DNA of 52,266 nucleotides from Lachnospiraceae bacterium. Its GTDB lineage: Bacteria > Bacillota > Clostridia > Lachnospirales > Lachnospiraceae. Position numbers and translations under genes: made by a program. Under the pieces are notes generated by a model. It saw only the letters and a list, made by a program, of their open reading frames with translations, was not told where the DNA came from and did not search any database. How positions within the stretch are numbered: position 1 is the stretch's first letter; every line of letters starts with the position of its first letter. This document shows, piece by piece, positions 1 to 52,266 of this stretch. The stretch covers positions 1 through 52,266 of the forward strand of contig JAJQCQ010000052.1 in NCBI GenBank assembly GCA_021202635.1. Reading direction: 5' to 3'.

Positions 1-288
1 CTATATATATTATAGATCATTGTTTCTTGTTGTCAATATTTATTGTTTTTAAATTCATTATTCTGTAGAATAAAAATTGTTACACAGTGTGGTAAATCGA
101 GTAGGAGGCGGCTTGCCGAGTCCTACTCGTCTGCGCCGTTGCTGAGCGCCAGTGGCGCTCGTTTAGCAACGCCAGAAGCGGTAACGTAGACCCGCTCCTG
201 GCGTTAGCCAGAAATATCCTTACGCGGCATGTGCATCCCCCGGAGGTTTTTGTCCGATAGGGAAGTTCAGAGAACTTTCCTATTGGGC
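1..288. other. Gene-free left edge with structured repeats
   Basis: No plausible gene is seen here. The first 100 bases are very AT-rich. From about 100 on the DNA is a chain of GC-rich inverted repeats, listed separately at 138-170 and 191-295. The tannin operon terminator begins at 289, so this stretch lies beyond the transcribed unit. What continues to the left of base 1 is unknown. Confidence 0.7.
138..170 (-). repeat. 33-nt structured hairpin, copy 1
   Basis: Read on the minus strand, an outer 6-bp stem (GTTGCT with AGCAAC) encloses a one-sided AAAC bulge and an inner 7-bp stem (GAGCGCC with GGCGCTC) closed by an ACT loop. A second copy at 35570-35602 has the same length, bulge and loop. 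The two differ at six positions, and these make three compensatory base-pair exchanges. The function is unknown; both copies are intergenic. Confidence 0.8.
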
Positions 289-295
289 AAAAAAA
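191..295. repeat. Composite dispersed repeat, copy A
   Basis: Two blocks recur elsewhere in the window. Bases 191-236 match 24509-24556 at roughly 85 percent by eye, sharing GTTAGCC and CCTTACGCGGC. Bases 229-295 match 26931-26998, sharing TGTGCATCC, CGGAGG, GGGAAG and CTATTGG. The second block folds as an imperfect hairpin of about 15 bp (CCGATAGG with CCTATTGG, one wobble pair). It looks like a small extragenic repeat family rather than a gene. Confidence 0.65.
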
Positions 296-326
296 CTACC
301 AGAAAGACTTATCCTCTTTCTGGTAG
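289..326 (-). terminator. Rho-independent terminator of the tannase/lpdC operon
   Basis: On the minus strand a perfect 12-bp stem (CTACCAGAAAGA with TCTTTCTGGTAG) with a 7-nt loop is followed directly by seven T. It starts 23 bases after the lpdC stop codon. Confidence 0.95.
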
Positions 327-349
327 CTCTTTTATTTCAAATAATTATT

Positions 350-1825
350 TTAAAACAGCTCCGGCACCCACTTTTTTGGATCCACATCCATGAATTTCGC
401 ACGCTCAAACCGATCCTTCTGGTCGTATGGTACCGTGCAGTCGAAGATCGCCTTGCACGCCACGCCGGTCGCGCGGATGTCCGGATGGTAAGCAGGATTG
501 TTGGACGGGTCGAGCGGATGGCACTGCACGCCCGGAATCATGATAATATCCTTGTCCGCCTGGAAGCGGGTGGTCATTGCCCACATCACATCCTTGATGT
601 CAAACGGATCGACGTCCTCATCCACGAGGAAGACATGCTTAAGCTCCGCGAACGCGGAGAACGCAAGCAGCGCGGCCTGGCGCTGACGCCCCTCGTCGGA
701 CGGCATGGATTTTTTAAACTGCATGATCGCGATATATTTTCCACCGCCGGAGGATGCGCAGTAAACGTTCTGCAGCTTGCCCGGCATAGCCTTGTCTACC
801 ATTGTGAGGATGCTCGCCTCGGTCGGGATGCCGGCCATGGAGACATGCTCCTCGGACGGTCCGATGCAGGTCTGCATGATCGGATTTTTGCGTGTCGTCA
901 CGGCTTTTACCTTAATCACGGGCAGCGCCGGGTTAGCCGGTCCGCAGTAGCCCGGAAACTCCGGCATCGCCTTGCCTGTGCCGGAATTGATATCCTCCTG
1001 GATGCGTCTGCCCGGAAGGACCTCGCCCTCTATGACATATTCCGCATTCGCGATCGCACGCTCATTGATGGTCAGACATTTTACCAGCTCGACCGGCTGC
1101 TTGCGGATCGCGCCCGCCGCCTGCAGCTCATCGTAGCCCAGCGGCGTTGTCGGCGGCTCAAAGCAGGACGCAATCTCAATCGCCGGATCCACACCGATCG
1201 AAATCGAGATCGGAAGCGGCTCACCCTTCGCCTCAGCCAGCTCAAAGAAATGACCGATATGGCGTGCCCCCGGCTGGAAGAAGATCGAAATCTCATCCTT
1301 GCTCTGCAGGCACATCCGGTGAATTGTCACGTCAGACGTGCCGGTCTCCGGACTGGTCGCGTAGCACATGCCAAGCGTAATGTACGGGCCTGCGTCCTCT
1401 TCGGTATTGGTCGGAGCCGGCACCAGCTTTCTCACATCAAAATCCGGATCGGTCGCCAGATGAACGACCTCCTGGCATTTCGCCTGCTCCCGCGGAATCT
1501 CCACCGGCGGAATCGGATTGGTCACACTGTCTTTCAGCAAAAAACCAAGCCGCTTCGGGTCACAGTCCAGCAGTGCGCCGACTCTCTTGCGGCTCGCCAA
1601 AAGCCCAATCAGCACCTTCGCGTCCGGATGACCCTTTACGTTGTTAAAAATCATCGCCGGTCCTTCCTGCGTCGGACGCTGTACGGTACCGCCGGCTCCC
1701 ACATGGCGGTAAACGCCGGAAAGCTCCGCCATCGGCTCCACTTCCACGTCCGTCTCCACCAGCTGCCCGGGCATGGATTTCAAAAGCTCCAGCGCCGAGC
1801 GAAGATCGGTTACTTTGTTTGCCAT
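350..1825 (-). CDS. lpdC: Gallate/protocatechuate decarboxylase (UbiD family, LpdC type)
   Basis: A 491-residue cytosolic enzyme expected to decarboxylate gallate to pyrogallol using prenylated FMN. The sequence closely resembles what I know of Lactiplantibacillus plantarum LpdC over its full length. Shared landmarks are the N-terminal ETDVEV and AELSGVYR, GAGGTVQRPTQEGPAM, DAGPYIT, DVTIHRM, FEPPTTP, IGPSEEHVSMAGIPTEAS and DVMWAMTTRFQAD. Glutamates of the EYVIEGEV stretch match the conserved UbiD active-site acids. The ATG at 1825 is chosen over a frame 16 codons longer because AGGAGG lies just upstream and the family begins here. It follows the tannase by 38 bases, so released gallate can be used at once. 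No ubiX/lpdB flavin prenyltransferase gene is in the window, so the cofactor must be supplied from elsewhere. Vanillate or 4-hydroxybenzoate decarboxylase is a less likely alternative. Confidence 0.93.
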   Translation of the reverse strand: MANKVTDLRSALELLKSMPGQLVETDVEVEPMAELSGVYRHVGAGGTVQRPTQEGPAMIFNNVKGHPDAKVLIGLLASRKRVGALLDCDPKRLGFLLKDSVTNPIPPVEIPREQAKCQEVVHLATDPDFDVRKLVPAPTNTEEDAGPYITLGMCYATSPETGTSDVTIHRMCLQSKDEISIFFQPGARHIGHFFELAEAKGEPLPISISIGVDPAIEIASCFEPPTTPLGYDELQAAGAIRKQPVELVKCLTINERAIANAEYVIEGEVLPGRRIQEDINSGTGKAMPEFPGYCGPANPALPVIKVKAVTTRKNPIMQTCIGPSEEHVSMAGIPTEASILTMVDKAMPGKLQNVYCASSGGGKYIAIMQFKKSMPSDEGRQRQAALLAFSAFAELKHVFLVDEDVDPFDIKDVMWAMTTRFQADKDIIMIPGVQCHPLDPSNNPAYHPDIRATGVACKAIFDCTVPYDQKDRFERAKFMDVDPKKWVPELF

Positions 1826-1863
1826 TTTTGTTTCCTCCTGTTCCTTTCCTATACGCATTTCCA

Positions 1864-3606
1864 CTATCTGCAAATACTCTCGATCCAGTCACACACCTCG
1901 CCCGGATAGTCTGCCTCACAGTGCGGCTTGTCCCATACAAGCGCGTAATCCACCGGCTTCCCTGCGTTTGCCAGCTCCAGTGCCAGCGTCATACCAATCA
2001 TAAAGGAGGTATCTGCGTCGCTCGCGCCGACACGCACACGATAGTATTTCGCCTGATCGGATTGTTCTTCTGTGCCGATGAAATTCAGCGGGTTGTTCAG
2101 ATATTTCTGGCGGGTCAGACCTGTGTCTCCTGTTGCCAGCACATACGCCGGATAATAGGTTCCATACTCCTCCGGGAACTGCGTCTTCAGGGATTCAATT
2201 GCCTTCGCAACATCGGTACTGAAATGAACCGACGGCTGCTGGGGTGTCCCGTACACTTCATTTTCTCCGCTCTGGCAATTCAGAATATCAAAGGAGGTAC
2301 ACGGCTTCATCCTACGGCGGTGGTTCAGCACGTAAGTATCCAGATCAGAGACCTTTGCCTGTGATTCATCCCAGGAAAGCCACCCGCTCTTATCTTTCCC
2401 CTGCAGCGTAATCATTGGCGGCTCAAACGGCGGCGGCGTCGGCACACCCTTGGGCGGGCGGGAAAGCATATTCCCTAATGTGGGCGGTTCCAAAGGCAGA
2501 TCGCCATCCGCTCCGCCGACCGGCGGCTTATTCAGCGCTACGCCAGGACCGGCATGTCCCTGCATCAGAGAAACATCGTCCGGTTCGTCATCGTCCTTGC
2601 CGCCCTGCGGCGCCATCGTCTCATAGGTATAGTTTCCTTTGATATAATCTTCCGCCGAATACTGCTCCGGAAGCTCACCCTTTTCCAGCTTCGTCAGGAA
2701 TTTCGTCGCAGACTCGTCAATCCTCGCCATCAGATAGTCATACGCACTGCCGCTTCTGCCATTGGCATTCAAGCTCAATGCTTCCCCGGTTTCCGGATTT
2801 TTCAGGCCAAGGCTGTTAAAATACCGGATATAACTGTCGCTGAGTCTGGCTGAAAGTGCTTCCTCAAATGGCGTCATGACACCGCCCGGACCCGCCGGGG
2901 ACGGCTCGTTTTCTTTATCAGCCGAGAACATCCACTCGTAAGCGAGATCCGCGTGCTCCAGATCAATGATCGGGCAATAAATCTGCGCCGCGTAGACATC
3001 GTCACGCTCATCCATGAAAGCACCGGACTCTTCCAGATAAGAATCATAGTTTTGATTGTTTCCGGTCACAGCAAGCAGGGAGGACATCGCCCCGCCCGCG
3101 CTCCAGCCGACAGAAATAACCTTTTCCATATCGCCCGGCAGCACAGCCGCGTTGTGGCGCAGGAAACGAATCACCGTCTTCAAATCCACCAGGTTCGACG
3201 GAATCTTACCGCAGCGCTTTCCGTCCGCGTCCTTCGACTCACGCCCGCGGTTCCCACAGGTCACATAGACAAAGCCGCGCTCCAGGTACTGCGGTCCGAA
3301 GCAGCGCGGGCCGCCCAGCCACATATGCGGCATCTCCATATAGCCCGCGGAATTGTTGTTCATAATCACCGGAGCCGTCGCGGCCGTAAAGCCATTCATG
3401 CTGCCCTCCGGGTCAATCACGCCGCCCTCTTTCATATAAGGCGCCGGTACAAAAATACTGAGCCGCTGAAATTTCGGCGTCGTCGCTTTCGGCGTATAAA
3501 GCACATCCTCCAGGCACCAGCACTGGTACTTCTCATCAAAGAACCATTGATTCTGAACCTCCGCTAATTCCATTGTTTTGTTGATCATGGGAATTGATTC
3601 AACCAT
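1864..3606 (-). CDS. Tannase (tannin acyl hydrolase), alpha/beta hydrolase
   Basis: A 580-residue serine esterase predicted to cut galloyl esters and release gallate. The nucleophile elbow is GWSAGG, with Ser169, close to Ser163 of L. plantarum TanLp1. The C-terminal DADTS region (Asp530 or Asp532) and His562 in WDKPHCEADYP complete a tannase-like triad. There is no signal peptide, so it should act in the cytosol on imported small esters. The protein is about 110 residues longer than lactobacillar tannase. The excess is largely a Pro/Asp/Gly-rich, probably disordered insert at about residues 330-405, between the nucleophile half and the C-terminal catalytic residues. The start at 3606 has AAGGAGG 11 bases upstream. 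It is the first gene of an operon with lpdC, and that pairing is the main reason for preferring tannase over feruloyl esterase, which shares this superfamily. Confidence 0.87.
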   Translation of the reverse strand: MVESIPMINKTMELAEVQNQWFFDEKYQCWCLEDVLYTPKATTPKFQRLSIFVPAPYMKEGGVIDPEGSMNGFTAATAPVIMNNNSAGYMEMPHMWLGGPRCFGPQYLERGFVYVTCGNRGRESKDADGKRCGKIPSNLVDLKTVIRFLRHNAAVLPGDMEKVISVGWSAGGAMSSLLAVTGNNQNYDSYLEESGAFMDERDDVYAAQIYCPIIDLEHADLAYEWMFSADKENEPSPAGPGGVMTPFEEALSARLSDSYIRYFNSLGLKNPETGEALSLNANGRSGSAYDYLMARIDESATKFLTKLEKGELPEQYSAEDYIKGNYTYETMAPQGGKDDDEPDDVSLMQGHAGPGVALNKPPVGGADGDLPLEPPTLGNMLSRPPKGVPTPPPFEPPMITLQGKDKSGWLSWDESQAKVSDLDTYVLNHRRRMKPCTSFDILNCQSGENEVYGTPQQPSVHFSTDVAKAIESLKTQFPEEYGTYYPAYVLATGDTGLTRQKYLNNPLNFIGTEEQSDQAKYYRVRVGASDADTSFMIGMTLALELANAGKPVDYALVWDKPHCEADYPGEVCDWIESICR

Positions 3607-3691
3607 TTGTAAAATCCCTCCTTATTTCATCTGCTCGTTCTGACAGGATGATTCACATGAATAGCACGCTTATCTGCCCTGAACAATTCTT

Positions 3692-3720
3692 ATCATACTA
3701 CCTTTTTCCATATCTGTCAT
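3692..3720 (-). promoter_or_regulatory. Sigma-A-type promoter of tannase-lpdC
   Basis: On the minus strand ATGACA, a 17-base spacer and TATGAT. Transcription would start near 3685, giving a leader of about 80 nt before the tannase ATG. The motif AATTGTTCAG (minus strand, 3679-3688) covers the predicted start point and recurs upstream of the neighbouring esterase and symporter. Confidence 0.65.
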
Positions 3721-3767
3721 TTTCTATTTCGATCTAGTTTATGCAAAATACGAGTTACGCTACATCT

Positions 3768-4727
3768 TCAAAGGTTTTGATCCAGCCAGCTCCACAGCAA
3801 TTTCATATTCCAGTCGCTGGAATACTCTTTATCCTCGTGATCTGCATTCGGCAGCGGTACAAACTCCACGCGCCCGGCTCCCAGCTTCTGACAAATCGCA
3901 TTAACAAAGTTCACGCTCTGCATAAAAGGCACAAGGCGATCCATACAGCCGTGTTCCACCAGCATCGGAGCCATTTTTTCATTGATGTAGGTAGCCGGAT
4001 TTGCTTTCGCCAGCCATTCGTCTGTAAGTTCTGACAAAGCGCCGCCCATATAGCTGCTCTCCGCCGATTCCGGTGTGTCATGATCGGCAAAGCTCACCCC
4101 ATTCGCGCGCGCCTGGTCATCCATTGGGCGAAAATCCATTGGCCCAAACTGGTCAACCGCCGCCTGTACGGTGCAGTCGCCGTCAAAACTCAGCCCTTCC
4201 TCGCCCGGAAACGCTCCGTTCGGAATGTTCATGCCCATGATCGCCGCAAGATTCCCTCCCGCGCTGCCGCCCAGAGCACAGATGCGGTTCGGGTCAATCG
4301 AATACTTCGCAGCGTTTCTGCGAAGGAACCGAAACGCCTCCCTGCAGTCCAGAACAGCAGCCGGAAAAATTGCCTCGCCGCTAAGCCGGTATTCCACAGA
4401 AGCGATCGCATAGCCATGGTGAAGCCCCTGCAGATAGGTATCCATATGGTCATCCCTCTTATCGCCCATGCCAAATCCGCCGCCGTGAAGATGCACTACC
4501 AGCGGAAACGGTCCATCACCCTCTTCGGGCAAATATAAATCCAGGCATTGTGCCTTTGACTGATTTGCGTATGGAATATCCAGATACTTTCTTTTTACCC
4601 AGCTGATATCTGCCATCTTCATTTCGAACCCGCCGCCCGGTTCTCCCTCCGGAGCATCGGAAAAACGAAGAGAGCCCTCCAGGCTGTCATAGTCCTCTAC
4701 GCCAAACGTTTTTTTATCCTCGCTCAC
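3768..4727 (-). CDS. Alpha/beta hydrolase, hormone-sensitive-lipase type esterase
   Basis: A 319-residue cytosolic esterase. It has the HSL-family oxyanion motif HGGG (in HLHGGGFGMGD), the nucleophile elbow GGSAGG, an Asp in CMDRLVP and a His in NADHED near the C-terminus, so the triad is complete. The start is GTG at 4727, preceded by GTGAGG. The first in-frame ATG is 36 codons later and would remove residues before the fold, so GTG is preferred. It lies between tannase and a GPH symporter, which suggests it cleaves a phenolic ester or deacylates an intermediate of the same pathway. The exact substrate cannot be read from sequence. Small feruloyl-type esterase or carboxylesterase are fair alternatives. 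Confidence 0.82.
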   Translation of the reverse strand: MSEDKKTFGVEDYDSLEGSLRFSDAPEGEPGGGFEMKMADISWVKRKYLDIPYANQSKAQCLDLYLPEEGDGPFPLVVHLHGGGFGMGDKRDDHMDTYLQGLHHGYAIASVEYRLSGEAIFPAAVLDCREAFRFLRRNAAKYSIDPNRICALGGSAGGNLAAIMGMNIPNGAFPGEEGLSFDGDCTVQAAVDQFGPMDFRPMDDQARANGVSFADHDTPESAESSYMGGALSELTDEWLAKANPATYINEKMAPMLVEHGCMDRLVPFMQSVNFVNAICQKLGAGRVEFVPLPNADHEDKEYSSDWNMKLLWSWLDQNL

Positions 4728-5001
4728 TTTTTCCTCACTTTCTAAGAAGCTGTCGGCCTACAGCTTCATACATCCTGCACCGTCTGAAACGGGAATCGCA
4801 GGTTTTAAAACCTCGCCGCAGCCAATAAAATTCCTTTCGCACCAAAGTCCTCGATTTGCTTCGCAAATCGGAACATACCACAACTGCCGGGGCAGCCGAA
4901 GACCAACGCTTCCGCTGTCCCGGCATCGGGAATGGTACAATTTACGTTATTCTATATTCTGAACAATTATCGGGAATGCACCTATACAAATACGATTCCG
5001 G
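4728..5001. other. Intergenic region with two palindromes
   Basis: This 274-base gap holds no gene. It contains a hairpin at 4746-4767 (GAAGCTGT with ACAGCTTC, 6-nt loop) just before the esterase start, and another at 4852-4870 (CGATTTGC with GCAAATCG, loop TTC). AATTGTTCAG on the minus strand at 4959-4968 is identical to the sequence at the tannase promoter. A weak TTGTTC/TAAATT promoter for the esterase may overlap it. Confidence 0.5.
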
Positions 5002-6363
5002 TTACTTCGCCAGAGCCGCATCCTTCTTCGCATTTGCCTCACGATATTCAGGAGCATATTTCTCGACATTTGTCAGTATTACAAGAATAAGAATAATCAC
5101 TCCGAAAATCGCGCCCATATACGTATAGTTGAATTGAATCGCGTTGACCGCAGCCTCAGTCTGTGTTTCCAGAGTCGCGTCATATCCGGCCGCAGCCAGA
5201 ATCCATGCACACATACCGGAGCCAAAGCCCATACCGATCTTGGAGCCAATCGACTGTGCGGAAGAAATCAGACCTTCTGAACGCATACCGAACTTCCAGT
5301 ATCCATACTCAACCACGTCCGGAACCAGAGCAAACACCGCGCTCAGCAGCGGACCGGCACCCAGTGAACGAATGATGACACCAATAATAATCAATGTAGT
5401 ATTCGTTCCTGCCAGACCGGCGATTACAAAGCCGATAATCAGCAGCACCGCACCGATCTCCAGGAAAAACTGCTTCGACCATCTATTGGAGATCGCCGGC
5501 ATCAGAAGCAGAATGATGATGCCCGGCGCCTGACCAGCTGCAATCAGGGTAGACATAAACATCGGATTGTTCAGAACCGCATTGCAGAAATAAGTCTGTG
5601 CAGCAATCGCATTTGCGTTCATCAGAAGGCTGAACACACCGATAAGAAGCAGCAGCCAGAAATACTTATTCTTTAATACAGACGGGAGCTGCTGTCCGAT
5701 GGTCGGCTTCGGGCCTGCATCCACGTTCTCTTTTGATTCTCCCTCTTCCATTCCGATTTCTTTGTTAAGCAGACCGGAAATCAGAATCAGGCCTCCCGCG
5801 ATCAGACCAAGGATGATACTCGACCAGTGCCAGCCCAGTGCCAGTACCAGCGGAGTAATCGCTGAACCTGCAATCAGGCCGATAATATTGTTTCCAACAG
5901 CGGAAAACGTGGCCAACATCGTACTGTCCTGCGGGTCACGCGTCATCAGCGGCAGCATAGCTGTATTCGCGATACCGAAAATCGTATAGACAATCACGGA
6001 CATGAATATGTATGTGAGGTAAGCATAAACCAGCTTTGTACCATCTGCCGCTCCTACGGGCACATGCATCAGCAAAACCATACCCAGGAAAGTCAGCGGG
6101 CCGGACAGGATCAGCCAGGGGCGGGCCTTGCCCCATTTTGTATTCGTCTTGTCTACCACCATACCCATTAACAGATCACTGAAGCCATCAAAAATACGGC
6201 ACACTACAAACATGGTGCCGATCGCCGCTGCGCCCATCAGTGCGGTGTCCGTGTAGTAGCTCAGCAGGAAAGCAGCGCCAATCTGGCTGAAAATGTTACC
6301 ACCGCCCGTGCCAAGTCCGTAAACGGTTTTCCGCCACAATGGGACTTTTTTGTTCGTACTCAT
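5002..6363 (-). CDS. GPH-family cation symporter (glycoside/pentoside/hexuronide type)
   Basis: A 453-residue membrane protein with about 12 hydrophobic segments. The first cytoplasmic loop carries the GPH (MelB/LacS/UidB) signature: RIFDGFSDLLMG, then DKTNTKWGKARPW. The family imports glycosides with Na+ or H+. The ATG at 6363 has AAGGAGG nearby and removes a 14-codon artificial extension. It lacks the C-terminal IIA domain of LacS. Its position in the tannin cluster, divergent from a LysR gene, suggests uptake of a galloyl glycoside or related phenolic. The true substrate is unknown. Confidence 0.88.
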   Translation of the reverse strand: MSTNKKVPLWRKTVYGLGTGGGNIFSQIGAAFLLSYYTDTALMGAAAIGTMFVVCRIFDGFSDLLMGMVVDKTNTKWGKARPWLILSGPLTFLGMVLLMHVPVGAADGTKLVYAYLTYIFMSVIVYTIFGIANTAMLPLMTRDPQDSTMLATFSAVGNNIIGLIAGSAITPLVLALGWHWSSIILGLIAGGLILISGLLNKEIGMEEGESKENVDAGPKPTIGQQLPSVLKNKYFWLLLLIGVFSLLMNANAIAAQTYFCNAVLNNPMFMSTLIAAGQAPGIIILLLMPAISNRWSKQFFLEIGAVLLIIGFVIAGLAGTNTTLIIIGVIIRSLGAGPLLSAVFALVPDVVEYGYWKFGMRSEGLISSAQSIGSKIGMGFGSGMCAWILAAAGYDATLETQTEAAVNAIQFNYTYMGAIFGVIILILVILTNVEKYAPEYREANAKKDAALAK

Positions 6364-6448
6364 TTGTAAAACCTCCTTCTTTTGTTGATGATAGATTTGG
6401 GTCAACCGTACTTCTCGGTCACGGCTGGCTTCTTTAAAATCTAAATAA

Positions 6449-6477
6449 ATTATAAACTATACAAGGTTGACAAGCAA
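6449..6477 (-). promoter_or_regulatory. Promoter of the GPH symporter gene
   Basis: On the minus strand TTGCTT, a 17-base spacer and TATAAT. Its -35 box overlaps that of the divergent LysR promoter by one base, so one bound regulator could affect both directions. AATTGTACAG (minus strand, 6487-6496) lies just upstream, where a LysR activator usually binds. Confidence 0.7.
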
Positions 6478-6495
6478 TTCAAATTCCTGTACAAT
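6467..6495 (+). promoter_or_regulatory. Promoter of the LysR regulator gene
   Basis: TTGACA, a 17-base spacer and TACAAT, close to the sigma-A consensus. Transcription should start near 6502, giving a leader of about 70 nt before the ATG at 6571. Confidence 0.8.
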
Positions 6496-6497
6496 TT

Positions 6498-6512
6498 ATT
6501 CCAGAATGGAAT
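6498..6512 (+). promoter_or_regulatory. LysR-type operator, T-N11-A dyad
   Basis: ATTCC-N5-GGAAT, a 15-base dyad fitting the T-N11-A rule of LysR regulators. It covers the predicted transcription start of the lysR gene, a position expected to cause autorepression. Confidence 0.6.
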
Positions 6513-6570
6513 TGTGAAATATATCTGGATTACTTTTATAAATCAATTTTGCTTTGTGAGGTTTTTACAC

Positions 6571-7539
6571 ATGAATATTGAATACTTTCGTGAATTTACC
6601 GTCCTCGCGGACTGTTCTAATTATCTGGAGGCCGCTGACCGGCTTTTTATCGGTCAGTCGACTCTGTCCAAGCACATTATGTCCATGGAAAAAGAATTGG
6701 GCGTTCCACTGTTTGAGCGCACTTCCCGGAAGGTTTCCCTGTCAAAATATGGCAAGCTTCTGCTCCCCTATGCCAACACGATCGTCCAGACACAGTATAG
6801 CTACACCTCTACCCTGCAAAACGAACTAGAATCCGAACGCGGACGTGTGACCGTTGGCACCATCGCCGCCACTGCAAAATATGGCATTACCGGCCTGATC
6901 GCCGATTTTAAGAGAAAATATCCCAGCAGCAGTATCCAGATGTTTGAGGGCGACCCGAACGATCTGGCCTCTCAGCTTCGGGAGCGCAAATGCGATGTCA
7001 TTTTTGCACATATGCCGGAGCGGGAGCTGATGGCTGAAACAGTTCAGCGCATTCATTATCTGGATGACTCTCTGGTCTGCATTCTTCCAAGGAAACATCC
7101 TCTCGCCGGAAAAAAGGAGCTGCGTCTGGAGCAATTGCGGGATGAGACCTTTGTCGCACTCGAAGAAAATACGACCATTCATCAGCTTATTCTTGACAGC
7201 TGTTATCGGGTCGGGTTTTCTCCAAAAATTGCATTTATCTGTCATCGTGTGGACAGTGTTCTGGATCTGGTAACAAAGGGAATGGGCATTGCGATCCTGG
7301 CGGAGTATATGACAAACCGGCCGGAGGACGGCAATTTCCCGGAGAACGCTCCGTTCGCGGTCGCTTCGATTCTTCCACACACGACGATATCCGTAGACCT
7401 CTGCTATCGGGATCAGAATGATCTTTCGCCCATGGCCAGACGTTTTGTAGAACTGGTACAAAAAAAGTGGAGACCGGCATTCCTGCGGAATTCTGATCTT
7501 TCACCCTCGCGGCCGAGTTTGAGTTTCCTGCGAACGTGA
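6571..7539 (+). CDS. LysR-family transcriptional regulator (TanR-like by context)
   Basis: A 322-residue LysR regulator. Residues 1-60 form the winged helix-turn-helix (MNIEYFREF, AADRLFIGQSTLSKHI, ELGVPLFERTSRKVSLS), followed by a linker helix and a periplasmic-binding-protein-like effector domain from about residue 90. The ATG at 6571 is chosen over an upstream start because LysR proteins begin with this motif and GAGG lies 9 bases before it. The gene is divergent from the symporter and shares its regulatory region. Tannase and gallate genes of L. plantarum are also under a LysR regulator, so a role in sensing gallate or another phenolic is reasonable inference. Its C-terminal tail after about residue 300 is poorly conserved in type. 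Confidence 0.9.
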   Translation: MNIEYFREFTVLADCSNYLEAADRLFIGQSTLSKHIMSMEKELGVPLFERTSRKVSLSKYGKLLLPYANTIVQTQYSYTSTLQNELESERGRVTVGTIAATAKYGITGLIADFKRKYPSSSIQMFEGDPNDLASQLRERKCDVIFAHMPERELMAETVQRIHYLDDSLVCILPRKHPLAGKKELRLEQLRDETFVALEENTTIHQLILDSCYRVGFSPKIAFICHRVDSVLDLVTKGMGIAILAEYMTNRPEDGNFPENAPFAVASILPHTTISVDLCYRDQNDLSPMARRFVELVQKKWRPAFLRNSDLSPSRPSLSFLRT

Positions 7540-7575
7540 TCGGATAAATAGAAAACACAAAATATCTTTCCGAAA

Positions 7576-7825
7576 CTATATTTCCAGCGAATCCGATCTC
7601 AACAAAAAATCAAATACATTCATGATCAAAATACCCTCCTCATTATAAAACGGCTTCGGTGTATTTGATGTGATGACGATCTTCTTAAAGGAATCATTTA
7701 TTTTGGTAAACGGTCGGATTTCCTGTGTCATCTTTTCCTCCGTTTCAAGCGTATACGCCGATTGAATATAGTATTTCTTTGAACCCTTAATGCATATAAA
7801 ATCTACTTCCAGGCGTTTTTTTATT
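7576..7825 (-). pseudogene. C-terminal remnant of an AAA ATPase with DUF4143 domain
   Basis: The minus strand encodes about 82 residues running from KKRLEVDF through GSKKYYIQSAYTLETEEK to EEGILIMNVFDFLL, then a stop. This is the typical end of the widespread ATP-binding proteins with a DUF4143 C-terminal nuclease-like domain. The ATPase domain and a start are missing, because an in-frame TGA lies immediately upstream. It is a decayed relic between the LysR and HAD genes. Such genes are often gained and lost by horizontal transfer. Confidence 0.8.
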
Positions 7826-7872
7826 CAATTACAGTTTATGCAAAAAATCTGATTTCCCTCTCCCTTGAAATA

Positions 7873-7881
7873 TGCTATACT
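7873..7881 (+). promoter_or_regulatory. Extended -10 promoter of the HAD gene
   Basis: TGC directly before TATACT forms an extended -10 element. No good -35 box is seen. Transcription would begin near 7888, about 23 bases before the ATG. Confidence 0.55.
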
Positions 7882-7910
7882 GACCGCGGCAAACAAGGAG
7901 GAACACGATC

Positions 7911-8561
7911 ATGGGATACCGCTTAGCTATTTTTGATCTGGATGGAACGATTCTGGATACTCTGGACGATCTGAAGACCAGTCTGAATTTCGCACTGCGC
8001 CAGTCTGCCCTGCCGGAGCGCTCCAGAGAGGACGTGCGCCGTTTTGTCGGGAATGGGATACGAAAACTGATTGAGAGAAGTGTACAGCCAAATACTTCCT
8101 CTGAGCAGATCAACCAGGTGTTTGAAGACTTCACCATGCATTATAAACTTCACTGTGCCGACCAGACCAGAGCTTATGAGGGGATTCCTGAAATGCTGGC
8201 CGCATTGAAATGCAGAGGAATCAAAACAGCCGTTATTTCCAACAAAGCCGATTACGCGGTTCAGGATTTATGCAGCCATTATTTTGCCGGGCAATTTGAC
8301 TGGGTAACGGGAGAAAAAACGGGCATCCGCAAAAAGCCAATGCCCGATTCGGTTTATCTGGTTTTAGAGCAGCTGCAAACAGACCGTAAAGACGCCATTT
8401 ACATCGGCGACTCCGAGGTCGATATCCAGACCGCCAGGAACGCCGGTATTGACAGCATCCTCGTAAGCTGGGGGTTCCGCGATAAGGATTTACTTTACCA
8501 GTGTGGGGCAGAACGCGTGATTGATCACCCGCAGGAGCTTCTGCGGATGATCGGTTTCTAA
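7911..8561 (+). CDS. HAD-family hydrolase, phosphoglycolate-phosphatase-like
   Basis: A 216-residue soluble phosphatase of the HAD superfamily (Gph/PGMB-like). All four motifs are visible: nucleophile loop FDLDGTILDT (residues 7-16), the Ser of VISNK, the Lys of the KKPMPDS region, and the acidic pair in IGDSEVD. A helical cap sits between motifs I and II. AAGGAGG stands just before the ATG. It is single on its strand and converges with the NhaC gene, the two stop codons overlapping by four bases. The substrate cannot be assigned; phosphoglycolate or a sugar phosphate is usual for this group. Confidence 0.88.
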   Translation: MGYRLAIFDLDGTILDTLDDLKTSLNFALRQSALPERSREDVRRFVGNGIRKLIERSVQPNTSSEQINQVFEDFTMHYKLHCADQTRAYEGIPEMLAALKCRGIKTAVISNKADYAVQDLCSHYFAGQFDWVTGEKTGIRKKPMPDSVYLVLEQLQTDRKDAIYIGDSEVDIQTARNAGIDSILVSWGFRDKDLLYQCGAERVIDHPQELLRMIGF

Positions 8562-10228
8562 TCTCTGGAACCGGTTCCTGTTTCCGGCTTCCATCTTCGT
8601 ATCCCCAAAATCACAAGGACCAGCAGCACAAATGTCACTGGTGTCGCCGCCAGCGCCGCAGCGGTTCCCGCCGTCGCGCCCAGGATGCCTGCCAGCAGGA
8701 ATCCCACCGCGCTGACGCCTGCCGCGGTCAGGGCATAGGGCAGCTGCGTGACGACATGGCTGATGTGGTCGCAGCCGGCTCCGGCCGAAGACATAATGGT
8801 GGTATCGGAGATCGGAGAGCAATGATCTCCGCACACGGACCCGGACAAACACGCGGCCATGGAAATCATGAGCATCGTTTCGCTGCTCTCAAACACCGCA
8901 CAGATGATGGGGATCAGAATTGTAAACGTCCCCCAGCTTGTGCCCGACGCAAAGGACAGTCCGACCGAAATCAGGAAGATGATAAACGGAAGAAACATCT
9001 GGAAACCGCCCGCGGAAGCCTCCACAAGGTCATGAATATAAGTGCTGATTCCGAGAAGCTGCGTGATCCCGGAAAGGTTCCATGCCAGAATCAGGATAAT
9101 CATCGGACCGCACATCGTCTTTAAGCCATTGGGAATGCACTCCATAAAATCACGAAAACCCATCACGCCGCGCAGCATATAGAGTACAAACGTAAATAAA
9201 AGTGCTACAAAGGCTGCCGTTACCAGCGCTTTTACCGCGTCGCAGTCCGCAAAAGCTTCCATCAGGCTCGCCCCCTGAAAAAACCCGCCGGTATCGAGCA
9301 TCCCCCAGATCGCAAATCCTATGAGCACCAACAGCGGCAAAACCGTGTTGCTGACCCTGCCGGTTCCGTCACTTTTCGGCGCGGCCTCTTCAGTTCCGAT
9401 GGGAACCGTGAACAGGTCACCTTCTCTGGCATTCTTCTCATACTTTGCCATCGGGCCGTAATCCAGCCGGAAGCACACAACCAGAAAAAGCATCAGCAGC
9501 GTAACCAGCGGATACAGATTCAAGGGAATCAGACGGATAAACATCTGAAAACCATTGATCCCCATATCCTCCGGCACGGAAGTCGTCACGGCCGCCGCCC
9601 AGCTGGAAATGGGCGCAATAATGCAGATAGGAGCCGCTGTAGAATCGATGATATACGCCAGCTTCGCCCGGGAAATCTTTTCCCTGTCTGTCACCGGACG
9701 CATGACCGAACCGACAGTCATGCAGTTGAAGCCGTCATCCACAAAAATCAGCAGGCCCAGCAAAATCGTCGCCAGCTGCGCGCCCGTCCTGGTCTTCACG
9801 CGCTTACTGGCCCACCTTCCAAAGGCCTCCGCGCTGCCGGACTGATTCAGTATGTAGACCAGCATAAACAGCATCCCGCAGAAAATCAGGATGCCGGAAT
9901 GTCCCACCGTCGCCACATTGGGAACCAGGCCGCCCGTCTCATCGTACAGCATGGTCTGCAAAGCGGCGATCAGATTTCCATTCTCGTAAAGCAGCGCACC
10001 CACAATAATTCCCGCCAAAAGCGAGCTGTACACTTCTTTCGTAAGCAGCGCAAGCATAATCGCAAGCAGCGGCGGCACAATCGAAAGAATCGTCGCGTAC
10101 GCCGCGGACGTACCGTCTGCGCCCCCGGACTGGCCCGATCGAACGGTAATCACAATCAGAATAATTCCAGCTATGAGCAGAATAGCGGCAAGTATCTGTT
10201 TCCATGAATTTTTCGCAGATTTCGACAT
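8558..10228 (-). CDS. Na+/H+ antiporter, NhaC family
   Basis: A 556-residue inner-membrane protein with about 12-13 hydrophobic segments. The sequences FVDDGFNCMTVG, STAAPICIIAPISSWAAA, SGTSWGTFTILIPI and especially GDHCSPISDTTIMSS are hallmarks of the NhaC group. Members exchange Na+ for protons, and some exchange organic acids such as malate for lactate. It has a weak AGGAAA ribosome site 12 bases upstream and a leader of about 180 nt. It stands alone as a transcription unit. Confidence 0.9.
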   Translation of the reverse strand: MSKSAKNSWKQILAAILLIAGIILIVITVRSGQSGGADGTSAAYATILSIVPPLLAIMLALLTKEVYSSLLAGIIVGALLYENGNLIAALQTMLYDETGGLVPNVATVGHSGILIFCGMLFMLVYILNQSGSAEAFGRWASKRVKTRTGAQLATILLGLLIFVDDGFNCMTVGSVMRPVTDREKISRAKLAYIIDSTAAPICIIAPISSWAAAVTTSVPEDMGINGFQMFIRLIPLNLYPLVTLLMLFLVVCFRLDYGPMAKYEKNAREGDLFTVPIGTEEAAPKSDGTGRVSNTVLPLLVLIGFAIWGMLDTGGFFQGASLMEAFADCDAVKALVTAAFVALLFTFVLYMLRGVMGFRDFMECIPNGLKTMCGPMIILILAWNLSGITQLLGISTYIHDLVEASAGGFQMFLPFIIFLISVGLSFASGTSWGTFTILIPIICAVFESSETMLMISMAACLSGSVCGDHCSPISDTTIMSSAGAGCDHISHVVTQLPYALTAAGVSAVGFLLAGILGATAGTAAALAATPVTFVLLVLVILGIRRWKPETGTGSRD

Positions 10229-10412
10229 TTTTGTTATGTTTCCTTTTCTGTAAAATAATCTCCTTGCAGTGAAAAACCTCCCGGCTTTTTACAATACACT
10301 ATAAATCTCAATCCTGCACCGATGCACTTTATCCTCCCGGTAATATCCCATCTCCTCTGCCTCCCTCCGGCGCGGCAAATTCATTGATCTGCCTGTCCAC
10401 CGCCTTAACGTT
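10229..10412 (-). other. About 180-nt transcribed leader of the NhaC gene
   Basis: The stretch between the predicted start of transcription and the NhaC ATG is long for this genome and rich in GGAGG-like runs. A small A-tract/U-tract hairpin (AAAAAGCC with GGTTTTT, loop GGGA, one bulged G) at about 10269-10290 could be a weak intrinsic terminator. Leaders of Na+ antiporter genes sometimes carry ion-sensing riboswitches. I cannot match this one to a known class by eye. Confidence 0.35.
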
Positions 10413-10418
10413 ACGATT

Positions 10419-10447
10419 ATTATAGCTGTCTGAAAGAAATTTGTCCA
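10419..10447 (-). promoter_or_regulatory. Promoter of the NhaC gene
   Basis: On the minus strand TGGACA, a 17-base spacer and a perfect TATAAT. Transcription would start near 10412. Confidence 0.7.
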
Positions 10448-10496
10448 CGATTATCCGGAAGAAAATGCTGAACCCCAGATGCTGCTTCCATTACAA

Positions 10497-10558
10497 TTAC
10501 ACCCCTCGCCGGGGATATCCCACACTTCATGAGGGATACCGCCCGGCGAGGGGTGTAA
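10497..10558. repeat. Long hairpin with a perfect 17-bp stem
   Basis: Arms 10497-10513 and 10542-10558 are perfect reverse complements (left arm begins TTACACCCCTCG). Inside them GGATATCCC faces GGGATACC, so the whole 62-base element folds as one long rod. It follows the 3' end of the giant adhesin gene by 29 bases. No proper T-run follows on either strand, so a simple intrinsic terminator is not certain. It may be a repeat element or a transcript-end stabiliser. Confidence 0.8.
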
Positions 10559-10586
10559 CCAGTAAATGTTCGCTGCTGCTATGTTT

Positions 10587-13500
10587 TCAGCCTCGAAAAA
10601 CTCTTCTTTTTTTCCTGCACCGGTACAACAGCATCCATGCAGCACTTCCGCTCAAAATCAGACCCGTCAGTGTAAACATCCAGGTGCCCGGACCGCCGGA
10701 TTCCGGCAGTTCAAAGCCGGGACTGTTGGTTACGGTTCTGGCAACTTCCGTAGAGTCTCCCCGGCTCACTGATATCGGCGTGGCATCCAGATTATAGCCG
10801 TCCGGAGCCGTCACCTCTACCAGATAATACTCCTCCTCCGACAAATCTGCAAAACTCAGTGTACCGTCTGTGCCTGTGGTCTGTACAGCGGTCAGATACC
10901 ATGTCACTGCATCCGCGCCATCGCCGATGGTAATCGTTTGATCTGGCAAGTCGGCGAGGGTAAGCGATTGATAGTCCGCATCTGACATTTTCAGATTCTC
11001 ATTTTTTGTATACAGGGCAAAGACTGCACCTTCCAGGGTCTTTGTGTACGCGCCGGTGTTGGCATCCTGGATGTTCGCATCGACCTTGGTCAGGCAAAGC
11101 TTCCAGAGAGTGTTTGTATTTACAGCCGTAAGATACAACGTCTTATCGCGATCGTAAGTAAAGGTATAGGAAGTACCGTTCGCAGTGTCTCCGGATGTTC
11201 CATTAGCGGCCGTCCAGGATTTAAAGGTATAAGTGTCATCCGTATTGTCGCTAAAAAATTCCGCGATCGTATAAGTGTTTCCCTGCGTCCACGTCCAGCC
11301 AGACCAGTCCGAACCACCTAAAGAGATATACCCGGAATTCGAATGATCTTTCTCAACGGTCACGGTGATTTCTTTATACGTTATCCCGGCACTGTTCAGC
11401 GCTGTCTCGAGCTCAGCAAGGCTGCTGTAACTGTCACCATTCGAATCTGTCTGCTCGCTGCCCTCATATACGATAAAGGTAAACGCCGTATCTTCCGCAG
11501 CTGTATAAGCATTTCCGTCCAAATCGACCAGCCTTTTCTCCAGCTTCGGCGCGGAGGGCACCTGCACACCGACCTCCAGAGGCATCGCGCTCAGCCAGGC
11601 GCTCCCGGTCATATTCATTGTGTAGTCGTAGTCAAAATTGTTCCACGCAGTCGCTCCCGGATCCGGATAGGTGGTTGTTGTCGTTCCAGTCTGCGGATCC
11701 GTTGTCACAGTCGGTTTCACCTGTGCGTCAAAGCTAATAGATACCGTAGCTCCCGCCGGAATGATGACTTCAGAGCTGTCCTTTATAATGACCCGGATGG
11801 CTGTCACCGTGTCAATGGAACTTGCATATGCTCTGTCATTGGTCCACTGATCCGATGCTGTCACAGTCCCGTGCTCATCATCCTCAGTGAAGTATTCCGA
11901 AGTCGATATCGTACTGTATTCGATGGTGTAATAAGGTTCATTGCCGCCTGTGGGTTCTGAGGACTGATAGCCATTGAACAGATAAGTGTACACAGTACTT
12001 CCGTCTGCTGCTGTGGACGTTCCCAAAGACTTCACATAAGTGCTGTCTATTTCAGTCGGCGATGTGATTACCACGGTAAAATTCGGATCGGTCGCCAGTT
12101 GTACGGCATATTCGCTCCCTCTGTCTGTCGTATCATAGGTCATATGATCGCCGACTGTTGGCAGATTGTCGATCACAACCAATTCTGTCATCGCGTAAGT
12201 GGAACTTTCATTTGTTACCGACAGCGTATATGTAAAAATGCCGTCCTGGCTGGTAAGCACAATACTGTTATTCTCTGCCCCGGACTCTGCCGCAGTATAT
12301 GTCACCGCCGGATCTGTCGATTTCTGCTGTACCGTCTTCGATGCGCTGGTCGAAGCGCCCGTCGATACTGTCACAGGAGACGTTGCATACACTCCCGTTC
12401 CGTCTGATGTGATTTTCCCGGACTGGGCATAATCAAAGTCCTGGAGAACCGGAGTCAGCGTCACAGAGTTTAGATAGGTCTTGTTTTCATATTCACCGGT
12501 TGGATTGTAGGATGCGTATCCCAGTGTAAGATAGCCGCCCTCCGGGATGGACCATACCGTATCCGTAAAGCCAATCTCCAGCACAACATCGTCCCCGCTC
12601 ATGGAAAGCTTTACCGTAAATTCTCCATTCACGCTGGAAATCGTGACCGCAGAACCGTCTACCGTAAGATCAGCGGTCACATCAGCGTTTTTCTCGTTTT
12701 TATAGGTTATCGTAACCACGGAATCAGTAGTCAGCGTTATCACATCTTCTGCATCCGGAAAACTGAACAGAGTTCCAGATGCACTGGTTGTCCCGTTAGA
12801 GCTCACGATCGAATAGGTCACGTCCTCAGCAAATACATACGGAGTCGGCATGACATCCGTTACAGAATAATCATAAATCGCCACCGTACCGCTGTTTGAC
12901 AGGGTCGCCTCCCAATATACAACAGCGCCCGCGTTTACTGAGTTTTCATAGGTGAGCACGGTTTTGTCTGAATTTGCCAGATAGCGATAACCCACGGTGC
13001 TTTTGGATGCTCCGGGAACGATGCTGCCGCGGGTGACCGTCACCTCGGAGGTCAGCCAGTATGAATTGTCCGTTCCATCATCGTAACTTACCTGTTCGCT
13101 GTTTTTCACCGTGGTACTGCCGTCATTCGTGTCTCCGTTGTACCAGGTGGATGCGCCGCCGTCCACACTGAAATCCTTTCCCTGTACCTCATGATCCTCC
13201 GCGACATTGACGCCGCCCGCTTCCGTGTAATCGGTATAGGACATGGCAATTGTATTTGTCGCGCTATCCTCCGTGTACGCATATGTACCAATCTGACAGA
13301 TGTATCCAAACACAATGGACTCCCCATGATCCAGATAGTACTGCCCCAGATCGTCATCGTACTTAATGGAATATGTGCCTCCGTCACCGGCACTGATTTG
13401 AAAAACAAGCGTGCCGTCAGATAAAGTTGACGCCGTGACAGTGGCGCTCATATATGTTACGCCGGTCTCCTGCTCCACCAGCCAGTGACTGCTGCTTGTA

Positions 13501-16500
13501 TCACTGCTGCTCACTGTTGTCCCAACATTGCTTTTTGCATATATATACATTAATCTGCCATCATTTCTCACGTCCCCGGTCGAACCCATCATCACATAGT
13601 TGAAACCCTCCGGCAGGGTATCATAGAGATCATTGATATAAAGTCTGGAATAAGAATCGTTGTATACTTCAACATAATACCAGATATAACGATACGCGCT
13701 GTCCTCATTATTATAATTGTCTCTGTTCGAACCGCTCGGATAAAGGTTGATGTTTCCGCTTATCTCTTTTATGCTGTCACTGCTCTGCGCAAGCGTATAA
13801 ACACCCTTTGTCAGCGTTGCGCTGCCCTCTTCTTTCAGGATGTGCGTAACGGTAGCCGGATTACGATACACATAGAATGTATTGCTTACCGTTGTGCCGC
13901 CCACGGCCGCCACATAATTGTCCCACTGGTCGACGGTTTCGGTTCCTCCGCCCGCAGTGGCCACCTGCACCCCATTCTCAGGAAACGTCAGCTCCACATA
14001 GATATAAACCGCCGCGTTTCCGGTAAAGGTTACATTCACATCGTCATCCCAGATGATATAATACTGTCCACTGCTTGTCAGGCCATTCCAGGAAGTCTCA
14101 ATGCTCCAGTTGGAATCATCCTCTAAACTGGCATATCCGGTCACCTTATTGCTATCATCCGTGCCGTCCGCAGGGACAACCACGATGTCCGTAATTTTTA
14201 CATTTGCCTTCGACCATTCAAAAGTACCATAGGTCTCCGGCAACGCATCTGCGATATTGGTGCCAGACAGCGTAAAGGTCGCACCCGCATCGCCGGTCGA
14301 ATAAAGCGTCAGCCGATAGAGAACCGTTTCCCCTTCTCCGATCTCACTCTGATCGTCATCCTCGACCACATCCTGATCCGGGTCATTCGCATCTTGCCTG
14401 GTTGTCACAATCTCCTTGTCATAATTGATGATGGTGCCGCCACCCCACAGAGTCGCATAAATACGGGAACCCGTCCGGTCATTCATCCAGACGACATTTC
14501 CGAGGGTATAGCTCGGCTGACTGCCGTAATCTACGAGCGTCTGGTATTCCACATTGATCGTATAATTCTCACCGTCCATCTCGTCAAAGTACCAGTCAAT
14601 CTCGGTATGTACGCCGCTGTAGGTATAAGCAGTGTTTCCAAGCACCACATCTGTCTCGTTTGCATTGATGCCAACTGAGATGTTCGAAGCAGTCAGTGTG
14701 CCAGTGGTGCCATCACTTTTCGTGTAGGTTCCCACCGCCACATTCGTATAGGTTCCTTCGCCCAGAACGTAGTAATCTGCAATCCCGTCGCCATCCGCAT
14801 CATAGGTTGTGACGCCTGTCCCCGGCCAGCTCTCTCCAGCCGTACTGGCGGTCCAGATGTTACCTGTAATGCTGCTGTTCCCATTGTTCAAGCTGATCGG
14901 CACCAGCAGGTACTGGCTGCCATACAGATCGCTCACCATGGCCAGATCATCATAAGAGCCGTCGCCATAATGCGTAAATGTCTGTGAATAGGTGATCGCC
15001 TCGCCATCGGAAGCAGCTACCGCGCTGCTCAGGTCATTGCCCTCACTGTCATAGACAGCCAGGTCGATCCGCGCCTCGCGCTTCACGGATTTGGACACCG
15101 AGCCGGTCTTCACGATCTGTTTTCCGGCAGGATCATACAGGTACGCGGCAGTATTTGTAATGGTTACCGTTTCGCTATTCGGATACTCATTCGGCCAGTC
15201 ACTGTCATCCAGGTACTGGAGCGTACTCTTGATTGTGGAGAGTATGAACCAGGTCAGAGTTTCGCCAGCCTGAATCGTCAGTTTATTCTCATCACTGGTA
15301 ACTGTCGTCTGATCGCGCAGTGTCCAGGTGCAGGTATAGATCGCGCTTCGGGTCACGCCATAGCCGATTCCCTGAAGCAGCGCCTCCAGATCTGCACCTG
15401 ACGTCTCACTCACTTCGCTGCCGGATGCATTCGTTACAGAGATTTTATATGAATAAGTATAGGCCCCTTCCGTTCCTGACCGCTCGCAGGTGATGGTGAT
15501 GGTATTTCCCTCCGTCTCCGTATCGGAGGAGGTATTCCCGGAATTTAAGTAAACCGTATTGCCGGAGCCGTCCGCATCGACCGCAGTTTTGCTTACACCA
15601 AGTACCGCACCGGAAATCGTAACCGTCAGCGGCGTTCCCATTTCTTCTGCTTCCTGAAACATGGTTTCCATGTTGGCGGCGCTGATGTACACCGCATCGG
15701 GCAAAGTATCCGTATAAGTATAGCTTCCTGTCAGAGTGCCGGAAGTACAGGTATAATCGGTCGCTCCATCATTATAAACACTGACTTCATAGGTCAGATC
15801 CTCACCAAAATACGTCACAGAGCTTGCCGACTGCTTACTGACCGCCACATTGCCTTCCTTAACGGTCAGCTCCTTTGTCACTGATGCAGTGCTGTCTACA
15901 TCGTCTGAAAAGGTATAATGTACCTTTGATGTGACCGTATTGGACACCTTATTATCGTTCTCCGTAAATACCTCCGCATTCGGATCATCCGAGGAAAGAG
16001 TAATATCCAATGCCTCTGACGCGACCGTCAGGGTAAAGGTATTATTCGCCAGATTCGCTGTTCCGATATTCTTCACCGTCCAGGTCAGGACCACCTGATT
16101 CTTGTCATCTACACTCAGCACAGCCTTCTGAAGCGCAAGAGCGCTGTTTGCCGTCATAGCCAGCGTGACAATGATCGTTCCATCCACGGAAAACGTCGTC
16201 GTGTTTCCGGAACTGCGGGTATAGGAACCATTCCTGATTGCCTCCAGGACATCCGCATCCCACGTCACGCCCGCTGGCAGCGTAATTACATCGCTGTATT
16301 CCACGCTGGTCACATAGTCTTCACCCTTAGAAGAATTTTTATCCGCATCCTGTGTCAATGTGATGGTATACTGCAGTCCGCTGGCCAGGTAAGCGCCATC
16401 CTCATTCGCCTTAATCTGCACGCTGCTCTGAGAACCATTGGTCTTTGCAAGCGTATAGTCATCCTTCTCTGTCTTCCACCAGATCTGCAGTTCTTCTGTC

Positions 16501-19500
16501 GAAGTGCTTTTTGTCCCGGTGACCGTCGTCACACCTCCGGCCGTCGTTGTTTCCATGATTGCACATGTCGCAGTCAGTCCGCCGCCATCCGCGCCATTCG
16601 GATAGGAGCAGGTCAGATCCAGTGTCAGTGTTTCACCTTCACTTAATGTAAATTCGTAATAAAACGAACAGGGATCATTCGGGTCCTGCACACAGGTAAT
16701 CGTAACGCCGCCTGCCGTAAATGTAGTCCCCGGCCCGTGGTTTACGGAAAAATCCTCATCCGTACAGGTCATATACAGCCGGTATGTTTGTGTAGTGCCG
16801 CTTGTGTTATTCACTGTGGTGCTTACCACAACCTCCTGTCCGGTCAGAGCAACATAGCCGCCTGTCGTCAATACAGTTCCACCTGCATCCGTATTCGGCG
16901 TCCATGTCCCTGCTCCGCCACTTGAGACAGTAACCGTAATCGTGGATGAAGTTATGGAGGCTGATATGGAAGCGCTCCCGTCCATCGTGTCTTCCGAAAG
17001 TGCCGGTGTATTCGTCGTCAGCCCAGTATTATAAAACGCATTCGTCCCGATAGCGGCAAATCCCATCTTCTCCGCATCTTCCACAGTCGTGACCGTGGTT
17101 GATGCAGCACTGTCTGTGACACTTTTCAGTGTCTCACAGTTGGCCAGAGCGTAGCTCTTCAACGTCACTCTGGAAGCATCCGCAAATGTAATCGCCGCCA
17201 GATTGTCCGCATATTTCAAGGCATTGGACGTCACTGTCGTCACAGCATACGTGGCATTTGCCGTACTATCGCTCTCTCCGCTTACAGTAAAAGAAGCTGG
17301 AACAGTATACTCCGTGAGCATCTGTGTTTCTCCATTTCCATCCACGTAAGAATCCGGAACATAAAGCAATGTCGCAGTATCATTATCCACGTCCAGCTGA
17401 TATACCACACCATATTCATCTACATAGATCCAGCCGGAAATCCCGGTAAGCGGGCTGGGTGCGTTTGCCAGCGCACCGTCCGTGATATAGATCGCGTTTG
17501 GTCCCTCAAAGGAAATGGTATTTGCATTCGCCACCAGATAGGTAAATCCGGCGGGAAGCGTATCCACATTGGTTCCCACAATCAGATCATAGGAGATACC
17601 CGATGTGCCGCCAAACACATTGCTGGCAATGGAGGATGCGCTCGTCGCGTCATAATAGAGCGTCTCCAGACCGGTCAGTCCGGACAGAGACTGGTTCTGA
17701 ATGCTGGTCGTTCCATCCGGAATTTTCAAATAAGTAAGAGAGCTGTCGCCTCCAAGGCAGCTCACATTCAGCGTAAACGTCGTTCCCTCCGGCAGCCGTA
17801 TTTCGGTCAGATTCGTATCTGTCTGAAACGCTGCATTACCGGTAATCACGACGCCGTCCGCCAGGTAAATGGACCGATAATTAGAATTGGACATCGAATA
17901 ACCGGAATTCTGGAAGGTCACCGCATGGTCGATCACCAGAGAATTTACGTACAGAACATATCGAAGCGCCCCGGTCGCAATCGTGGTGACTTCTGAAGGT
18001 ACGGTGTAGGTATCCAGAACCTTATATTTCGGATAATCGATCAGCGTCGTCCCATCGTAGCTGTACAGCACACCGTCAATCACTTTATAATTGGTATTGG
18101 TGTCACTGACCTCATAGGCACAGGCCTGATTAAACGCATCCGCGCCCAGGCTGGTCAGAGAATCCGGAAGGGAAACGGTGATACCGCTCCCGGAATAGGT
18201 TGCATAAAAAGCGAAGGATTCAATCGTCTGGACGCCCTCGCCCAGGTCGATTTCCTCCAGATGGCTATATGAGAACGCATAGGTGCCAATATAAGTCACG
18301 CTGTCCGGAATCACCACCGAGGTCAGTGATCTCGAATAACAGAATGCGTATTTTCCAATCGATGTAAGCGTATCCGGGAAGCTCACTTCTGTAACATAGC
18401 TCTGATGGAATGCATAGGCTCCGATTGCCGTAATGCCATCCTCAATCACCAGCTTATCCAGCGTATTCCCTGAGGTACTGCAGTAGCTGTACCAGGGCGT
18501 CAGTGTGCCGCTGGTATAATCCGGGATAGAACCCTCTCCGGAGAACACCAGGGTACGCTCCCCTGTCTCAGAGTCCTTATAGATCGTCCAGGTGATCGTA
18601 TTTCCCTCGGTACTTGTAATTGTCCCGGTCGCCTCCACACTGTCCGAGCTCGTCACCGCATACACGGAAAAATGCTCCGCATCAAACGCAACCGCGCCGT
18701 CTTCGGCTTCCGCTGTGTCCAGCTTCTCTGGTTCCCCCTCCTCCGGCACATAGTAGACACTGCTGCCGCCCGTGATCTCAGCGGATGCAATCGTCACAGT
18801 AATCGTGCCGTCCTCCGGCTCAAAAACGACCGTTTCTCCATCTGCATTCTCATAGTAAATCGAGATATCAAAAGCAAGCAGCACGTTCTCGCCTTCAATT
18901 TCTACCTCCACAGGAGTCGCTGTGATGGAGGCGCCCTCTGGCAGAAGGCCATTTACCGTGATCGTTGTAGCATCGGACGTCACATCCAGCGTCTGCTGTA
19001 CGAGCGCGGCCGCTCCGGTGGATTCCCCGACTGCTTCCGATTCCAGTGCGGAGTCTGTTTCAGCCTCTGATTCGCTTTCTGAATCTGTTGCTTCCTCAGA
19101 CTCTGCTCCAGTCCGGTCTTCTTCGGATTCTGTTCCTATCAGGCTTTCTTCTGATTCCGCTTCGGCCAGAGCTTCTTCGTTTTCCCCTTCTGTCTCATCC
19201 GCTTCGCCGGATTTCTGCGCCGCAGAGACCATTCCATAGCCGACAATTGTTTTATCGCTAATGCTGTATTCTGTTTTGCAGACTGCGTCGGCAGCCTCCT
19301 CCTTTTCCGCGTAATCGCCCTCAATAACGGTCAGTTTACCGTTTCCTTCATCCACTTTGATCACGATGCCGACCCGGTCGATTTTGCCATCGCCTGCGGT
19401 ATCAAAAAAGACCAGATCGCCGGCAACAGGGGTGCCGTCCGCCGTATCTTCAGACACAGCTTCGGTCTCCGTCTCCGGTTTTTCTGCGGACGCAGCTTCG

Positions 19501-20507
19501 GAGGCATCGGTATACCATCCCATGCTTTTCAGGGTAACGGACCATGCGTAGGCGCCTGTCGCCTCCGGGAAATCTTCTTTGGAAATACCGGCATAGTGCA
19601 GGCAAAAAGAAACGAACATGGCGTCCCAGTCTCCGTAGGGATTCCCTGCCCATTCCCCATAGCGGGTGTAACCCTGAATCGTCTCGCCGTCGTCCGTCCG
19701 CTTATAGTTGGCGGTGCTTTCCGTGTAACCAAGCTGGCTCTTCGCCACAGCTACAAGATCATCCGCCCAATTCCCGCTCAGAGACGCAGGAAGGGTCGCC
19801 TCCCAGTCAGACGCGCTCTCCAGGTCCGCTGTCTCATCAATCAGGCACTCTACCGTGTGGGTGTGTTCCTCCAACGTACAGATCAGCTGTTTTTCATAGC
19901 AGACGTCGGTATGCGTGTGCCCGGTCTCGGACTCACATTCTTCCAGTCCGCAGATCAACACCTGCTCCGTCAGATAGCAGTCCTCCGTATGGGTATGCCC
20001 TTCGCTCTCCTCCAGGCCGCAGGTCAGCTCCATAGTATAGCAGCTGTCGGTGTGCGTATGGCCTTCGCTTTCCTCCAGGCCGCAGATCAGATTTCCTTCC
20101 TCATCAGTACAGCTGTCTGTATGCGTGTGCCCTTCGCATTCCTCCAGGCCACAGGTCAGCACCTTTGTATAGCAAGCGTCGGCATGCGTATGCCCTTCGC
20201 TCTCCTCCAGGCTGCAGATCAGCGTTCTCTCCGTCTCATAGCACGCTTCGGTATGAGTATGACCGGACGTCCCCTCCGATTCCTCCTGGCCGCAGATCAG
20301 CACAAGTTCATAACAGCTGTCGTCATGCGTGTGTTCCGTTTTGCCGCAATAGACTTCATTGGCCAGCGCCGCGCCGGTCAAGCGAAGCTGCCAGTATACG
20401 CCCATGCTCACAAAGGCGGCAAGCAGCAGCACAACGCAGGCCAGCCGCCTGCGCGCGTGTCGTTCCATCTTAAATTTTTCAAGATAGATATTTACCAGGT
20501 TCTGCAC
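10587..20507 (-). CDS. Giant LPXTG-type surface adhesin with pseudo-CHAP domain and BspA-type LRRs
   Basis: A 3306-residue secreted, wall-anchored protein, probably the pilus tip or accessory adhesin. The order is: signal peptide ending about ALA (residue 49); eight Cys/His modules (54-221); a CHAP-like domain (about 245-430) in which Asp295 and Arg378 replace the catalytic Cys and His; an acidic Ser/Glu linker (about 433-500); a beta domain; BspA-type LRR_5 repeats (about 640-1110, for example GITAIGAYAF and TLTSIGKYAF); a long series of adhesin beta domains; and a SpaA/CnaB domain (LTKVD lysine, LVEVTAPDGY glutamate). It ends with the sorting signal LPESG (3267-3271), a membrane helix and a basic tail. 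The start is GTG with AAGGGAG upstream. It is the last gene of the pilus operon, 141 bases after signal peptidase. The frame is intact over 9.9 kb. Confidence 0.92.
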   Translation of the reverse strand: MQNLVNIYLEKFKMERHARRRLACVVLLLAAFVSMGVYWQLRLTGAALANEVYCGKTEHTHDDSCYELVLICGQEESEGTSGHTHTEACYETERTLICSLEESEGHTHADACYTKVLTCGLEECEGHTHTDSCTDEEGNLICGLEESEGHTHTDSCYTMELTCGLEESEGHTHTEDCYLTEQVLICGLEECESETGHTHTDVCYEKQLICTLEEHTHTVECLIDETADLESASDWEATLPASLSGNWADDLVAVAKSQLGYTESTANYKRTDDGETIQGYTRYGEWAGNPYGDWDAMFVSFCLHYAGISKEDFPEATGAYAWSVTLKSMGWYTDASEAASAEKPETETEAVSEDTADGTPVAGDLVFFDTAGDGKIDRVGIVIKVDEGNGKLTVIEGDYAEKEEAADAVCKTEYSISDKTIVGYGMVSAAQKSGEADETEGENEEALAEAESEESLIGTESEEDRTGAESEEATDSESESEAETDSALESEAVGESTGAAALVQQTLDVTSDATTITVNGLLPEGASITATPVEVEIEGENVLLAFDISIYYENADGETVVFEPEDGTITVTIASAEITGGSSVYYVPEEGEPEKLDTAEAEDGAVAFDAEHFSVYAVTSSDSVEATGTITSTEGNTITWTIYKDSETGERTLVFSGEGSIPDYTSGTLTPWYSYCSTSGNTLDKLVIEDGITAIGAYAFHQSYVTEVSFPDTLTSIGKYAFCYSRSLTSVVIPDSVTYIGTYAFSYSHLEEIDLGEGVQTIESFAFYATYSGSGITVSLPDSLTSLGADAFNQACAYEVSDTNTNYKVIDGVLYSYDGTTLIDYPKYKVLDTYTVPSEVTTIATGALRYVLYVNSLVIDHAVTFQNSGYSMSNSNYRSIYLADGVVITGNAAFQTDTNLTEIRLPEGTTFTLNVSCLGGDSSLTYLKIPDGTTSIQNQSLSGLTGLETLYYDATSASSIASNVFGGTSGISYDLIVGTNVDTLPAGFTYLVANANTISFEGPNAIYITDGALANAPSPLTGISGWIYVDEYGVVYQLDVDNDTATLLYVPDSYVDGNGETQMLTEYTVPASFTVSGESDSTANATYAVTTVTSNALKYADNLAAITFADASRVTLKSYALANCETLKSVTDSAASTTVTTVEDAEKMGFAAIGTNAFYNTGLTTNTPALSEDTMDGSASISASITSSTITVTVSSGGAGTWTPNTDAGGTVLTTGGYVALTGQEVVVSTTVNNTSGTTQTYRLYMTCTDEDFSVNHGPGTTFTAGGVTITCVQDPNDPCSFYYEFTLSEGETLTLDLTCSYPNGADGGGLTATCAIMETTTAGGVTTVTGTKSTSTEELQIWWKTEKDDYTLAKTNGSQSSVQIKANEDGAYLASGLQYTITLTQDADKNSSKGEDYVTSVEYSDVITLPAGVTWDADVLEAIRNGSYTRSSGNTTTFSVDGTIIVTLAMTANSALALQKAVLSVDDKNQVVLTWTVKNIGTANLANNTFTLTVASEALDITLSSDDPNAEVFTENDNKVSNTVTSKVHYTFSDDVDSTASVTKELTVKEGNVAVSKQSASSVTYFGEDLTYEVSVYNDGATDYTCTSGTLTGSYTYTDTLPDAVYISAANMETMFQEAEEMGTPLTVTISGAVLGVSKTAVDADGSGNTVYLNSGNTSSDTETEGNTITITCERSGTEGAYTYSYKISVTNASGSEVSETSGADLEALLQGIGYGVTRSAIYTCTWTLRDQTTVTSDENKLTIQAGETLTWFILSTIKSTLQYLDDSDWPNEYPNSETVTITNTAAYLYDPAGKQIVKTGSVSKSVKREARIDLAVYDSEGNDLSSAVAASDGEAITYSQTFTHYGDGSYDDLAMVSDLYGSQYLLVPISLNNGNSSITGNIWTASTAGESWPGTGVTTYDADGDGIADYYVLGEGTYTNVAVGTYTKSDGTTGTLTASNISVGINANETDVVLGNTAYTYSGVHTEIDWYFDEMDGENYTINVEYQTLVDYGSQPSYTLGNVVWMNDRTGSRIYATLWGGGTIINYDKEIVTTRQDANDPDQDVVEDDDQSEIGEGETVLYRLTLYSTGDAGATFTLSGTNIADALPETYGTFEWSKANVKITDIVVVPADGTDDSNKVTGYASLEDDSNWSIETSWNGLTSSGQYYIIWDDDVNVTFTGNAAVYIYVELTFPENGVQVATAGGGTETVDQWDNYVAAVGGTTVSNTFYVYRNPATVTHILKEEGSATLTKGVYTLAQSSDSIKEISGNINLYPSGSNRDNYNNEDSAYRYIWYYVEVYNDSYSRLYINDLYDTLPEGFNYVMMGSTGDVRNDGRLMYIYAKSNVGTTVSSSDTSSSHWLVEQETGVTYMSATVTASTLSDGTLVFQISAGDGGTYSIKYDDDLGQYYLDHGESIVFGYICQIGTYAYTEDSATNTIAMSYTDYTEAGGVNVAEDHEVQGKDFSVDGGASTWYNGDTNDGSTTVKNSEQVSYDDGTDNSYWLTSEVTVTRGSIVPGASKSTVGYRYLANSDKTVLTYENSVNAGAVVYWEATLSNSGTVAIYDYSVTDVMPTPYVFAEDVTYSIVSSNGTTSASGTLFSFPDAEDVITLTTDSVVTITYKNEKNADVTADLTVDGSAVTISSVNGEFTVKLSMSGDDVVLEIGFTDTVWSIPEGGYLTLGYASYNPTGEYENKTYLNSVTLTPVLQDFDYAQSGKITSDGTGVYATSPVTVSTGASTSASKTVQQKSTDPAVTYTAAESGAENNSIVLTSQDGIFTYTLSVTNESSTYAMTELVVIDNLPTVGDHMTYDTTDRGSEYAVQLATDPNFTVVITSPTEIDSTYVKSLGTSTAADGSTVYTYLFNGYQSSEPTGGNEPYYTIEYSTISTSEYFTEDDEHGTVTASDQWTNDRAYASSIDTVTAIRVIIKDSSEVIIPAGATVSISFDAQVKPTVTTDPQTGTTTTTYPDPGATAWNNFDYDYTMNMTGSAWLSAMPLEVGVQVPSAPKLEKRLVDLDGNAYTAAEDTAFTFIVYEGSEQTDSNGDSYSSLAELETALNSAGITYKEITVTVEKDHSNSGYISLGGSDWSGWTWTQGNTYTIAEFFSDNTDDTYTFKSWTAANGTSGDTANGTSYTFTYDRDKTLYLTAVNTNTLWKLCLTKVDANIQDANTGAYTKTLEGAVFALYTKNENLKMSDADYQSLTLADLPDQTITIGDGADAVTWYLTAVQTTGTDGTLSFADLSEEEYYLVEVTAPDGYNLDATPISVSRGDSTEVARTVTNSPGFELPESGGPGTWMFTLTGLILSGSAAWMLLYRCRKKRRVFRG
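19842..20354 (-). repeat. Eight tandem Cys-His modules in the adhesin
   Basis: Residues 52-222 of the giant adhesin form eight units, each with a Cys, a short Glu-rich stretch, then HTH and, three residues on, a second Cys (for example C142, H150, H152, C156). The spacing from HxH to the second Cys is constant in all eight. The regular Cys/His/His/Cys sets suggest metal binding or disulphide-linked beads. The DNA repeats are similar but not identical. Confidence 0.85.
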
Positions 20508-20648
20508 ACTGCCATCTCCCTTTCACCCGGCAAAAGCGCCTCCGGGCTTCTTTCATCAAACAAACCGGTTTTCAAACAGTTACCGACCGCTACTCAACCA
20601 CGCACTTGCTTATGCGGTCTGTGTCAAAAACCGTTCATCCGCAAAACG

Positions 20649-21245
20649 TCAGCTGATCAGTGAAATCTGTTTCAGCGGCCACACCCGCAGTATGACCTTC
20701 CCGACAATCTGGTCCACTTCAATACAGCCTATCACACTGCTTCGGGAATCAATCGAGGTCGTTCGGTTGTCTCCCATGACAAAATAGCGGTTTTCCGGCA
20801 CCTGATAGGGGTACGTGATATCCGTCTCCCCCAGGGATTTTTCCGTCACATACGGCTCATCGAACAATTCCCCGTTGACCGTTACATTGCCATCCTCATC
20901 AATATCAATATAATCTCCCGGACCGCCGATGACACGCTTCAAAAGCAGCTTGTTCTGATAATAAAATCCGATCAGATCTCCCGTCTCAAACTTACCGGTT
21001 TTCACCAGAAGAATAATATCGCCATCCGACAGAGTCGGCTCCATACTGGTACCGGCCACCTGCAGCATCGGAAGAAAAAGAGTCGCCAGCAGGACAGACA
21101 CCGCCGCCACGATAATCAGCGCGTAGATCGTCGTCCGCAGAGTCTGCAGGTAACGTCTCTGATATTGCAGCCGCTCCCGCTCCGCTATAACGGCTTCCTC
21201 ACTGGGAATTTTCGCTGTGCGCAGGTCAAGATGATGCTCTGTCAA
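20649..21245 (-). CDS. lepB: Signal peptidase I (pilus-operon type)
   Basis: A 198-residue membrane-bound peptidase with one N-terminal membrane helix (about residues 36-60). It has the serine motif GTSMEPTL (Ser67), the lysine motif LLKRVIGGPGD (Lys103) and the FVMGDNR box. No ATG fits. The frame opens with TTG at 21245, preceded by AGGAGG nine bases upstream, so a TTG start is likely and may keep expression low. Placed between sortase and adhesin, it resembles SipA-type peptidases of pilus islands, which help process or chaperone pilin precursors. Confidence 0.9.
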   Translation of the reverse strand: MTEHHLDLRTAKIPSEEAVIAERERLQYQRRYLQTLRTTIYALIIVAAVSVLLATLFLPMLQVAGTSMEPTLSDGDIILLVKTGKFETGDLIGFYYQNKLLLKRVIGGPGDYIDIDEDGNVTVNGELFDEPYVTEKSLGETDITYPYQVPENRYFVMGDNRTTSIDSRSSVIGCIEVDQIVGKVILRVWPLKQISLIS

Positions 21246-21305
21246 ATGCGGTCGCCTCCTGTTTCACTTTTTCCTGTTTCCCATCAAAACACACACAGGC
21301 CAGCT

Positions 21306-22199
21306 TCACTGGCCGCTTCGTTCTCTGTCTTTTTTGTTTCTCCTGCTTCTGACCCTGTGAGAATCCCAGGACACCCAGATCAGCAATAGCAGCACCATCG
21401 GCACCGCCAGCATCGGAGCAGCCAGAAGCGGCGACAGTTTCGTCGCCTCCGCAGTCACACTGATCAGCTTCTGATCTGCGTTCTCGACCCGCACGCCCCT
21501 CACCAGAAGCCGTTCACTGTTGACACCGTAGGGGGTGCAGGTCAGCAGGGTACAGTAATCCTTTCCCTCTTCGATATACAGTTTCTCAATCTCGGTCGGC
21601 TCGACAATGGAAATCTGGTCAACCTCATAGGTCATCACCCGGTCCAGAACCGTGATCGTAAACGTATCCCCGATCTCCATCTGATCCAGGTGGGTAAACA
21701 AAAGCGCGCTCGGCAGCCCGCGGTGTGCGGAAATCACGCAATGGGTGCTCTCCCCGCCCACCGGAAGGCTGGTTCCTTCCAGATGTCCAGAGGCGGTCTG
21801 CAGCACATTCACATCCGTCCCATGGTAGATCGGAAGCTGCACATCGATTTTCTCTATGGTAACATATCCCATCACGCCGGTCCCGCTGACATCCAGCAGG
21901 TCCCAATAATCCTCATCCACCAGCTCCGGGGAAGGAATCGTCCGCGAGGAACCGATTTCCGCCAGCATCGCGTTATAAGCTTCCGCTGCCTCAAAGTACG
22001 CGGTATAATCGGTTGCCGACAGGTTTGCCACCGCCGCATCATAAGTGGCTATGGCACGGGAAGTCACCTTTTCGTTCCACCAATTGCTCACAGAAGGGTA
22101 GGCCAGAATAACAATCCCGGCCAGAAGCATACAGACCAGAAGAATCGTCGTAAGCCGATCCCTTCTTACGTCCCGCTTCGTTTTTTCAAGCCGCTTCAT
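21306..22199 (-). CDS. srtC: Class C sortase (pilin polymerase)
   Basis: A 297-residue membrane transpeptidase that links pilin subunits through isopeptide bonds. It has two membrane segments (about 18-35 and 255-272), as class C enzymes do. The catalytic residues are His159 in SAHRG, Cys221 in TLLTCTPYG and Arg230 in NSERLLVRG. The N-terminal half lacks a clear DPW/DPF lid motif; DYWD at 97-100 occupies about that region. It lies downstream of the shaft pilin with a 159-base gap and upstream of the signal peptidase by 60 bases. Confidence 0.93.
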   Translation of the reverse strand: MKRLEKTKRDVRRDRLTTILLVCMLLAGIVILAYPSVSNWWNEKVTSRAIATYDAAVANLSATDYTAYFEAAEAYNAMLAEIGSSRTIPSPELVDEDYWDLLDVSGTGVMGYVTIEKIDVQLPIYHGTDVNVLQTASGHLEGTSLPVGGESTHCVISAHRGLPSALLFTHLDQMEIGDTFTITVLDRVMTYEVDQISIVEPTEIEKLYIEEGKDYCTLLTCTPYGVNSERLLVRGVRVENADQKLISVTAEATKLSPLLAAPMLAVPMVLLLLIWVSWDSHRVRSRRNKKDRERSGQ

Positions 22200-22358
22200 G
22201 CTTTCCTGGCCACTCCTCTGTATTACAATTCTCTCGTCTCACTTGCCAGACTCAAGCGCCCTTTGCCAAAGCTTTTGCGGCCTGCGACGAGACAGTTATG
22301 TCATGCGATTCGCGCCCCGGCGACCGCAAAACACATCCATTATTTCGCAACGAATCCT

Positions 22359-24113
22359 TTACTGCTCCCCGCTCTTTCTCATGCGGCTTCTGGTAATCAG
22401 CAACACCGCCGCCAGAAGGACAAGGATCGTACCAATCACATAGAAGATCGTCGTGCCGATGCCGCCGGTGGAGGGCATGGACGTACCTGCGTTGTTCACT
22501 ATGGTCACATCAACAGAACTCTTGTCAGCATCCGTAGATTCTGCTGCCTGGCCGTCATCAACCGAAACTGTCAGACTGCTTACCTCATCCACACCGTCAT
22601 TATCCCTATCTTCATACGTTGCGGTAATTACTATCTTTACAGGATTAGAGAGAAGATTATAGCCGTCTGGAGCCTTTGTCTCCTCCAGATAATAAGTTCC
22701 TGCATCCAGGCCAGTGATAGAGAAGTTTCCATCTTGATCCGATTGCAGCGTAGAGGCGTATGGTGTGCCTTCCGCAGAAGTCTTATAAGTCGTCCAGCCA
22801 GTGACATTACCAGAGGAATCCACGATAACGTAATGCTTTTCACTGCTTGCGTCTAAATAATAAAGTACAAACTCCGCATCTTCCAGCATTGTCGTATACG
22901 AACCGCTTCCCGTATCGTAAGAGTCCCCATCCACCTTAGTTACATCCAGTTCAAAAGTGAACACAACTGCCTCTTTCGTAGTCGTCTTACCTGTTCCGCT
23001 TCCGTTTGGATTATTCGAATATGTCAAGTAAACTTCATTGGCGTTTCCATCATTGCCAAAAACAGCGCTGTTGTTTAATGTGGCACTGTAAGTTACAACA
23101 ATTACGCTGCTTGATGTTACAGAAATAGGATCACCCGAAGTGTCTGTCAAAGATTTCACATCATTAATCGTAAGCGTCAGAACTTTACCGCCATAATATG
23201 GGGCATCCGGATCTGAGATGCCAGAAACATTTACCAAACTAACGGTATATCCGCCTCCCACTTCCGTCCCACTGCTCGAAGATGCGTTCGGATAAACAGT
23301 CACGGTCACGTCCGATGCCGCAATCGTTCCAGTAGTAGCCGTATCCAGCGTCAATCCCGCAGACAAAGTATCGGTAAATATAAGCTGGTAAGTTGAATAA
23401 TCCGCAAGTGTACTCGGAAGCGTGGCAGTCAGCTTATAGGGAATGCTGTCGCCAATGCTGTAGTCCGCGTAATCCTGCCAGGCACCTGTGCTATCCTCCT
23501 GCACTTCCTTTTCGACCGTCGATATCGATGACTTCGGAGTCGCAGTTACATCACTGACTACTTCCAGAATATATCTTGTATATGCATCATCTGTTCCATC
23601 CAGAGAGTTATCTTTATCTTTCACAAGATAATAGCCCGCGGCCAGACCAGAGATCGTGTAATTCGAAGTATTATAGATACTTGTAGCTATATCCGTTGCA
23701 GTAGTTGTCAGATACTTGCTGACAATATCCGCAAATGCCTGTGCGACAGCACTGTCCTTTGTGTTATTACTATCACTGCCCAGCACTTCCGCAACAGAAG
23801 CCGCATCCGTGCAGCTTGCAAATGGGGTAGTTCCACTCACTGTTAATTCTTTTAGCGCTTCCAAAAGTGTTTTTCCATCTACTATTGAGGTTATATCAAC
23901 CCCACTTCCCCATTCAATATTGGCAAGGACATAGGGATCACTCGCTGTGCCATTTCCTGTGAGGTCGCCTGTAAAAATCTGGTATGCCTCATATGTATGT
24001 CCAGAAGTTGAATTATCAATCGTAATTGTGTACGCCAGTGCCGTCACGCTCATCGCCACTGCCATTACCAGTGCCAGCATCAAACCGGCGATTTTTCTGA
24101 ATCTTCTCATCAT
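22359..24113 (-). CDS. Major (shaft) pilin, isopeptide-forming, SpaA/FimA type
   Basis: A 584-residue secreted subunit. The signal peptide ends about ALA (27). There follow an N-terminal pilin domain, a middle domain (about 200-385) and a C-terminal CnaB domain (about 386-545) with the lysine of LDVTKVDG and the E-box YYLEETKAPDGYNL. The sorting signal is MPSTG (546-550), with Met in place of the usual Leu, then a membrane helix and basic tail. Lys194 in ATPKSS, at the end of the first domain, is the best candidate for the pilin-motif lysine; the more familiar VYPK form is absent (VYPNA at 273-277). The start has AAGGAGAG upstream. As first gene of the operon it should be the most abundant product. 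Confidence 0.92.
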   Translation of the reverse strand: MMRRFRKIAGLMLALVMAVAMSVTALAYTITIDNSTSGHTYEAYQIFTGDLTGNGTASDPYVLANIEWGSGVDITSIVDGKTLLEALKELTVSGTTPFASCTDAASVAEVLGSDSNNTKDSAVAQAFADIVSKYLTTTATDIATSIYNTSNYTISGLAAGYYLVKDKDNSLDGTDDAYTRYILEVVSDVTATPKSSISTVEKEVQEDSTGAWQDYADYSIGDSIPYKLTATLPSTLADYSTYQLIFTDTLSAGLTLDTATTGTIAASDVTVTVYPNASSSSGTEVGGGYTVSLVNVSGISDPDAPYYGGKVLTLTINDVKSLTDTSGDPISVTSSSVIVVTYSATLNNSAVFGNDGNANEVYLTYSNNPNGSGTGKTTTKEAVVFTFELDVTKVDGDSYDTGSGSYTTMLEDAEFVLYYLDASSEKHYVIVDSSGNVTGWTTYKTSAEGTPYASTLQSDQDGNFSITGLDAGTYYLEETKAPDGYNLLSNPVKIVITATYEDRDNDGVDEVSSLTVSVDDGQAAESTDADKSSVDVTIVNNAGTSMPSTGGIGTTIFYVIGTILVLLAAVLLITRSRMRKSGEQ

Positions 24114-24350
24114 GCTCTCTCCTTCTTGTTCTTAATCCTAACGTCTTTTCTATATATAAACAGGGTATCTCAAAATATCTCAGAAGCAACTCGCTCCCTC
24201 CTTCGGAAATGTCCTTCCTCTGCATCTGATCCACCCATGTCCATATCTAAGAAGCATCATTGCCCGTTCCCTCCCCTCACATCAGAGTTATCCTCCGATT
24301 TTACGAAAGTACGGCAGGTAAAACTGCTAAAACCTTCCTACGTCTGTATT
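24114..24350 (-). other. Leader of the pilus operon
   Basis: About 236 nt separate the predicted start of transcription from the shaft pilin ATG. No gene and no strong hairpin is seen. A leader this long leaves room for post-transcriptional control, but nothing specific can be read from it. Confidence 0.4.
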
Positions 24351-24356
24351 TTTATT

Positions 24357-24365
24357 ATTATATCA
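24357..24365 (-). promoter_or_regulatory. Extended -10 promoter of the pilus operon
   Basis: On the minus strand TGA precedes a perfect TATAAT (TGATATAAT). No consensus -35 box lies at the right distance, which fits an extended -10 promoter or one that needs an activator. Confidence 0.55.
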
Positions 24366-24508
24366 CAGAATCCACAAAGCGCTGATACCATTGGTGCTGT
24401 CTAACCCGACCATTCGTTCCATTTTCCTGTCACCTGTCACAGTCATTGGGTGACTAATGTGACGATTGGATTGAAATTGAATAGAATAACACCTTTCTCC
24501 CCTATCCG

Positions 24509-24556
24509 CCCGCGCCTGACGTTAGCCGGAAATACTCCTTACGCGGCCCTGCGCAT
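24509..24556. repeat. Dispersed repeat, copy B
   Basis: Matches 191-236 at roughly 85 percent by eye, sharing CCTGACGTTAGCC-like and CCTTACGCGGC blocks with a one-base length change. It is intergenic, next to the terminator at 24569-24596. Confidence 0.6.
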
Positions 24557-24568
24557 AAAAGAAAGCGC

Positions 24569-24596
24569 AAAAAAAGACAGCCGGTTCGGGCTGCCT
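24569..24596 (-). terminator. Terminator downstream of the AAA-ATPase remnant
   Basis: On the minus strand GGCAGCC pairs with GGCTGTC around a short loop, followed by seven T. A wider 10-bp inverted repeat (AAAGCGCAAA at 24562-24571, TTTGCGCTTT at 24601-24610) flanks it. Confidence 0.8.
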
Positions 24597-24712
24597 TTCC
24601 TTTGCGCTTTTGTACGCCTGCCATTCTATTTTATCCGGAGTCCTATGTCAATCGCATATCCGCTTCTGCAAATCGCCAGGCGATTAATCCGGATTGTTAC
24701 ATAAACTCTATT

Positions 24713-25200
24713 TTACACCGATGTCCTTTCTCTTTCCAGTTCACGCATATAGCTGTACTTTGATTCTGTCCGTATAATCCGGTCAAATTCCTGTTCGAGT
24801 TCCTTATTCGGAATCCGCACACAGCCATTGTTGTAATTCAAATATCCATACACGGTCATCACAGACAAAATCTCATCCCTGTACGTTAACTTTGTTGCCG
24901 TCGAAGCATATTCTGAAAGATCTGCCTCAACCGGCTCTCCAGCTGCAATGAGCATCACCGCCTCTCTTACACCGTCAACATCAACATCCCAGCGCTCCTT
25001 ATAGTTCATGTAAACCTGTTTTACAGTTTCTCCTGTGTTGCTGACAAAGGCAAACATACCACGGCGGTCATCATCAAAAATAACACTGTAATAACTCGAG
25101 ATTCTGTGTTACAAAGCTTAATAAAGAATTTTGAATAGCCGTCCATTCTCATGTGTTCAATCAGAATAGCAGAGTTGTTTTGTAGGTAAGTTACATTCAT
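24713..25200 (-). pseudogene. Frameshifted fragment of an AAA-ATPase-like / PD-(D/E)XK family gene
   Basis: The minus strand encodes MNVTYLQNNSAILIEHMRMD and on to KLCNTE. After what looks like the loss of one base near 25101-25104 the reading moves to another frame, with SSYYSVIFDDDRRGMFAF, then GETVKQVYMNYKERWDVDVD, then YGYLNYNNGCVRIPNKEL and a stop. This is the late part of the large family of AAA-ATPase-like proteins that end in a DUF1703-type nuclease domain. Both the Walker motifs and the nuclease end are absent. It is therefore a double-truncated, frameshifted remnant, in keeping with the mobile character of this zone. Confidence 0.75.
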
Positions 25201-25279
25201 GCATGTTTCCTCCTTTTTCAGAAATTGTAGGAAACATTATAAACGATAACTGATGCAAGTAACACATAAACCAGAAACA

Positions 25280-25343
25280 ATATCTCCACCTTTTATGGCA
25301 CCAAATACCGTATTTGCTGGATATTTGAAAAAGGTGGAGATAT
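25280..25343. repeat. 15-bp inverted repeat with nested palindrome
   Basis: Perfect arms 25280-25294 and 25329-25343 (ATATCTCCACCTTTT and its complement) enclose 34 bases that hold a second palindrome, CAAATAC-C-GTATTTG. It lies about 100 bases upstream of the small RNA promoter. It could be a terminator, a miniature element or part of a longer regulatory RNA. The rest of 25201-25443 shows nothing further. Confidence 0.65.
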
Positions 25344-25443
25344 GTGGCAGGTTGAGATAATTTGACAGATGGTAATATACTGCTTTTATATCTATGAATA
25401 AAAACGTAGCCTTCGCATATATTAAAAATATCTGGCAGAACTC

Positions 25444-25472
25444 TTGACTTTCCGAGTGATTTCAAGTATTAT
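25444..25472 (+). promoter_or_regulatory. Promoter of the abiF-like RNA
   Basis: TTGACT, a 17-base spacer and TATTAT. Transcription would begin at about 25479, so the product is a short RNA ending at the terminator at 25517-25546, before the Abi start codon. Confidence 0.8.
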
Positions 25473-25478
25473 ACAGCC

Positions 25479-25546
25479 AGTGAATGCGTTGCAGACACCT
25501 GTGAGGCCTGTGACCGGAGGAGAACCTGCGGGGTCTCCTCTTTTTT
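25479..25546 (+). ncRNA. Candidate abiF RNA (small RNA upstream of an Abi gene)
   Basis: A strong promoter and a clear intrinsic terminator define an RNA of about 68 nt. The terminator stem is GAGGAGA (25517-25523) with TCTCCTC (25534-25540), followed by six T. The body holds small internal complementarities, such as CCTGTGAGG (a 3-bp stem) and ACCTGTGA/GCCTGTGA near-repeats. It ends 21 bases before the Abi gene. An 'abiF RNA' motif has been described from comparative genomics directly upstream of Abi_2-family genes, and the place, size and terminator fit. I cannot align it to the Rfam model. It probably acts as the antitoxin or guide-like partner of the Abi protein. Confidence 0.7.
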
Positions 25547-25567
25547 CTGTGATTAGGTGGTAGTTTT

Positions 25568-26509
25568 ATGGCAAAGTGTTTTTTGACATACGAGCAGCAG
25601 ATAGACAAGCTGATAAATGAAAAAGGACTGCTGATTGCGGATCGCGAATATGCAGAAAATGTGCTAAAACGAACCAGTTATTATTCTTTAATCAGCGGCT
25701 ATAAGGACTTGTTTAAAAATCCTACAACGAAGGCATACAGAGATGGTACACGTCTTGAAGACATTGTCGCGTTGTATGACTTTGACCGTATGCTCAGAGA
25801 ACTTTTCCTGAGTTATATCTTACGGGTAGAAAACCACATCAAGTCACTACTGTCATATGCGTTTTGCGAAAAATACGGAGAGTCTCAGAATGCGTATTTA
25901 AATAAACAAAATTATAATTATTCCGGCAGGAGAAACAAAGCAGACATTGATAAGCTGGTTGATCATGTGTTGGCAAAATATGTCACACATAATACGGATT
26001 ATCATTATATCAATCACGCACGGACTGTCCATGGGAATGTCCCATTCTGGATTTTAAAGAATGCATTAACTTTTGGCAATATTTCAGTCATGTATTCGGT
26101 ACTTCCACAGGACATACAGTTCAAGATTAGCAGTGAGTTTCAAGGAATCAATGAAAGCCAGTTAAAACAGGTTTTGCGATATCTTGTTCGCTTTCGCAAT
26201 GTTTGCGCCCATGGAGAACGCCTGTTTTCCTATAGGAATGTGGAAAGTATCCCAGATTTTCCTATACATAATAAGCTACAGATCCCTAAAAATGGCAATC
26301 AGTATATTTATGGAAAACATGACCTGTTTGCAGTCATGATTACCTTAAGGTATTTATTGCCGAGAGAAGATTTTCGGGAGTTAAAACGAAGGCTGACACG
26401 CCTGATAGACAATCATTCCAAAAAGCAACAAGGAATAACTCAAACCGAATTGCTGATAAAAATGGGATTTCCAGAGAACTGGAACAAAATCACCAGATAT
26501 AAATTGTAA
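25568..26509 (+). CDS. abiF: AbiF/AbiD-family abortive-infection HEPN protein
   Basis: A 313-residue protein of the Abi_2 family. Near the N-terminus are the conserved LTYEQQIDKL and YYSLISGYKDLF. A HEPN-type RNase motif is visible as RNVCAH (Arg210 to His215, R-x4-H), inside RFRNVCAHGERLF. A second Arg/His pair, RVENH (86-90), may help form a composite site. HEPN proteins of this kind are thought to cleave RNA and stop growth during phage infection. It follows a small terminated RNA by 21 bases and has AGGTGG as ribosome site. Its DNA is clearly more AT-rich than the flanking metabolic genes, which suggests transfer. Two terminators follow it. AbiD versus AbiF naming cannot be settled without alignment. 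Confidence 0.87.
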   Translation: MAKCFLTYEQQIDKLINEKGLLIADREYAENVLKRTSYYSLISGYKDLFKNPTTKAYRDGTRLEDIVALYDFDRMLRELFLSYILRVENHIKSLLSYAFCEKYGESQNAYLNKQNYNYSGRRNKADIDKLVDHVLAKYVTHNTDYHYINHARTVHGNVPFWILKNALTFGNISVMYSVLPQDIQFKISSEFQGINESQLKQVLRYLVRFRNVCAHGERLFSYRNVESIPDFPIHNKLQIPKNGNQYIYGKHDLFAVMITLRYLLPREDFRELKRRLTRLIDNHSKKQQGITQTELLIKMGFPENWNKITRYKL

Positions 26510-26529
26510 ATGTATTACAAAACTTACAA

Positions 26530-26559
26530 GGCATCGTTACAGCGGTGCCTTTTCTTTTT
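26530..26559 (+). terminator. Terminator after the Abi gene
   Basis: GGCATCG (26530-26536) pairs with CGGTGCC (26543-26549) with one wobble pair, followed by TTTTCTTTTT. Confidence 0.8.
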
Positions 26560-26563
26560 CAAA

Positions 26564-26587
26564 GAGTCGAGCAATCGGCTCTTTTTT
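26564..26587 (+). terminator. Second terminator after the Abi gene
   Basis: GAGTCGA pairs with TCGGCTC around a GCAA tetraloop, followed by six T. Tandem terminators seal off the Abi unit. Confidence 0.8.
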
Positions 26588-26758
26588 AATGCCAGAAAGC
26601 GAGGTGACGGAGCGTGGCAACAAGCAGGATTAAATTTGTCCCCACCCCAGATCACCGCAAAATTACAGGATTTCCGGTGACTTTCCCCCTTCCGGAGCAT
26701 ATTTTATAACAGGCGGATGGACGTTCCGCCGCGATGATGTGAATCAGGAGGTGTATCG

Positions 26759-26908
26759 GTGAAGCCGTTACTGGAACTCAATCACGTAAGCTATGCGTAC
26801 CACAGCAAAACCGGCGAGACGGCCGCCCTGTCCGATCTCTCGTTTCAGGTATTTCCCGGAGAATTTATTGCTGTCATAGGGCCGAGCGGCTGTGGCAATG
26901 CGATGTGA
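26759..26908 (+). pseudogene. ABC transporter ATPase truncated inside Walker A
   Basis: The frame begins with GTG at 26759, with AGGAGG seven bases upstream, and reads as a normal SsuB/TauB/LolD-like ATPase start: MKPLLELNHVSYAYHSKTG, then ALSDLSFQVFPGEFIAVIG. It ends PSGCG followed by Asn-Ala-Met-stop in place of the invariant Lys-Ser/Thr. Homology thus stops at 26896, within the P-loop codons. The abrupt junction beside a serine recombinase indicates integration or rearrangement at this site. The rest of the gene is not in the window. Confidence 0.8.
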
Positions 26909-26930
26909 CAGCTGCGGCAACATAAGGAGA

Positions 26931-26998
26931 AGATGTGCATCCGCCCGGAGGGTTTGCTCCGAAGGGAAGCCCGGAGCGCTTTTCTATTGGAGAAAAAT
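26931..26998. repeat. Dispersed repeat, copy C, at the recombinase 3' end
   Basis: Resembles 229-295, sharing TGTGCATCC, CGGAGG, GGGAAG and CTATTGG, with an imperfect hairpin in the same place. It lies between the cut ABC gene and the recombinase and overlaps the last codons of the latter. Confidence 0.55.
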
Positions 26999-28615
26999 AT
27001 GGGCGACCTCCCCGTCCCAGATGACCTTTTCCAGAATCAGTCGCAGGTACTCTCTTTTCTCGGGCACGCTCAGGGTATCGAAACAGTTTTGAAAGGACGA
27101 CAGCTGCTCCGCCAGGATTGCCGGCTGCAAAGAGTCGTCCCGCATGCTCTGCCCCTTTTCCTGCAGTAGCGCTTTTTCCTTTTCCAGAGCTGCACACGCT
27201 TCGTTCAGCTTTTGTACCTGCCCTTCAATCTCGCAGACAAAAGCTTCGCTTCCGGATGACCTGGCAAGCGCACCGATCAGGTTCTGGATTTCTGTTTTCC
27301 GTTTCCGGATTTCTTCTTCCAGAACATCCGCCGCGTTCCCCGTCTCGCCCCTGGTATCGTCCATCGCATTCTTAATCTTTTCGAGCATGGCAGGAAGACT
27401 TGCATTCTCGTCCATGTAACTCAGCAGATTGCGGCAGACCAGCTCATCCAGCGTATTCCCCTGCACGTTCTCTGCTGCGCATTTCTTTCCATGTGTAGCA
27501 TCTTTATATTCACAAAGATAGGAAAACCTGCGTTCCCCATTTTCTGTCACCTGTCTGGCATCGTAATACTTCGGACGCATTGCATGGCCGCAGGAGCAAT
27601 AAAGCAAACCGGAAAGAAGAGCCACAGAATTGTGAGGTTTTCGCCAGCCGTCCCCTTTTCCTTTGTTGTTTTTCAGCAAAAGCTGGGCTCGGGCAAAATC
27701 CTTCCCTGATATAATTCCTTCATGCCGTCCGCGGGCAATAATCCATTTCTCTGGTTCTGTATCCTTGCTCTTGTATTCTGCCGAAGATGTCTTCCCATAA
27801 GAAATCAGGCCATACTGGCCATCCGCTTCTTCTTCCTCCATGCAGACCTGGCAGCCCAGATTCCAGAAATAATCATAGCCTTCCCTATCCGCAGTACAGT
27901 ACACCGGATTTGTCAGAATATCCCGGATCGTTATCACCGTGTACTTTTTTCCCCGTTTTGTAAGAATGTCATGTGTCAGAAAATAGTCTGAAATGCCTGT
28001 CAGAGATTGTTTTTCCAGATATTCCGAAAAGATAAACCGAACCGTCTTCAGCTCCTCTTCATCGGGAACCAGCCGGAAGCTCGTTTTCTTCTTGCCGCTG
28101 ACGGTAACCTTCGCCTCCGATTGCGCCCGGAACCCCAGCGGAGTATTGCCGCCCAGCCAGCGTCCCTTTCGGGCCAGCAGAATCATATTATCGCGGACAC
28201 GCTCCGCAATCTGTTCCCGCTCCATCTGAGCCAGAACCCCGGCAAAATACAGCATCGCCTTGCCAATCGGTGTGGTTGTATCGAACCGCTCTTTGATGCT
28301 GATAAAAAATACATTTTTCTTATCGAGTTTTTCAACCAGATTTGCGATATCCGCTATATTTCTTCCCAGACGGTCCAGTTTATAGCAGACCAGATAATCA
28401 CATTCACCCTGATCAATCCGTTCCATCATTTTTCGGAACTGCGGACGTTTCGTATCCTTGCCCGAGTATCCCTCATCTTCAAACTCCAGAATTTCCGCCT
28501 GATCCGCATCTTCTATATAGTTCTCCACATACTCCCGGCACATAACGAGCTGATTCTCCACGCTCTCGCCGCGTCCGGTCCATTTTGACTTCCGGCTGTA
28601 TATAAAAATTCTCAT
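26984..28615 (-). CDS. Large serine recombinase (site-specific integrase)
   Basis: A 543-residue DNA recombinase. The N-terminal resolvase domain (about 1-150) has Ser10 in FIYSRKS as likely nucleophile, and DEGYSGKDTKRPQF and YKLDRLGRN as further active-site blocks. Next come the recombinase domain (about 160-270), a zinc-ribbon-type region (LLYCSCGHAM near residue 345 with later Cys), and a coiled coil (about 415-480, rich in Glu/Lys/Leu). Full length suggests activity. Such enzymes insert phages and conjugative elements without a recombination-directional bias unless helped by an accessory factor. It sits 76 bases from an ABC ATPase gene broken in its Walker A codons, as expected when a serine integrase lies next to its attachment site. 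GGGGAAG precedes the ATG. Confidence 0.93.
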   Translation of the reverse strand: MRIFIYSRKSKWTGRGESVENQLVMCREYVENYIEDADQAEILEFEDEGYSGKDTKRPQFRKMMERIDQGECDYLVCYKLDRLGRNIADIANLVEKLDKKNVFFISIKERFDTTTPIGKAMLYFAGVLAQMEREQIAERVRDNMILLARKGRWLGGNTPLGFRAQSEAKVTVSGKKKTSFRLVPDEEELKTVRFIFSEYLEKQSLTGISDYFLTHDILTKRGKKYTVITIRDILTNPVYCTADREGYDYFWNLGCQVCMEEEEADGQYGLISYGKTSSAEYKSKDTEPEKWIIARGRHEGIISGKDFARAQLLLKNNKGKGDGWRKPHNSVALLSGLLYCSCGHAMRPKYYDARQVTENGERRFSYLCEYKDATHGKKCAAENVQGNTLDELVCRNLLSYMDENASLPAMLEKIKNAMDDTRGETGNAADVLEEEIRKRKTEIQNLIGALARSSGSEAFVCEIEGQVQKLNEACAALEKEKALLQEKGQSMRDDSLQPAILAEQLSSFQNCFDTLSVPEKREYLRLILEKVIWDGEVAHIFLQ

Positions 28616-28798
28616 GATTACTTCCCCATTCCAATCCGCGTTGTTTTTACAATTAGAGAAGCTGATCTCTTCTATACAGCCTTACGAGTGAAATATTATT
28701 TTTATGCCTGCTTTTTACCAGCCAAGGCTGCTGACCATTTAATATCTGTCCGAAAATGCGGAAAGCTTTGACAAAGCAGTTCAAAAAGAAGGGGATTG

Positions 28799-29944
28799 TC
28801 AGATGAATTTCCCTTTGTGTATCATATGCTGAATTTCCAGGCGGTCATTGATCAGCAGGATATTCGCGTAACACCCCGGCTGCAGACTGCCATAGTCCCT
28901 GTCGATGCCTATACAGCGCGCCGGGTTGACGGCTGCCGCCCGGACTGCACTGCCGAGAGGGATTCCCATAGAGAGCACTGCCCTGCGGAGGCAATCCATC
29001 AGGTTCGTGACACTGCCGGAAATCGTCCCCGGTTCCTGCGTCAGGACCGCCCGATTTCCGATCACTGTCACATCCTGTCCGCCAAGCGTATACTGTCCGT
29101 CCGGCAGACCGGCAGCCATCATACTGTCACTGATCAAAATGACATGATCATCCCCGAAGAGCTGAAATGTCATGCGAACCACAGCCGGATGAATATGTAT
29201 TCCATCCGCAATCAGCTCTACATCCGCGCCTGCTTCCCATGCAGCTACAATGGGTCCCGGCATCCGGTGCGAAATCCCGGGCATCGCATTGTAAAGATGT
29301 GTCATATGAGAGGCACCCGCCGTGAACGCTTCTTTCGCTGTCTCATAGTCGGTACAGGTATGGGCAAGTGAAACTACCACCTGACCCTTCAGCTTTTGAA
29401 TGGTCTCCATCGCATCCGGTTCTTCCGGTGCCAGATCACACAGCTTAAACATCCCCTTCGCTTCCTTTTGCAGGCGCAGGAACATCTCTGCGTCCGGCCG
29501 GTGGATATAGGCTTCGTTTTGCGCCCCCTTCTTTTGGGGGCTGATAAACGGTCCCTCCATATTGATACCAACCAGATCCGCTCCTGCCCGGTTTTCATAC
29601 CCCGCAGCTGTCCTCGCTATCTGCGTCAGCTTTTCCTCACCGTAGGTCATCGTAGCCGGACAGATCGCTCCGATTCCCTGCCGTAACTCATACGCAGCGA
29701 TCCTCGAGAGCGCTGTTTCTGTCCCATCGCAAAAATCAACCCCGTCACATCCATGAAAATGAATGTCCACAAGCATGGGAATTGCTTTCAGGCCACTGGC
29801 ATCGATCTGGCATTCCATTCCGGCGCTTCTCAGAGAATCCGCATCCAATGCCTCAACGATCCGTTCTCCCCGGATAAAAAGATCTTTCTTTACAAAAGTT
29901 CCGTCCTTTTCAAACACCTCAGCGTTTTTAATTGAGAGTCCCAT
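28799..29944 (-). CDS. nagA: N-acetylglucosamine-6-phosphate deacetylase
   Basis: A 381-residue amidohydrolase that converts GlcNAc-6-phosphate to glucosamine-6-phosphate and acetate in the cytosol. The metal motif HFH is at 62-64, followed by MEGPFISP with its conserved Glu, LAHTCTDYE, THLYNAMPG, ADGIHIHP and the catalytic Asp of LISDSM. The ATG at 29944, with GAGG just upstream, is preferred to a TTG eight codons earlier. It is the last gene of a minus-strand cluster with nagB and a class II aldolase, so the products flow to fructose-6-phosphate and glycolysis. Confidence 0.94.
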   Translation of the reverse strand: MGLSIKNAEVFEKDGTFVKKDLFIRGERIVEALDADSLRSAGMECQIDASGLKAIPMLVDIHFHGCDGVDFCDGTETALSRIAAYELRQGIGAICPATMTYGEEKLTQIARTAAGYENRAGADLVGINMEGPFISPQKKGAQNEAYIHRPDAEMFLRLQKEAKGMFKLCDLAPEEPDAMETIQKLKGQVVVSLAHTCTDYETAKEAFTAGASHMTHLYNAMPGISHRMPGPIVAAWEAGADVELIADGIHIHPAVVRMTFQLFGDDHVILISDSMMAAGLPDGQYTLGGQDVTVIGNRAVLTQEPGTISGSVTNLMDCLRRAVLSMGIPLGSAVRAAAVNPARCIGIDRDYGSLQPGCYANILLINDRLEIQHMIHKGKFI

Positions 29945-30034
29945 AACGCCTCTATCCCTTCTGATCAATTGTGGCCAACCCAGCCTGCTGCCTTACTATC
30001 CCATCCATGTTCCGTGACCTGTTTTCTTAACTCT

Positions 30035-30901
30035 TCAGGCCTTTCCGATACTTCCAAAGAGCGTCATCTTTTCGATGCATACCCGCTTCATCGCTTCGAT
30101 TCCCGGTTCAAGCACAGTCTGCGGAATATACCCTCTTTCCTCCTGATCTTTTTTCTGAATAAAATATTCTTTTATTCCTTCGGTAAATGCGATCTGGCAC
30201 TCCGTATTCACATTCACCTTGCAGATGCCCAGATCAATCGCTTTTCGAACCATTTCAGACGGAATACCCGAACCGCCGTGGAGTACCAGAGGGAGATCCC
30301 CCACCTGCTCCCGAATGGCAGCCAGTACATCAAAATTCAACCCTCTCCAGTTGGAGGGATATTTTCCATGGATATTGCCGATACCGGCAGCCAGAAAGTC
30401 TACGCCCAGAGCAGCAATCCGCGCACATTCAGCGGGGTCTGCGCATTCTCCCATGGCAATGACACCATCCTCCACTCCGCCGATGGCCCCCACCTCCGCT
30501 TCCACCGAGATGCCCTTCGCATGTGCAAGCTCTACCACATGACGTGTCTTTTCAATGTTTTCATCAATGGGATAGCCGGAACCATCAAACATCACCGAAG
30601 AGAATCCGTTTTCAATGGCATCCAGTGCTTCTTCATATGTACCGTGATCTACGTGCAGAGCCACCGGAACGGTAATATTCAGAGCATTCATAAAATCCCG
30701 AACCATGTCCGAGATGGTACGGTAGCCGCCCATGTATTTCGCAGGTCCCCTGGAAACGCCCAAAATAATGGGTGCGTGGTTTTCCTGTGCGGCAAGAAGG
30801 AACGCGCGGACTCCTTCCATATTATTCAGGTTAAAATGGCCTACCGCATAATGCCCTTTCCTCGCGTCATCGAGCATCGCTTTTGCAGATACAAGTCCCA
30901 T
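30035..30901 (-). CDS. Class II fructose/tagatose-bisphosphate aldolase family (possibly IolJ-like)
   Basis: A 288-residue zinc-dependent aldolase. Metal-binding HVDHG lies at 83-87, with VEAEVGAIGG, GIGNIHGKYP, LVLHGGSG and VNVNTE as further family blocks. AGGAGG stands before the ATG. It is placed between nagB and nagA, which favours fructose-1,6- or tagatose-1,6-bisphosphate as substrate. However, the inositol operon 6 kb away lacks its own aldolase IolJ, and IolJ belongs to this same family and has the same size. This protein is thus a fair candidate for cleaving 2-deoxy-5-keto-gluconate-6-phosphate. Sequence alone cannot decide. Confidence 0.87.
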   Translation of the reverse strand: MGLVSAKAMLDDARKGHYAVGHFNLNNMEGVRAFLLAAQENHAPIILGVSRGPAKYMGGYRTISDMVRDFMNALNITVPVALHVDHGTYEEALDAIENGFSSVMFDGSGYPIDENIEKTRHVVELAHAKGISVEAEVGAIGGVEDGVIAMGECADPAECARIAALGVDFLAAGIGNIHGKYPSNWRGLNFDVLAAIREQVGDLPLVLHGGSGIPSEMVRKAIDLGICKVNVNTECQIAFTEGIKEYFIQKKDQEERGYIPQTVLEPGIEAMKRVCIEKMTLFGSIGKA

Positions 30902-30943
30902 AATACATACCTCCTGAACCTTCTGCCCGTTTTGCGGGCATCA

Positions 30944-31675
30944 TCAGATATTCATTTCCGACATGGCTTCCTCATCTCCGATGAGCGTAAAGTCCGGATG
31001 CATCTGAAGAATGGAAGCTGGTACCCGTGGTGTCACCGGTCCAAAAAAGGCTTCCTTCAGAATCGCGGCCTTGCTCTTCCCATTCGCGATCATCAGGACC
31101 TTATGCGCCTGCATGATGGTTTTGATCCCCATGGTATAGGCCTGACGCGGTACTTCGTCTTCGTTCTCAAAGAAGCGGGCGTTTGCCTCGATCGTACTCT
31201 CAAGCAGATCAATACAGTGTGTACCAAGCTCAAAGGCCGAATCTGGTTCATTAAAGCCGATATGACCGTCAATTCCGATACCAAGGAGCTGCAGATCAAT
31301 ACCGCCTTTCTCCGTGATCAGGCGATCATAACGGGTACATTCTGCCTGCACATCCAGATTGGTGCCATCCGGAACGTTGATATTTTCCGGACGGATATTA
31401 ATGTGTCTGAAAAAATGCTCGTCCATAAAATACCGATAGCTCTGTGGGTTGTCGCCTGAGAGTCCGCGGTATTCGTCCAGATTGATTGTAGTTACCTCTG
31501 AAAAGTCAATGTCGCCCTTCTGATACCAGTCAATCAGCTGTTCATAGAGACCGATCGGCGTACTGCCGGTCGCCAGGCCAAGGACACAGTTTGGTTTCAT
31601 AATCACCTGCGCACTGATGATATTTGCGGCCTTTCTGGACATGTCCTTGTAAGTCTTAGCCTTGATGATTTTCAT
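30944..31675 (-). CDS. nagB: Glucosamine-6-phosphate deaminase
   Basis: A 243-residue enzyme converting glucosamine-6-phosphate to fructose-6-phosphate and ammonia. Family blocks are GLATGSTPIG, TTINLDEY with the catalytic Asp, GIGIDGHIGFNEP with the catalytic His, and SKAAILKEAFFGPVTP. The length is typical of the Gram-positive form, which lacks the allosteric C-terminal extension. The ATG at 31675 has GGAGG eight bases upstream; a longer frame would overlap the GH105 gene and is not needed. It is coupled with nagA through the aldolase gene. Confidence 0.95.
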   Translation of the reverse strand: MKIIKAKTYKDMSRKAANIISAQVIMKPNCVLGLATGSTPIGLYEQLIDWYQKGDIDFSEVTTINLDEYRGLSGDNPQSYRYFMDEHFFRHINIRPENINVPDGTNLDVQAECTRYDRLITEKGGIDLQLLGIGIDGHIGFNEPDSAFELGTHCIDLLESTIEANARFFENEDEVPRQAYTMGIKTIMQAHKVLMIANGKSKAAILKEAFFGPVTPRVPASILQMHPDFTLIGDEEAMSEMNI

Positions 31676-31692
31676 AGTAATTCCTCCAGTTT

Positions 31693-32853
31693 TCAGAGTC
31701 CCCTCAGGCATCCCATCAAAAACAGAATGGCCAGTGACTGTCCATAAGGCGTCGGTATAATCTCAATTGTCTTGTAAAATTCTTTGGAATCGCGCCCCAT
31801 GGCTGTTCCGCCGGACACCTGTCCTACCACTCCCGTATCGGATATCCCTGCCAGAACAGAAGGCAATGCATGCCGAACCGCACAAAGGACCTGATCCCGA
31901 TATTCCTCCTCAATCAGTCCGTCAGTGACAGCCTTCAGCATCCCATAGGCGAAGCCGCAGGTAGCGCTCATTTCTTCATAGGAGCTTTCATCATCAACCA
32001 GAGTATGCCACATTCCGTCCTCTGCCTGAAGCTTCAGCAGCATCCGGATCTGATCGCGCAGAGCGTTTACCAGAAGCTTCTTTCCCGCCTCGGAGCACCC
32101 GCCGATCGAAAGATATTCCGGGATCGCCATGGTAATCCAGCAGTTGCCTCTGCCCCAGAATGCTCCCGCGAAATTATGATGCCCCTTAAATGTCCAGCCA
32201 TGATACCACAGGCCTGTCGCCTTATCACAGAGATACTTTTCATGCAGAAGGAACTGGTATTCCGCCTCATGAATCATGTCCTCATCCTTCAGAATCCGCC
32301 CCATATTCGCCAGAAACAATACCAGCATGTAAAGCGTATCATCCCATAGCTCCTGCTCATTGACACTGTCCGAAGTCAGATGCTGAATCCCGCCCGCCTC
32401 TGTTCTGGCAAATGAAGTCATAATCTCCTTCGCCGCTTCCACACAGGGAGCTAAATATTTTTCCTCACCAGTCTCTTCCGCCAGGAACGACATCGCCAGA
32501 TAGGGCGCGGTCGTATTCACATTCAATGCCGGAAATCCGATGGCAATCTGGCGGTCATAATACTTTTTCAGTAAGTCCAGGCATCCGACATCCTTTCTTT
32601 CCAGATAAAGCTTCCAGATCCCGTAAAGTCCGACTCCCTGCGGCCATTCCCAGTTCAGATAGCGGCTGATATCATCCCCGGCCAGATTATGCTCTTTCAT
32701 ATTATCCATAAACAAATCATCACGTGCGTAGAGGATCTCTGTAAAAGCGTCTGTCACGAGCCGAAGCTTTTCCTTCGATTTTGCGTACAACGGGTCCTCT
32801 TTTGTAAAGGGAGCAAAGTCTCCCGATTTTCTGCTGTCCCTGATTTCTTCCAT
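31693..32853 (-). CDS. Glycoside hydrolase family 105/88, unsaturated glucuronyl/rhamnogalacturonyl hydrolase
   Basis: A 386-residue cytosolic (alpha/alpha)6-barrel enzyme of the YteR/YesR type. These remove the unsaturated uronic acid left by polysaccharide lyases through vinyl-ether hydration. Visible blocks are WEWPQGVGLYGIWK, ELWDDTLYMLVLFLA with the paired Asp, FWGRGNCWITMAIPEYL, SSYEEMSATCGFAYGML and PYGQSLAILFL near the end. No signal peptide is present. GGGAGG stands before the ATG. Together with the GH28 gene two places upstream it points to intracellular processing of pectin (rhamnogalacturonan or homogalacturonan) fragments. A GH88-like action on glycosaminoglycan fragments is the alternative, given the nag genes. 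Confidence 0.88.
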   Translation of the reverse strand: MEEIRDSRKSGDFAPFTKEDPLYAKSKEKLRLVTDAFTEILYARDDLFMDNMKEHNLAGDDISRYLNWEWPQGVGLYGIWKLYLERKDVGCLDLLKKYYDRQIAIGFPALNVNTTAPYLAMSFLAEETGEEKYLAPCVEAAKEIMTSFARTEAGGIQHLTSDSVNEQELWDDTLYMLVLFLANMGRILKDEDMIHEAEYQFLLHEKYLCDKATGLWYHGWTFKGHHNFAGAFWGRGNCWITMAIPEYLSIGGCSEAGKKLLVNALRDQIRMLLKLQAEDGMWHTLVDDESSYEEMSATCGFAYGMLKAVTDGLIEEEYRDQVLCAVRHALPSVLAGISDTGVVGQVSGGTAMGRDSKEFYKTIEIIPTPYGQSLAILFLMGCLRGL

Positions 32854-32948
32854 AGTTTCCTCCCGAACCGGATATCCGTTCTGTTTTTTTCAGTTCCGGC
32901 TGTTCTTATTCCTTCCAGAACGCAGCACTCGAATTCCTGTCCTCTTTC

Positions 32949-33902
32949 TTACAGTGCGCGTCCAAGCATGGCTGCCCCGATGATACCGGCATCATTGCCA
33001 AGCATGGCCAGTTCAATTCTCGCAAAAGGCATATCCTTTACGTAGACCTTTTCCGCTGTCTTTTGACGGAGAGGCTCCAGTAAAAACGTCCCCGCATGCG
33101 ATACACCCCCGCCAATCACGATCACCTCCGGGTCATACACATTGATCAGACTCACAAGCCCCTCGCTGATACGCTCTGTATACTGTTCAAACAGCTCCAG
33201 GCAGTCCGGATCACCCACTTTTGCCAGGTCAATCACAGACCGCGCCTCGATCTGCTCCAGATCTCCGTCAACGCTCTGCATCAGTGCGCAGTCTGGCTTA
33301 TCCTCACAGAGCCTGCGTCCCTCCCGAATCAGAGCAGTCGCGCTCGCATAGCATTCGAAGCATCCCCGGTTGCCGCAGGTACAAAGCTCTCCGCCTGACA
33401 CGGTAATCATATGACCGATCTCCGTCGCCACACCGTGTGATCCGGAAAACAGCTTTCCGTTGAGAATCACACCGCCTCCCACACCGGTACCCAGTGTTAC
33501 AAGAACGCTGTCCCGGGTACCCAGGCTGGCTCCGGCTACAGCCTCCGCCAATGCCGCCGCGCTCGCGTCATTGCTGGCGTACACCGTTTTGCCAAGCAGA
33601 TTTCCCAGATATTCCGTCAGCGGAAAACGATCCGGCCATTTCAGATTGGAGCAGTAGGGAACACAGTTATGCTCTGCATCCCAGATCCCCGGGAAGCCGA
33701 CACCGACAGAAGCGATCTCTTCCATTGTACAGGCGCCATCCCGCAGCGTCCGAAAAGCCAGAGCCACAACGTCCCGAAACACAGCCTCACAGCCCCTGTC
33801 AAGCCCGGTCACGCAGCTGGCCTTATGCAGAATCTTCCCCTTTTCATCTACAATGCCAGCCTTGATCGTCGTGCCGCCCAGATCAATACCAAGATATAGC
33901 AT
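32949..33902 (-). CDS. ROK-family sugar kinase (glucokinase or GlcNAc kinase)
   Basis: A 317-residue cytosolic kinase. It starts LYLGIDLGGTTIKAGIVD (phosphate-binding loop) and has GVGFPGIWD, NDASAAALAE, LGTGVGGGVI and HMITVSGG. The ROK zinc motif is CTCGNRGCFECYAS. The ATG at 33902 has GGAGG six bases before it and drops a 26-codon extension. No DNA-binding domain is present, so it is an enzyme and not a NagC/XylR-type repressor. In this cluster it may phosphorylate glucose, GlcNAc or another sugar freed from pectin or host glycans. Confidence 0.92.
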   Translation of the reverse strand: MLYLGIDLGGTTIKAGIVDEKGKILHKASCVTGLDRGCEAVFRDVVALAFRTLRDGACTMEEIASVGVGFPGIWDAEHNCVPYCSNLKWPDRFPLTEYLGNLLGKTVYASNDASAAALAEAVAGASLGTRDSVLVTLGTGVGGGVILNGKLFSGSHGVATEIGHMITVSGGELCTCGNRGCFECYASATALIREGRRLCEDKPDCALMQSVDGDLEQIEARSVIDLAKVGDPDCLELFEQYTERISEGLVSLINVYDPEVIVIGGGVSHAGTFLLEPLRQKTAEKVYVKDMPFARIELAMLGNDAGIIGAAMLGRAL

Positions 33903-34150
33903 CAGCAACCTCCGTACTTTCGTCTTTGCTTCAACACTTTGTTCCGGTCTTCTCCATTGAATTATAGTAATTATATACATTTCCAGGGAAATATTTTTCC
34001 GGAAAAGCAGTAAATATTACAAGTATCTGTTTAATATAGCATGTTTTCTACCCGGAAACTATGTAAAAATTGTTTTTTTACGAACCCGCCTTTGCATTTT
34101 TTGCTTTCTTTCTCTGCAATCCGCAAAAAGCATATCACATTCCGGTAAAT

Positions 34151-35491
34151 TCATTCGTTTTCCCGCTCAGGCAGGAACTGAATATTCCTGCAGTTTTCCA
34201 CGTCTTCCTTAAGCTCACAGCCATCCTCCATTCCATCCGGGAATTCGATTCTCAGGTCGTCATACAGGATATCCTGCGCATTCCGCACATAAATCGCCGC
34301 CGGGGATGCTGCAACCTTCCCGTCCCAGGTGCAGGGGCGCAGGTCATGCCAGTTTTGCTGCATGCACGCCGGTTTTTTCAGGTGCAAAGATACATGTTCA
34401 AAGCGCAGATCACGGATGGTTGTTTCTTCCGGCTCGCCATAGATCAGGATACCATTTTCCGATTCACACTGGATATTTGAGAAAACAACGTCTCGGATTT
34501 GTCCCACACAGGTGTCTTTCTTCCTCCTAACCGCCGTGACGGAAATCGGCTCCGCCGCTCCCCACCATTGCTCGGGGAAAAAATGAGTCTGAATACTGAT
34601 GTTGGAAAAAATCACATGTTCGATGGAGCCCCGATCACGCAGCTGCAGGGAGATCGCCCGGTTCGAATCATGGATCACACAGTTCTGCACCAGAATATTG
34701 CGGAACAGATCCTCACTCTCTGTTCCAAACTTGACCGCCGCGCTGGAGGAAATCAGCGTACAGTTTGTGACCACAATATTTTCACAGGGACCATACTGCA
34801 TGGCAGACGCTGTATTTTTGAACACGATACAGTCATCCGCGGTCTCAATATGACAGTTCGCGATCCGCACATCATGGCAGTGGTCCGGATCAATCCCGTC
34901 ACAGTTCGCCATCTGTAAATTATTCAGGATACGGATCCCGTCAATCAGGACATCCGAGCAGCCCACCATATGTACAGTCCAGAAGGCACTGTTTTTCAGC
35001 GTCACCTGCTGCAGGGTCAGATGAGAGACATGCTCCAGAAACAGAAGCGGAACCCTCGGGTAAAACCACCCATCAATATGATTGGCATTCCTGTCCCCAT
35101 AAAAAATTTTTTCATTTCCGTCAATCGAACCAAATCCTGTAATGGAAACAGACTCACAGTCCTTTGCATAAAGAAAATATAAGGTCGGCATGCCGTTAAA
35201 CTCACAGTTCTCATAGCTCGGCACGGTCATTCTCTCCGGAATGCGCTTCTGCAGTCCCAGAAGATTATAATCCTCCAGACGGTCGCTGCCTTTTAATACA
35301 GCCCCCATCTCCAGATGCAGCTCCACAAACGAACGCAGAATCAGGGTGCCGCACCGATAGATATGACCGCCCTCCAGGAGAACGCGTCCGCCGCCATTCC
35401 TGCTGCATGCGTCGATTGCCGCCTGAATGGCGGAAGTGTCATTGCTGGCGCCATCACCCAGCGCACCATAATCCATCACTTTATAAATCAT
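34151..35491 (-). CDS. Glycoside hydrolase family 28 (polygalacturonase-like)
   Basis: A 446-residue right-handed beta-helix enzyme. The N-terminal pectate-lyase-like entry DYGALGDGASNDTSAIQAAI is typical. Catalytic blocks are NCDGIDPDHC (Asp198, matching the NTDG motif) and TADDCIVFK (Asp219, Asp220). The usual GHG motif is replaced by SSSAAVKFGTES (248-259), a form seen in divergent GH28 exo-enzymes, so galacturonidase or rhamnogalacturonidase is more likely than endo-polygalacturonase. No signal peptide is present, so it works inside the cell on imported oligosaccharides. AAGGAGAG precedes the ATG. It begins the minus-strand cluster that runs on through ROK kinase and GH105, and a repeat element lies in its leader. 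Confidence 0.85.
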   Translation of the reverse strand: MIYKVMDYGALGDGASNDTSAIQAAIDACSRNGGGRVLLEGGHIYRCGTLILRSFVELHLEMGAVLKGSDRLEDYNLLGLQKRIPERMTVPSYENCEFNGMPTLYFLYAKDCESVSITGFGSIDGNEKIFYGDRNANHIDGWFYPRVPLLFLEHVSHLTLQQVTLKNSAFWTVHMVGCSDVLIDGIRILNNLQMANCDGIDPDHCHDVRIANCHIETADDCIVFKNTASAMQYGPCENIVVTNCTLISSSAAVKFGTESEDLFRNILVQNCVIHDSNRAISLQLRDRGSIEHVIFSNISIQTHFFPEQWWGAAEPISVTAVRRKKDTCVGQIRDVVFSNIQCESENGILIYGEPEETTIRDLRFEHVSLHLKKPACMQQNWHDLRPCTWDGKVAASPAAIYVRNAQDILYDDLRIEFPDGMEDGCELKEDVENCRNIQFLPERENE

Positions 35492-35524
35492 AAATCTCTC
35501 CTTTTGTGGTGATTTGTTATTATT

Positions 35525-35636
35525 CAGCCTTTAGCAGGTAAACCTGCACATCTCCGCTTCGCTCCGGTCGGTGCTAAACGCGTGCCACTGGCACGCAGCA
35601 CCTGTCTTTTCATTTCGATGCTGTTCTGAACTGTTA
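35525..35636 (-). repeat. Leader repeat, copy D, with embedded hairpin
   Basis: Bases 35525-35550 are identical to 49532-49557, and 35601-35636 match 49560-49594 almost exactly and 46681-46715 in part. Between the two blocks copy D carries an extra 50 bases that include the 33-nt hairpin at 35570-35602. On the minus strand the element lies upstream of the GH28 gene. It contains a small palindrome, GCAGGT-AA-ACCTGC. Confidence 0.8.
35570..35602 (+). repeat. 33-nt structured hairpin, copy 2
   Basis: Outer 6-bp stem (GGTGCT with AGCACC), one-sided AAAC bulge, inner 7-bp stem (GCGTGCC with GGCACGC) and ACT loop. Compared with copy 1 (138-170, minus strand), pairs 2/32, 12/26 and 14/24 are exchanged on both sides while bulge and loop are unchanged. 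Confidence 0.85.
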
Positions 35637-35671
35637 TGTAAAAATTATGTAAAAAAATGCTAACCGAAAGG

Positions 35672-35700
35672 TTGTAATCACACAGAAAACCTGTTAAAAT
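35672..35700 (+). promoter_or_regulatory. Promoter of the MgtC-family gene
   Basis: TTGTAA, a 17-base spacer and TAAAAT, followed by AGGAG and the ATG at 35734. Confidence 0.7.
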
Positions 35701-35733
35701 TCCTGTAAATACAAAAAGACAGGAGTGGTATTT

Positions 35734-36432
35734 ATGTTAGCTCAGGCACTTGCAGGAATACGCGGAACAGGATTGAAGGCGGTGATCTTTAAACTGCTGT
35801 TATGCATCCTCTGCGGAGGTTCAATCGGGTTGGAGCGCGGGGTCAACCGGCAGGCAGCCGGGTTCCGGACACATGTGCTTGTATGTATGGGCGCCTGTAT
35901 CGCCATGATGACCGGCGAATATACCACGCTCTATGTCACAGGGAGCGGCGACGCATCGAGGATCGGAGCGCAGGTCATCAGCGGAATCGGCTTTCTGGGC
36001 GCCGGTACGATTTTCAGCACAGATGTGACACACCGGATACGCGGTCTGACTACCGCGGCTGGCCTGTGGGCTGCCGCCTGCCTGGGACTGGCAATCGGTG
36101 TCGGATACTTTGAGATCGCCATTTTCGGAACCCTGGCCATCTGCATCACGATGGTCTCCTTTAAAAAGGTGGATGGCTGGTTTTATTCCCAGTCCAGGAC
36201 AATGGTGGTCTACCTGGAGCTGGACAGCATGGAACGCGTACAGGGAATGACCGAGCTGCTGCGGATACATGGACTGCGCATCTCCTCTCTGGAAATCCAG
36301 AAGGCAAAAAGCGGCATGGCAGGCAGCGTCGGCGTCTCCCTCACCGTAAAGCGCAATAAGATTGATGACGTCGACATGGAAGAAATTATTAACCGCACAC
36401 CAGGACTTCTTTATTACGAGAATGTGTTCTGA
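35734..36432 (+). CDS. MgtC/SapB-family membrane protein
   Basis: A 232-residue protein with about four N-terminal membrane segments and a soluble C-terminal ACT-like domain. The MgtC hallmarks are GGSIGLERG, GFRTHVLVCMGACIAMM, SRIGAQVISGIGFLGAGTI and VRGLTTAAGLW-like RGLTTAAGLWAAACLGLAIG. MgtC proteins support growth at low Mg2+ or in acid by inhibiting the F1Fo ATPase in pathogens; many commensals carry them with unknown roles. The ATG at 35734 has AGGAG eight bases upstream; a GTG three codons earlier would overlap that site. It is monocistronic, on the opposite strand from both neighbours. Confidence 0.92.
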   Translation: MLAQALAGIRGTGLKAVIFKLLLCILCGGSIGLERGVNRQAAGFRTHVLVCMGACIAMMTGEYTTLYVTGSGDASRIGAQVISGIGFLGAGTIFSTDVTHRIRGLTTAAGLWAAACLGLAIGVGYFEIAIFGTLAICITMVSFKKVDGWFYSQSRTMVVYLELDSMERVQGMTELLRIHGLRISSLEIQKAKSGMAGSVGVSLTVKRNKIDDVDMEEIINRTPGLLYYENVF

Positions 36433-36440
36433 GAATCCGT

Positions 36441-36487
36441 GACAAAACTGTGGATCAAACAGATGAACGGATTCACAGTTTTTTGTC
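36441..36487 (+). terminator. Terminator of the MgtC-family gene
   Basis: GACAAAACTGTG (36441-36452) pairs with CACAGTTTTTTGTC (36474-36487), giving a T-rich right arm just after the stop codon. Confidence 0.75.
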
Positions 36488-36538
36488 GTTCACGATATAA
36501 TCATTCGAGCGGCAAAAGGGTATGATACTACGGTCTCC

Positions 36539-36580
36539 AAGGTCAGGAATTGGAACGCAAGCATTCCAATTCCTGACCTT
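36539..36580. terminator. Perfect 17-bp hairpin between converging genes
   Basis: Arms 36539-36555 and 36564-36580 are exact complements (AAGGTCAGGAATTGGAA) with an 8-nt loop. It lies 21 bases past the iolA stop. T-runs are weak on both sides, so it may end or protect the inositol mRNA rather than act as a standard terminator. Confidence 0.65.
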
Positions 36581-36600
36581 TTGTCCCTTATATTATATAA

Positions 36601-38118
36601 TTACTGCTCCGTGCTGCCTTCCCAGGTGCCTATCTTGCGCGCGCCTGCCTCTTCGTCAAACCAGTGCGTGGTGACGGTCTTTGCACGGGTGAAGAAACGA
36701 TACCCGTCTCTGCCAAGTACATGCAGATCGCCGAAGAAGGAATCCTTGTTTCCGGAGAACGGGAAATATGCGGTCGGTACAGGAATTCCTACGTTTACAC
36801 CGACCATTCCGCCGTCTGTATCCATCACAAACTTCCGGCTATAGTAACCGCTCTGCGTGAAGATGCAGGAGCCGTTCGCGAACGGATTGGCATTCATAAT
36901 CGCAATGCCCTCTTCATAATTTTTCACACGCTTGATGCTGGTCACCGGTCCGAAGATTTCACGATCACCTACGGTCATACCCGGTTTTACATGATCGAGG
37001 ATGGTCGGGCCTACAAAATAGCCGTTTTCAAAGCCCGAAACCACGATGTCGCGGCCGTCCAGAACCAGTTCCGCGCCCTCGTCGATGCCTTTCTGAATCC
37101 AGTCGCAGACCTTCTTCTTGTGAGCCGCGCTGACAACCGGACCAAGGTCGGTCGCTTCGTCATACGCACAGCCGACATGCAGGGCCTGCGCTTTTTTCTT
37201 TAGCAGTGCTACGAAGCGGTCTGCAATACTCTCCTGTACGCATACGACCGGCAGAGCCATGCAGCGCATTCCTGCACATCCATAAGTGGAGTTAATCACT
37301 GCGTTAACGGTTGCTTCAAGATTGCAGTCTTCCAGCACGAGCGCATGATTCTTTGCTTCCGTCTGTGCCTGCACGCGCTTGCCATTCGCACTGGCTTTGG
37401 AATATACCTGCTTCCCAACGCCTGTGGTGCCGACAAAGGTGACGGCCTTTACCCGCGGGTCAGTCAGCAGGATATCCGCTTCCACGCGGCTGCAGGTTAC
37501 CAGGTTAACAACACCCTTCGGGAAGCCGCCTTCCGTATAGAACAGCTCCATGATGCGCATGGCGGTCAGCGGCGTCTGGGAGCTTGCTTTCAGAACCACT
37601 GTGTTGCCGCAGGCAATCGAGAGCGGAACCATCCAGCCCCACGGGATCATCGCCGGAAAGTTCATCGGTACAATTCCGGCAGTCACGCCCAGCGGAAAAC
37701 GGTAGGTAGCGGTATCATAGTTTGTCGTCACCTGCATCGCGGCATCTCCCTGGAGCATGAACGGAAGGGAGCACGCCTCCTCAGTCGGTTCAATCGCCTT
37801 CTGCACATCGCCTCTGGCTTCTTTAATATTCTTGCCAAGCTCCTTCGCACAGAGCTGGGAAAGCTCTTCCTTGTGCGCATACAAAACGTCTCTCCAATGG
37901 AACATATACTGCTGTCTCTTTGCCAGGGACAGTCTCGACCATGCCGGGAATGCCGCCTGCGCGGAAGCAATTGCCTCCTCTACCTCATCCGGAGTACAGC
38001 AGGGAACCTCCGCGATCACTTCACCCGTACTGGAATCTGTGATCTGATTGTATTTTTCCGTTTTCGATTCTTTCCACTCTCCGTTTACACAGTAACCCAT
38101 TCTTTTCATTGTTTTCAT
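36601..38118 (-). CDS. iolA: Methylmalonate/malonate-semialdehyde dehydrogenase (CoA-acylating)
   Basis: A 505-residue NAD+ and CoA-dependent aldehyde dehydrogenase, last step of the inositol pathway (malonate semialdehyde to acetyl-CoA and CO2). The catalytic Cys is in GCAGMRCMALP. TFVGTTGVGKQVY, IVPMNFPAMIPWGWM and EIFGPVTSIKRV are typical of MmsA/IolA, as is the C-terminal FFGDLHVLGRDGYRFFTRAKTV-type region. Three ATG codons lie within the first seven residues. The second (38109) has better spacing from AAAGGA than the first, so the start is uncertain by three codons. It ends the iol operon, 78 bases after iolE, with a hairpin in the gap. Confidence 0.93.
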   Translation of the reverse strand: MKTMKRMGYCVNGEWKESKTEKYNQITDSSTGEVIAEVPCCTPDEVEEAIASAQAAFPAWSRLSLAKRQQYMFHWRDVLYAHKEELSQLCAKELGKNIKEARGDVQKAIEPTEEACSLPFMLQGDAAMQVTTNYDTATYRFPLGVTAGIVPMNFPAMIPWGWMVPLSIACGNTVVLKASSQTPLTAMRIMELFYTEGGFPKGVVNLVTCSRVEADILLTDPRVKAVTFVGTTGVGKQVYSKASANGKRVQAQTEAKNHALVLEDCNLEATVNAVINSTYGCAGMRCMALPVVCVQESIADRFVALLKKKAQALHVGCAYDEATDLGPVVSAAHKKKVCDWIQKGIDEGAELVLDGRDIVVSGFENGYFVGPTILDHVKPGMTVGDREIFGPVTSIKRVKNYEEGIAIMNANPFANGSCIFTQSGYYSRKFVMDTDGGMVGVNVGIPVPTAYFPFSGNKDSFFGDLHVLGRDGYRFFTRAKTVTTHWFDEEAGARKIGTWEGSTEQ

Positions 38119-38151
38119 ATCCTTTCTTCTGTCCGTCTGCGGATCATTATA

Positions 38152-38173
38152 GGAAACGACATAAGTCGTTTCC
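38152..38173 (-). repeat. Intercistronic hairpin, iolE-iolA gap
   Basis: GGAAACGAC and GTCGTTTCC form a perfect 9-bp stem with an ATAA loop. The same AAACGAC core recurs in the iolB-iolG gap. Confidence 0.75.
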
Positions 38174-38196
38174 GTCGACTGTCGGTTTTCTCCTGT

Positions 38197-39096
38197 TTAC
38201 AGTCCTGTCTTCTCTGCGATAAACCTCCGCGCGCGCATTGCGTATTCAAGCGGATTGGCTTTCGCCGGATCCTGTTCCGCCTCTACCAGCATATATCCCT
38301 CATATCCGGCTTCATCGAGCACCTGGAAAATCGGGTCAAAATCAATGCAGCCGTCGCCCGGAATCGTAAACGCGCCAGCACGAACCCCATCCAGGAAGCT
38401 CATATTTTCCGCTTTCACCTTTGCCACCACATCCGGACGGATATCCTTTAAATGCACATGTTTGATCCGGCTGACATATTTTTTCACCATCTCCAGCGGG
38501 TCTGCGCCGCAGTACGCAAAATGCCCGGTATCGAACAGAAGGCTGACATACTCCGGATCTGTGTTCGAGAGCATGCGCTCCGTCTCCTCCGCATCCTGTA
38601 CCACCGTTCCCATATGATGATGGTAAGTCAGGCTGATGCCATACTCTTCTTTTGCAATCTTTCCGAGACGGTTCAGTCCGCTACACAGGCGCTCCCATTC
38701 TTCGTCATTCATCACATATTTGTGCCCGAAAATCGGTGTGTCCAGCTGTCCCTGCACACTATAGCTCTGTTCAGAAAAGCCGATGATCTTTGATCCCATT
38801 GCCTGAAGGAACGCAAGCTGCGCCCGGCAGTCCTTTTCTACCTCCTCAAAAGGCTTTGTAAGCAGAAAAGAAGAAAACCACTGGTTGCAGATCCGGATGC
38901 CTCTCAGCTCCAGCGCTGCCTTCAGCACAGAAGGTTCCTTCGGATATTTGTTGCCGACCTCTGAGCCGGTAAAGCCTGCCAGCGCCATCTCACTGACACA
39001 CTGCTCAAAGGTATTTTCCTTCCCCAGATCCGGCATGTCGTCATTCGTCCATGCGATCGGGGCGATTCCCAGTTTTACTTTGTTTTTGTCAAACAT
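38197..39096 (-). CDS. iolE: Inosose dehydratase (2-keto-myo-inositol dehydratase)
   Basis: A 299-residue TIM-barrel enzyme of the xylose-isomerase-like superfamily, second step of inositol breakdown. IolE features are LGIAPIAWTNDDMPDLG at the start, GFTGSEVGNKYP, CNQWFSSFL, YHHHMGTVVQ, LLFDTGHFAYCG and IKHVHLKDIRPDV, with Glu/Asp/His residues suited to binding a metal. GAGGA stands close to the ATG. It lies between iolG and iolA in the operon. Confidence 0.95.
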   Translation of the reverse strand: MFDKNKVKLGIAPIAWTNDDMPDLGKENTFEQCVSEMALAGFTGSEVGNKYPKEPSVLKAALELRGIRICNQWFSSFLLTKPFEEVEKDCRAQLAFLQAMGSKIIGFSEQSYSVQGQLDTPIFGHKYVMNDEEWERLCSGLNRLGKIAKEEYGISLTYHHHMGTVVQDAEETERMLSNTDPEYVSLLFDTGHFAYCGADPLEMVKKYVSRIKHVHLKDIRPDVVAKVKAENMSFLDGVRAGAFTIPGDGCIDFDPIFQVLDEAGYEGYMLVEAEQDPAKANPLEYAMRARRFIAEKTGL

Positions 39097-39214
39097 CGTG
39101 TCCTCATTTCTGTTTCTGTCTTTGTTTCTCTGATGTTATGATGTCGGGGTCAAAAGCCCCTACATTAGATGATGCCTACGGATTTCTTCGCACTTCGTAC
39201 TCTCGAAATCCTTA

Positions 39215-40228
39215 TCATCCCATGATTTCAGAAATTTTCACCGGTCTGTGCTCTTCATAAGACTTCTTTGCGGCGATGCCCATCAGCACCGGCTTTAAGC
39301 CATCCTCTACGCCAAGCGGCGTGTCTGTGTCGTTTTCAATCGCGCTGATAAACTCTTCAATCTCCTTCGCATAAGCGTCCATATACCGCTCCAGGAAGAA
39401 AAACAGCGGTTTCTCTCCTGTCACACCCTGTGCGTTACTGATGACGGCAGTCGACTGACAGTCATTTGAAATCGCAACCATCCCTTCGGAGCCGAAAACC
39501 TCCGCTCTCTGGTCATATCCGTATACCGCTTTTCTGCAGTTGTCGATGACTGCGATGGCACCATTCTCCATCTGCAGAGTAATGACTGCCGTATCCACAT
39601 CTCCGGCCTCTCCGATCGCCGGATCGACCAGGTTTGCGGCCTGTACATAGACCTCTGTCGCGTCACACCCGGCCAGGAAGCGTGCCATATCAAAATCATG
39701 GATTGTCATATCAAGGAACATGCCGCCGGAGACCTTCACGTATTCCGGTGTCGGGGGTTCCGGGTCACGGGATGTGATCTTGATAATCTCAGGCTTGCCA
39801 ATCTTTCCTGCCGCTACCGCCTGCTGTGCCGCCGAAAAGCTGTGATCAAATCTTCTGTTAAAACCAACCTGATATTTTACCTTTGTCCCCTCAAGAGCAG
39901 CAATCACCTCTCTGATCTTCGCCACATCATGATCAATCGGTTTTTCACAGAACACATGCTTTCCTGCCTGTATCGCCTGGATAGAGATCGGGGAATGGGT
40001 ATCCGTAGAGGAGCAGATCAGAACCGCGTCAATCTCCGGGTCGTTGATAATTTCCATATAATCCTTGGTCGTATTCTCAACACCCATACTCTTCGCCCAC
40101 GCAGCGGTCTCCTCGTTTAAAAACGGATCCGCTACGGTTTTAATCTGCGCATTTTTCACCTTCGTGCTAATGCTGGTGATATGTACCCTGCCAATCCGGC
40201 CGGCGCCGATAATACCTACTTTTACCAT
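39215..40228 (-). CDS. iolG: Inositol 2-dehydrogenase
   Basis: A 337-residue NAD+-dependent enzyme of the Gfo/Idh/MocA family that oxidises myo-inositol to 2-keto-myo-inositol. The Rossmann start is VKVGIIGAGRIGRVH, followed by CSSTDTH, the EKP motif in VFCEKPIDHD, and the catalytic Asp/His of FLDMTIHDFDMARFL (Asp and His four residues apart, as in Bacillus IolG). The ATG at 40228 has AAGGAG seven bases upstream; a longer frame adds only six residues without a ribosome site. It is flanked by gaps of about 110 bases holding hairpins. Confidence 0.94.
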   Translation of the reverse strand: MVKVGIIGAGRIGRVHITSISTKVKNAQIKTVADPFLNEETAAWAKSMGVENTTKDYMEIINDPEIDAVLICSSTDTHSPISIQAIQAGKHVFCEKPIDHDVAKIREVIAALEGTKVKYQVGFNRRFDHSFSAAQQAVAAGKIGKPEIIKITSRDPEPPTPEYVKVSGGMFLDMTIHDFDMARFLAGCDATEVYVQAANLVDPAIGEAGDVDTAVITLQMENGAIAVIDNCRKAVYGYDQRAEVFGSEGMVAISNDCQSTAVISNAQGVTGEKPLFFFLERYMDAYAKEIEEFISAIENDTDTPLGVEDGLKPVLMGIAAKKSYEEHRPVKISEIMG

Positions 40229-40272
40229 CGTCGTACTCCTTTTCAATCCTCTTTTTTCTGTTACCTCTATGT

Positions 40273-40340
40273 GTAAACGACATCGTGTCGGTTACGCCTG
40301 TATGAAACATTAGATAATAGTAAACGACGTTAATCGTTTT
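40273..40340 (-). repeat. Two hairpins with AAACGAC core in the iolB-iolG gap
   Basis: GTAAACGAC (40273-40281) faces GTCGGTTAC (40287-40295) with one mismatch. Close by, AAACGA faces TCGTTT (about 40322-40337), just past the iolB stop. Both resemble the iolE-iolA hairpin at 38152-38173. Confidence 0.6.
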
Positions 40341-41136
40341 ATTCAAACTTCGCGTCATGCATCCACACATAACGCTCATCCTCGCAGCGGTCGGTCTGCA
40401 GCCACGGATTGCCGTCGATATGACGGATCATCCAGCAGGTGTACATCTGGAATCCGGGTGCTACCGCCTGCGGATGCAGCTCGCCTCCCGGAATCGCGGA
40501 AAAGCTTCCGTCCGTACTCTTAAATACCTGGTCTCCCACGAAGCTCGCGCCGAATCCCTCCGGACAGTCAAACAGGAAATAATAGGTCTCAGGCTGCGGA
40601 TGACGGTGCGGCAGATAGCCGGACCAGTTGCCGCGGTCATTGAGCACCTCGCCAAGTACCATATTCGAAAGCGGCTCAATGTCATGGTCAAAAATTGTGT
40701 TGACACGGCGCTTTGCAACATTGCCGAATTTTCCAACCGAAGAATAGCCCCAAGGTGCGTCCTCCGGCGCGTGCAGTCTTGAAGCAAACTGCTTTTCATT
40801 CTTCGTACACTGTACCAGAATCTGACTGTCCGTCTCCGCCAGAACAGTCACCTTTACACCAGCAGATACGTGCACGCACCATGGTCCTTCTGTGAACACA
40901 TCTTTGCGGCTCACGGTACAGGTCCTGTTCTCCCAGGTATAGGTAATTTTACCGGAAAGAAGCAGCACAGCGATCTCCTCCGCTTCGCGAAGGAAGGAGC
41001 GTTCCTTCCCTGCTTCCATTTTATAGACACGGATGTCCATATTCATCGCACTGTACTCATTGTCATAGGTCGTCAGGATTTTTTCCCCGGAAGCGTCAAA
41101 TTCCGGGTAACCAAATACTTTGCTCACTTCAATCAC
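40339..41136 (-). CDS. iolB: 5-deoxy-glucuronate isomerase
   Basis: A 265-residue cupin-fold isomerase converting 5-deoxy-D-glucuronate to 2-deoxy-5-keto-gluconate. IolB features are the C-terminal HRHPQPETYYFLFDCPEGFG with metal-binding His and Glu, GELHPQAVAPGFQMYTCWMIRH, and the N-terminal EEIAVLLLSGKITY. It opens with GTG. The first GTG (41136) lies only two bases after AAAGG, and a second GTG three codons on has better spacing, so the start is uncertain by three codons. It lies 36 bases after iolD. Confidence 0.93.
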   Translation of the reverse strand: MIEVSKVFGYPEFDASGEKILTTYDNEYSAMNMDIRVYKMEAGKERSFLREAEEIAVLLLSGKITYTWENRTCTVSRKDVFTEGPWCVHVSAGVKVTVLAETDSQILVQCTKNEKQFASRLHAPEDAPWGYSSVGKFGNVAKRRVNTIFDHDIEPLSNMVLGEVLNDRGNWSGYLPHRHPQPETYYFLFDCPEGFGASFVGDQVFKSTDGSFSAIPGGELHPQAVAPGFQMYTCWMIRHIDGNPWLQTDRCEDERYVWMHDAKFE

Positions 41137-41172
41137 AACCTTTCATAAATTATCCTGCCTTGCTGCCCCTGC

Positions 41173-43104
41173 TTAATACTTTCTCGCTTCTCCGCGATGC
41201 TGCAGCACGTCCTCACATGCCTCCCGCACACTTTCTTTTTCAGACGTCGTCGCGATGCCTACATCCCACCAGGATTCATAACCGTCTGTCATGGTCTTCG
41301 GAATGACCTTCAGATCAAAGAGGCAGGCTCTTGTCTGCGTCTTTGCATCCTCGAGCGCAGCTACCAGCTCATCGATCGTGCGGCAGGTATAGGATTTCAG
41401 GCCATACCCTTCACCGATTTTCGCATAATCCACAGGAATCAGATCCCCCGTCGGCTTTTTGCCGTCCGTATAGCGGAACTCGGTCGCCAGACTGCCGATT
41501 CCGTGTGTCATCTCCAGATTGTTGATGCAGCCAAAGCCACAGTTGTCAAAAATCAGAATATTCACCTTCTGACGCTCCTGCATGATGGTCATAATCTCAC
41601 TGTGGAGCATCTGGAAGCTGGAATCGCCAACCACCGCATAAACCTCATTGTCCGGCTCCGCAAACTTCACGCCCAGCGTCGCCGCCACTTCATACCCCAT
41701 ACAGGAGTAGCCATACTCTGCGTGATATCCGCCGCGCTTGTCGGTCCGCCACATACGCTGCATACAGCTTGGCAGAGAGCCGCCTGCCGTGATGATCGTT
41801 GCGTCCGGGTCGATCGTACGGTTGATCGCCGCGAGTGCTGCGGTCTGCGTGATCCTTCCGTCTGTCAGCTTTACAAACTCCGGAATCGTGCGCGGATCCC
41901 TCGCTGTAATAATCGGCTCAAAATCATCGCCGGTATATTCGATGCCGCCAAGGCGCTTCAGCTCCCGATCCCAGATGGCCTTTGCTTCCGTAATCTCACT
42001 TGTATAGGAAGAAACATAGCCCTTCCGGCGAAGTTTTTCCGCCAGAGCCGCCACCGTCACTTTCGCGTCGCCGACTGCCTTGACTGCATCCATTTTATAA
42101 GCATGGTAACGGCAGTTATTGATCGTCACTACCTTCACAGCTTCGTTTCGGAACAGATATTTCGAGCTCGTAGTAAAATCAGAAAGTCTGGAACCAATCG
42201 CGATGACCACATCCGCGTCCTTCGCAATGATATTGGATGCATAGGTTCCGGTCACGCCAATGCCGCCCAGGCACATCGGATGGCTGGAACGGCAGGCACT
42301 CTTCCCGGCCTGGGTCTCTCCAAACGGAATCTGAAATTCCTCACAGAACTGCTCCACCGTCTCCCCGGCTTCGGAATATTTCACACCGCCGCCCACGATG
42401 ACGATCGGCTTTTTCGCCTCTGAAATAATCTGCGCGAGATCCTCCAGCTCCTCGTCCACGGCCACAGGGCGGGTAATCCGATGGACGCGTTTTTTGAAAA
42501 AGTACTCCGGATAATCATAGGACTCACCTTCTACATCCTGCGGAAGCGCGATGCAGCATGCACCGGTCTCCGCCGGGTCCGTCAAAACGCGCATCGCACT
42601 GATCAACGCAGTCATCACCTGCTCCGGGCGGCTGATCCGATCCCAGTATTTGCAGACCGGCTTAAACGCATCGTTCGTAGTCGTCGCCAGACTGTTGCTC
42701 TGTTCCAGCTGCTGCAGTACCGGATCCGGCTGACGCGAAGCGAAGGAATCTGCCGGAAATACCAGCAATGGAATATTGTTTACCGTGGCAGTTGCACAGG
42801 CTGTAATCATATTGGCAGCGCCAGGCCCCACAGAAGACGAGCAGGCGATGATCCGCCTGCGGTTGCTCTGCTTCGCGAACGCGATAGCGGCATGGCACAT
42901 CCCCTGTTCATTTCTGCCCTGCATCACACGCAGCTCTCCGGGATTCGTATCCAGCGCTTCGCCAAGGCCGACCGCAATCCCGTGTCCAAAGATCGTAAAG
43001 AAGCCTTCCACAAACTTCGTCTCTACGCCGTCCATCGACACGTACTGCTGATCCAGAAAACGGACAATCGCCTGCGCGACTGTCATACGCACTGTTTTGT
43101 CCAT
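41173..43104 (-). CDS. iolD: 3D-(3,5/4)-trihydroxycyclohexane-1,2-dione hydrolase
   Basis: A 643-residue thiamine-diphosphate enzyme that opens the inositol ring. The N-terminal domain has the cofactor-activating Glu in MQGRNEQGMCHAAIAFA; the middle domain binds nucleotide (PIVIVGGGVKYS); the C-terminal domain has the ThDP/Mg motif from VVGDSSFQMLHSEIM to DNCGFGCINNLE. Length and motifs match IolD. AGGAGAGG stands before the ATG, 17 bases after iolC. Confidence 0.96.
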   Translation of the reverse strand: MDKTVRMTVAQAIVRFLDQQYVSMDGVETKFVEGFFTIFGHGIAVGLGEALDTNPGELRVMQGRNEQGMCHAAIAFAKQSNRRRIIACSSSVGPGAANMITACATATVNNIPLLVFPADSFASRQPDPVLQQLEQSNSLATTTNDAFKPVCKYWDRISRPEQVMTALISAMRVLTDPAETGACCIALPQDVEGESYDYPEYFFKKRVHRITRPVAVDEELEDLAQIISEAKKPIVIVGGGVKYSEAGETVEQFCEEFQIPFGETQAGKSACRSSHPMCLGGIGVTGTYASNIIAKDADVVIAIGSRLSDFTTSSKYLFRNEAVKVVTINNCRYHAYKMDAVKAVGDAKVTVAALAEKLRRKGYVSSYTSEITEAKAIWDRELKRLGGIEYTGDDFEPIITARDPRTIPEFVKLTDGRITQTAALAAINRTIDPDATIITAGGSLPSCMQRMWRTDKRGGYHAEYGYSCMGYEVAATLGVKFAEPDNEVYAVVGDSSFQMLHSEIMTIMQERQKVNILIFDNCGFGCINNLEMTHGIGSLATEFRYTDGKKPTGDLIPVDYAKIGEGYGLKSYTCRTIDELVAALEDAKTQTRACLFDLKVIPKTMTDGYESWWDVGIATTSEKESVREACEDVLQHRGEARKY

Positions 43105-43121
43105 ATTGTACCTCTCCTTTT

Positions 43122-44156
43122 CTATGCTCTCGCAATCATCTCGCCATACTGCTCTTTTTCTTCTTTTATAAAAGCATGTACCGCTTCCGGTCCCGGCAGG
43201 TCGTCCGAGCAGTTATTGCTGCGCACCATCATGGAAGCCTCCGCGGAGCCAAATTCCAGGCAGTCGATGATTTCCCAGCCCTGATAAAGCCCGTACAGGA
43301 ATCCCGCGCCATAACCGTCGCCGCCGCCAAAGCCCTTCCGCGCCTGCACCGGAAACGGCTTAATGGAAAAACTCTGTCCATCCACCGTGTAAGCGGTAGA
43401 CCCCTGCATACCATGCTTGATCACGACAATCTTTGCCCGATAGCTTTGCCACAGCGCGGCGGATTCGATATCCGACATACCGGGAGCGATCAGTTTTTCC
43501 GTCAGGTCAAATTCTTCCCTGGAGCCCATAATGATGTCCGCTTCCTTCGCAACCGTCGAATAATAAATCGAGATCTCATCGCTGTTTTTCCAGTTATAGG
43601 CACGATAATCAATATCAAATATGATCTTCGTTCCGTTTTTCTTCGCCAGCATGACCGCCTTAATCGCCGCTTCGCGGGATGGGCTTTCCGCCAGCGAGGT
43701 GCCGGAGATCAGAAGCGCTTTCGTCTGCTTCAGATATTCTTCATCAATATCGTCAACCGAAAGCTGCAGATCAGCGATGCAGTTGCGATACATCAGGATA
43801 CTGCTCTCGCTCGGGGACAGCATCTCCGTAAATGTCAGTCCCAGCTTCTCGCCGCCTGTGCATTTTGTAATATGCGAGGTATCGATTCCCTGCTCATTGA
43901 AATAATCCACAACGAACTCACCGAACTGGTCATCCGAAACCTTGCCGATAAATCCGGCCTTCATTCCATGGCGGGTCACACCCACAGCAATATTTGCGGG
44001 GGAACCTCCCACAAATTTTTCAAACATATGTACCTTTTTTAATGGTTTAAAATCCTCCTTCACCTGATCAGTCCAGGCAGGATTAAAATCAATTGCCACC
44101 CGTCCCAGCAAAACCAGGTCGAGCGGTCTTGTCTGATCAAACTCAATAGAACCCAT
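43122..44156 (-). CDS. iolC: 5-dehydro-2-deoxygluconokinase
   Basis: A 344-residue PfkB-family kinase that phosphorylates 2-deoxy-5-keto-gluconate at C6. The N-terminal LDLVLLGRVAIDFNP and GGSPANIAVGVTRHGM, and the PfkB signature GFGGGDGYGAGFLYGL near the end with its catalytic Asp, fit IolC well. GGAGG stands seven bases before the ATG. It opens the recognised iol part of the operon, 27 bases after an alpha/alpha-toroid gene. Confidence 0.94.
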   Translation of the reverse strand: MGSIEFDQTRPLDLVLLGRVAIDFNPAWTDQVKEDFKPLKKVHMFEKFVGGSPANIAVGVTRHGMKAGFIGKVSDDQFGEFVVDYFNEQGIDTSHITKCTGGEKLGLTFTEMLSPSESSILMYRNCIADLQLSVDDIDEEYLKQTKALLISGTSLAESPSREAAIKAVMLAKKNGTKIIFDIDYRAYNWKNSDEISIYYSTVAKEADIIMGSREEFDLTEKLIAPGMSDIESAALWQSYRAKIVVIKHGMQGSTAYTVDGQSFSIKPFPVQARKGFGGGDGYGAGFLYGLYQGWEIIDCLEFGSAEASMMVRSNNCSDDLPGPEAVHAFIKEEKEQYGEMIARA

Positions 44157-44183
44157 TTGTATTCCTCCGTTTCCAGGTGCGCG

Positions 44184-45932
44184 TCAGATCTCCACAATAT
44201 GGAAGGTGCGCTCATACGGTGTATAATCGTTTAAGAAAATACTGTATCCGAACTCATTTTTTACTTCACCGGAATAGTGTCCTTTGAAGGAATGCGTCCC
44301 GTACCCTGGCCCTATCTCCACTTTATGTATGCCGCCAGGAACGTTCCTGCTGCGCTCTGCCTCCGTCGCCTCGCTGGTCAGGGTCAGAAACCCGTCTTTC
44401 AGGATCAGACTCTCCCCCATTTTACCGCAAAGCCGAACGCTGTCTGTCTCCAGGACACACTCCGCCGGAATAGAGAGCTCCACACGAAGCGGCAGCCGGT
44501 CAAGTCCCTCGGTTTTCACCGTGATCTCCAGTCCCTTCGGGAGTTCCCGTATCGTCACGGTCGTATCGATTTTACTCGTAATCAGAAGCTCTCGCTTTGA
44601 GTGATCCATTTTCCACCAGTCGGAAGTGCCGGGATTCTCTTTAAAGGGGAGGTAATACCACCCATTTGCAGTCGATTTCAGTACACAGCCATCTTCCTTC
44701 TGTTCCAGCGACTGTGGAATCACGCTTCTGGTATCGCAGTAGGCTTCCCCGATGCGCATACGGACAGTCAAAGACCCGAATTTCAGATACAGGAAGGATG
44801 CCTTTTGATTGAGAACCGTGTAGACATATTCCTTTTTCTTTACCCGCAGAACCTGAGAGCCTGGAAAGTACTTCCGATACGTTTCCAGATAACCGTAGCC
44901 TTTAAACTCATACTCCTTAAGCCGATCATTTAACATAAAATAATACATGCAGTCCGGGGCAAGCGCGGCGCGGGCCTGATTATCTTTTATGATCTTATGC
45001 GCGGCAGCGTCAAATACCGCGGAACCGGTCCGATCCGCCATATACGTATACAGGTAAAAATACTGATCCGGATAGATCTCTCTCCCCTGATCCTGACGGG
45101 TAGAATTCTGCGTAAATACGGTATCATCCCCGTCAAAATAGTACAGCATCATATTCAGATTCCGCTCCACATACCCGAGGAATTTCTCCTCCCCGGTCAT
45201 CTCATAAGCCAGAATCAGAGACTTGTCCACCACCGCATTGTAGTTGCCGGTAGATCGTTCCGCAAACTCTCCGTCCTCGTCGCCGTCAATCCCTTCCACC
45301 AGATAGGCTTCGGCGCGGTCACGAAGCGCCTGCGTCAGTTCTTTGGCCGTATGGATTTCCGGAGCGTCAGCCGGCCGAAGAAGGGAAAGCTGAGCGGTAG
45401 AGAGAGCCAGTTCTCCATATTCCTCTGTCATGTTCGCCAGAGACAACAGTGCGGCCGTCACAGCCCACCGATGATTCGGGGTGTGGAAGCCACCATAAAG
45501 AATAATCGGAATACAGCGAAGCATAAGGATCAGATATCGTTCTTCCAGATCCTTTTCCTCTTTTGTCCCACCGTATTTTCTTAAAATCCTCCAGCCCGCC
45601 CGGAGACGCCGGAAGCAAAAGGAAGTGTCCGGCGCAGAGAAAAAGTTACATGTTGGAAAATCCAGGCTGCCGTCCGGTCTCTGCCAGCGCTCCACAAATC
45701 CGATTCCTCGTTTTACCGCATCAAAAATCTCCGCATCCTTATAATAGCTGCTTTCCTTACAAAAATACAGGCACAGGGCATCCGTCAACATGTAAATCGT
45801 CTGCTTGCCTTCCACCACGTCACTGTCCATTCTGCCATAATCGGGCCGCGCAGTATCATTTACCTGCTTTTTCAGGAACATCTCCACAATTTTTTCCGTG
45901 GAGTTTACCATATGAAGCCAGTATCTTTTCAC
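44184..45932 (-). CDS. Putative alpha/alpha-toroid polysaccharide-active enzyme (heparinase II/III-like)
   Basis: A 582-residue protein without a signal peptide. The first 370 residues are helical and repetitive, like an (alpha/alpha)n toroid, with YGGFHTPNHRWAVTAALLSLA (an Asn-His-Arg set seen in toroid lyases), STGNYNAVVDKSLILAYEMTG and QNSTRQDQGREIYPDQYFY. The last 200 residues are beta-rich, as in lyases and hydrolases with a C-terminal beta-sandwich. I do not recognise the exact family. The GTG at 45932, with GGGAGG upstream, is preferred to a TTG 14 codons earlier. It stands in front of iolC in one operon, so it may act on an inositol-containing or inositol-yielding compound. That link is inference. 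Confidence 0.6.
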   Translation of the reverse strand: MKRYWLHMVNSTEKIVEMFLKKQVNDTARPDYGRMDSDVVEGKQTIYMLTDALCLYFCKESSYYKDAEIFDAVKRGIGFVERWQRPDGSLDFPTCNFFSAPDTSFCFRRLRAGWRILRKYGGTKEEKDLEERYLILMLRCIPIILYGGFHTPNHRWAVTAALLSLANMTEEYGELALSTAQLSLLRPADAPEIHTAKELTQALRDRAEAYLVEGIDGDEDGEFAERSTGNYNAVVDKSLILAYEMTGEEKFLGYVERNLNMMLYYFDGDDTVFTQNSTRQDQGREIYPDQYFYLYTYMADRTGSAVFDAAAHKIIKDNQARAALAPDCMYYFMLNDRLKEYEFKGYGYLETYRKYFPGSQVLRVKKKEYVYTVLNQKASFLYLKFGSLTVRMRIGEAYCDTRSVIPQSLEQKEDGCVLKSTANGWYYLPFKENPGTSDWWKMDHSKRELLITSKIDTTVTIRELPKGLEITVKTEGLDRLPLRVELSIPAECVLETDSVRLCGKMGESLILKDGFLTLTSEATEAERSRNVPGGIHKVEIGPGYGTHSFKGHYSGEVKNEFGYSIFLNDYTPYERTFHIVEI

Positions 45933-45974
45933 TGATCTGATTCCTCCCAGTCTACTGTAATCGTGTTCTATCAA

Positions 45975-46640
45975 CTACTGAAATCGTTCTATCAAACAAA
46001 TCTGTCGGTTCATGCGCTCCGGAATCTCCGCAAGCAAATCCGCCCAGGGGGTCAGAAGAGCAGCATCCCATTCTCTTTCCTCAAAAGAAAAAGAAGGGAC
46101 GAAGCTGAAATGAACCCGGATATATTCTCTCGTTTTTTTCTTCAGCTCTTCCGAAATCACAAAGCAATCTTTCACCATGTCACCCGGCGCGATGCCATCC
46201 GCTCCGGCTTCCGTCCCGCAGCTTTCCACCACCCGTGGAAAAAGCCGGAAGAGCTCCGGCCGCGAAGCAAACGCATGCTTGCCAGGCTGCACATAAGCAC
46301 ACACTCTGCTCCCATCTGCGGGAATCCGACCGTTCTCCGGATCTACCAGACGCATGTATTTGCCGTGCGTACTGCCCTCTGCGTCCACAACGGTACCATC
46401 TCCGTCCAGATACACCCAGATATGCTCCAGCTCATACAAATGCTGGATATCATAGTCGTACCAGAAAGCATACTCGATTACACAGCCTCCGTCAACCGGC
46501 AAAACCACTCTTTTCGGAAAAGAAGCACTTCTCTTCGGCTCCCGGAACACCGTATATCCGACCGACTGAACCGTAAAAGGTTCCTTTTTATCAAAAAAAA
46601 GCTTCGGGCGGTACAACGCCGCCAGTTCTTTTTCCGTCAT
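45975..46640 (-). CDS. Uncharacterised protein with an NPP1/Vps62-like motif
   Basis: A 221-residue soluble protein and the first gene of the inositol operon. I cannot name its family with confidence. It has a central run WYDYDIQHLYELEHIWVYLD, followed by STHGKYMRL. The order 'H, then E-H-x-W/V-V, then H-G' recalls the NPP1 (necrosis-inducing-like) and Vps62-like folds, where it is GHRHDWEHVVVW followed by SxHG. Similarity elsewhere is not evident. The ATG at 46640 has only a poor ribosome site. The frame extends further upstream, but that part overlaps the promoter and leader of the divergent AraC gene, so the shorter form is chosen. The gap to the next gene is 42 bases. Confidence 0.55.
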   Translation of the reverse strand: MTEKELAALYRPKLFFDKKEPFTVQSVGYTVFREPKRSASFPKRVVLPVDGGCVIEYAFWYDYDIQHLYELEHIWVYLDGDGTVVDAEGSTHGKYMRLVDPENGRIPADGSRVCAYVQPGKHAFASRPELFRLFPRVVESCGTEAGADGIAPGDMVKDCFVISEELKKKTREYIRVHFSFVPSFSFEEREWDAALLTPWADLLAEIPERMNRQICLIERFQ

Positions 46641-46644
46641 ACGC

Positions 46645-46673
46645 TTGTCACCCACCGAAAATTGAATTATAAT
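46645..46673 (+). promoter_or_regulatory. Promoter of the AraC gene, overlapping the divergent iol control region
   Basis: TTGTCA, a 17-base spacer and TATAAT. Because ATTATAAT is symmetric, a TATAAT on the minus strand (46665-46670) overlaps it and may serve the inositol operon with a weak -35. The two promoters cannot be occupied at once. Confidence 0.7.
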
Positions 46674-46680
46674 GTTGTCA

Positions 46681-46715
46681 AACAGTCCAGAACAGCAGCA
46701 AAAAGAAAAGACAGG
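46681..46715 (+). repeat. Leader repeat, copy F, upstream of the AraC gene
   Basis: AACAGTCCAGAACAGC and GAAAAGACAGG are shared with the minus-strand readings of 35601-35636 and 49560-49594 (AACAGTTCAGAACAGC and GAAAAGACAG). It lies between promoter and ribosome site of the AraC gene. Confidence 0.6.
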
Positions 46716-46724
46716 AGTTCCATC

Positions 46725-47636
46725 ATGATTTACGAAAATTGCCTTCAATTTGAAAAAAAGCATATTGTTTCCATCACGAATCAGAAATATGGCGCCCTCT
46801 ACTTGTTTGACTATGACGAGCGAAACGCCTCGATCAATATGGAATTTGAGCACCAGCATTCTTATTATGAAATCATGGTATTCCTGGCTCCTGCCGGGGA
46901 GCATCTCTTCGAAGGGCAGATTTATCATCTTTCTTTCGGTGATATTGTTCTGATTCCTCCATTTTTACTGCATAAATCCATCTACCGAAAGGGCGCTCCC
47001 AGCGACCGGATTATCATTGATTTTATCTGGCCGGAAATGCTCAAGGCAGATGATCTTGGATATACAGAGCTTCTGTCCACGTTTGCATTTCCGGAGCATA
47101 TTTTCCGCTTCGCGCCAGAGCAGCGGGTCGCTCTGTATCGTCGGCTCAACGATATCCTGAATTATTCTCTGCGCCCGGGATTTTCTGTAGATGCTCCTCT
47201 CGACCAGCTCATGATTCACACCCTTTTTGTGGAATTTTTACACGAGCTCTATACACAGAGAAACCGGAACCAGTACAGGAATAATATGGAGATTGCTCCC
47301 GCCGCGCAGAAAATGCACTCGGTCGCCGCCTATATCCACCAGCATTACAGTGAGCCGCTCTCTCTGCAGTCGCTCGCCGAAGAGTTTTACATCAGTCCCG
47401 GCTATCTGTCACACAGCTTTCGGGAAACCATGCAGCTCACACTGTCAAGCTATATCCAGAATACCCGTTTCAAAAATGCGCAGCACATGCTGATTACCAC
47501 GAATGCCAAAATTTCGGATATAGCCATTGCCTGCGGGTTTTCCAGCTTTTCACAGTTCAACCGCGTTTTCGGCAGGATGGCCGGCATGTCTCCGAGTGAG
47601 TACCGCAAGCAGGCACAGAACACGCACAAACTCTGA
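46725..47636 (+). CDS. AraC-family transcriptional regulator
   Basis: A 303-residue regulator. Residues 1-160 form a cupin-like sensor domain (EHQHSYYEIMVFLAPAGEHLFEGQIYHLSFGDIVLIPP). Residues about 205-300 hold the double helix-turn-helix, from SVAAYIHQHYSEPLSLQSLAEEF to ISDIAIACGFSSFSQFNRVFGRMAGMSPSEYR. The ATG at 46725 has AGGAG seven bases upstream; the frame is open further upstream, but that part overlaps the promoter and lacks homology. Divergent from the inositol operon and next to a CUT1 importer, it likely activates one or both in response to a sugar or cyclitol. Confidence 0.9.
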   Translation: MIYENCLQFEKKHIVSITNQKYGALYLFDYDERNASINMEFEHQHSYYEIMVFLAPAGEHLFEGQIYHLSFGDIVLIPPFLLHKSIYRKGAPSDRIIIDFIWPEMLKADDLGYTELLSTFAFPEHIFRFAPEQRVALYRRLNDILNYSLRPGFSVDAPLDQLMIHTLFVEFLHELYTQRNRNQYRNNMEIAPAAQKMHSVAAYIHQHYSEPLSLQSLAEEFYISPGYLSHSFRETMQLTLSSYIQNTRFKNAQHMLITTNAKISDIAIACGFSSFSQFNRVFGRMAGMSPSEYRKQAQNTHKL

Positions 47637-47638
47637 GA

Positions 47639-47761
47639 GAAAGCCTGTTACCACGTGCTTGCATTATCCATTATCCATCGTCCACTCGTAACTGTTTTCG
47701 TTTCTTCTCAGTCAAGACTGGTTCACATCATATGGTCCCGCAAATACCGTAACAGGCTTTC
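47639..47761. repeat. 13-bp inverted repeat in the convergent AraC/SBP gap
   Basis: GAAAGCCTGTTAC (47639-47651) and its exact complement (47749-47761) enclose 97 bases. It immediately follows the AraC stop. It may form a long-range hairpin that ends transcripts from both sides, or be the ends of a miniature element. Confidence 0.65.
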
Positions 47762-47823
47762 TTCATCTTTCCTTGCTTATACTTCTGACACCCTTGTCTT
47801 TTCTTCCCCAAATGCCATACATA

Positions 47824-49389
47824 TTATGACAGGCTGTCGTAATACTCTCCTCTCGCATCGAGAATCTGCTGCAATCCTGCATTTACCAGCTCATCATAAC
47901 CGGACTGATAGGTGCTGTCGAAGCTGTCTGTTGAGCAGCTGATGCAATTGTAAACCCAGGTAAGCATACGGTTCTGCACATCTGTCCCATAAGTAGCTTC
48001 CGCATCCGAGATATAGCCATAGCTCGGGAAACGGTACTTACCGGTAGCGCATACATCGTAGTAATTCTCATACCACTCTACGCTCGCCCACTCATTGGTC
48101 TGCTCCTGATAATTCGACTGTGCCATAATCTCATAGTCATTGACCCAGTCAAAGTTCAGGTTCATGATGCAAAGGTCATCGCAGGTACCCGGATAGCCAA
48201 TCTCATTCTTCTCATCCTCAGACGGCTCAACTGCAACGCCAAGGTCATTATAGGTCAGATCCGGAGTGTAACGAACCTGTACCGCGTTAGCCGGATCAGC
48301 CAGCCAATCCAGATACTGCATACAGCAGGCTGCCTTCTCATCGCTTGTAGTAGACGGAATCATAACAAACATCGCATAGCGGTACTCAAACGGCGTACGA
48401 TAGCCGCCTTCCGGCAGATCGAAGCACATAACCGGCTGGAATGTAGCGTCCACTTCGCCCATGGTGGTATTCAGTACATTAAAGCTGTCCCACGGCTCCG
48501 TCGTATCGCCATTGCAGAAGCCTGCTTTGCCATTCGCAATATCTGCGAGGTAGCTGCTCTCATCTGTATCCGTATAGAACTCCTGCGTGATCAGGCCTGC
48601 ATTGTAATATTCATTCAGCTTACGAAGGCCATCCTCTGCACCAGGCGCAACCGCCATGCAATACTCATTATAAATATAAGCGGTGCGGTCATCTTCCAGA
48701 GTAACATAAGAACCCAGGAAATTCAGATACATCTCCTCTGTATCACTTCTTCCGCTCATCGCCCACGGTGTGCCAAGTCCGGCATCCTTTACCGCGTACA
48801 GATAAGTTTCCAGCTCTTCTTTGGTGGTCGGTATCTCCAGACCAAGCTCATCCAGCCAGTCTTTCCGGATATAGGAGGTATGACGTGCATTTTCTGTACC
48901 TCTCTGTTTCATCACAGCATATCTCACTCCGCTTACTTCCGCAATACCGCCCTCATTTGCCTCTCCGCAGTATTCAGAGATGTTTCCGCCATACTCTGCG
49001 TACAAATCAGTCAGATCCTTCAGGCCGCCCTCGCTTGCAAAGCTGTAAAACAGGGACTGGCTGTAAGAAAAGATAATATCCGGTGCGCTGCCGCCCGCCA
49101 TCATAATATTCACCTTATCATCGGACTCCGATCTCGGTACAGATGTATACTCTACATCAAAGCCATAGGTCTCCTGCATCTGCTCACGGATCCACTGGGT
49201 CAGGGCATTGTCTTCTGTCGTGGTGTTCGGAGCCGCATTACCTCTGTCCCAAACCATAACATTAATCTTTGTGTCTGCAGCCTTTGCCTTCATCGCAGAT
49301 GTTCCACCAATCACGCTGGAAAGAGCCAGGGTAGATGCGCTTGCTATCGTGCCCTTCAGAAAATCTCTTCTTGAAATTGTTTTCGTCAT
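47824..49389 (-). CDS. Extracellular sugar-binding protein of a CUT1 ABC importer (LplA-like)
   Basis: A 521-residue solute-binding protein, typical in size for the LplA/YtcQ group. The N-terminus is unusual: SRRDFLKG (residues 6-13) is a complete twin-arginine motif followed by a hydrophobic stretch and AKA-A. There is no lipobox Cys, so it would not be a lipoprotein, although Gram-positive binding proteins nearly always are. The mature part has IMMAGGSAPDIIFSYS and LKDLTDLYAEYGGN, typical of family-1 binding proteins. AAGGAGG stands before the ATG. It lies 293 bases after the second permease gene, and a structured repeat fills the gap. The substrate may be an oligosaccharide from pectin or an inositol glycoside; this is unknown. 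Confidence 0.88.
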   Translation of the reverse strand: MTKTISRRDFLKGTIASASTLALSSVIGGTSAMKAKAADTKINVMVWDRGNAAPNTTTEDNALTQWIREQMQETYGFDVEYTSVPRSESDDKVNIMMAGGSAPDIIFSYSQSLFYSFASEGGLKDLTDLYAEYGGNISEYCGEANEGGIAEVSGVRYAVMKQRGTENARHTSYIRKDWLDELGLEIPTTKEELETYLYAVKDAGLGTPWAMSGRSDTEEMYLNFLGSYVTLEDDRTAYIYNEYCMAVAPGAEDGLRKLNEYYNAGLITQEFYTDTDESSYLADIANGKAGFCNGDTTEPWDSFNVLNTTMGEVDATFQPVMCFDLPEGGYRTPFEYRYAMFVMIPSTTSDEKAACCMQYLDWLADPANAVQVRYTPDLTYNDLGVAVEPSEDEKNEIGYPGTCDDLCIMNLNFDWVNDYEIMAQSNYQEQTNEWASVEWYENYYDVCATGKYRFPSYGYISDAEATYGTDVQNRMLTWVYNCISCSTDSFDSTYQSGYDELVNAGLQQILDARGEYYDSLS

Positions 49390-49420
49390 TTTTTGTTCCT
49401 CCTTCTGTTTAAGATATTGG

Positions 49421-49594
49421 TAACTATTCAGAACAGCAGGCCGCAGACCGCCTGCGATGCAGGCTATATGCCGCTAACGCGTCATATGTCTGTGGCTTGA
49501 TGGGCGTTCCGCCCATCCCGAAATGAAAATACAGCCTTTAGCAGGTAAACCTGCACAGTCTGTCTTTTCATTTCGATGCTGTTCTGAACTGTTA
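49421..49594 (-). repeat. Fold-back element, copy E, with an 80-base structured insert
   Basis: The right arm (49560-49594) pairs with a left arm split in two (49421-49438 and 49519-49534). Joined, the left pieces read almost as the full complement of the right arm. The 80 bases between them (49439-49518) have their own fold: GCCGCAGAC faces GTCTGTGGC, with GCCTGC-GAT-GCAGGC inside, and then GATGGGCG-TTC-CGCCCATC. The element lies between the permease and binding-protein genes. Confidence 0.75.
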
Positions 49595-49682
49595 CATAAA
49601 TTGAGAAGTTATATGGAAAATGCCATCCGGCATCTTCCTATTAAAATATCCCTGCGGATAAATTAATCCTTTTATGCCGCCA

Positions 49683-50549
49683 TCAGCCCTTTACAGCACC
49701 AACCATGATACCCTTGGTGAAGAAACGCTGTACAAACGGGTACACAATCAGCATTGGAAGCATGGAAATTACGATACTTGCAGCCTTTACATTCTCTGCC
49801 ACCAGGTTTGTGGTCAGACCCTCCTCTGCGGAAATATTAACAGACTCAATGAACTGTTTCAGAACCATCTGTACGGTATAAAGGCTGGAGGAATTAATAT
49901 AGTACAATACATCACTGATGTCATTCCATCTGCCGACCGCGTAGAAAAGTCCCAGGGTGGCCAGTGTCGGACCCACCAGCGGAAGCGCTACGCTCATCAG
50001 TGTCCTCATATCACTGCAGCCGTCAATCTTGGCCGCTTCATAAATAGCATCGTCAATGCCCTTGAACGCATTGCACATGATGATCATGTTATAAGCACTT
50101 AACGCGCCCGGAATAACCAGAGCCCAGACGGTATTAATCAGGCCAAAGTCTCTTACATTCAGATAAGTTGGAATGGTACCCGGATGCAGATACATCGTCA
50201 GAACAAACAGCGTCATAATAAACGCCCCGCCCTTCAGGTCTCTTTTCGAGAGCGGATAAGCGGCCAGAACTGTCATTACCAGGTTCACCGCCGTCGTTCC
50301 CAGCATCAGCATGATAGAATACCAGAAAGACCGCACAAAGCTGCCGCTGGAGAGAGCTTTCTGATAAGCCTCTGTTGTAAATTCCACTGGCCACAGGAAT
50401 ACTTTACCGGCCAGGATTGCGTTTTTACCGCTGAATGACATGGAAATCACTCGAAGAATCGGTACCATGCAAAGGCAGGTAAGAATAATAAAGAAAGCTG
50501 TCCAGAATATCTGGAATCTTTTTTCGGCTTTACTTTTTACAGCACTCAT
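49683..50549 (-). CDS. CUT1 ABC importer permease, second subunit (LplC/MalG-like)
   Basis: A 288-residue membrane protein with six helices. The EAA loop is YEAAKIDGCSDMRTLMSVALPLVGP, which binds the ATPase. The C-terminal end FTKGIMVGAVKG is typical of this family. The ATG overlaps the stop of the preceding permease gene by one base (TAATG), which implies translational coupling. No ATPase gene is nearby, as usual for CUT1 systems that share an MsmK/MsmX-type ATPase. Confidence 0.93.
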   Translation of the reverse strand: MSAVKSKAEKRFQIFWTAFFIILTCLCMVPILRVISMSFSGKNAILAGKVFLWPVEFTTEAYQKALSSGSFVRSFWYSIMLMLGTTAVNLVMTVLAAYPLSKRDLKGGAFIMTLFVLTMYLHPGTIPTYLNVRDFGLINTVWALVIPGALSAYNMIIMCNAFKGIDDAIYEAAKIDGCSDMRTLMSVALPLVGPTLATLGLFYAVGRWNDISDVLYYINSSSLYTVQMVLKQFIESVNISAEEGLTTNLVAENVKAASIVISMLPMLIVYPFVQRFFTKGIMVGAVKG

Positions 50550-51481
50550 TACATAATTCCCTCCTGTCCCATCTTTTTAATAATCTGATTGGCTGCCACA
50601 ACCATCACCACGCCTACTACAGTCTGGAATAAGCCGACCGCTGTCGCGAAATCAAAACGTCCTGCGGCAAGACCTACAGAATACACATAGGTACTGATAA
50701 CCTCTGCCGCGTCACTGACAACTGCATTCGACATCATATACGGACGATCGAAGCTGATTGTCACGAGTCTGCCGACCTGCATGATCAGCAGCGTAGTTAC
50801 CGTACCGGAAATCTGCGGCAGCGTCACATGCCAGATTCTCTGAAGTCTTGTGGCTCCATCCAGGTATGCCGCCTCACTCAGGGAGGTATCCGTCGCCATC
50901 AGGGCAGCCAGGTAAATAATCAGAGAATAACCTGCTGCCTGCCATATACCAGTTCCCCAGTATACAATACGCCAGATAAAGGAGTTACTCAGAAACCCAA
51001 CCGAGTTGAATCCAAGCGCTTCAATCACATTGTTCACCAGACCGCTTGATGAAAACAGCTGTGTCACGATACCGGAAATAATAACCCAGGAAAGAAAATT
51101 CGGGAGATACAACAGTGTCTGCGTAACCTTGCGGACTCTATTGCTGCGCAGCTCATTTAAAAACAAAGCCAGGAAGATCGGAAACGGGAACCCGAAAATC
51201 AGATCACCCAGATTCAGAATCAGCGTATTTTTCAGAGCTGTCCAGAAGGTCGAAGAGCCGAATACCTCTTTAAAGTTTGCCAGTCCCACCCAGGGGCTGT
51301 TCCACATTCCCTTGAAAATACTGAAATCCTCAAATGCCACGATAACGCCAAGCATAGGCTTATACTTGAACAAAATCATGTAGATCACCGGAACAAGCAG
51401 CATCGCATACAGCTGCCAATGTCCTTTCAGATAGACGCCAAGGCTGACCTTCCTTTTCGTCCCTATTTGTTCCTTTCCCAT
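50549..51481 (-). CDS. CUT1 ABC importer permease, first subunit (LplB/MalF-like)
   Basis: A 310-residue membrane protein with six helices. It starts with a short basic region, then HWQLYAMLLVPVIYMILFKYKPMLG, as LplB proteins do. The EAA loop is LSEAAYLDGATRLQRIWHVTLPQI. GAAGGAGG lies upstream of the ATG. It is the first gene of the importer set, 121 bases after a HAD gene. Confidence 0.93.
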   Translation of the reverse strand: MGKEQIGTKRKVSLGVYLKGHWQLYAMLLVPVIYMILFKYKPMLGVIVAFEDFSIFKGMWNSPWVGLANFKEVFGSSTFWTALKNTLILNLGDLIFGFPFPIFLALFLNELRSNRVRKVTQTLLYLPNFLSWVIISGIVTQLFSSSGLVNNVIEALGFNSVGFLSNSFIWRIVYWGTGIWQAAGYSLIIYLAALMATDTSLSEAAYLDGATRLQRIWHVTLPQISGTVTTLLIMQVGRLVTISFDRPYMMSNAVVSDAAEVISTYVYSVGLAAGRFDFATAVGLFQTVVGVVMVVAANQIIKKMGQEGIM

Positions 51482-51602
51482 AATTAAAACCTCCTTCGCT
51501 ATGTTTTGGGAACATTACCGCACGAATCCAGTCACGGTGTTTCGCAGAACCGCGCATACAATCACCCCGGCTCGGATTGATCCCTTCAGAAATGCTCAGC
51601 AT

Positions 51603-52145
51603 TCAGACCGCATATACATCGTTCAGTCGCCGCTCCAGTTTTTCAACCAGCTCCGGCAGCTCAGATGGCTGATGAATGATATAATCCGCCCGTTCCTCGT
51701 CATTGGCGGGAATCATGTTATACCGCGGCGACCAGTCAAGCAGTACGGAGGTAATCCCAAATCGATTCGCTCCCGCTACGTCCTTGCGGATATTATTCCC
51801 TACCATGATGATGCGTTTCTTATCTTCTTCTGTCAGCCCATTTTTCTCCATCGCGTCCTGAAACATAGCGGCAGCAGGCTTCTGGACTCCGACGATCTCC
51901 GAAATCGTCCGTGTGCAGAAACAGCCGCCCAGCCCATTTTCCAGATAGACATTGGTAAAAGACTGTTCTTCCCCGTCTGCGACCAGCGCGATACGGTAGC
52001 CTCTCTCATACAGCGTGCGAAGCGCTTCACCTGCTCCCGGAATCAGCTCCGCGTGAACGACAATTCCTCTTTCATCCCTGATCTCGGTGCCCTCATCAAT
52101 AAAGGTATCTCCGCTGTCTGTAAAAATAAACAATCTTCTCTCCAC
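51603..52145 (-). CDS. HAD-superfamily hydrolase with DxGDT nucleophile motif
   Basis: A protein of about 180 residues. The nucleophile loop reads FIFTDSGDTF: the usual D-x-D-G-T is D-S-G-D-T, a variant also met in Dreg-2/HDHD3-like members. GYRIALVADGE, VQKPAAAMFQDAM (the Lys/Pro motif III) and IIMVGNNIRKDVAGANRFG (motif IV, with Asn in place of the first acid) follow the HAD order. Start: GTG at 52145, with GGGGGAAAG upstream, puts the motif at residue 8 as expected; the frame also runs 28 codons further to a TTG with no ribosome site. A sugar-phosphate role is guessed from the importer next to it. Altered motifs I and IV make the activity uncertain. Confidence 0.75.
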   Translation of the reverse strand: MERRLFIFTDSGDTFIDEGTEIRDERGIVVHAELIPGAGEALRTLYERGYRIALVADGEEQSFTNVYLENGLGGCFCTRTISEIVGVQKPAAAMFQDAMEKNGLTEEDKKRIIMVGNNIRKDVAGANRFGITSVLLDWSPRYNMIPANDEERADYIIHQPSELPELVEKLERRLNDVYAV

Positions 52146-52266
52146 TGTCTTTCCCCCGATGTTCTTTCCTGTAAATGTGTTCTTAGCTCTGAACCTGATA
52201 GAAATTATTGTACCCCCCACCCCTCTCAAATCTACACCTTTTTGGTTTTTTTCCGGATAAAACCTT

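What the first reader, a model, noticed from the sequence alone, without database searches (positions are those of the whole stretch)
25444..26587. Complete abiF-RNA/AbiF-type unit: promoter, small RNA, terminator, HEPN gene, tandem terminators
A near-consensus promoter, an RNA of about 68 nt with its own intrinsic terminator, and an Abi_2-family HEPN gene follow one another without gaps, and two terminators close the unit. Terminating the RNA before the gene means the RNA is made in excess over the mRNA, as an RNA antitoxin needs. An abiF RNA motif is known from comparative genomics, and recent work proposes that Cas13 arose from AbiF-type RNA toxin-antitoxins. This copy shows the R-x4-H RNase motif (Arg210-His215) and is AT-rich compared with its surroundings, so it is probably a transferred defence module.
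Basis: partly seen in the sequence, partly recalled or inferred. Interest (0 to 1): 0.82.

Follow-up and report, generated by a model that had tools for sequence, protein, structure and literature searches.

The report
AbiF toxin with unlisted RNA antitoxin
A gut bacterium carries, in the remains of an old phage, an RNA-cutting toxin gene preceded by a small folded RNA that probably keeps it in check; the RNA differs from the catalogued kind, and some phages carry the RNA alone, perhaps to disarm such toxins.

Summary
The unit is real: promoter 25444-25472, structured RNA 25478-25543 ending in a terminator, Abi_2/AbiF HEPN gene 25568-26509, two terminators. Yet the RNA is a true structured family: 36 sequences show two covarying hairpins. 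A new covariance model finds it in 70 of 397 family genomes, and it tracks the toxin clade: beside 25 of 26 toxins at >=40% identity, 0 of 35 below. I read it as a type III toxin-antitoxin pair with an RNA class absent from Rfam, in a prophage relic. Unexpected: of 99 host-genome copies, 33 have no abiF in the fetched locus, and 12 of 19 viral records with the RNA have no Abi_2 anywhere, two of them over 110 kb. Relics explain many; phage RNA decoys against AbiF are a testable alternative. Antitoxin action is inferred. The original AbiF-Cas13 paper, which has its own RNA models, could not be read.

The parts
25415..25424 (+). motif GCATATATTA about 20 nt upstream of the -35 box, near the left edge of homology with some relatives
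   Evidence: pattern CATA[AT]A[ACT][TA][AG] in 20 of 44 abiF-linked places, 3 of 31 solitary ones, 3-5% of shuffles; role unknown
25444..25472 (+). sigma-A-type promoter TTGACT-17-TATTAT
   Evidence: promoter pattern in 39 of 44 abiF-linked places
25478..25543 (+). small structured RNA, proposed RNA antitoxin
   Evidence: R1 85.3 bits; covariation
25488..25514 (+). hairpin 1: 7-bp stem with conserved loop, core element
   Evidence: 99.2% of cells paired, 5 of 7 pairs with two-sided changes; top 5 covarying column pairs
25516..25541 (+). hairpin 2: intrinsic terminator with UGCG loop, followed by T-run
   Evidence: 8 of 10 pairs of this helix with two-sided changes
25555..25560 (+). ribosome binding site AGGTGG
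   Evidence: sequence
25568..26509 (+). abiF (Abi_2/AbiD/F HEPN RNase toxin), 313 aa
   Evidence: Pfam PF07751, PADLOC AbiD, PHROG 2158, PDB 8vz6
26195..26212 (+). catalytic motif R210-N-V-C-A-H215
   Evidence: R210, N211, A214, H215 invariant in 34 rows
26528..26551 (+). terminator 1
26561..26584 (+). terminator 2
   Evidence: fold; not listed by the scan
26587..26634 (+). prophage relic shared with locus L033: start of a tail tape-measure gene (VATSRIK at 26614-26634)
26984..28615 (-). serine recombinase/integrase next to the unit
   Evidence: Pfam, PHROG 95 integrase

Best explanation
A type III (RNA-protein) toxin-antitoxin module of the AbiF kind, carried in by a prophage. One promoter drives an RNA of about 66 nt that mostly stops at its own terminator; occasional read-through makes the abiF mRNA. 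The folded RNA, mainly hairpin 1 and its conserved loop, is inferred to bind the AbiF HEPN dimer and block its RNase site. Loss of the RNA (inferred trigger, recalled from other type III systems: phage takeover of transcription) would free the toxin to cut RNA and stop growth. The RNA belongs to a class that Rfam 15 does not hold and that goes with one clade of AbiF toxins. Shown here: anatomy, covariation, association with the clade, predicted fold of the toxin, mobility. Inferred: binding, neutralisation, trigger, defence.
For: Toxin: Abi_2, invariant R-x4-H, Foldseek 8vz6 E 2.7e-10, TM 0.76/0.80. RNA: covariation in 36 sequences, 93.4% of cells paired against 79.4% in shuffles and 46-60% when slid. 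Cognate pairing: 25 of 26 toxins at >=40% identity lie beside the RNA, 0 of 35 below 40% (61 of the 79 rows used); in a tree of 34 toxins the 19 with the RNA are one side of a branch, support 82/86. Trans action suggested by position: RNA only downstream of the gene in L163, on both sides in L160, two tandem copies in L012. Same layout shown by experiment for RCd22/AbiFCd (PMC12373285, sections seen).
Against: No RNA or protein was tested. Rfam abiF does not match. The host's second Abi_2 gene (L002) has no such RNA upstream, so not every Abi_2 protein uses one. Five relatives (L066, L068-L071) have none in the fetched loci either. The cognate count was made on rows that I chose, with 18 rows dropped (fragments, weak rows, the window's own). 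Support for the clade is moderate, and the tree's RNA labels outside R1 were partly given by eye.
Confidence: 0.82

Rival explanations
1. The RNA is only a cis-acting leader (attenuator or riboswitch) of abiF, with no antitoxin role in trans.
For: It sits between promoter and gene and ends in a terminator in most of the loci seen; RCd22 also lowers expression in cis (PMC12373285).
Against: RNA only downstream of the gene in L163, on both sides in L160, tandem copies in L012; solitary copies with intact hairpin 1 in 12 viral records; the first-copy hairpin 2 of L012 lacks a T-run. RCd22 acts in trans too.
Confidence: 0.1
2. It is a divergent member of the Rfam abiF RNA family, merely missed by the model.
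For: Same position, similar size, toxins of the same Pfam family; RCd22 also carries two hairpins, of which the Rfam model found only one in phiC2, so the model misses divergent copies. L079-L082 have similar-looking upstream hairpins that it also did not list at its cut-off.
Against: No RF03085 hit at E<=10 at 25300-25700, nor at E<=1 in 20 loci with the RNA, one of them the window's own copy. Consensus folds differ: abiF 6 bp with 1-nt and 6-nt bulges, here 7 bp with 3-nt and 1-nt. No contig is shared by the R1 and RF03085 lists.
Confidence: 0.3
3. Solitary RNAs are only relics: the toxin gene was lost first and the RNA decays (rival to the decoy reading).
For: 17 of 99 places hold partial or broken abiF; a promoter pattern is kept in 14 of 33 solitary against 39 of 44 linked places. 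The three g207 copies (L184, L188, L191) show changed or unpaired bases. Temperate-phage copies lie where morons sit, as beside the tape-measure gene in L211.
Against: In 12 of 12 viral solos all 7 hairpin-1 pairs form, though the search patterns fixed part of both arms. Between related phages L198 and L201 the RNA is 64/65 identical, with 60/100 just before and 350/465 after the block; but a 785-nt piece further upstream is 96.8% identical, so recombination may explain this. Two of these records exceed 110 kb and have tRNA genes in the stretch around the RNA.
Confidence: 0.58
4. The RNA is just a terminator with a chance second hairpin.
For: Single-sequence fold not better than shuffles (z -0.85); the best weak Rfam hit is terminator-like.
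Against: Hairpin 1 covaries at 5 of 7 pairs with 99.2% pairing and lies outside the terminator.
Confidence: 0.02

Closest known systems
AbiF/AbiFr of a Prevotellaceae bacterium (PbAbiF, PDB 8vz6; Zilberzwige-Tal 2025, known here only through citing papers)
   Same: Abi_2 HEPN dimer with R210/H215, ncRNA beside the gene; only significant fold match
   Different: 21% identity in the structural alignment; the RNA sequence of 8vz6 was not available to me, so RNA kinship is untested
AbiFCd/RCd22 of C. difficile prophage phi027 (PMC12373285)
   Same: One promoter, RNA with terminator before the gene, two hairpins, prophage home, R202/H207 motif
   Different: RCd22 matches RF03085 (37.6 bits in phage phiC2), the window RNA does not; protein about 26% identical
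Rfam RF03085 abiF RNA
   Same: Small hairpin RNA beside Abi_2 genes
   Different: Different consensus and fold; in this family it lay beside 6 toxins 25-31% identical to this one
pseudo-ToxI of phage PhiTE (PMC3475682, abstract and outline seen) and RNA anti-CRISPRs (PMC10651486, abstract and outline seen)
   Same: Phage-borne copies of a defence RNA without its protein
   Different: Those were shown to act; the phage copies found here are untested

Membership tests
Abi_2/AbiD/F toxin family (PF07751) | profile match over cut-off | tested here: met
   153.4 bits against 25.6; PADLOC AbiD 1.4e-65
HEPN RNase | R-x4-H motif and HEPN fold | tested here: met
   invariant in 34 of 34; model pLDDT 94.2 matches 8vz6
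HEPN RNase | RNase activity | not testable with these tools
   needs an assay
Rfam RF03085 abiF RNA | covariance-model score at or above 37 bits | tested here: not met
   no hit in window, none at E<=10 at 25300-25700; controls hit
Type III toxin-antitoxin | RNA gene beside toxin gene with terminator between | tested here: met
Type III toxin-antitoxin | toxin harmful alone; RNA binds and neutralises it | not testable with these tools
   needs an experiment
ToxIN-like type III systems | tandem-repeat RNA antitoxin (recalled) | tested here: not met
   single unit in the window; two tandem copies only in L012 among the loci examined

The most novel reading that the evidence does not exclude
Phages use solitary copies of this RNA as decoys against AbiF: an RNA-based anti-AbiF counter-defence, as pseudo-ToxI is against ToxIN. 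Twelve of 19 viral records with a strong match carry the RNA with no Abi_2 gene anywhere in the record; two exceed 110 kb and have tRNA genes near the RNA; one phage RNA is 98.4% identical over 62 nt to the RNA upstream of an abiF gene in another phage record.
Probability: 0.32. Interest if true: 0.86.

Novelty: new variant of a known kind. Interest (0 to 1): 0.64.

Why it matters
AbiF is held to be the ancestor of Cas13 (PMC12373285, PMC12737573), so a second, clade-bound class of AbiF RNA shows how far the RNA partner could change, and gives many natural cognate pairs for finding which RNA features the HEPN dimer reads. In this bacterial family the new model finds RNAs more often (70 of 397 genomes) than Rfam abiF (4 of 200 over its cut-off, 15 of 200 at E<=0.001). 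Solitary copies in phages make one question directly testable: do phages defeat AbiF by copying its antitoxin?

Tried and rejected
Rfam search: no match. RNAfold z-score: uninformative. Reading both hairpins as two copies of one motif: dropped, since hairpin 2 has a UNCG-type loop (UUCG in L062) and is lost or replaced in three phage copies. Mutual information in the first 38 positions, to look for a further helix: the top five pairs are all hairpin 1. Blast of the window RNA against named phages and plasmids: no match; of the L201 and L205 RNAs against phages: no match. Viral scans with an AGTGGTTG-type and a GATCGCG-type pattern found nothing. L216 and L218 (28 bits) were left out of the viral count. 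A common neighbour gene of solitary RNAs was looked for by eye (output cut in the middle) and not found; neighbours searched in Pfam include a zeta toxin (L184), PBECR4 (L182), an IrrE-type peptidase (L186) and YefM/ParE (viral L207).

Rows dropped: one search used 61 of 79 rows (left out: own row, second pieces, short and weak fragments; four of the fragments, G104, G136, G147 and G198 C74, are 44-86% identical over 29-69 residues). Of one search's 92 rows, 5 under 30 bits were left out; four of the 70 genomes in its tally rest on such rows alone. Host and viral counts overlap: L190/L214 and L193/L215 are the same two prophages, identical over 668 bases. Of the abiF-linked viral records L209, L212 and L213 have the same RNA (76.7 bits each).

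Full report
Observation. A promoter (TTGACT-17-TATTAT, 25444-25472) precedes a small RNA that ends in an intrinsic terminator; an RBS and a 313-aa ORF (25568-26509) follow, then two terminators. The gene has 37.8% GC against 50.4% for the window. The only + strand promoter patterns listed for 24500-27500 are at 25352 and 25444, so RNA and gene probably share one promoter.

Toxin. Pfam Abi_2 at 1.1e-44, PADLOC AbiD at 1.4e-65, PHROG 2158 'abortive infection resistance protein' at 3.1e-69. R210, N211, A214 and H215 are invariant in 34 aligned sequences. The AlphaFold2 model (pLDDT 94.2) has one Foldseek match at E<=0.001 in the PDB: 8vz6, PbAbiF dimer with ncRNA (E 2.7e-10, TM 0.76/0.80); sequence search gives the same single entry.

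RNA. Rfam abiF (RF03085) does not match the window at its gathering score or, at 25300-25700, at E<=10, nor 20 loci with the RNA at E<=1 (one of them, L092, is the window's own copy). It does match L076 and L078 and phage phiC2's RCd22 (37.6 bits), so the model works; it did not list L079-L082 at its cut-off, which have similar-looking hairpins. Upstream stretches of relatives align over 71 columns (36 rows). Hairpin 1 (columns 11-17/31-37): 99.2% of cells paired, 5 of 7 pairs with two-sided changes. Hairpin 2, the terminator: 8 of 10 pairs of its helix. Overall 93.4% of cells are paired, against 79.4% in shuffles and 46-60% when slid. RNAalifold finds the same two hairpins. In 70 distinct rows that passed a filter on core letters, the five most covarying column pairs are all hairpin 1; G26, not part of the filter, is invariant and A18 is present in 69. 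RNAfold on the window alone prefers a shifted pairing, so single-sequence folding misleads here.

Range. Model R1 finds the RNA at E<=0.001 in 70 of 397 genomes of the family (four of them only by rows under 30 bits), 17 of 391 of the class and 3 of 299 of the phylum, all three of the same family and one the window's own genome. RF03085 is over its cut-off in 4 of 200 family genomes and at E<=0.001 in 15 of 200; none of its 17 places lies on a contig that also holds an R1 place.

RNA class follows toxin clade. Using 61 of 79 rows, 25 of 26 toxins at >=40% identity have R1 within 500 nt (the other starts at base 2 of its contig) and none has RF03085; of 35 below 40%, none has R1 and 6 have RF03085. 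In a tree of 34 toxins the 19 with R1 are one side of a branch, support 82/86, 83% of 200 bootstrap trees. A relative outside that group, L067, has two units with hairpin 1 only, each with its own T-run; R1 did not report it.

Position. R1 lies only downstream of abiF in L163 and on both sides in L160 (a weak third case at 29 bits in L179); L012 has two tandem copies, the first without a T-run. This favours action in trans over a pure leader.

Mobility. Window bases 22001-31000 were compared with eight loci of close relatives (L006 and L046 are one and the same place): homology covers only the unit or part of it in each. L033 shares 25361-26634 at 94.4% identity and continues into a fragment of a phage tape-measure gene; the window keeps only its first codons (VATSRIK). 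A serine integrase lies beside the unit. The module thus looks like a prophage moron left in a decayed prophage.

Solitary RNAs in host genomes. Of 99 R1 places (87 from the family sample at >=39 bits, 12 added by the class sample), 44 have an intact abiF downstream, 2 only upstream, 17 a partial or broken abiF, 3 lie at contig edges and 33 have none in the fetched locus (up to 6 kb either side, less at contig ends). A promoter pattern is kept in 39 of 44 linked and 14 of 33 solitary copies.

Solitary RNAs in viral records. Three pattern scans of IMG/VR fetched 19 stretches, 18 confirmed by R1; with L217, which lies in the same record as L088, 19 records carry a strong match. Seven have abiF beside it. 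The other 12 have no Abi_2 anywhere in the record (records may be fragments); two of the 12 are the prophages L190 and L193 of the host count. The largest, 163.5 and 112.8 kb, carry phage genes: tail fibre, PhoH and ligase in one, tape measure and anaerobic ribonucleotide reductase in the other. tRNA genes lie in the stretches around the RNA in five of the 12. All seven hairpin-1 pairs form in 12 of 12, though the patterns fixed part of both arms; hairpin 2 is lost in L202 and L204 and replaced in L206. In the related phages L198 and L201 the RNA is 64/65 identical, against 60/100 in the 100 nt before the block and 350/465 after it; a 785-nt piece further upstream is 96.8% identical, so recombination could also explain it. 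The L203 RNA is 98.4% identical over 62 nt to that upstream of an abiF gene (cut by the record's end) in MT837082. Solitary RNAs as a set keep the fold (98.6% pairing in helix 1), but they may have inherited their covariation from linked ancestors, so this does not prove selection after separation.

Reading. The window unit is best explained as a type III toxin-antitoxin of the AbiF kind with an RNA antitoxin outside Rfam. RCd22/AbiFCd gives the experimental precedent (PMC12373285; abstract, sections 6, 7, 11, 12 and part 1 of the discussion seen). Solitary host copies look largely like relics. Solitary phage copies may be relics of morons too, but those in large phages fit a decoy role, for which pseudo-ToxI (PMC3475682, abstract and outline) and RNA anti-CRISPRs (PMC10651486, abstract and outline) are precedents. 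A canonical abiF RNA in cyanophage S-CREM1 has been reported without a test of function (PMC9964418, passages).

What is in print. The listings of searches, and passages of PMC8040213 and PMC12948488, showed no description of this RNA class or of phage-borne AbiF decoys. The library is open-access only. Zilberzwige-Tal 2025 (Cell) could not be read; PMC12804078 (passages) says that it has its own models AbiF5_iter3 and diverse_rna_xinsi, which may cover this class. Statements about PbAbiF and its RNA come from PMC12373285 and the review PMC12737573 (passages).

Noticed in passing
L002 (own genome, C80:23720-24235): A second Abi_2 gene in the same genome with no R1-type RNA in its locus.
   Followed up: partly
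25415-25424: Motif of the form CATA[AT]A upstream of the promoter in 20 of 44 abiF-linked places but 3 of 31 solitary ones: regulator site or left edge of a mobile cassette.
   Followed up: partly
L184, L188, L191: In three genomes of one genus the RNA precedes a small ORF and a zeta-toxin-like gene (Pfam Zeta_toxin in L184), with changed bases in the RNA; relic or regulator unknown.
   Followed up: partly
L214/L215 (same prophages as L190/L193), L204: Solitary RNA near a phage regulator (phrog_36 in L204; a similar-looking protein in L190/L193) in temperate phages.
   Followed up: partly
L067: Two hairpin-1-only RNA units in tandem upstream of abiF, each ending in its own T-run.
   Followed up: no
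10587-20507 and 20649-24113: Very large surface protein (3306 aa) ending in an LPxSG-like anchor, beside what look like a signal peptidase, a sortase and a pilin-like gene (read translations; not searched).
   Followed up: no
26760-26907: ABC-transporter ATPase start that breaks off after the Walker A region, between abiF and the serine integrase (read); possible insertion site.
   Followed up: no
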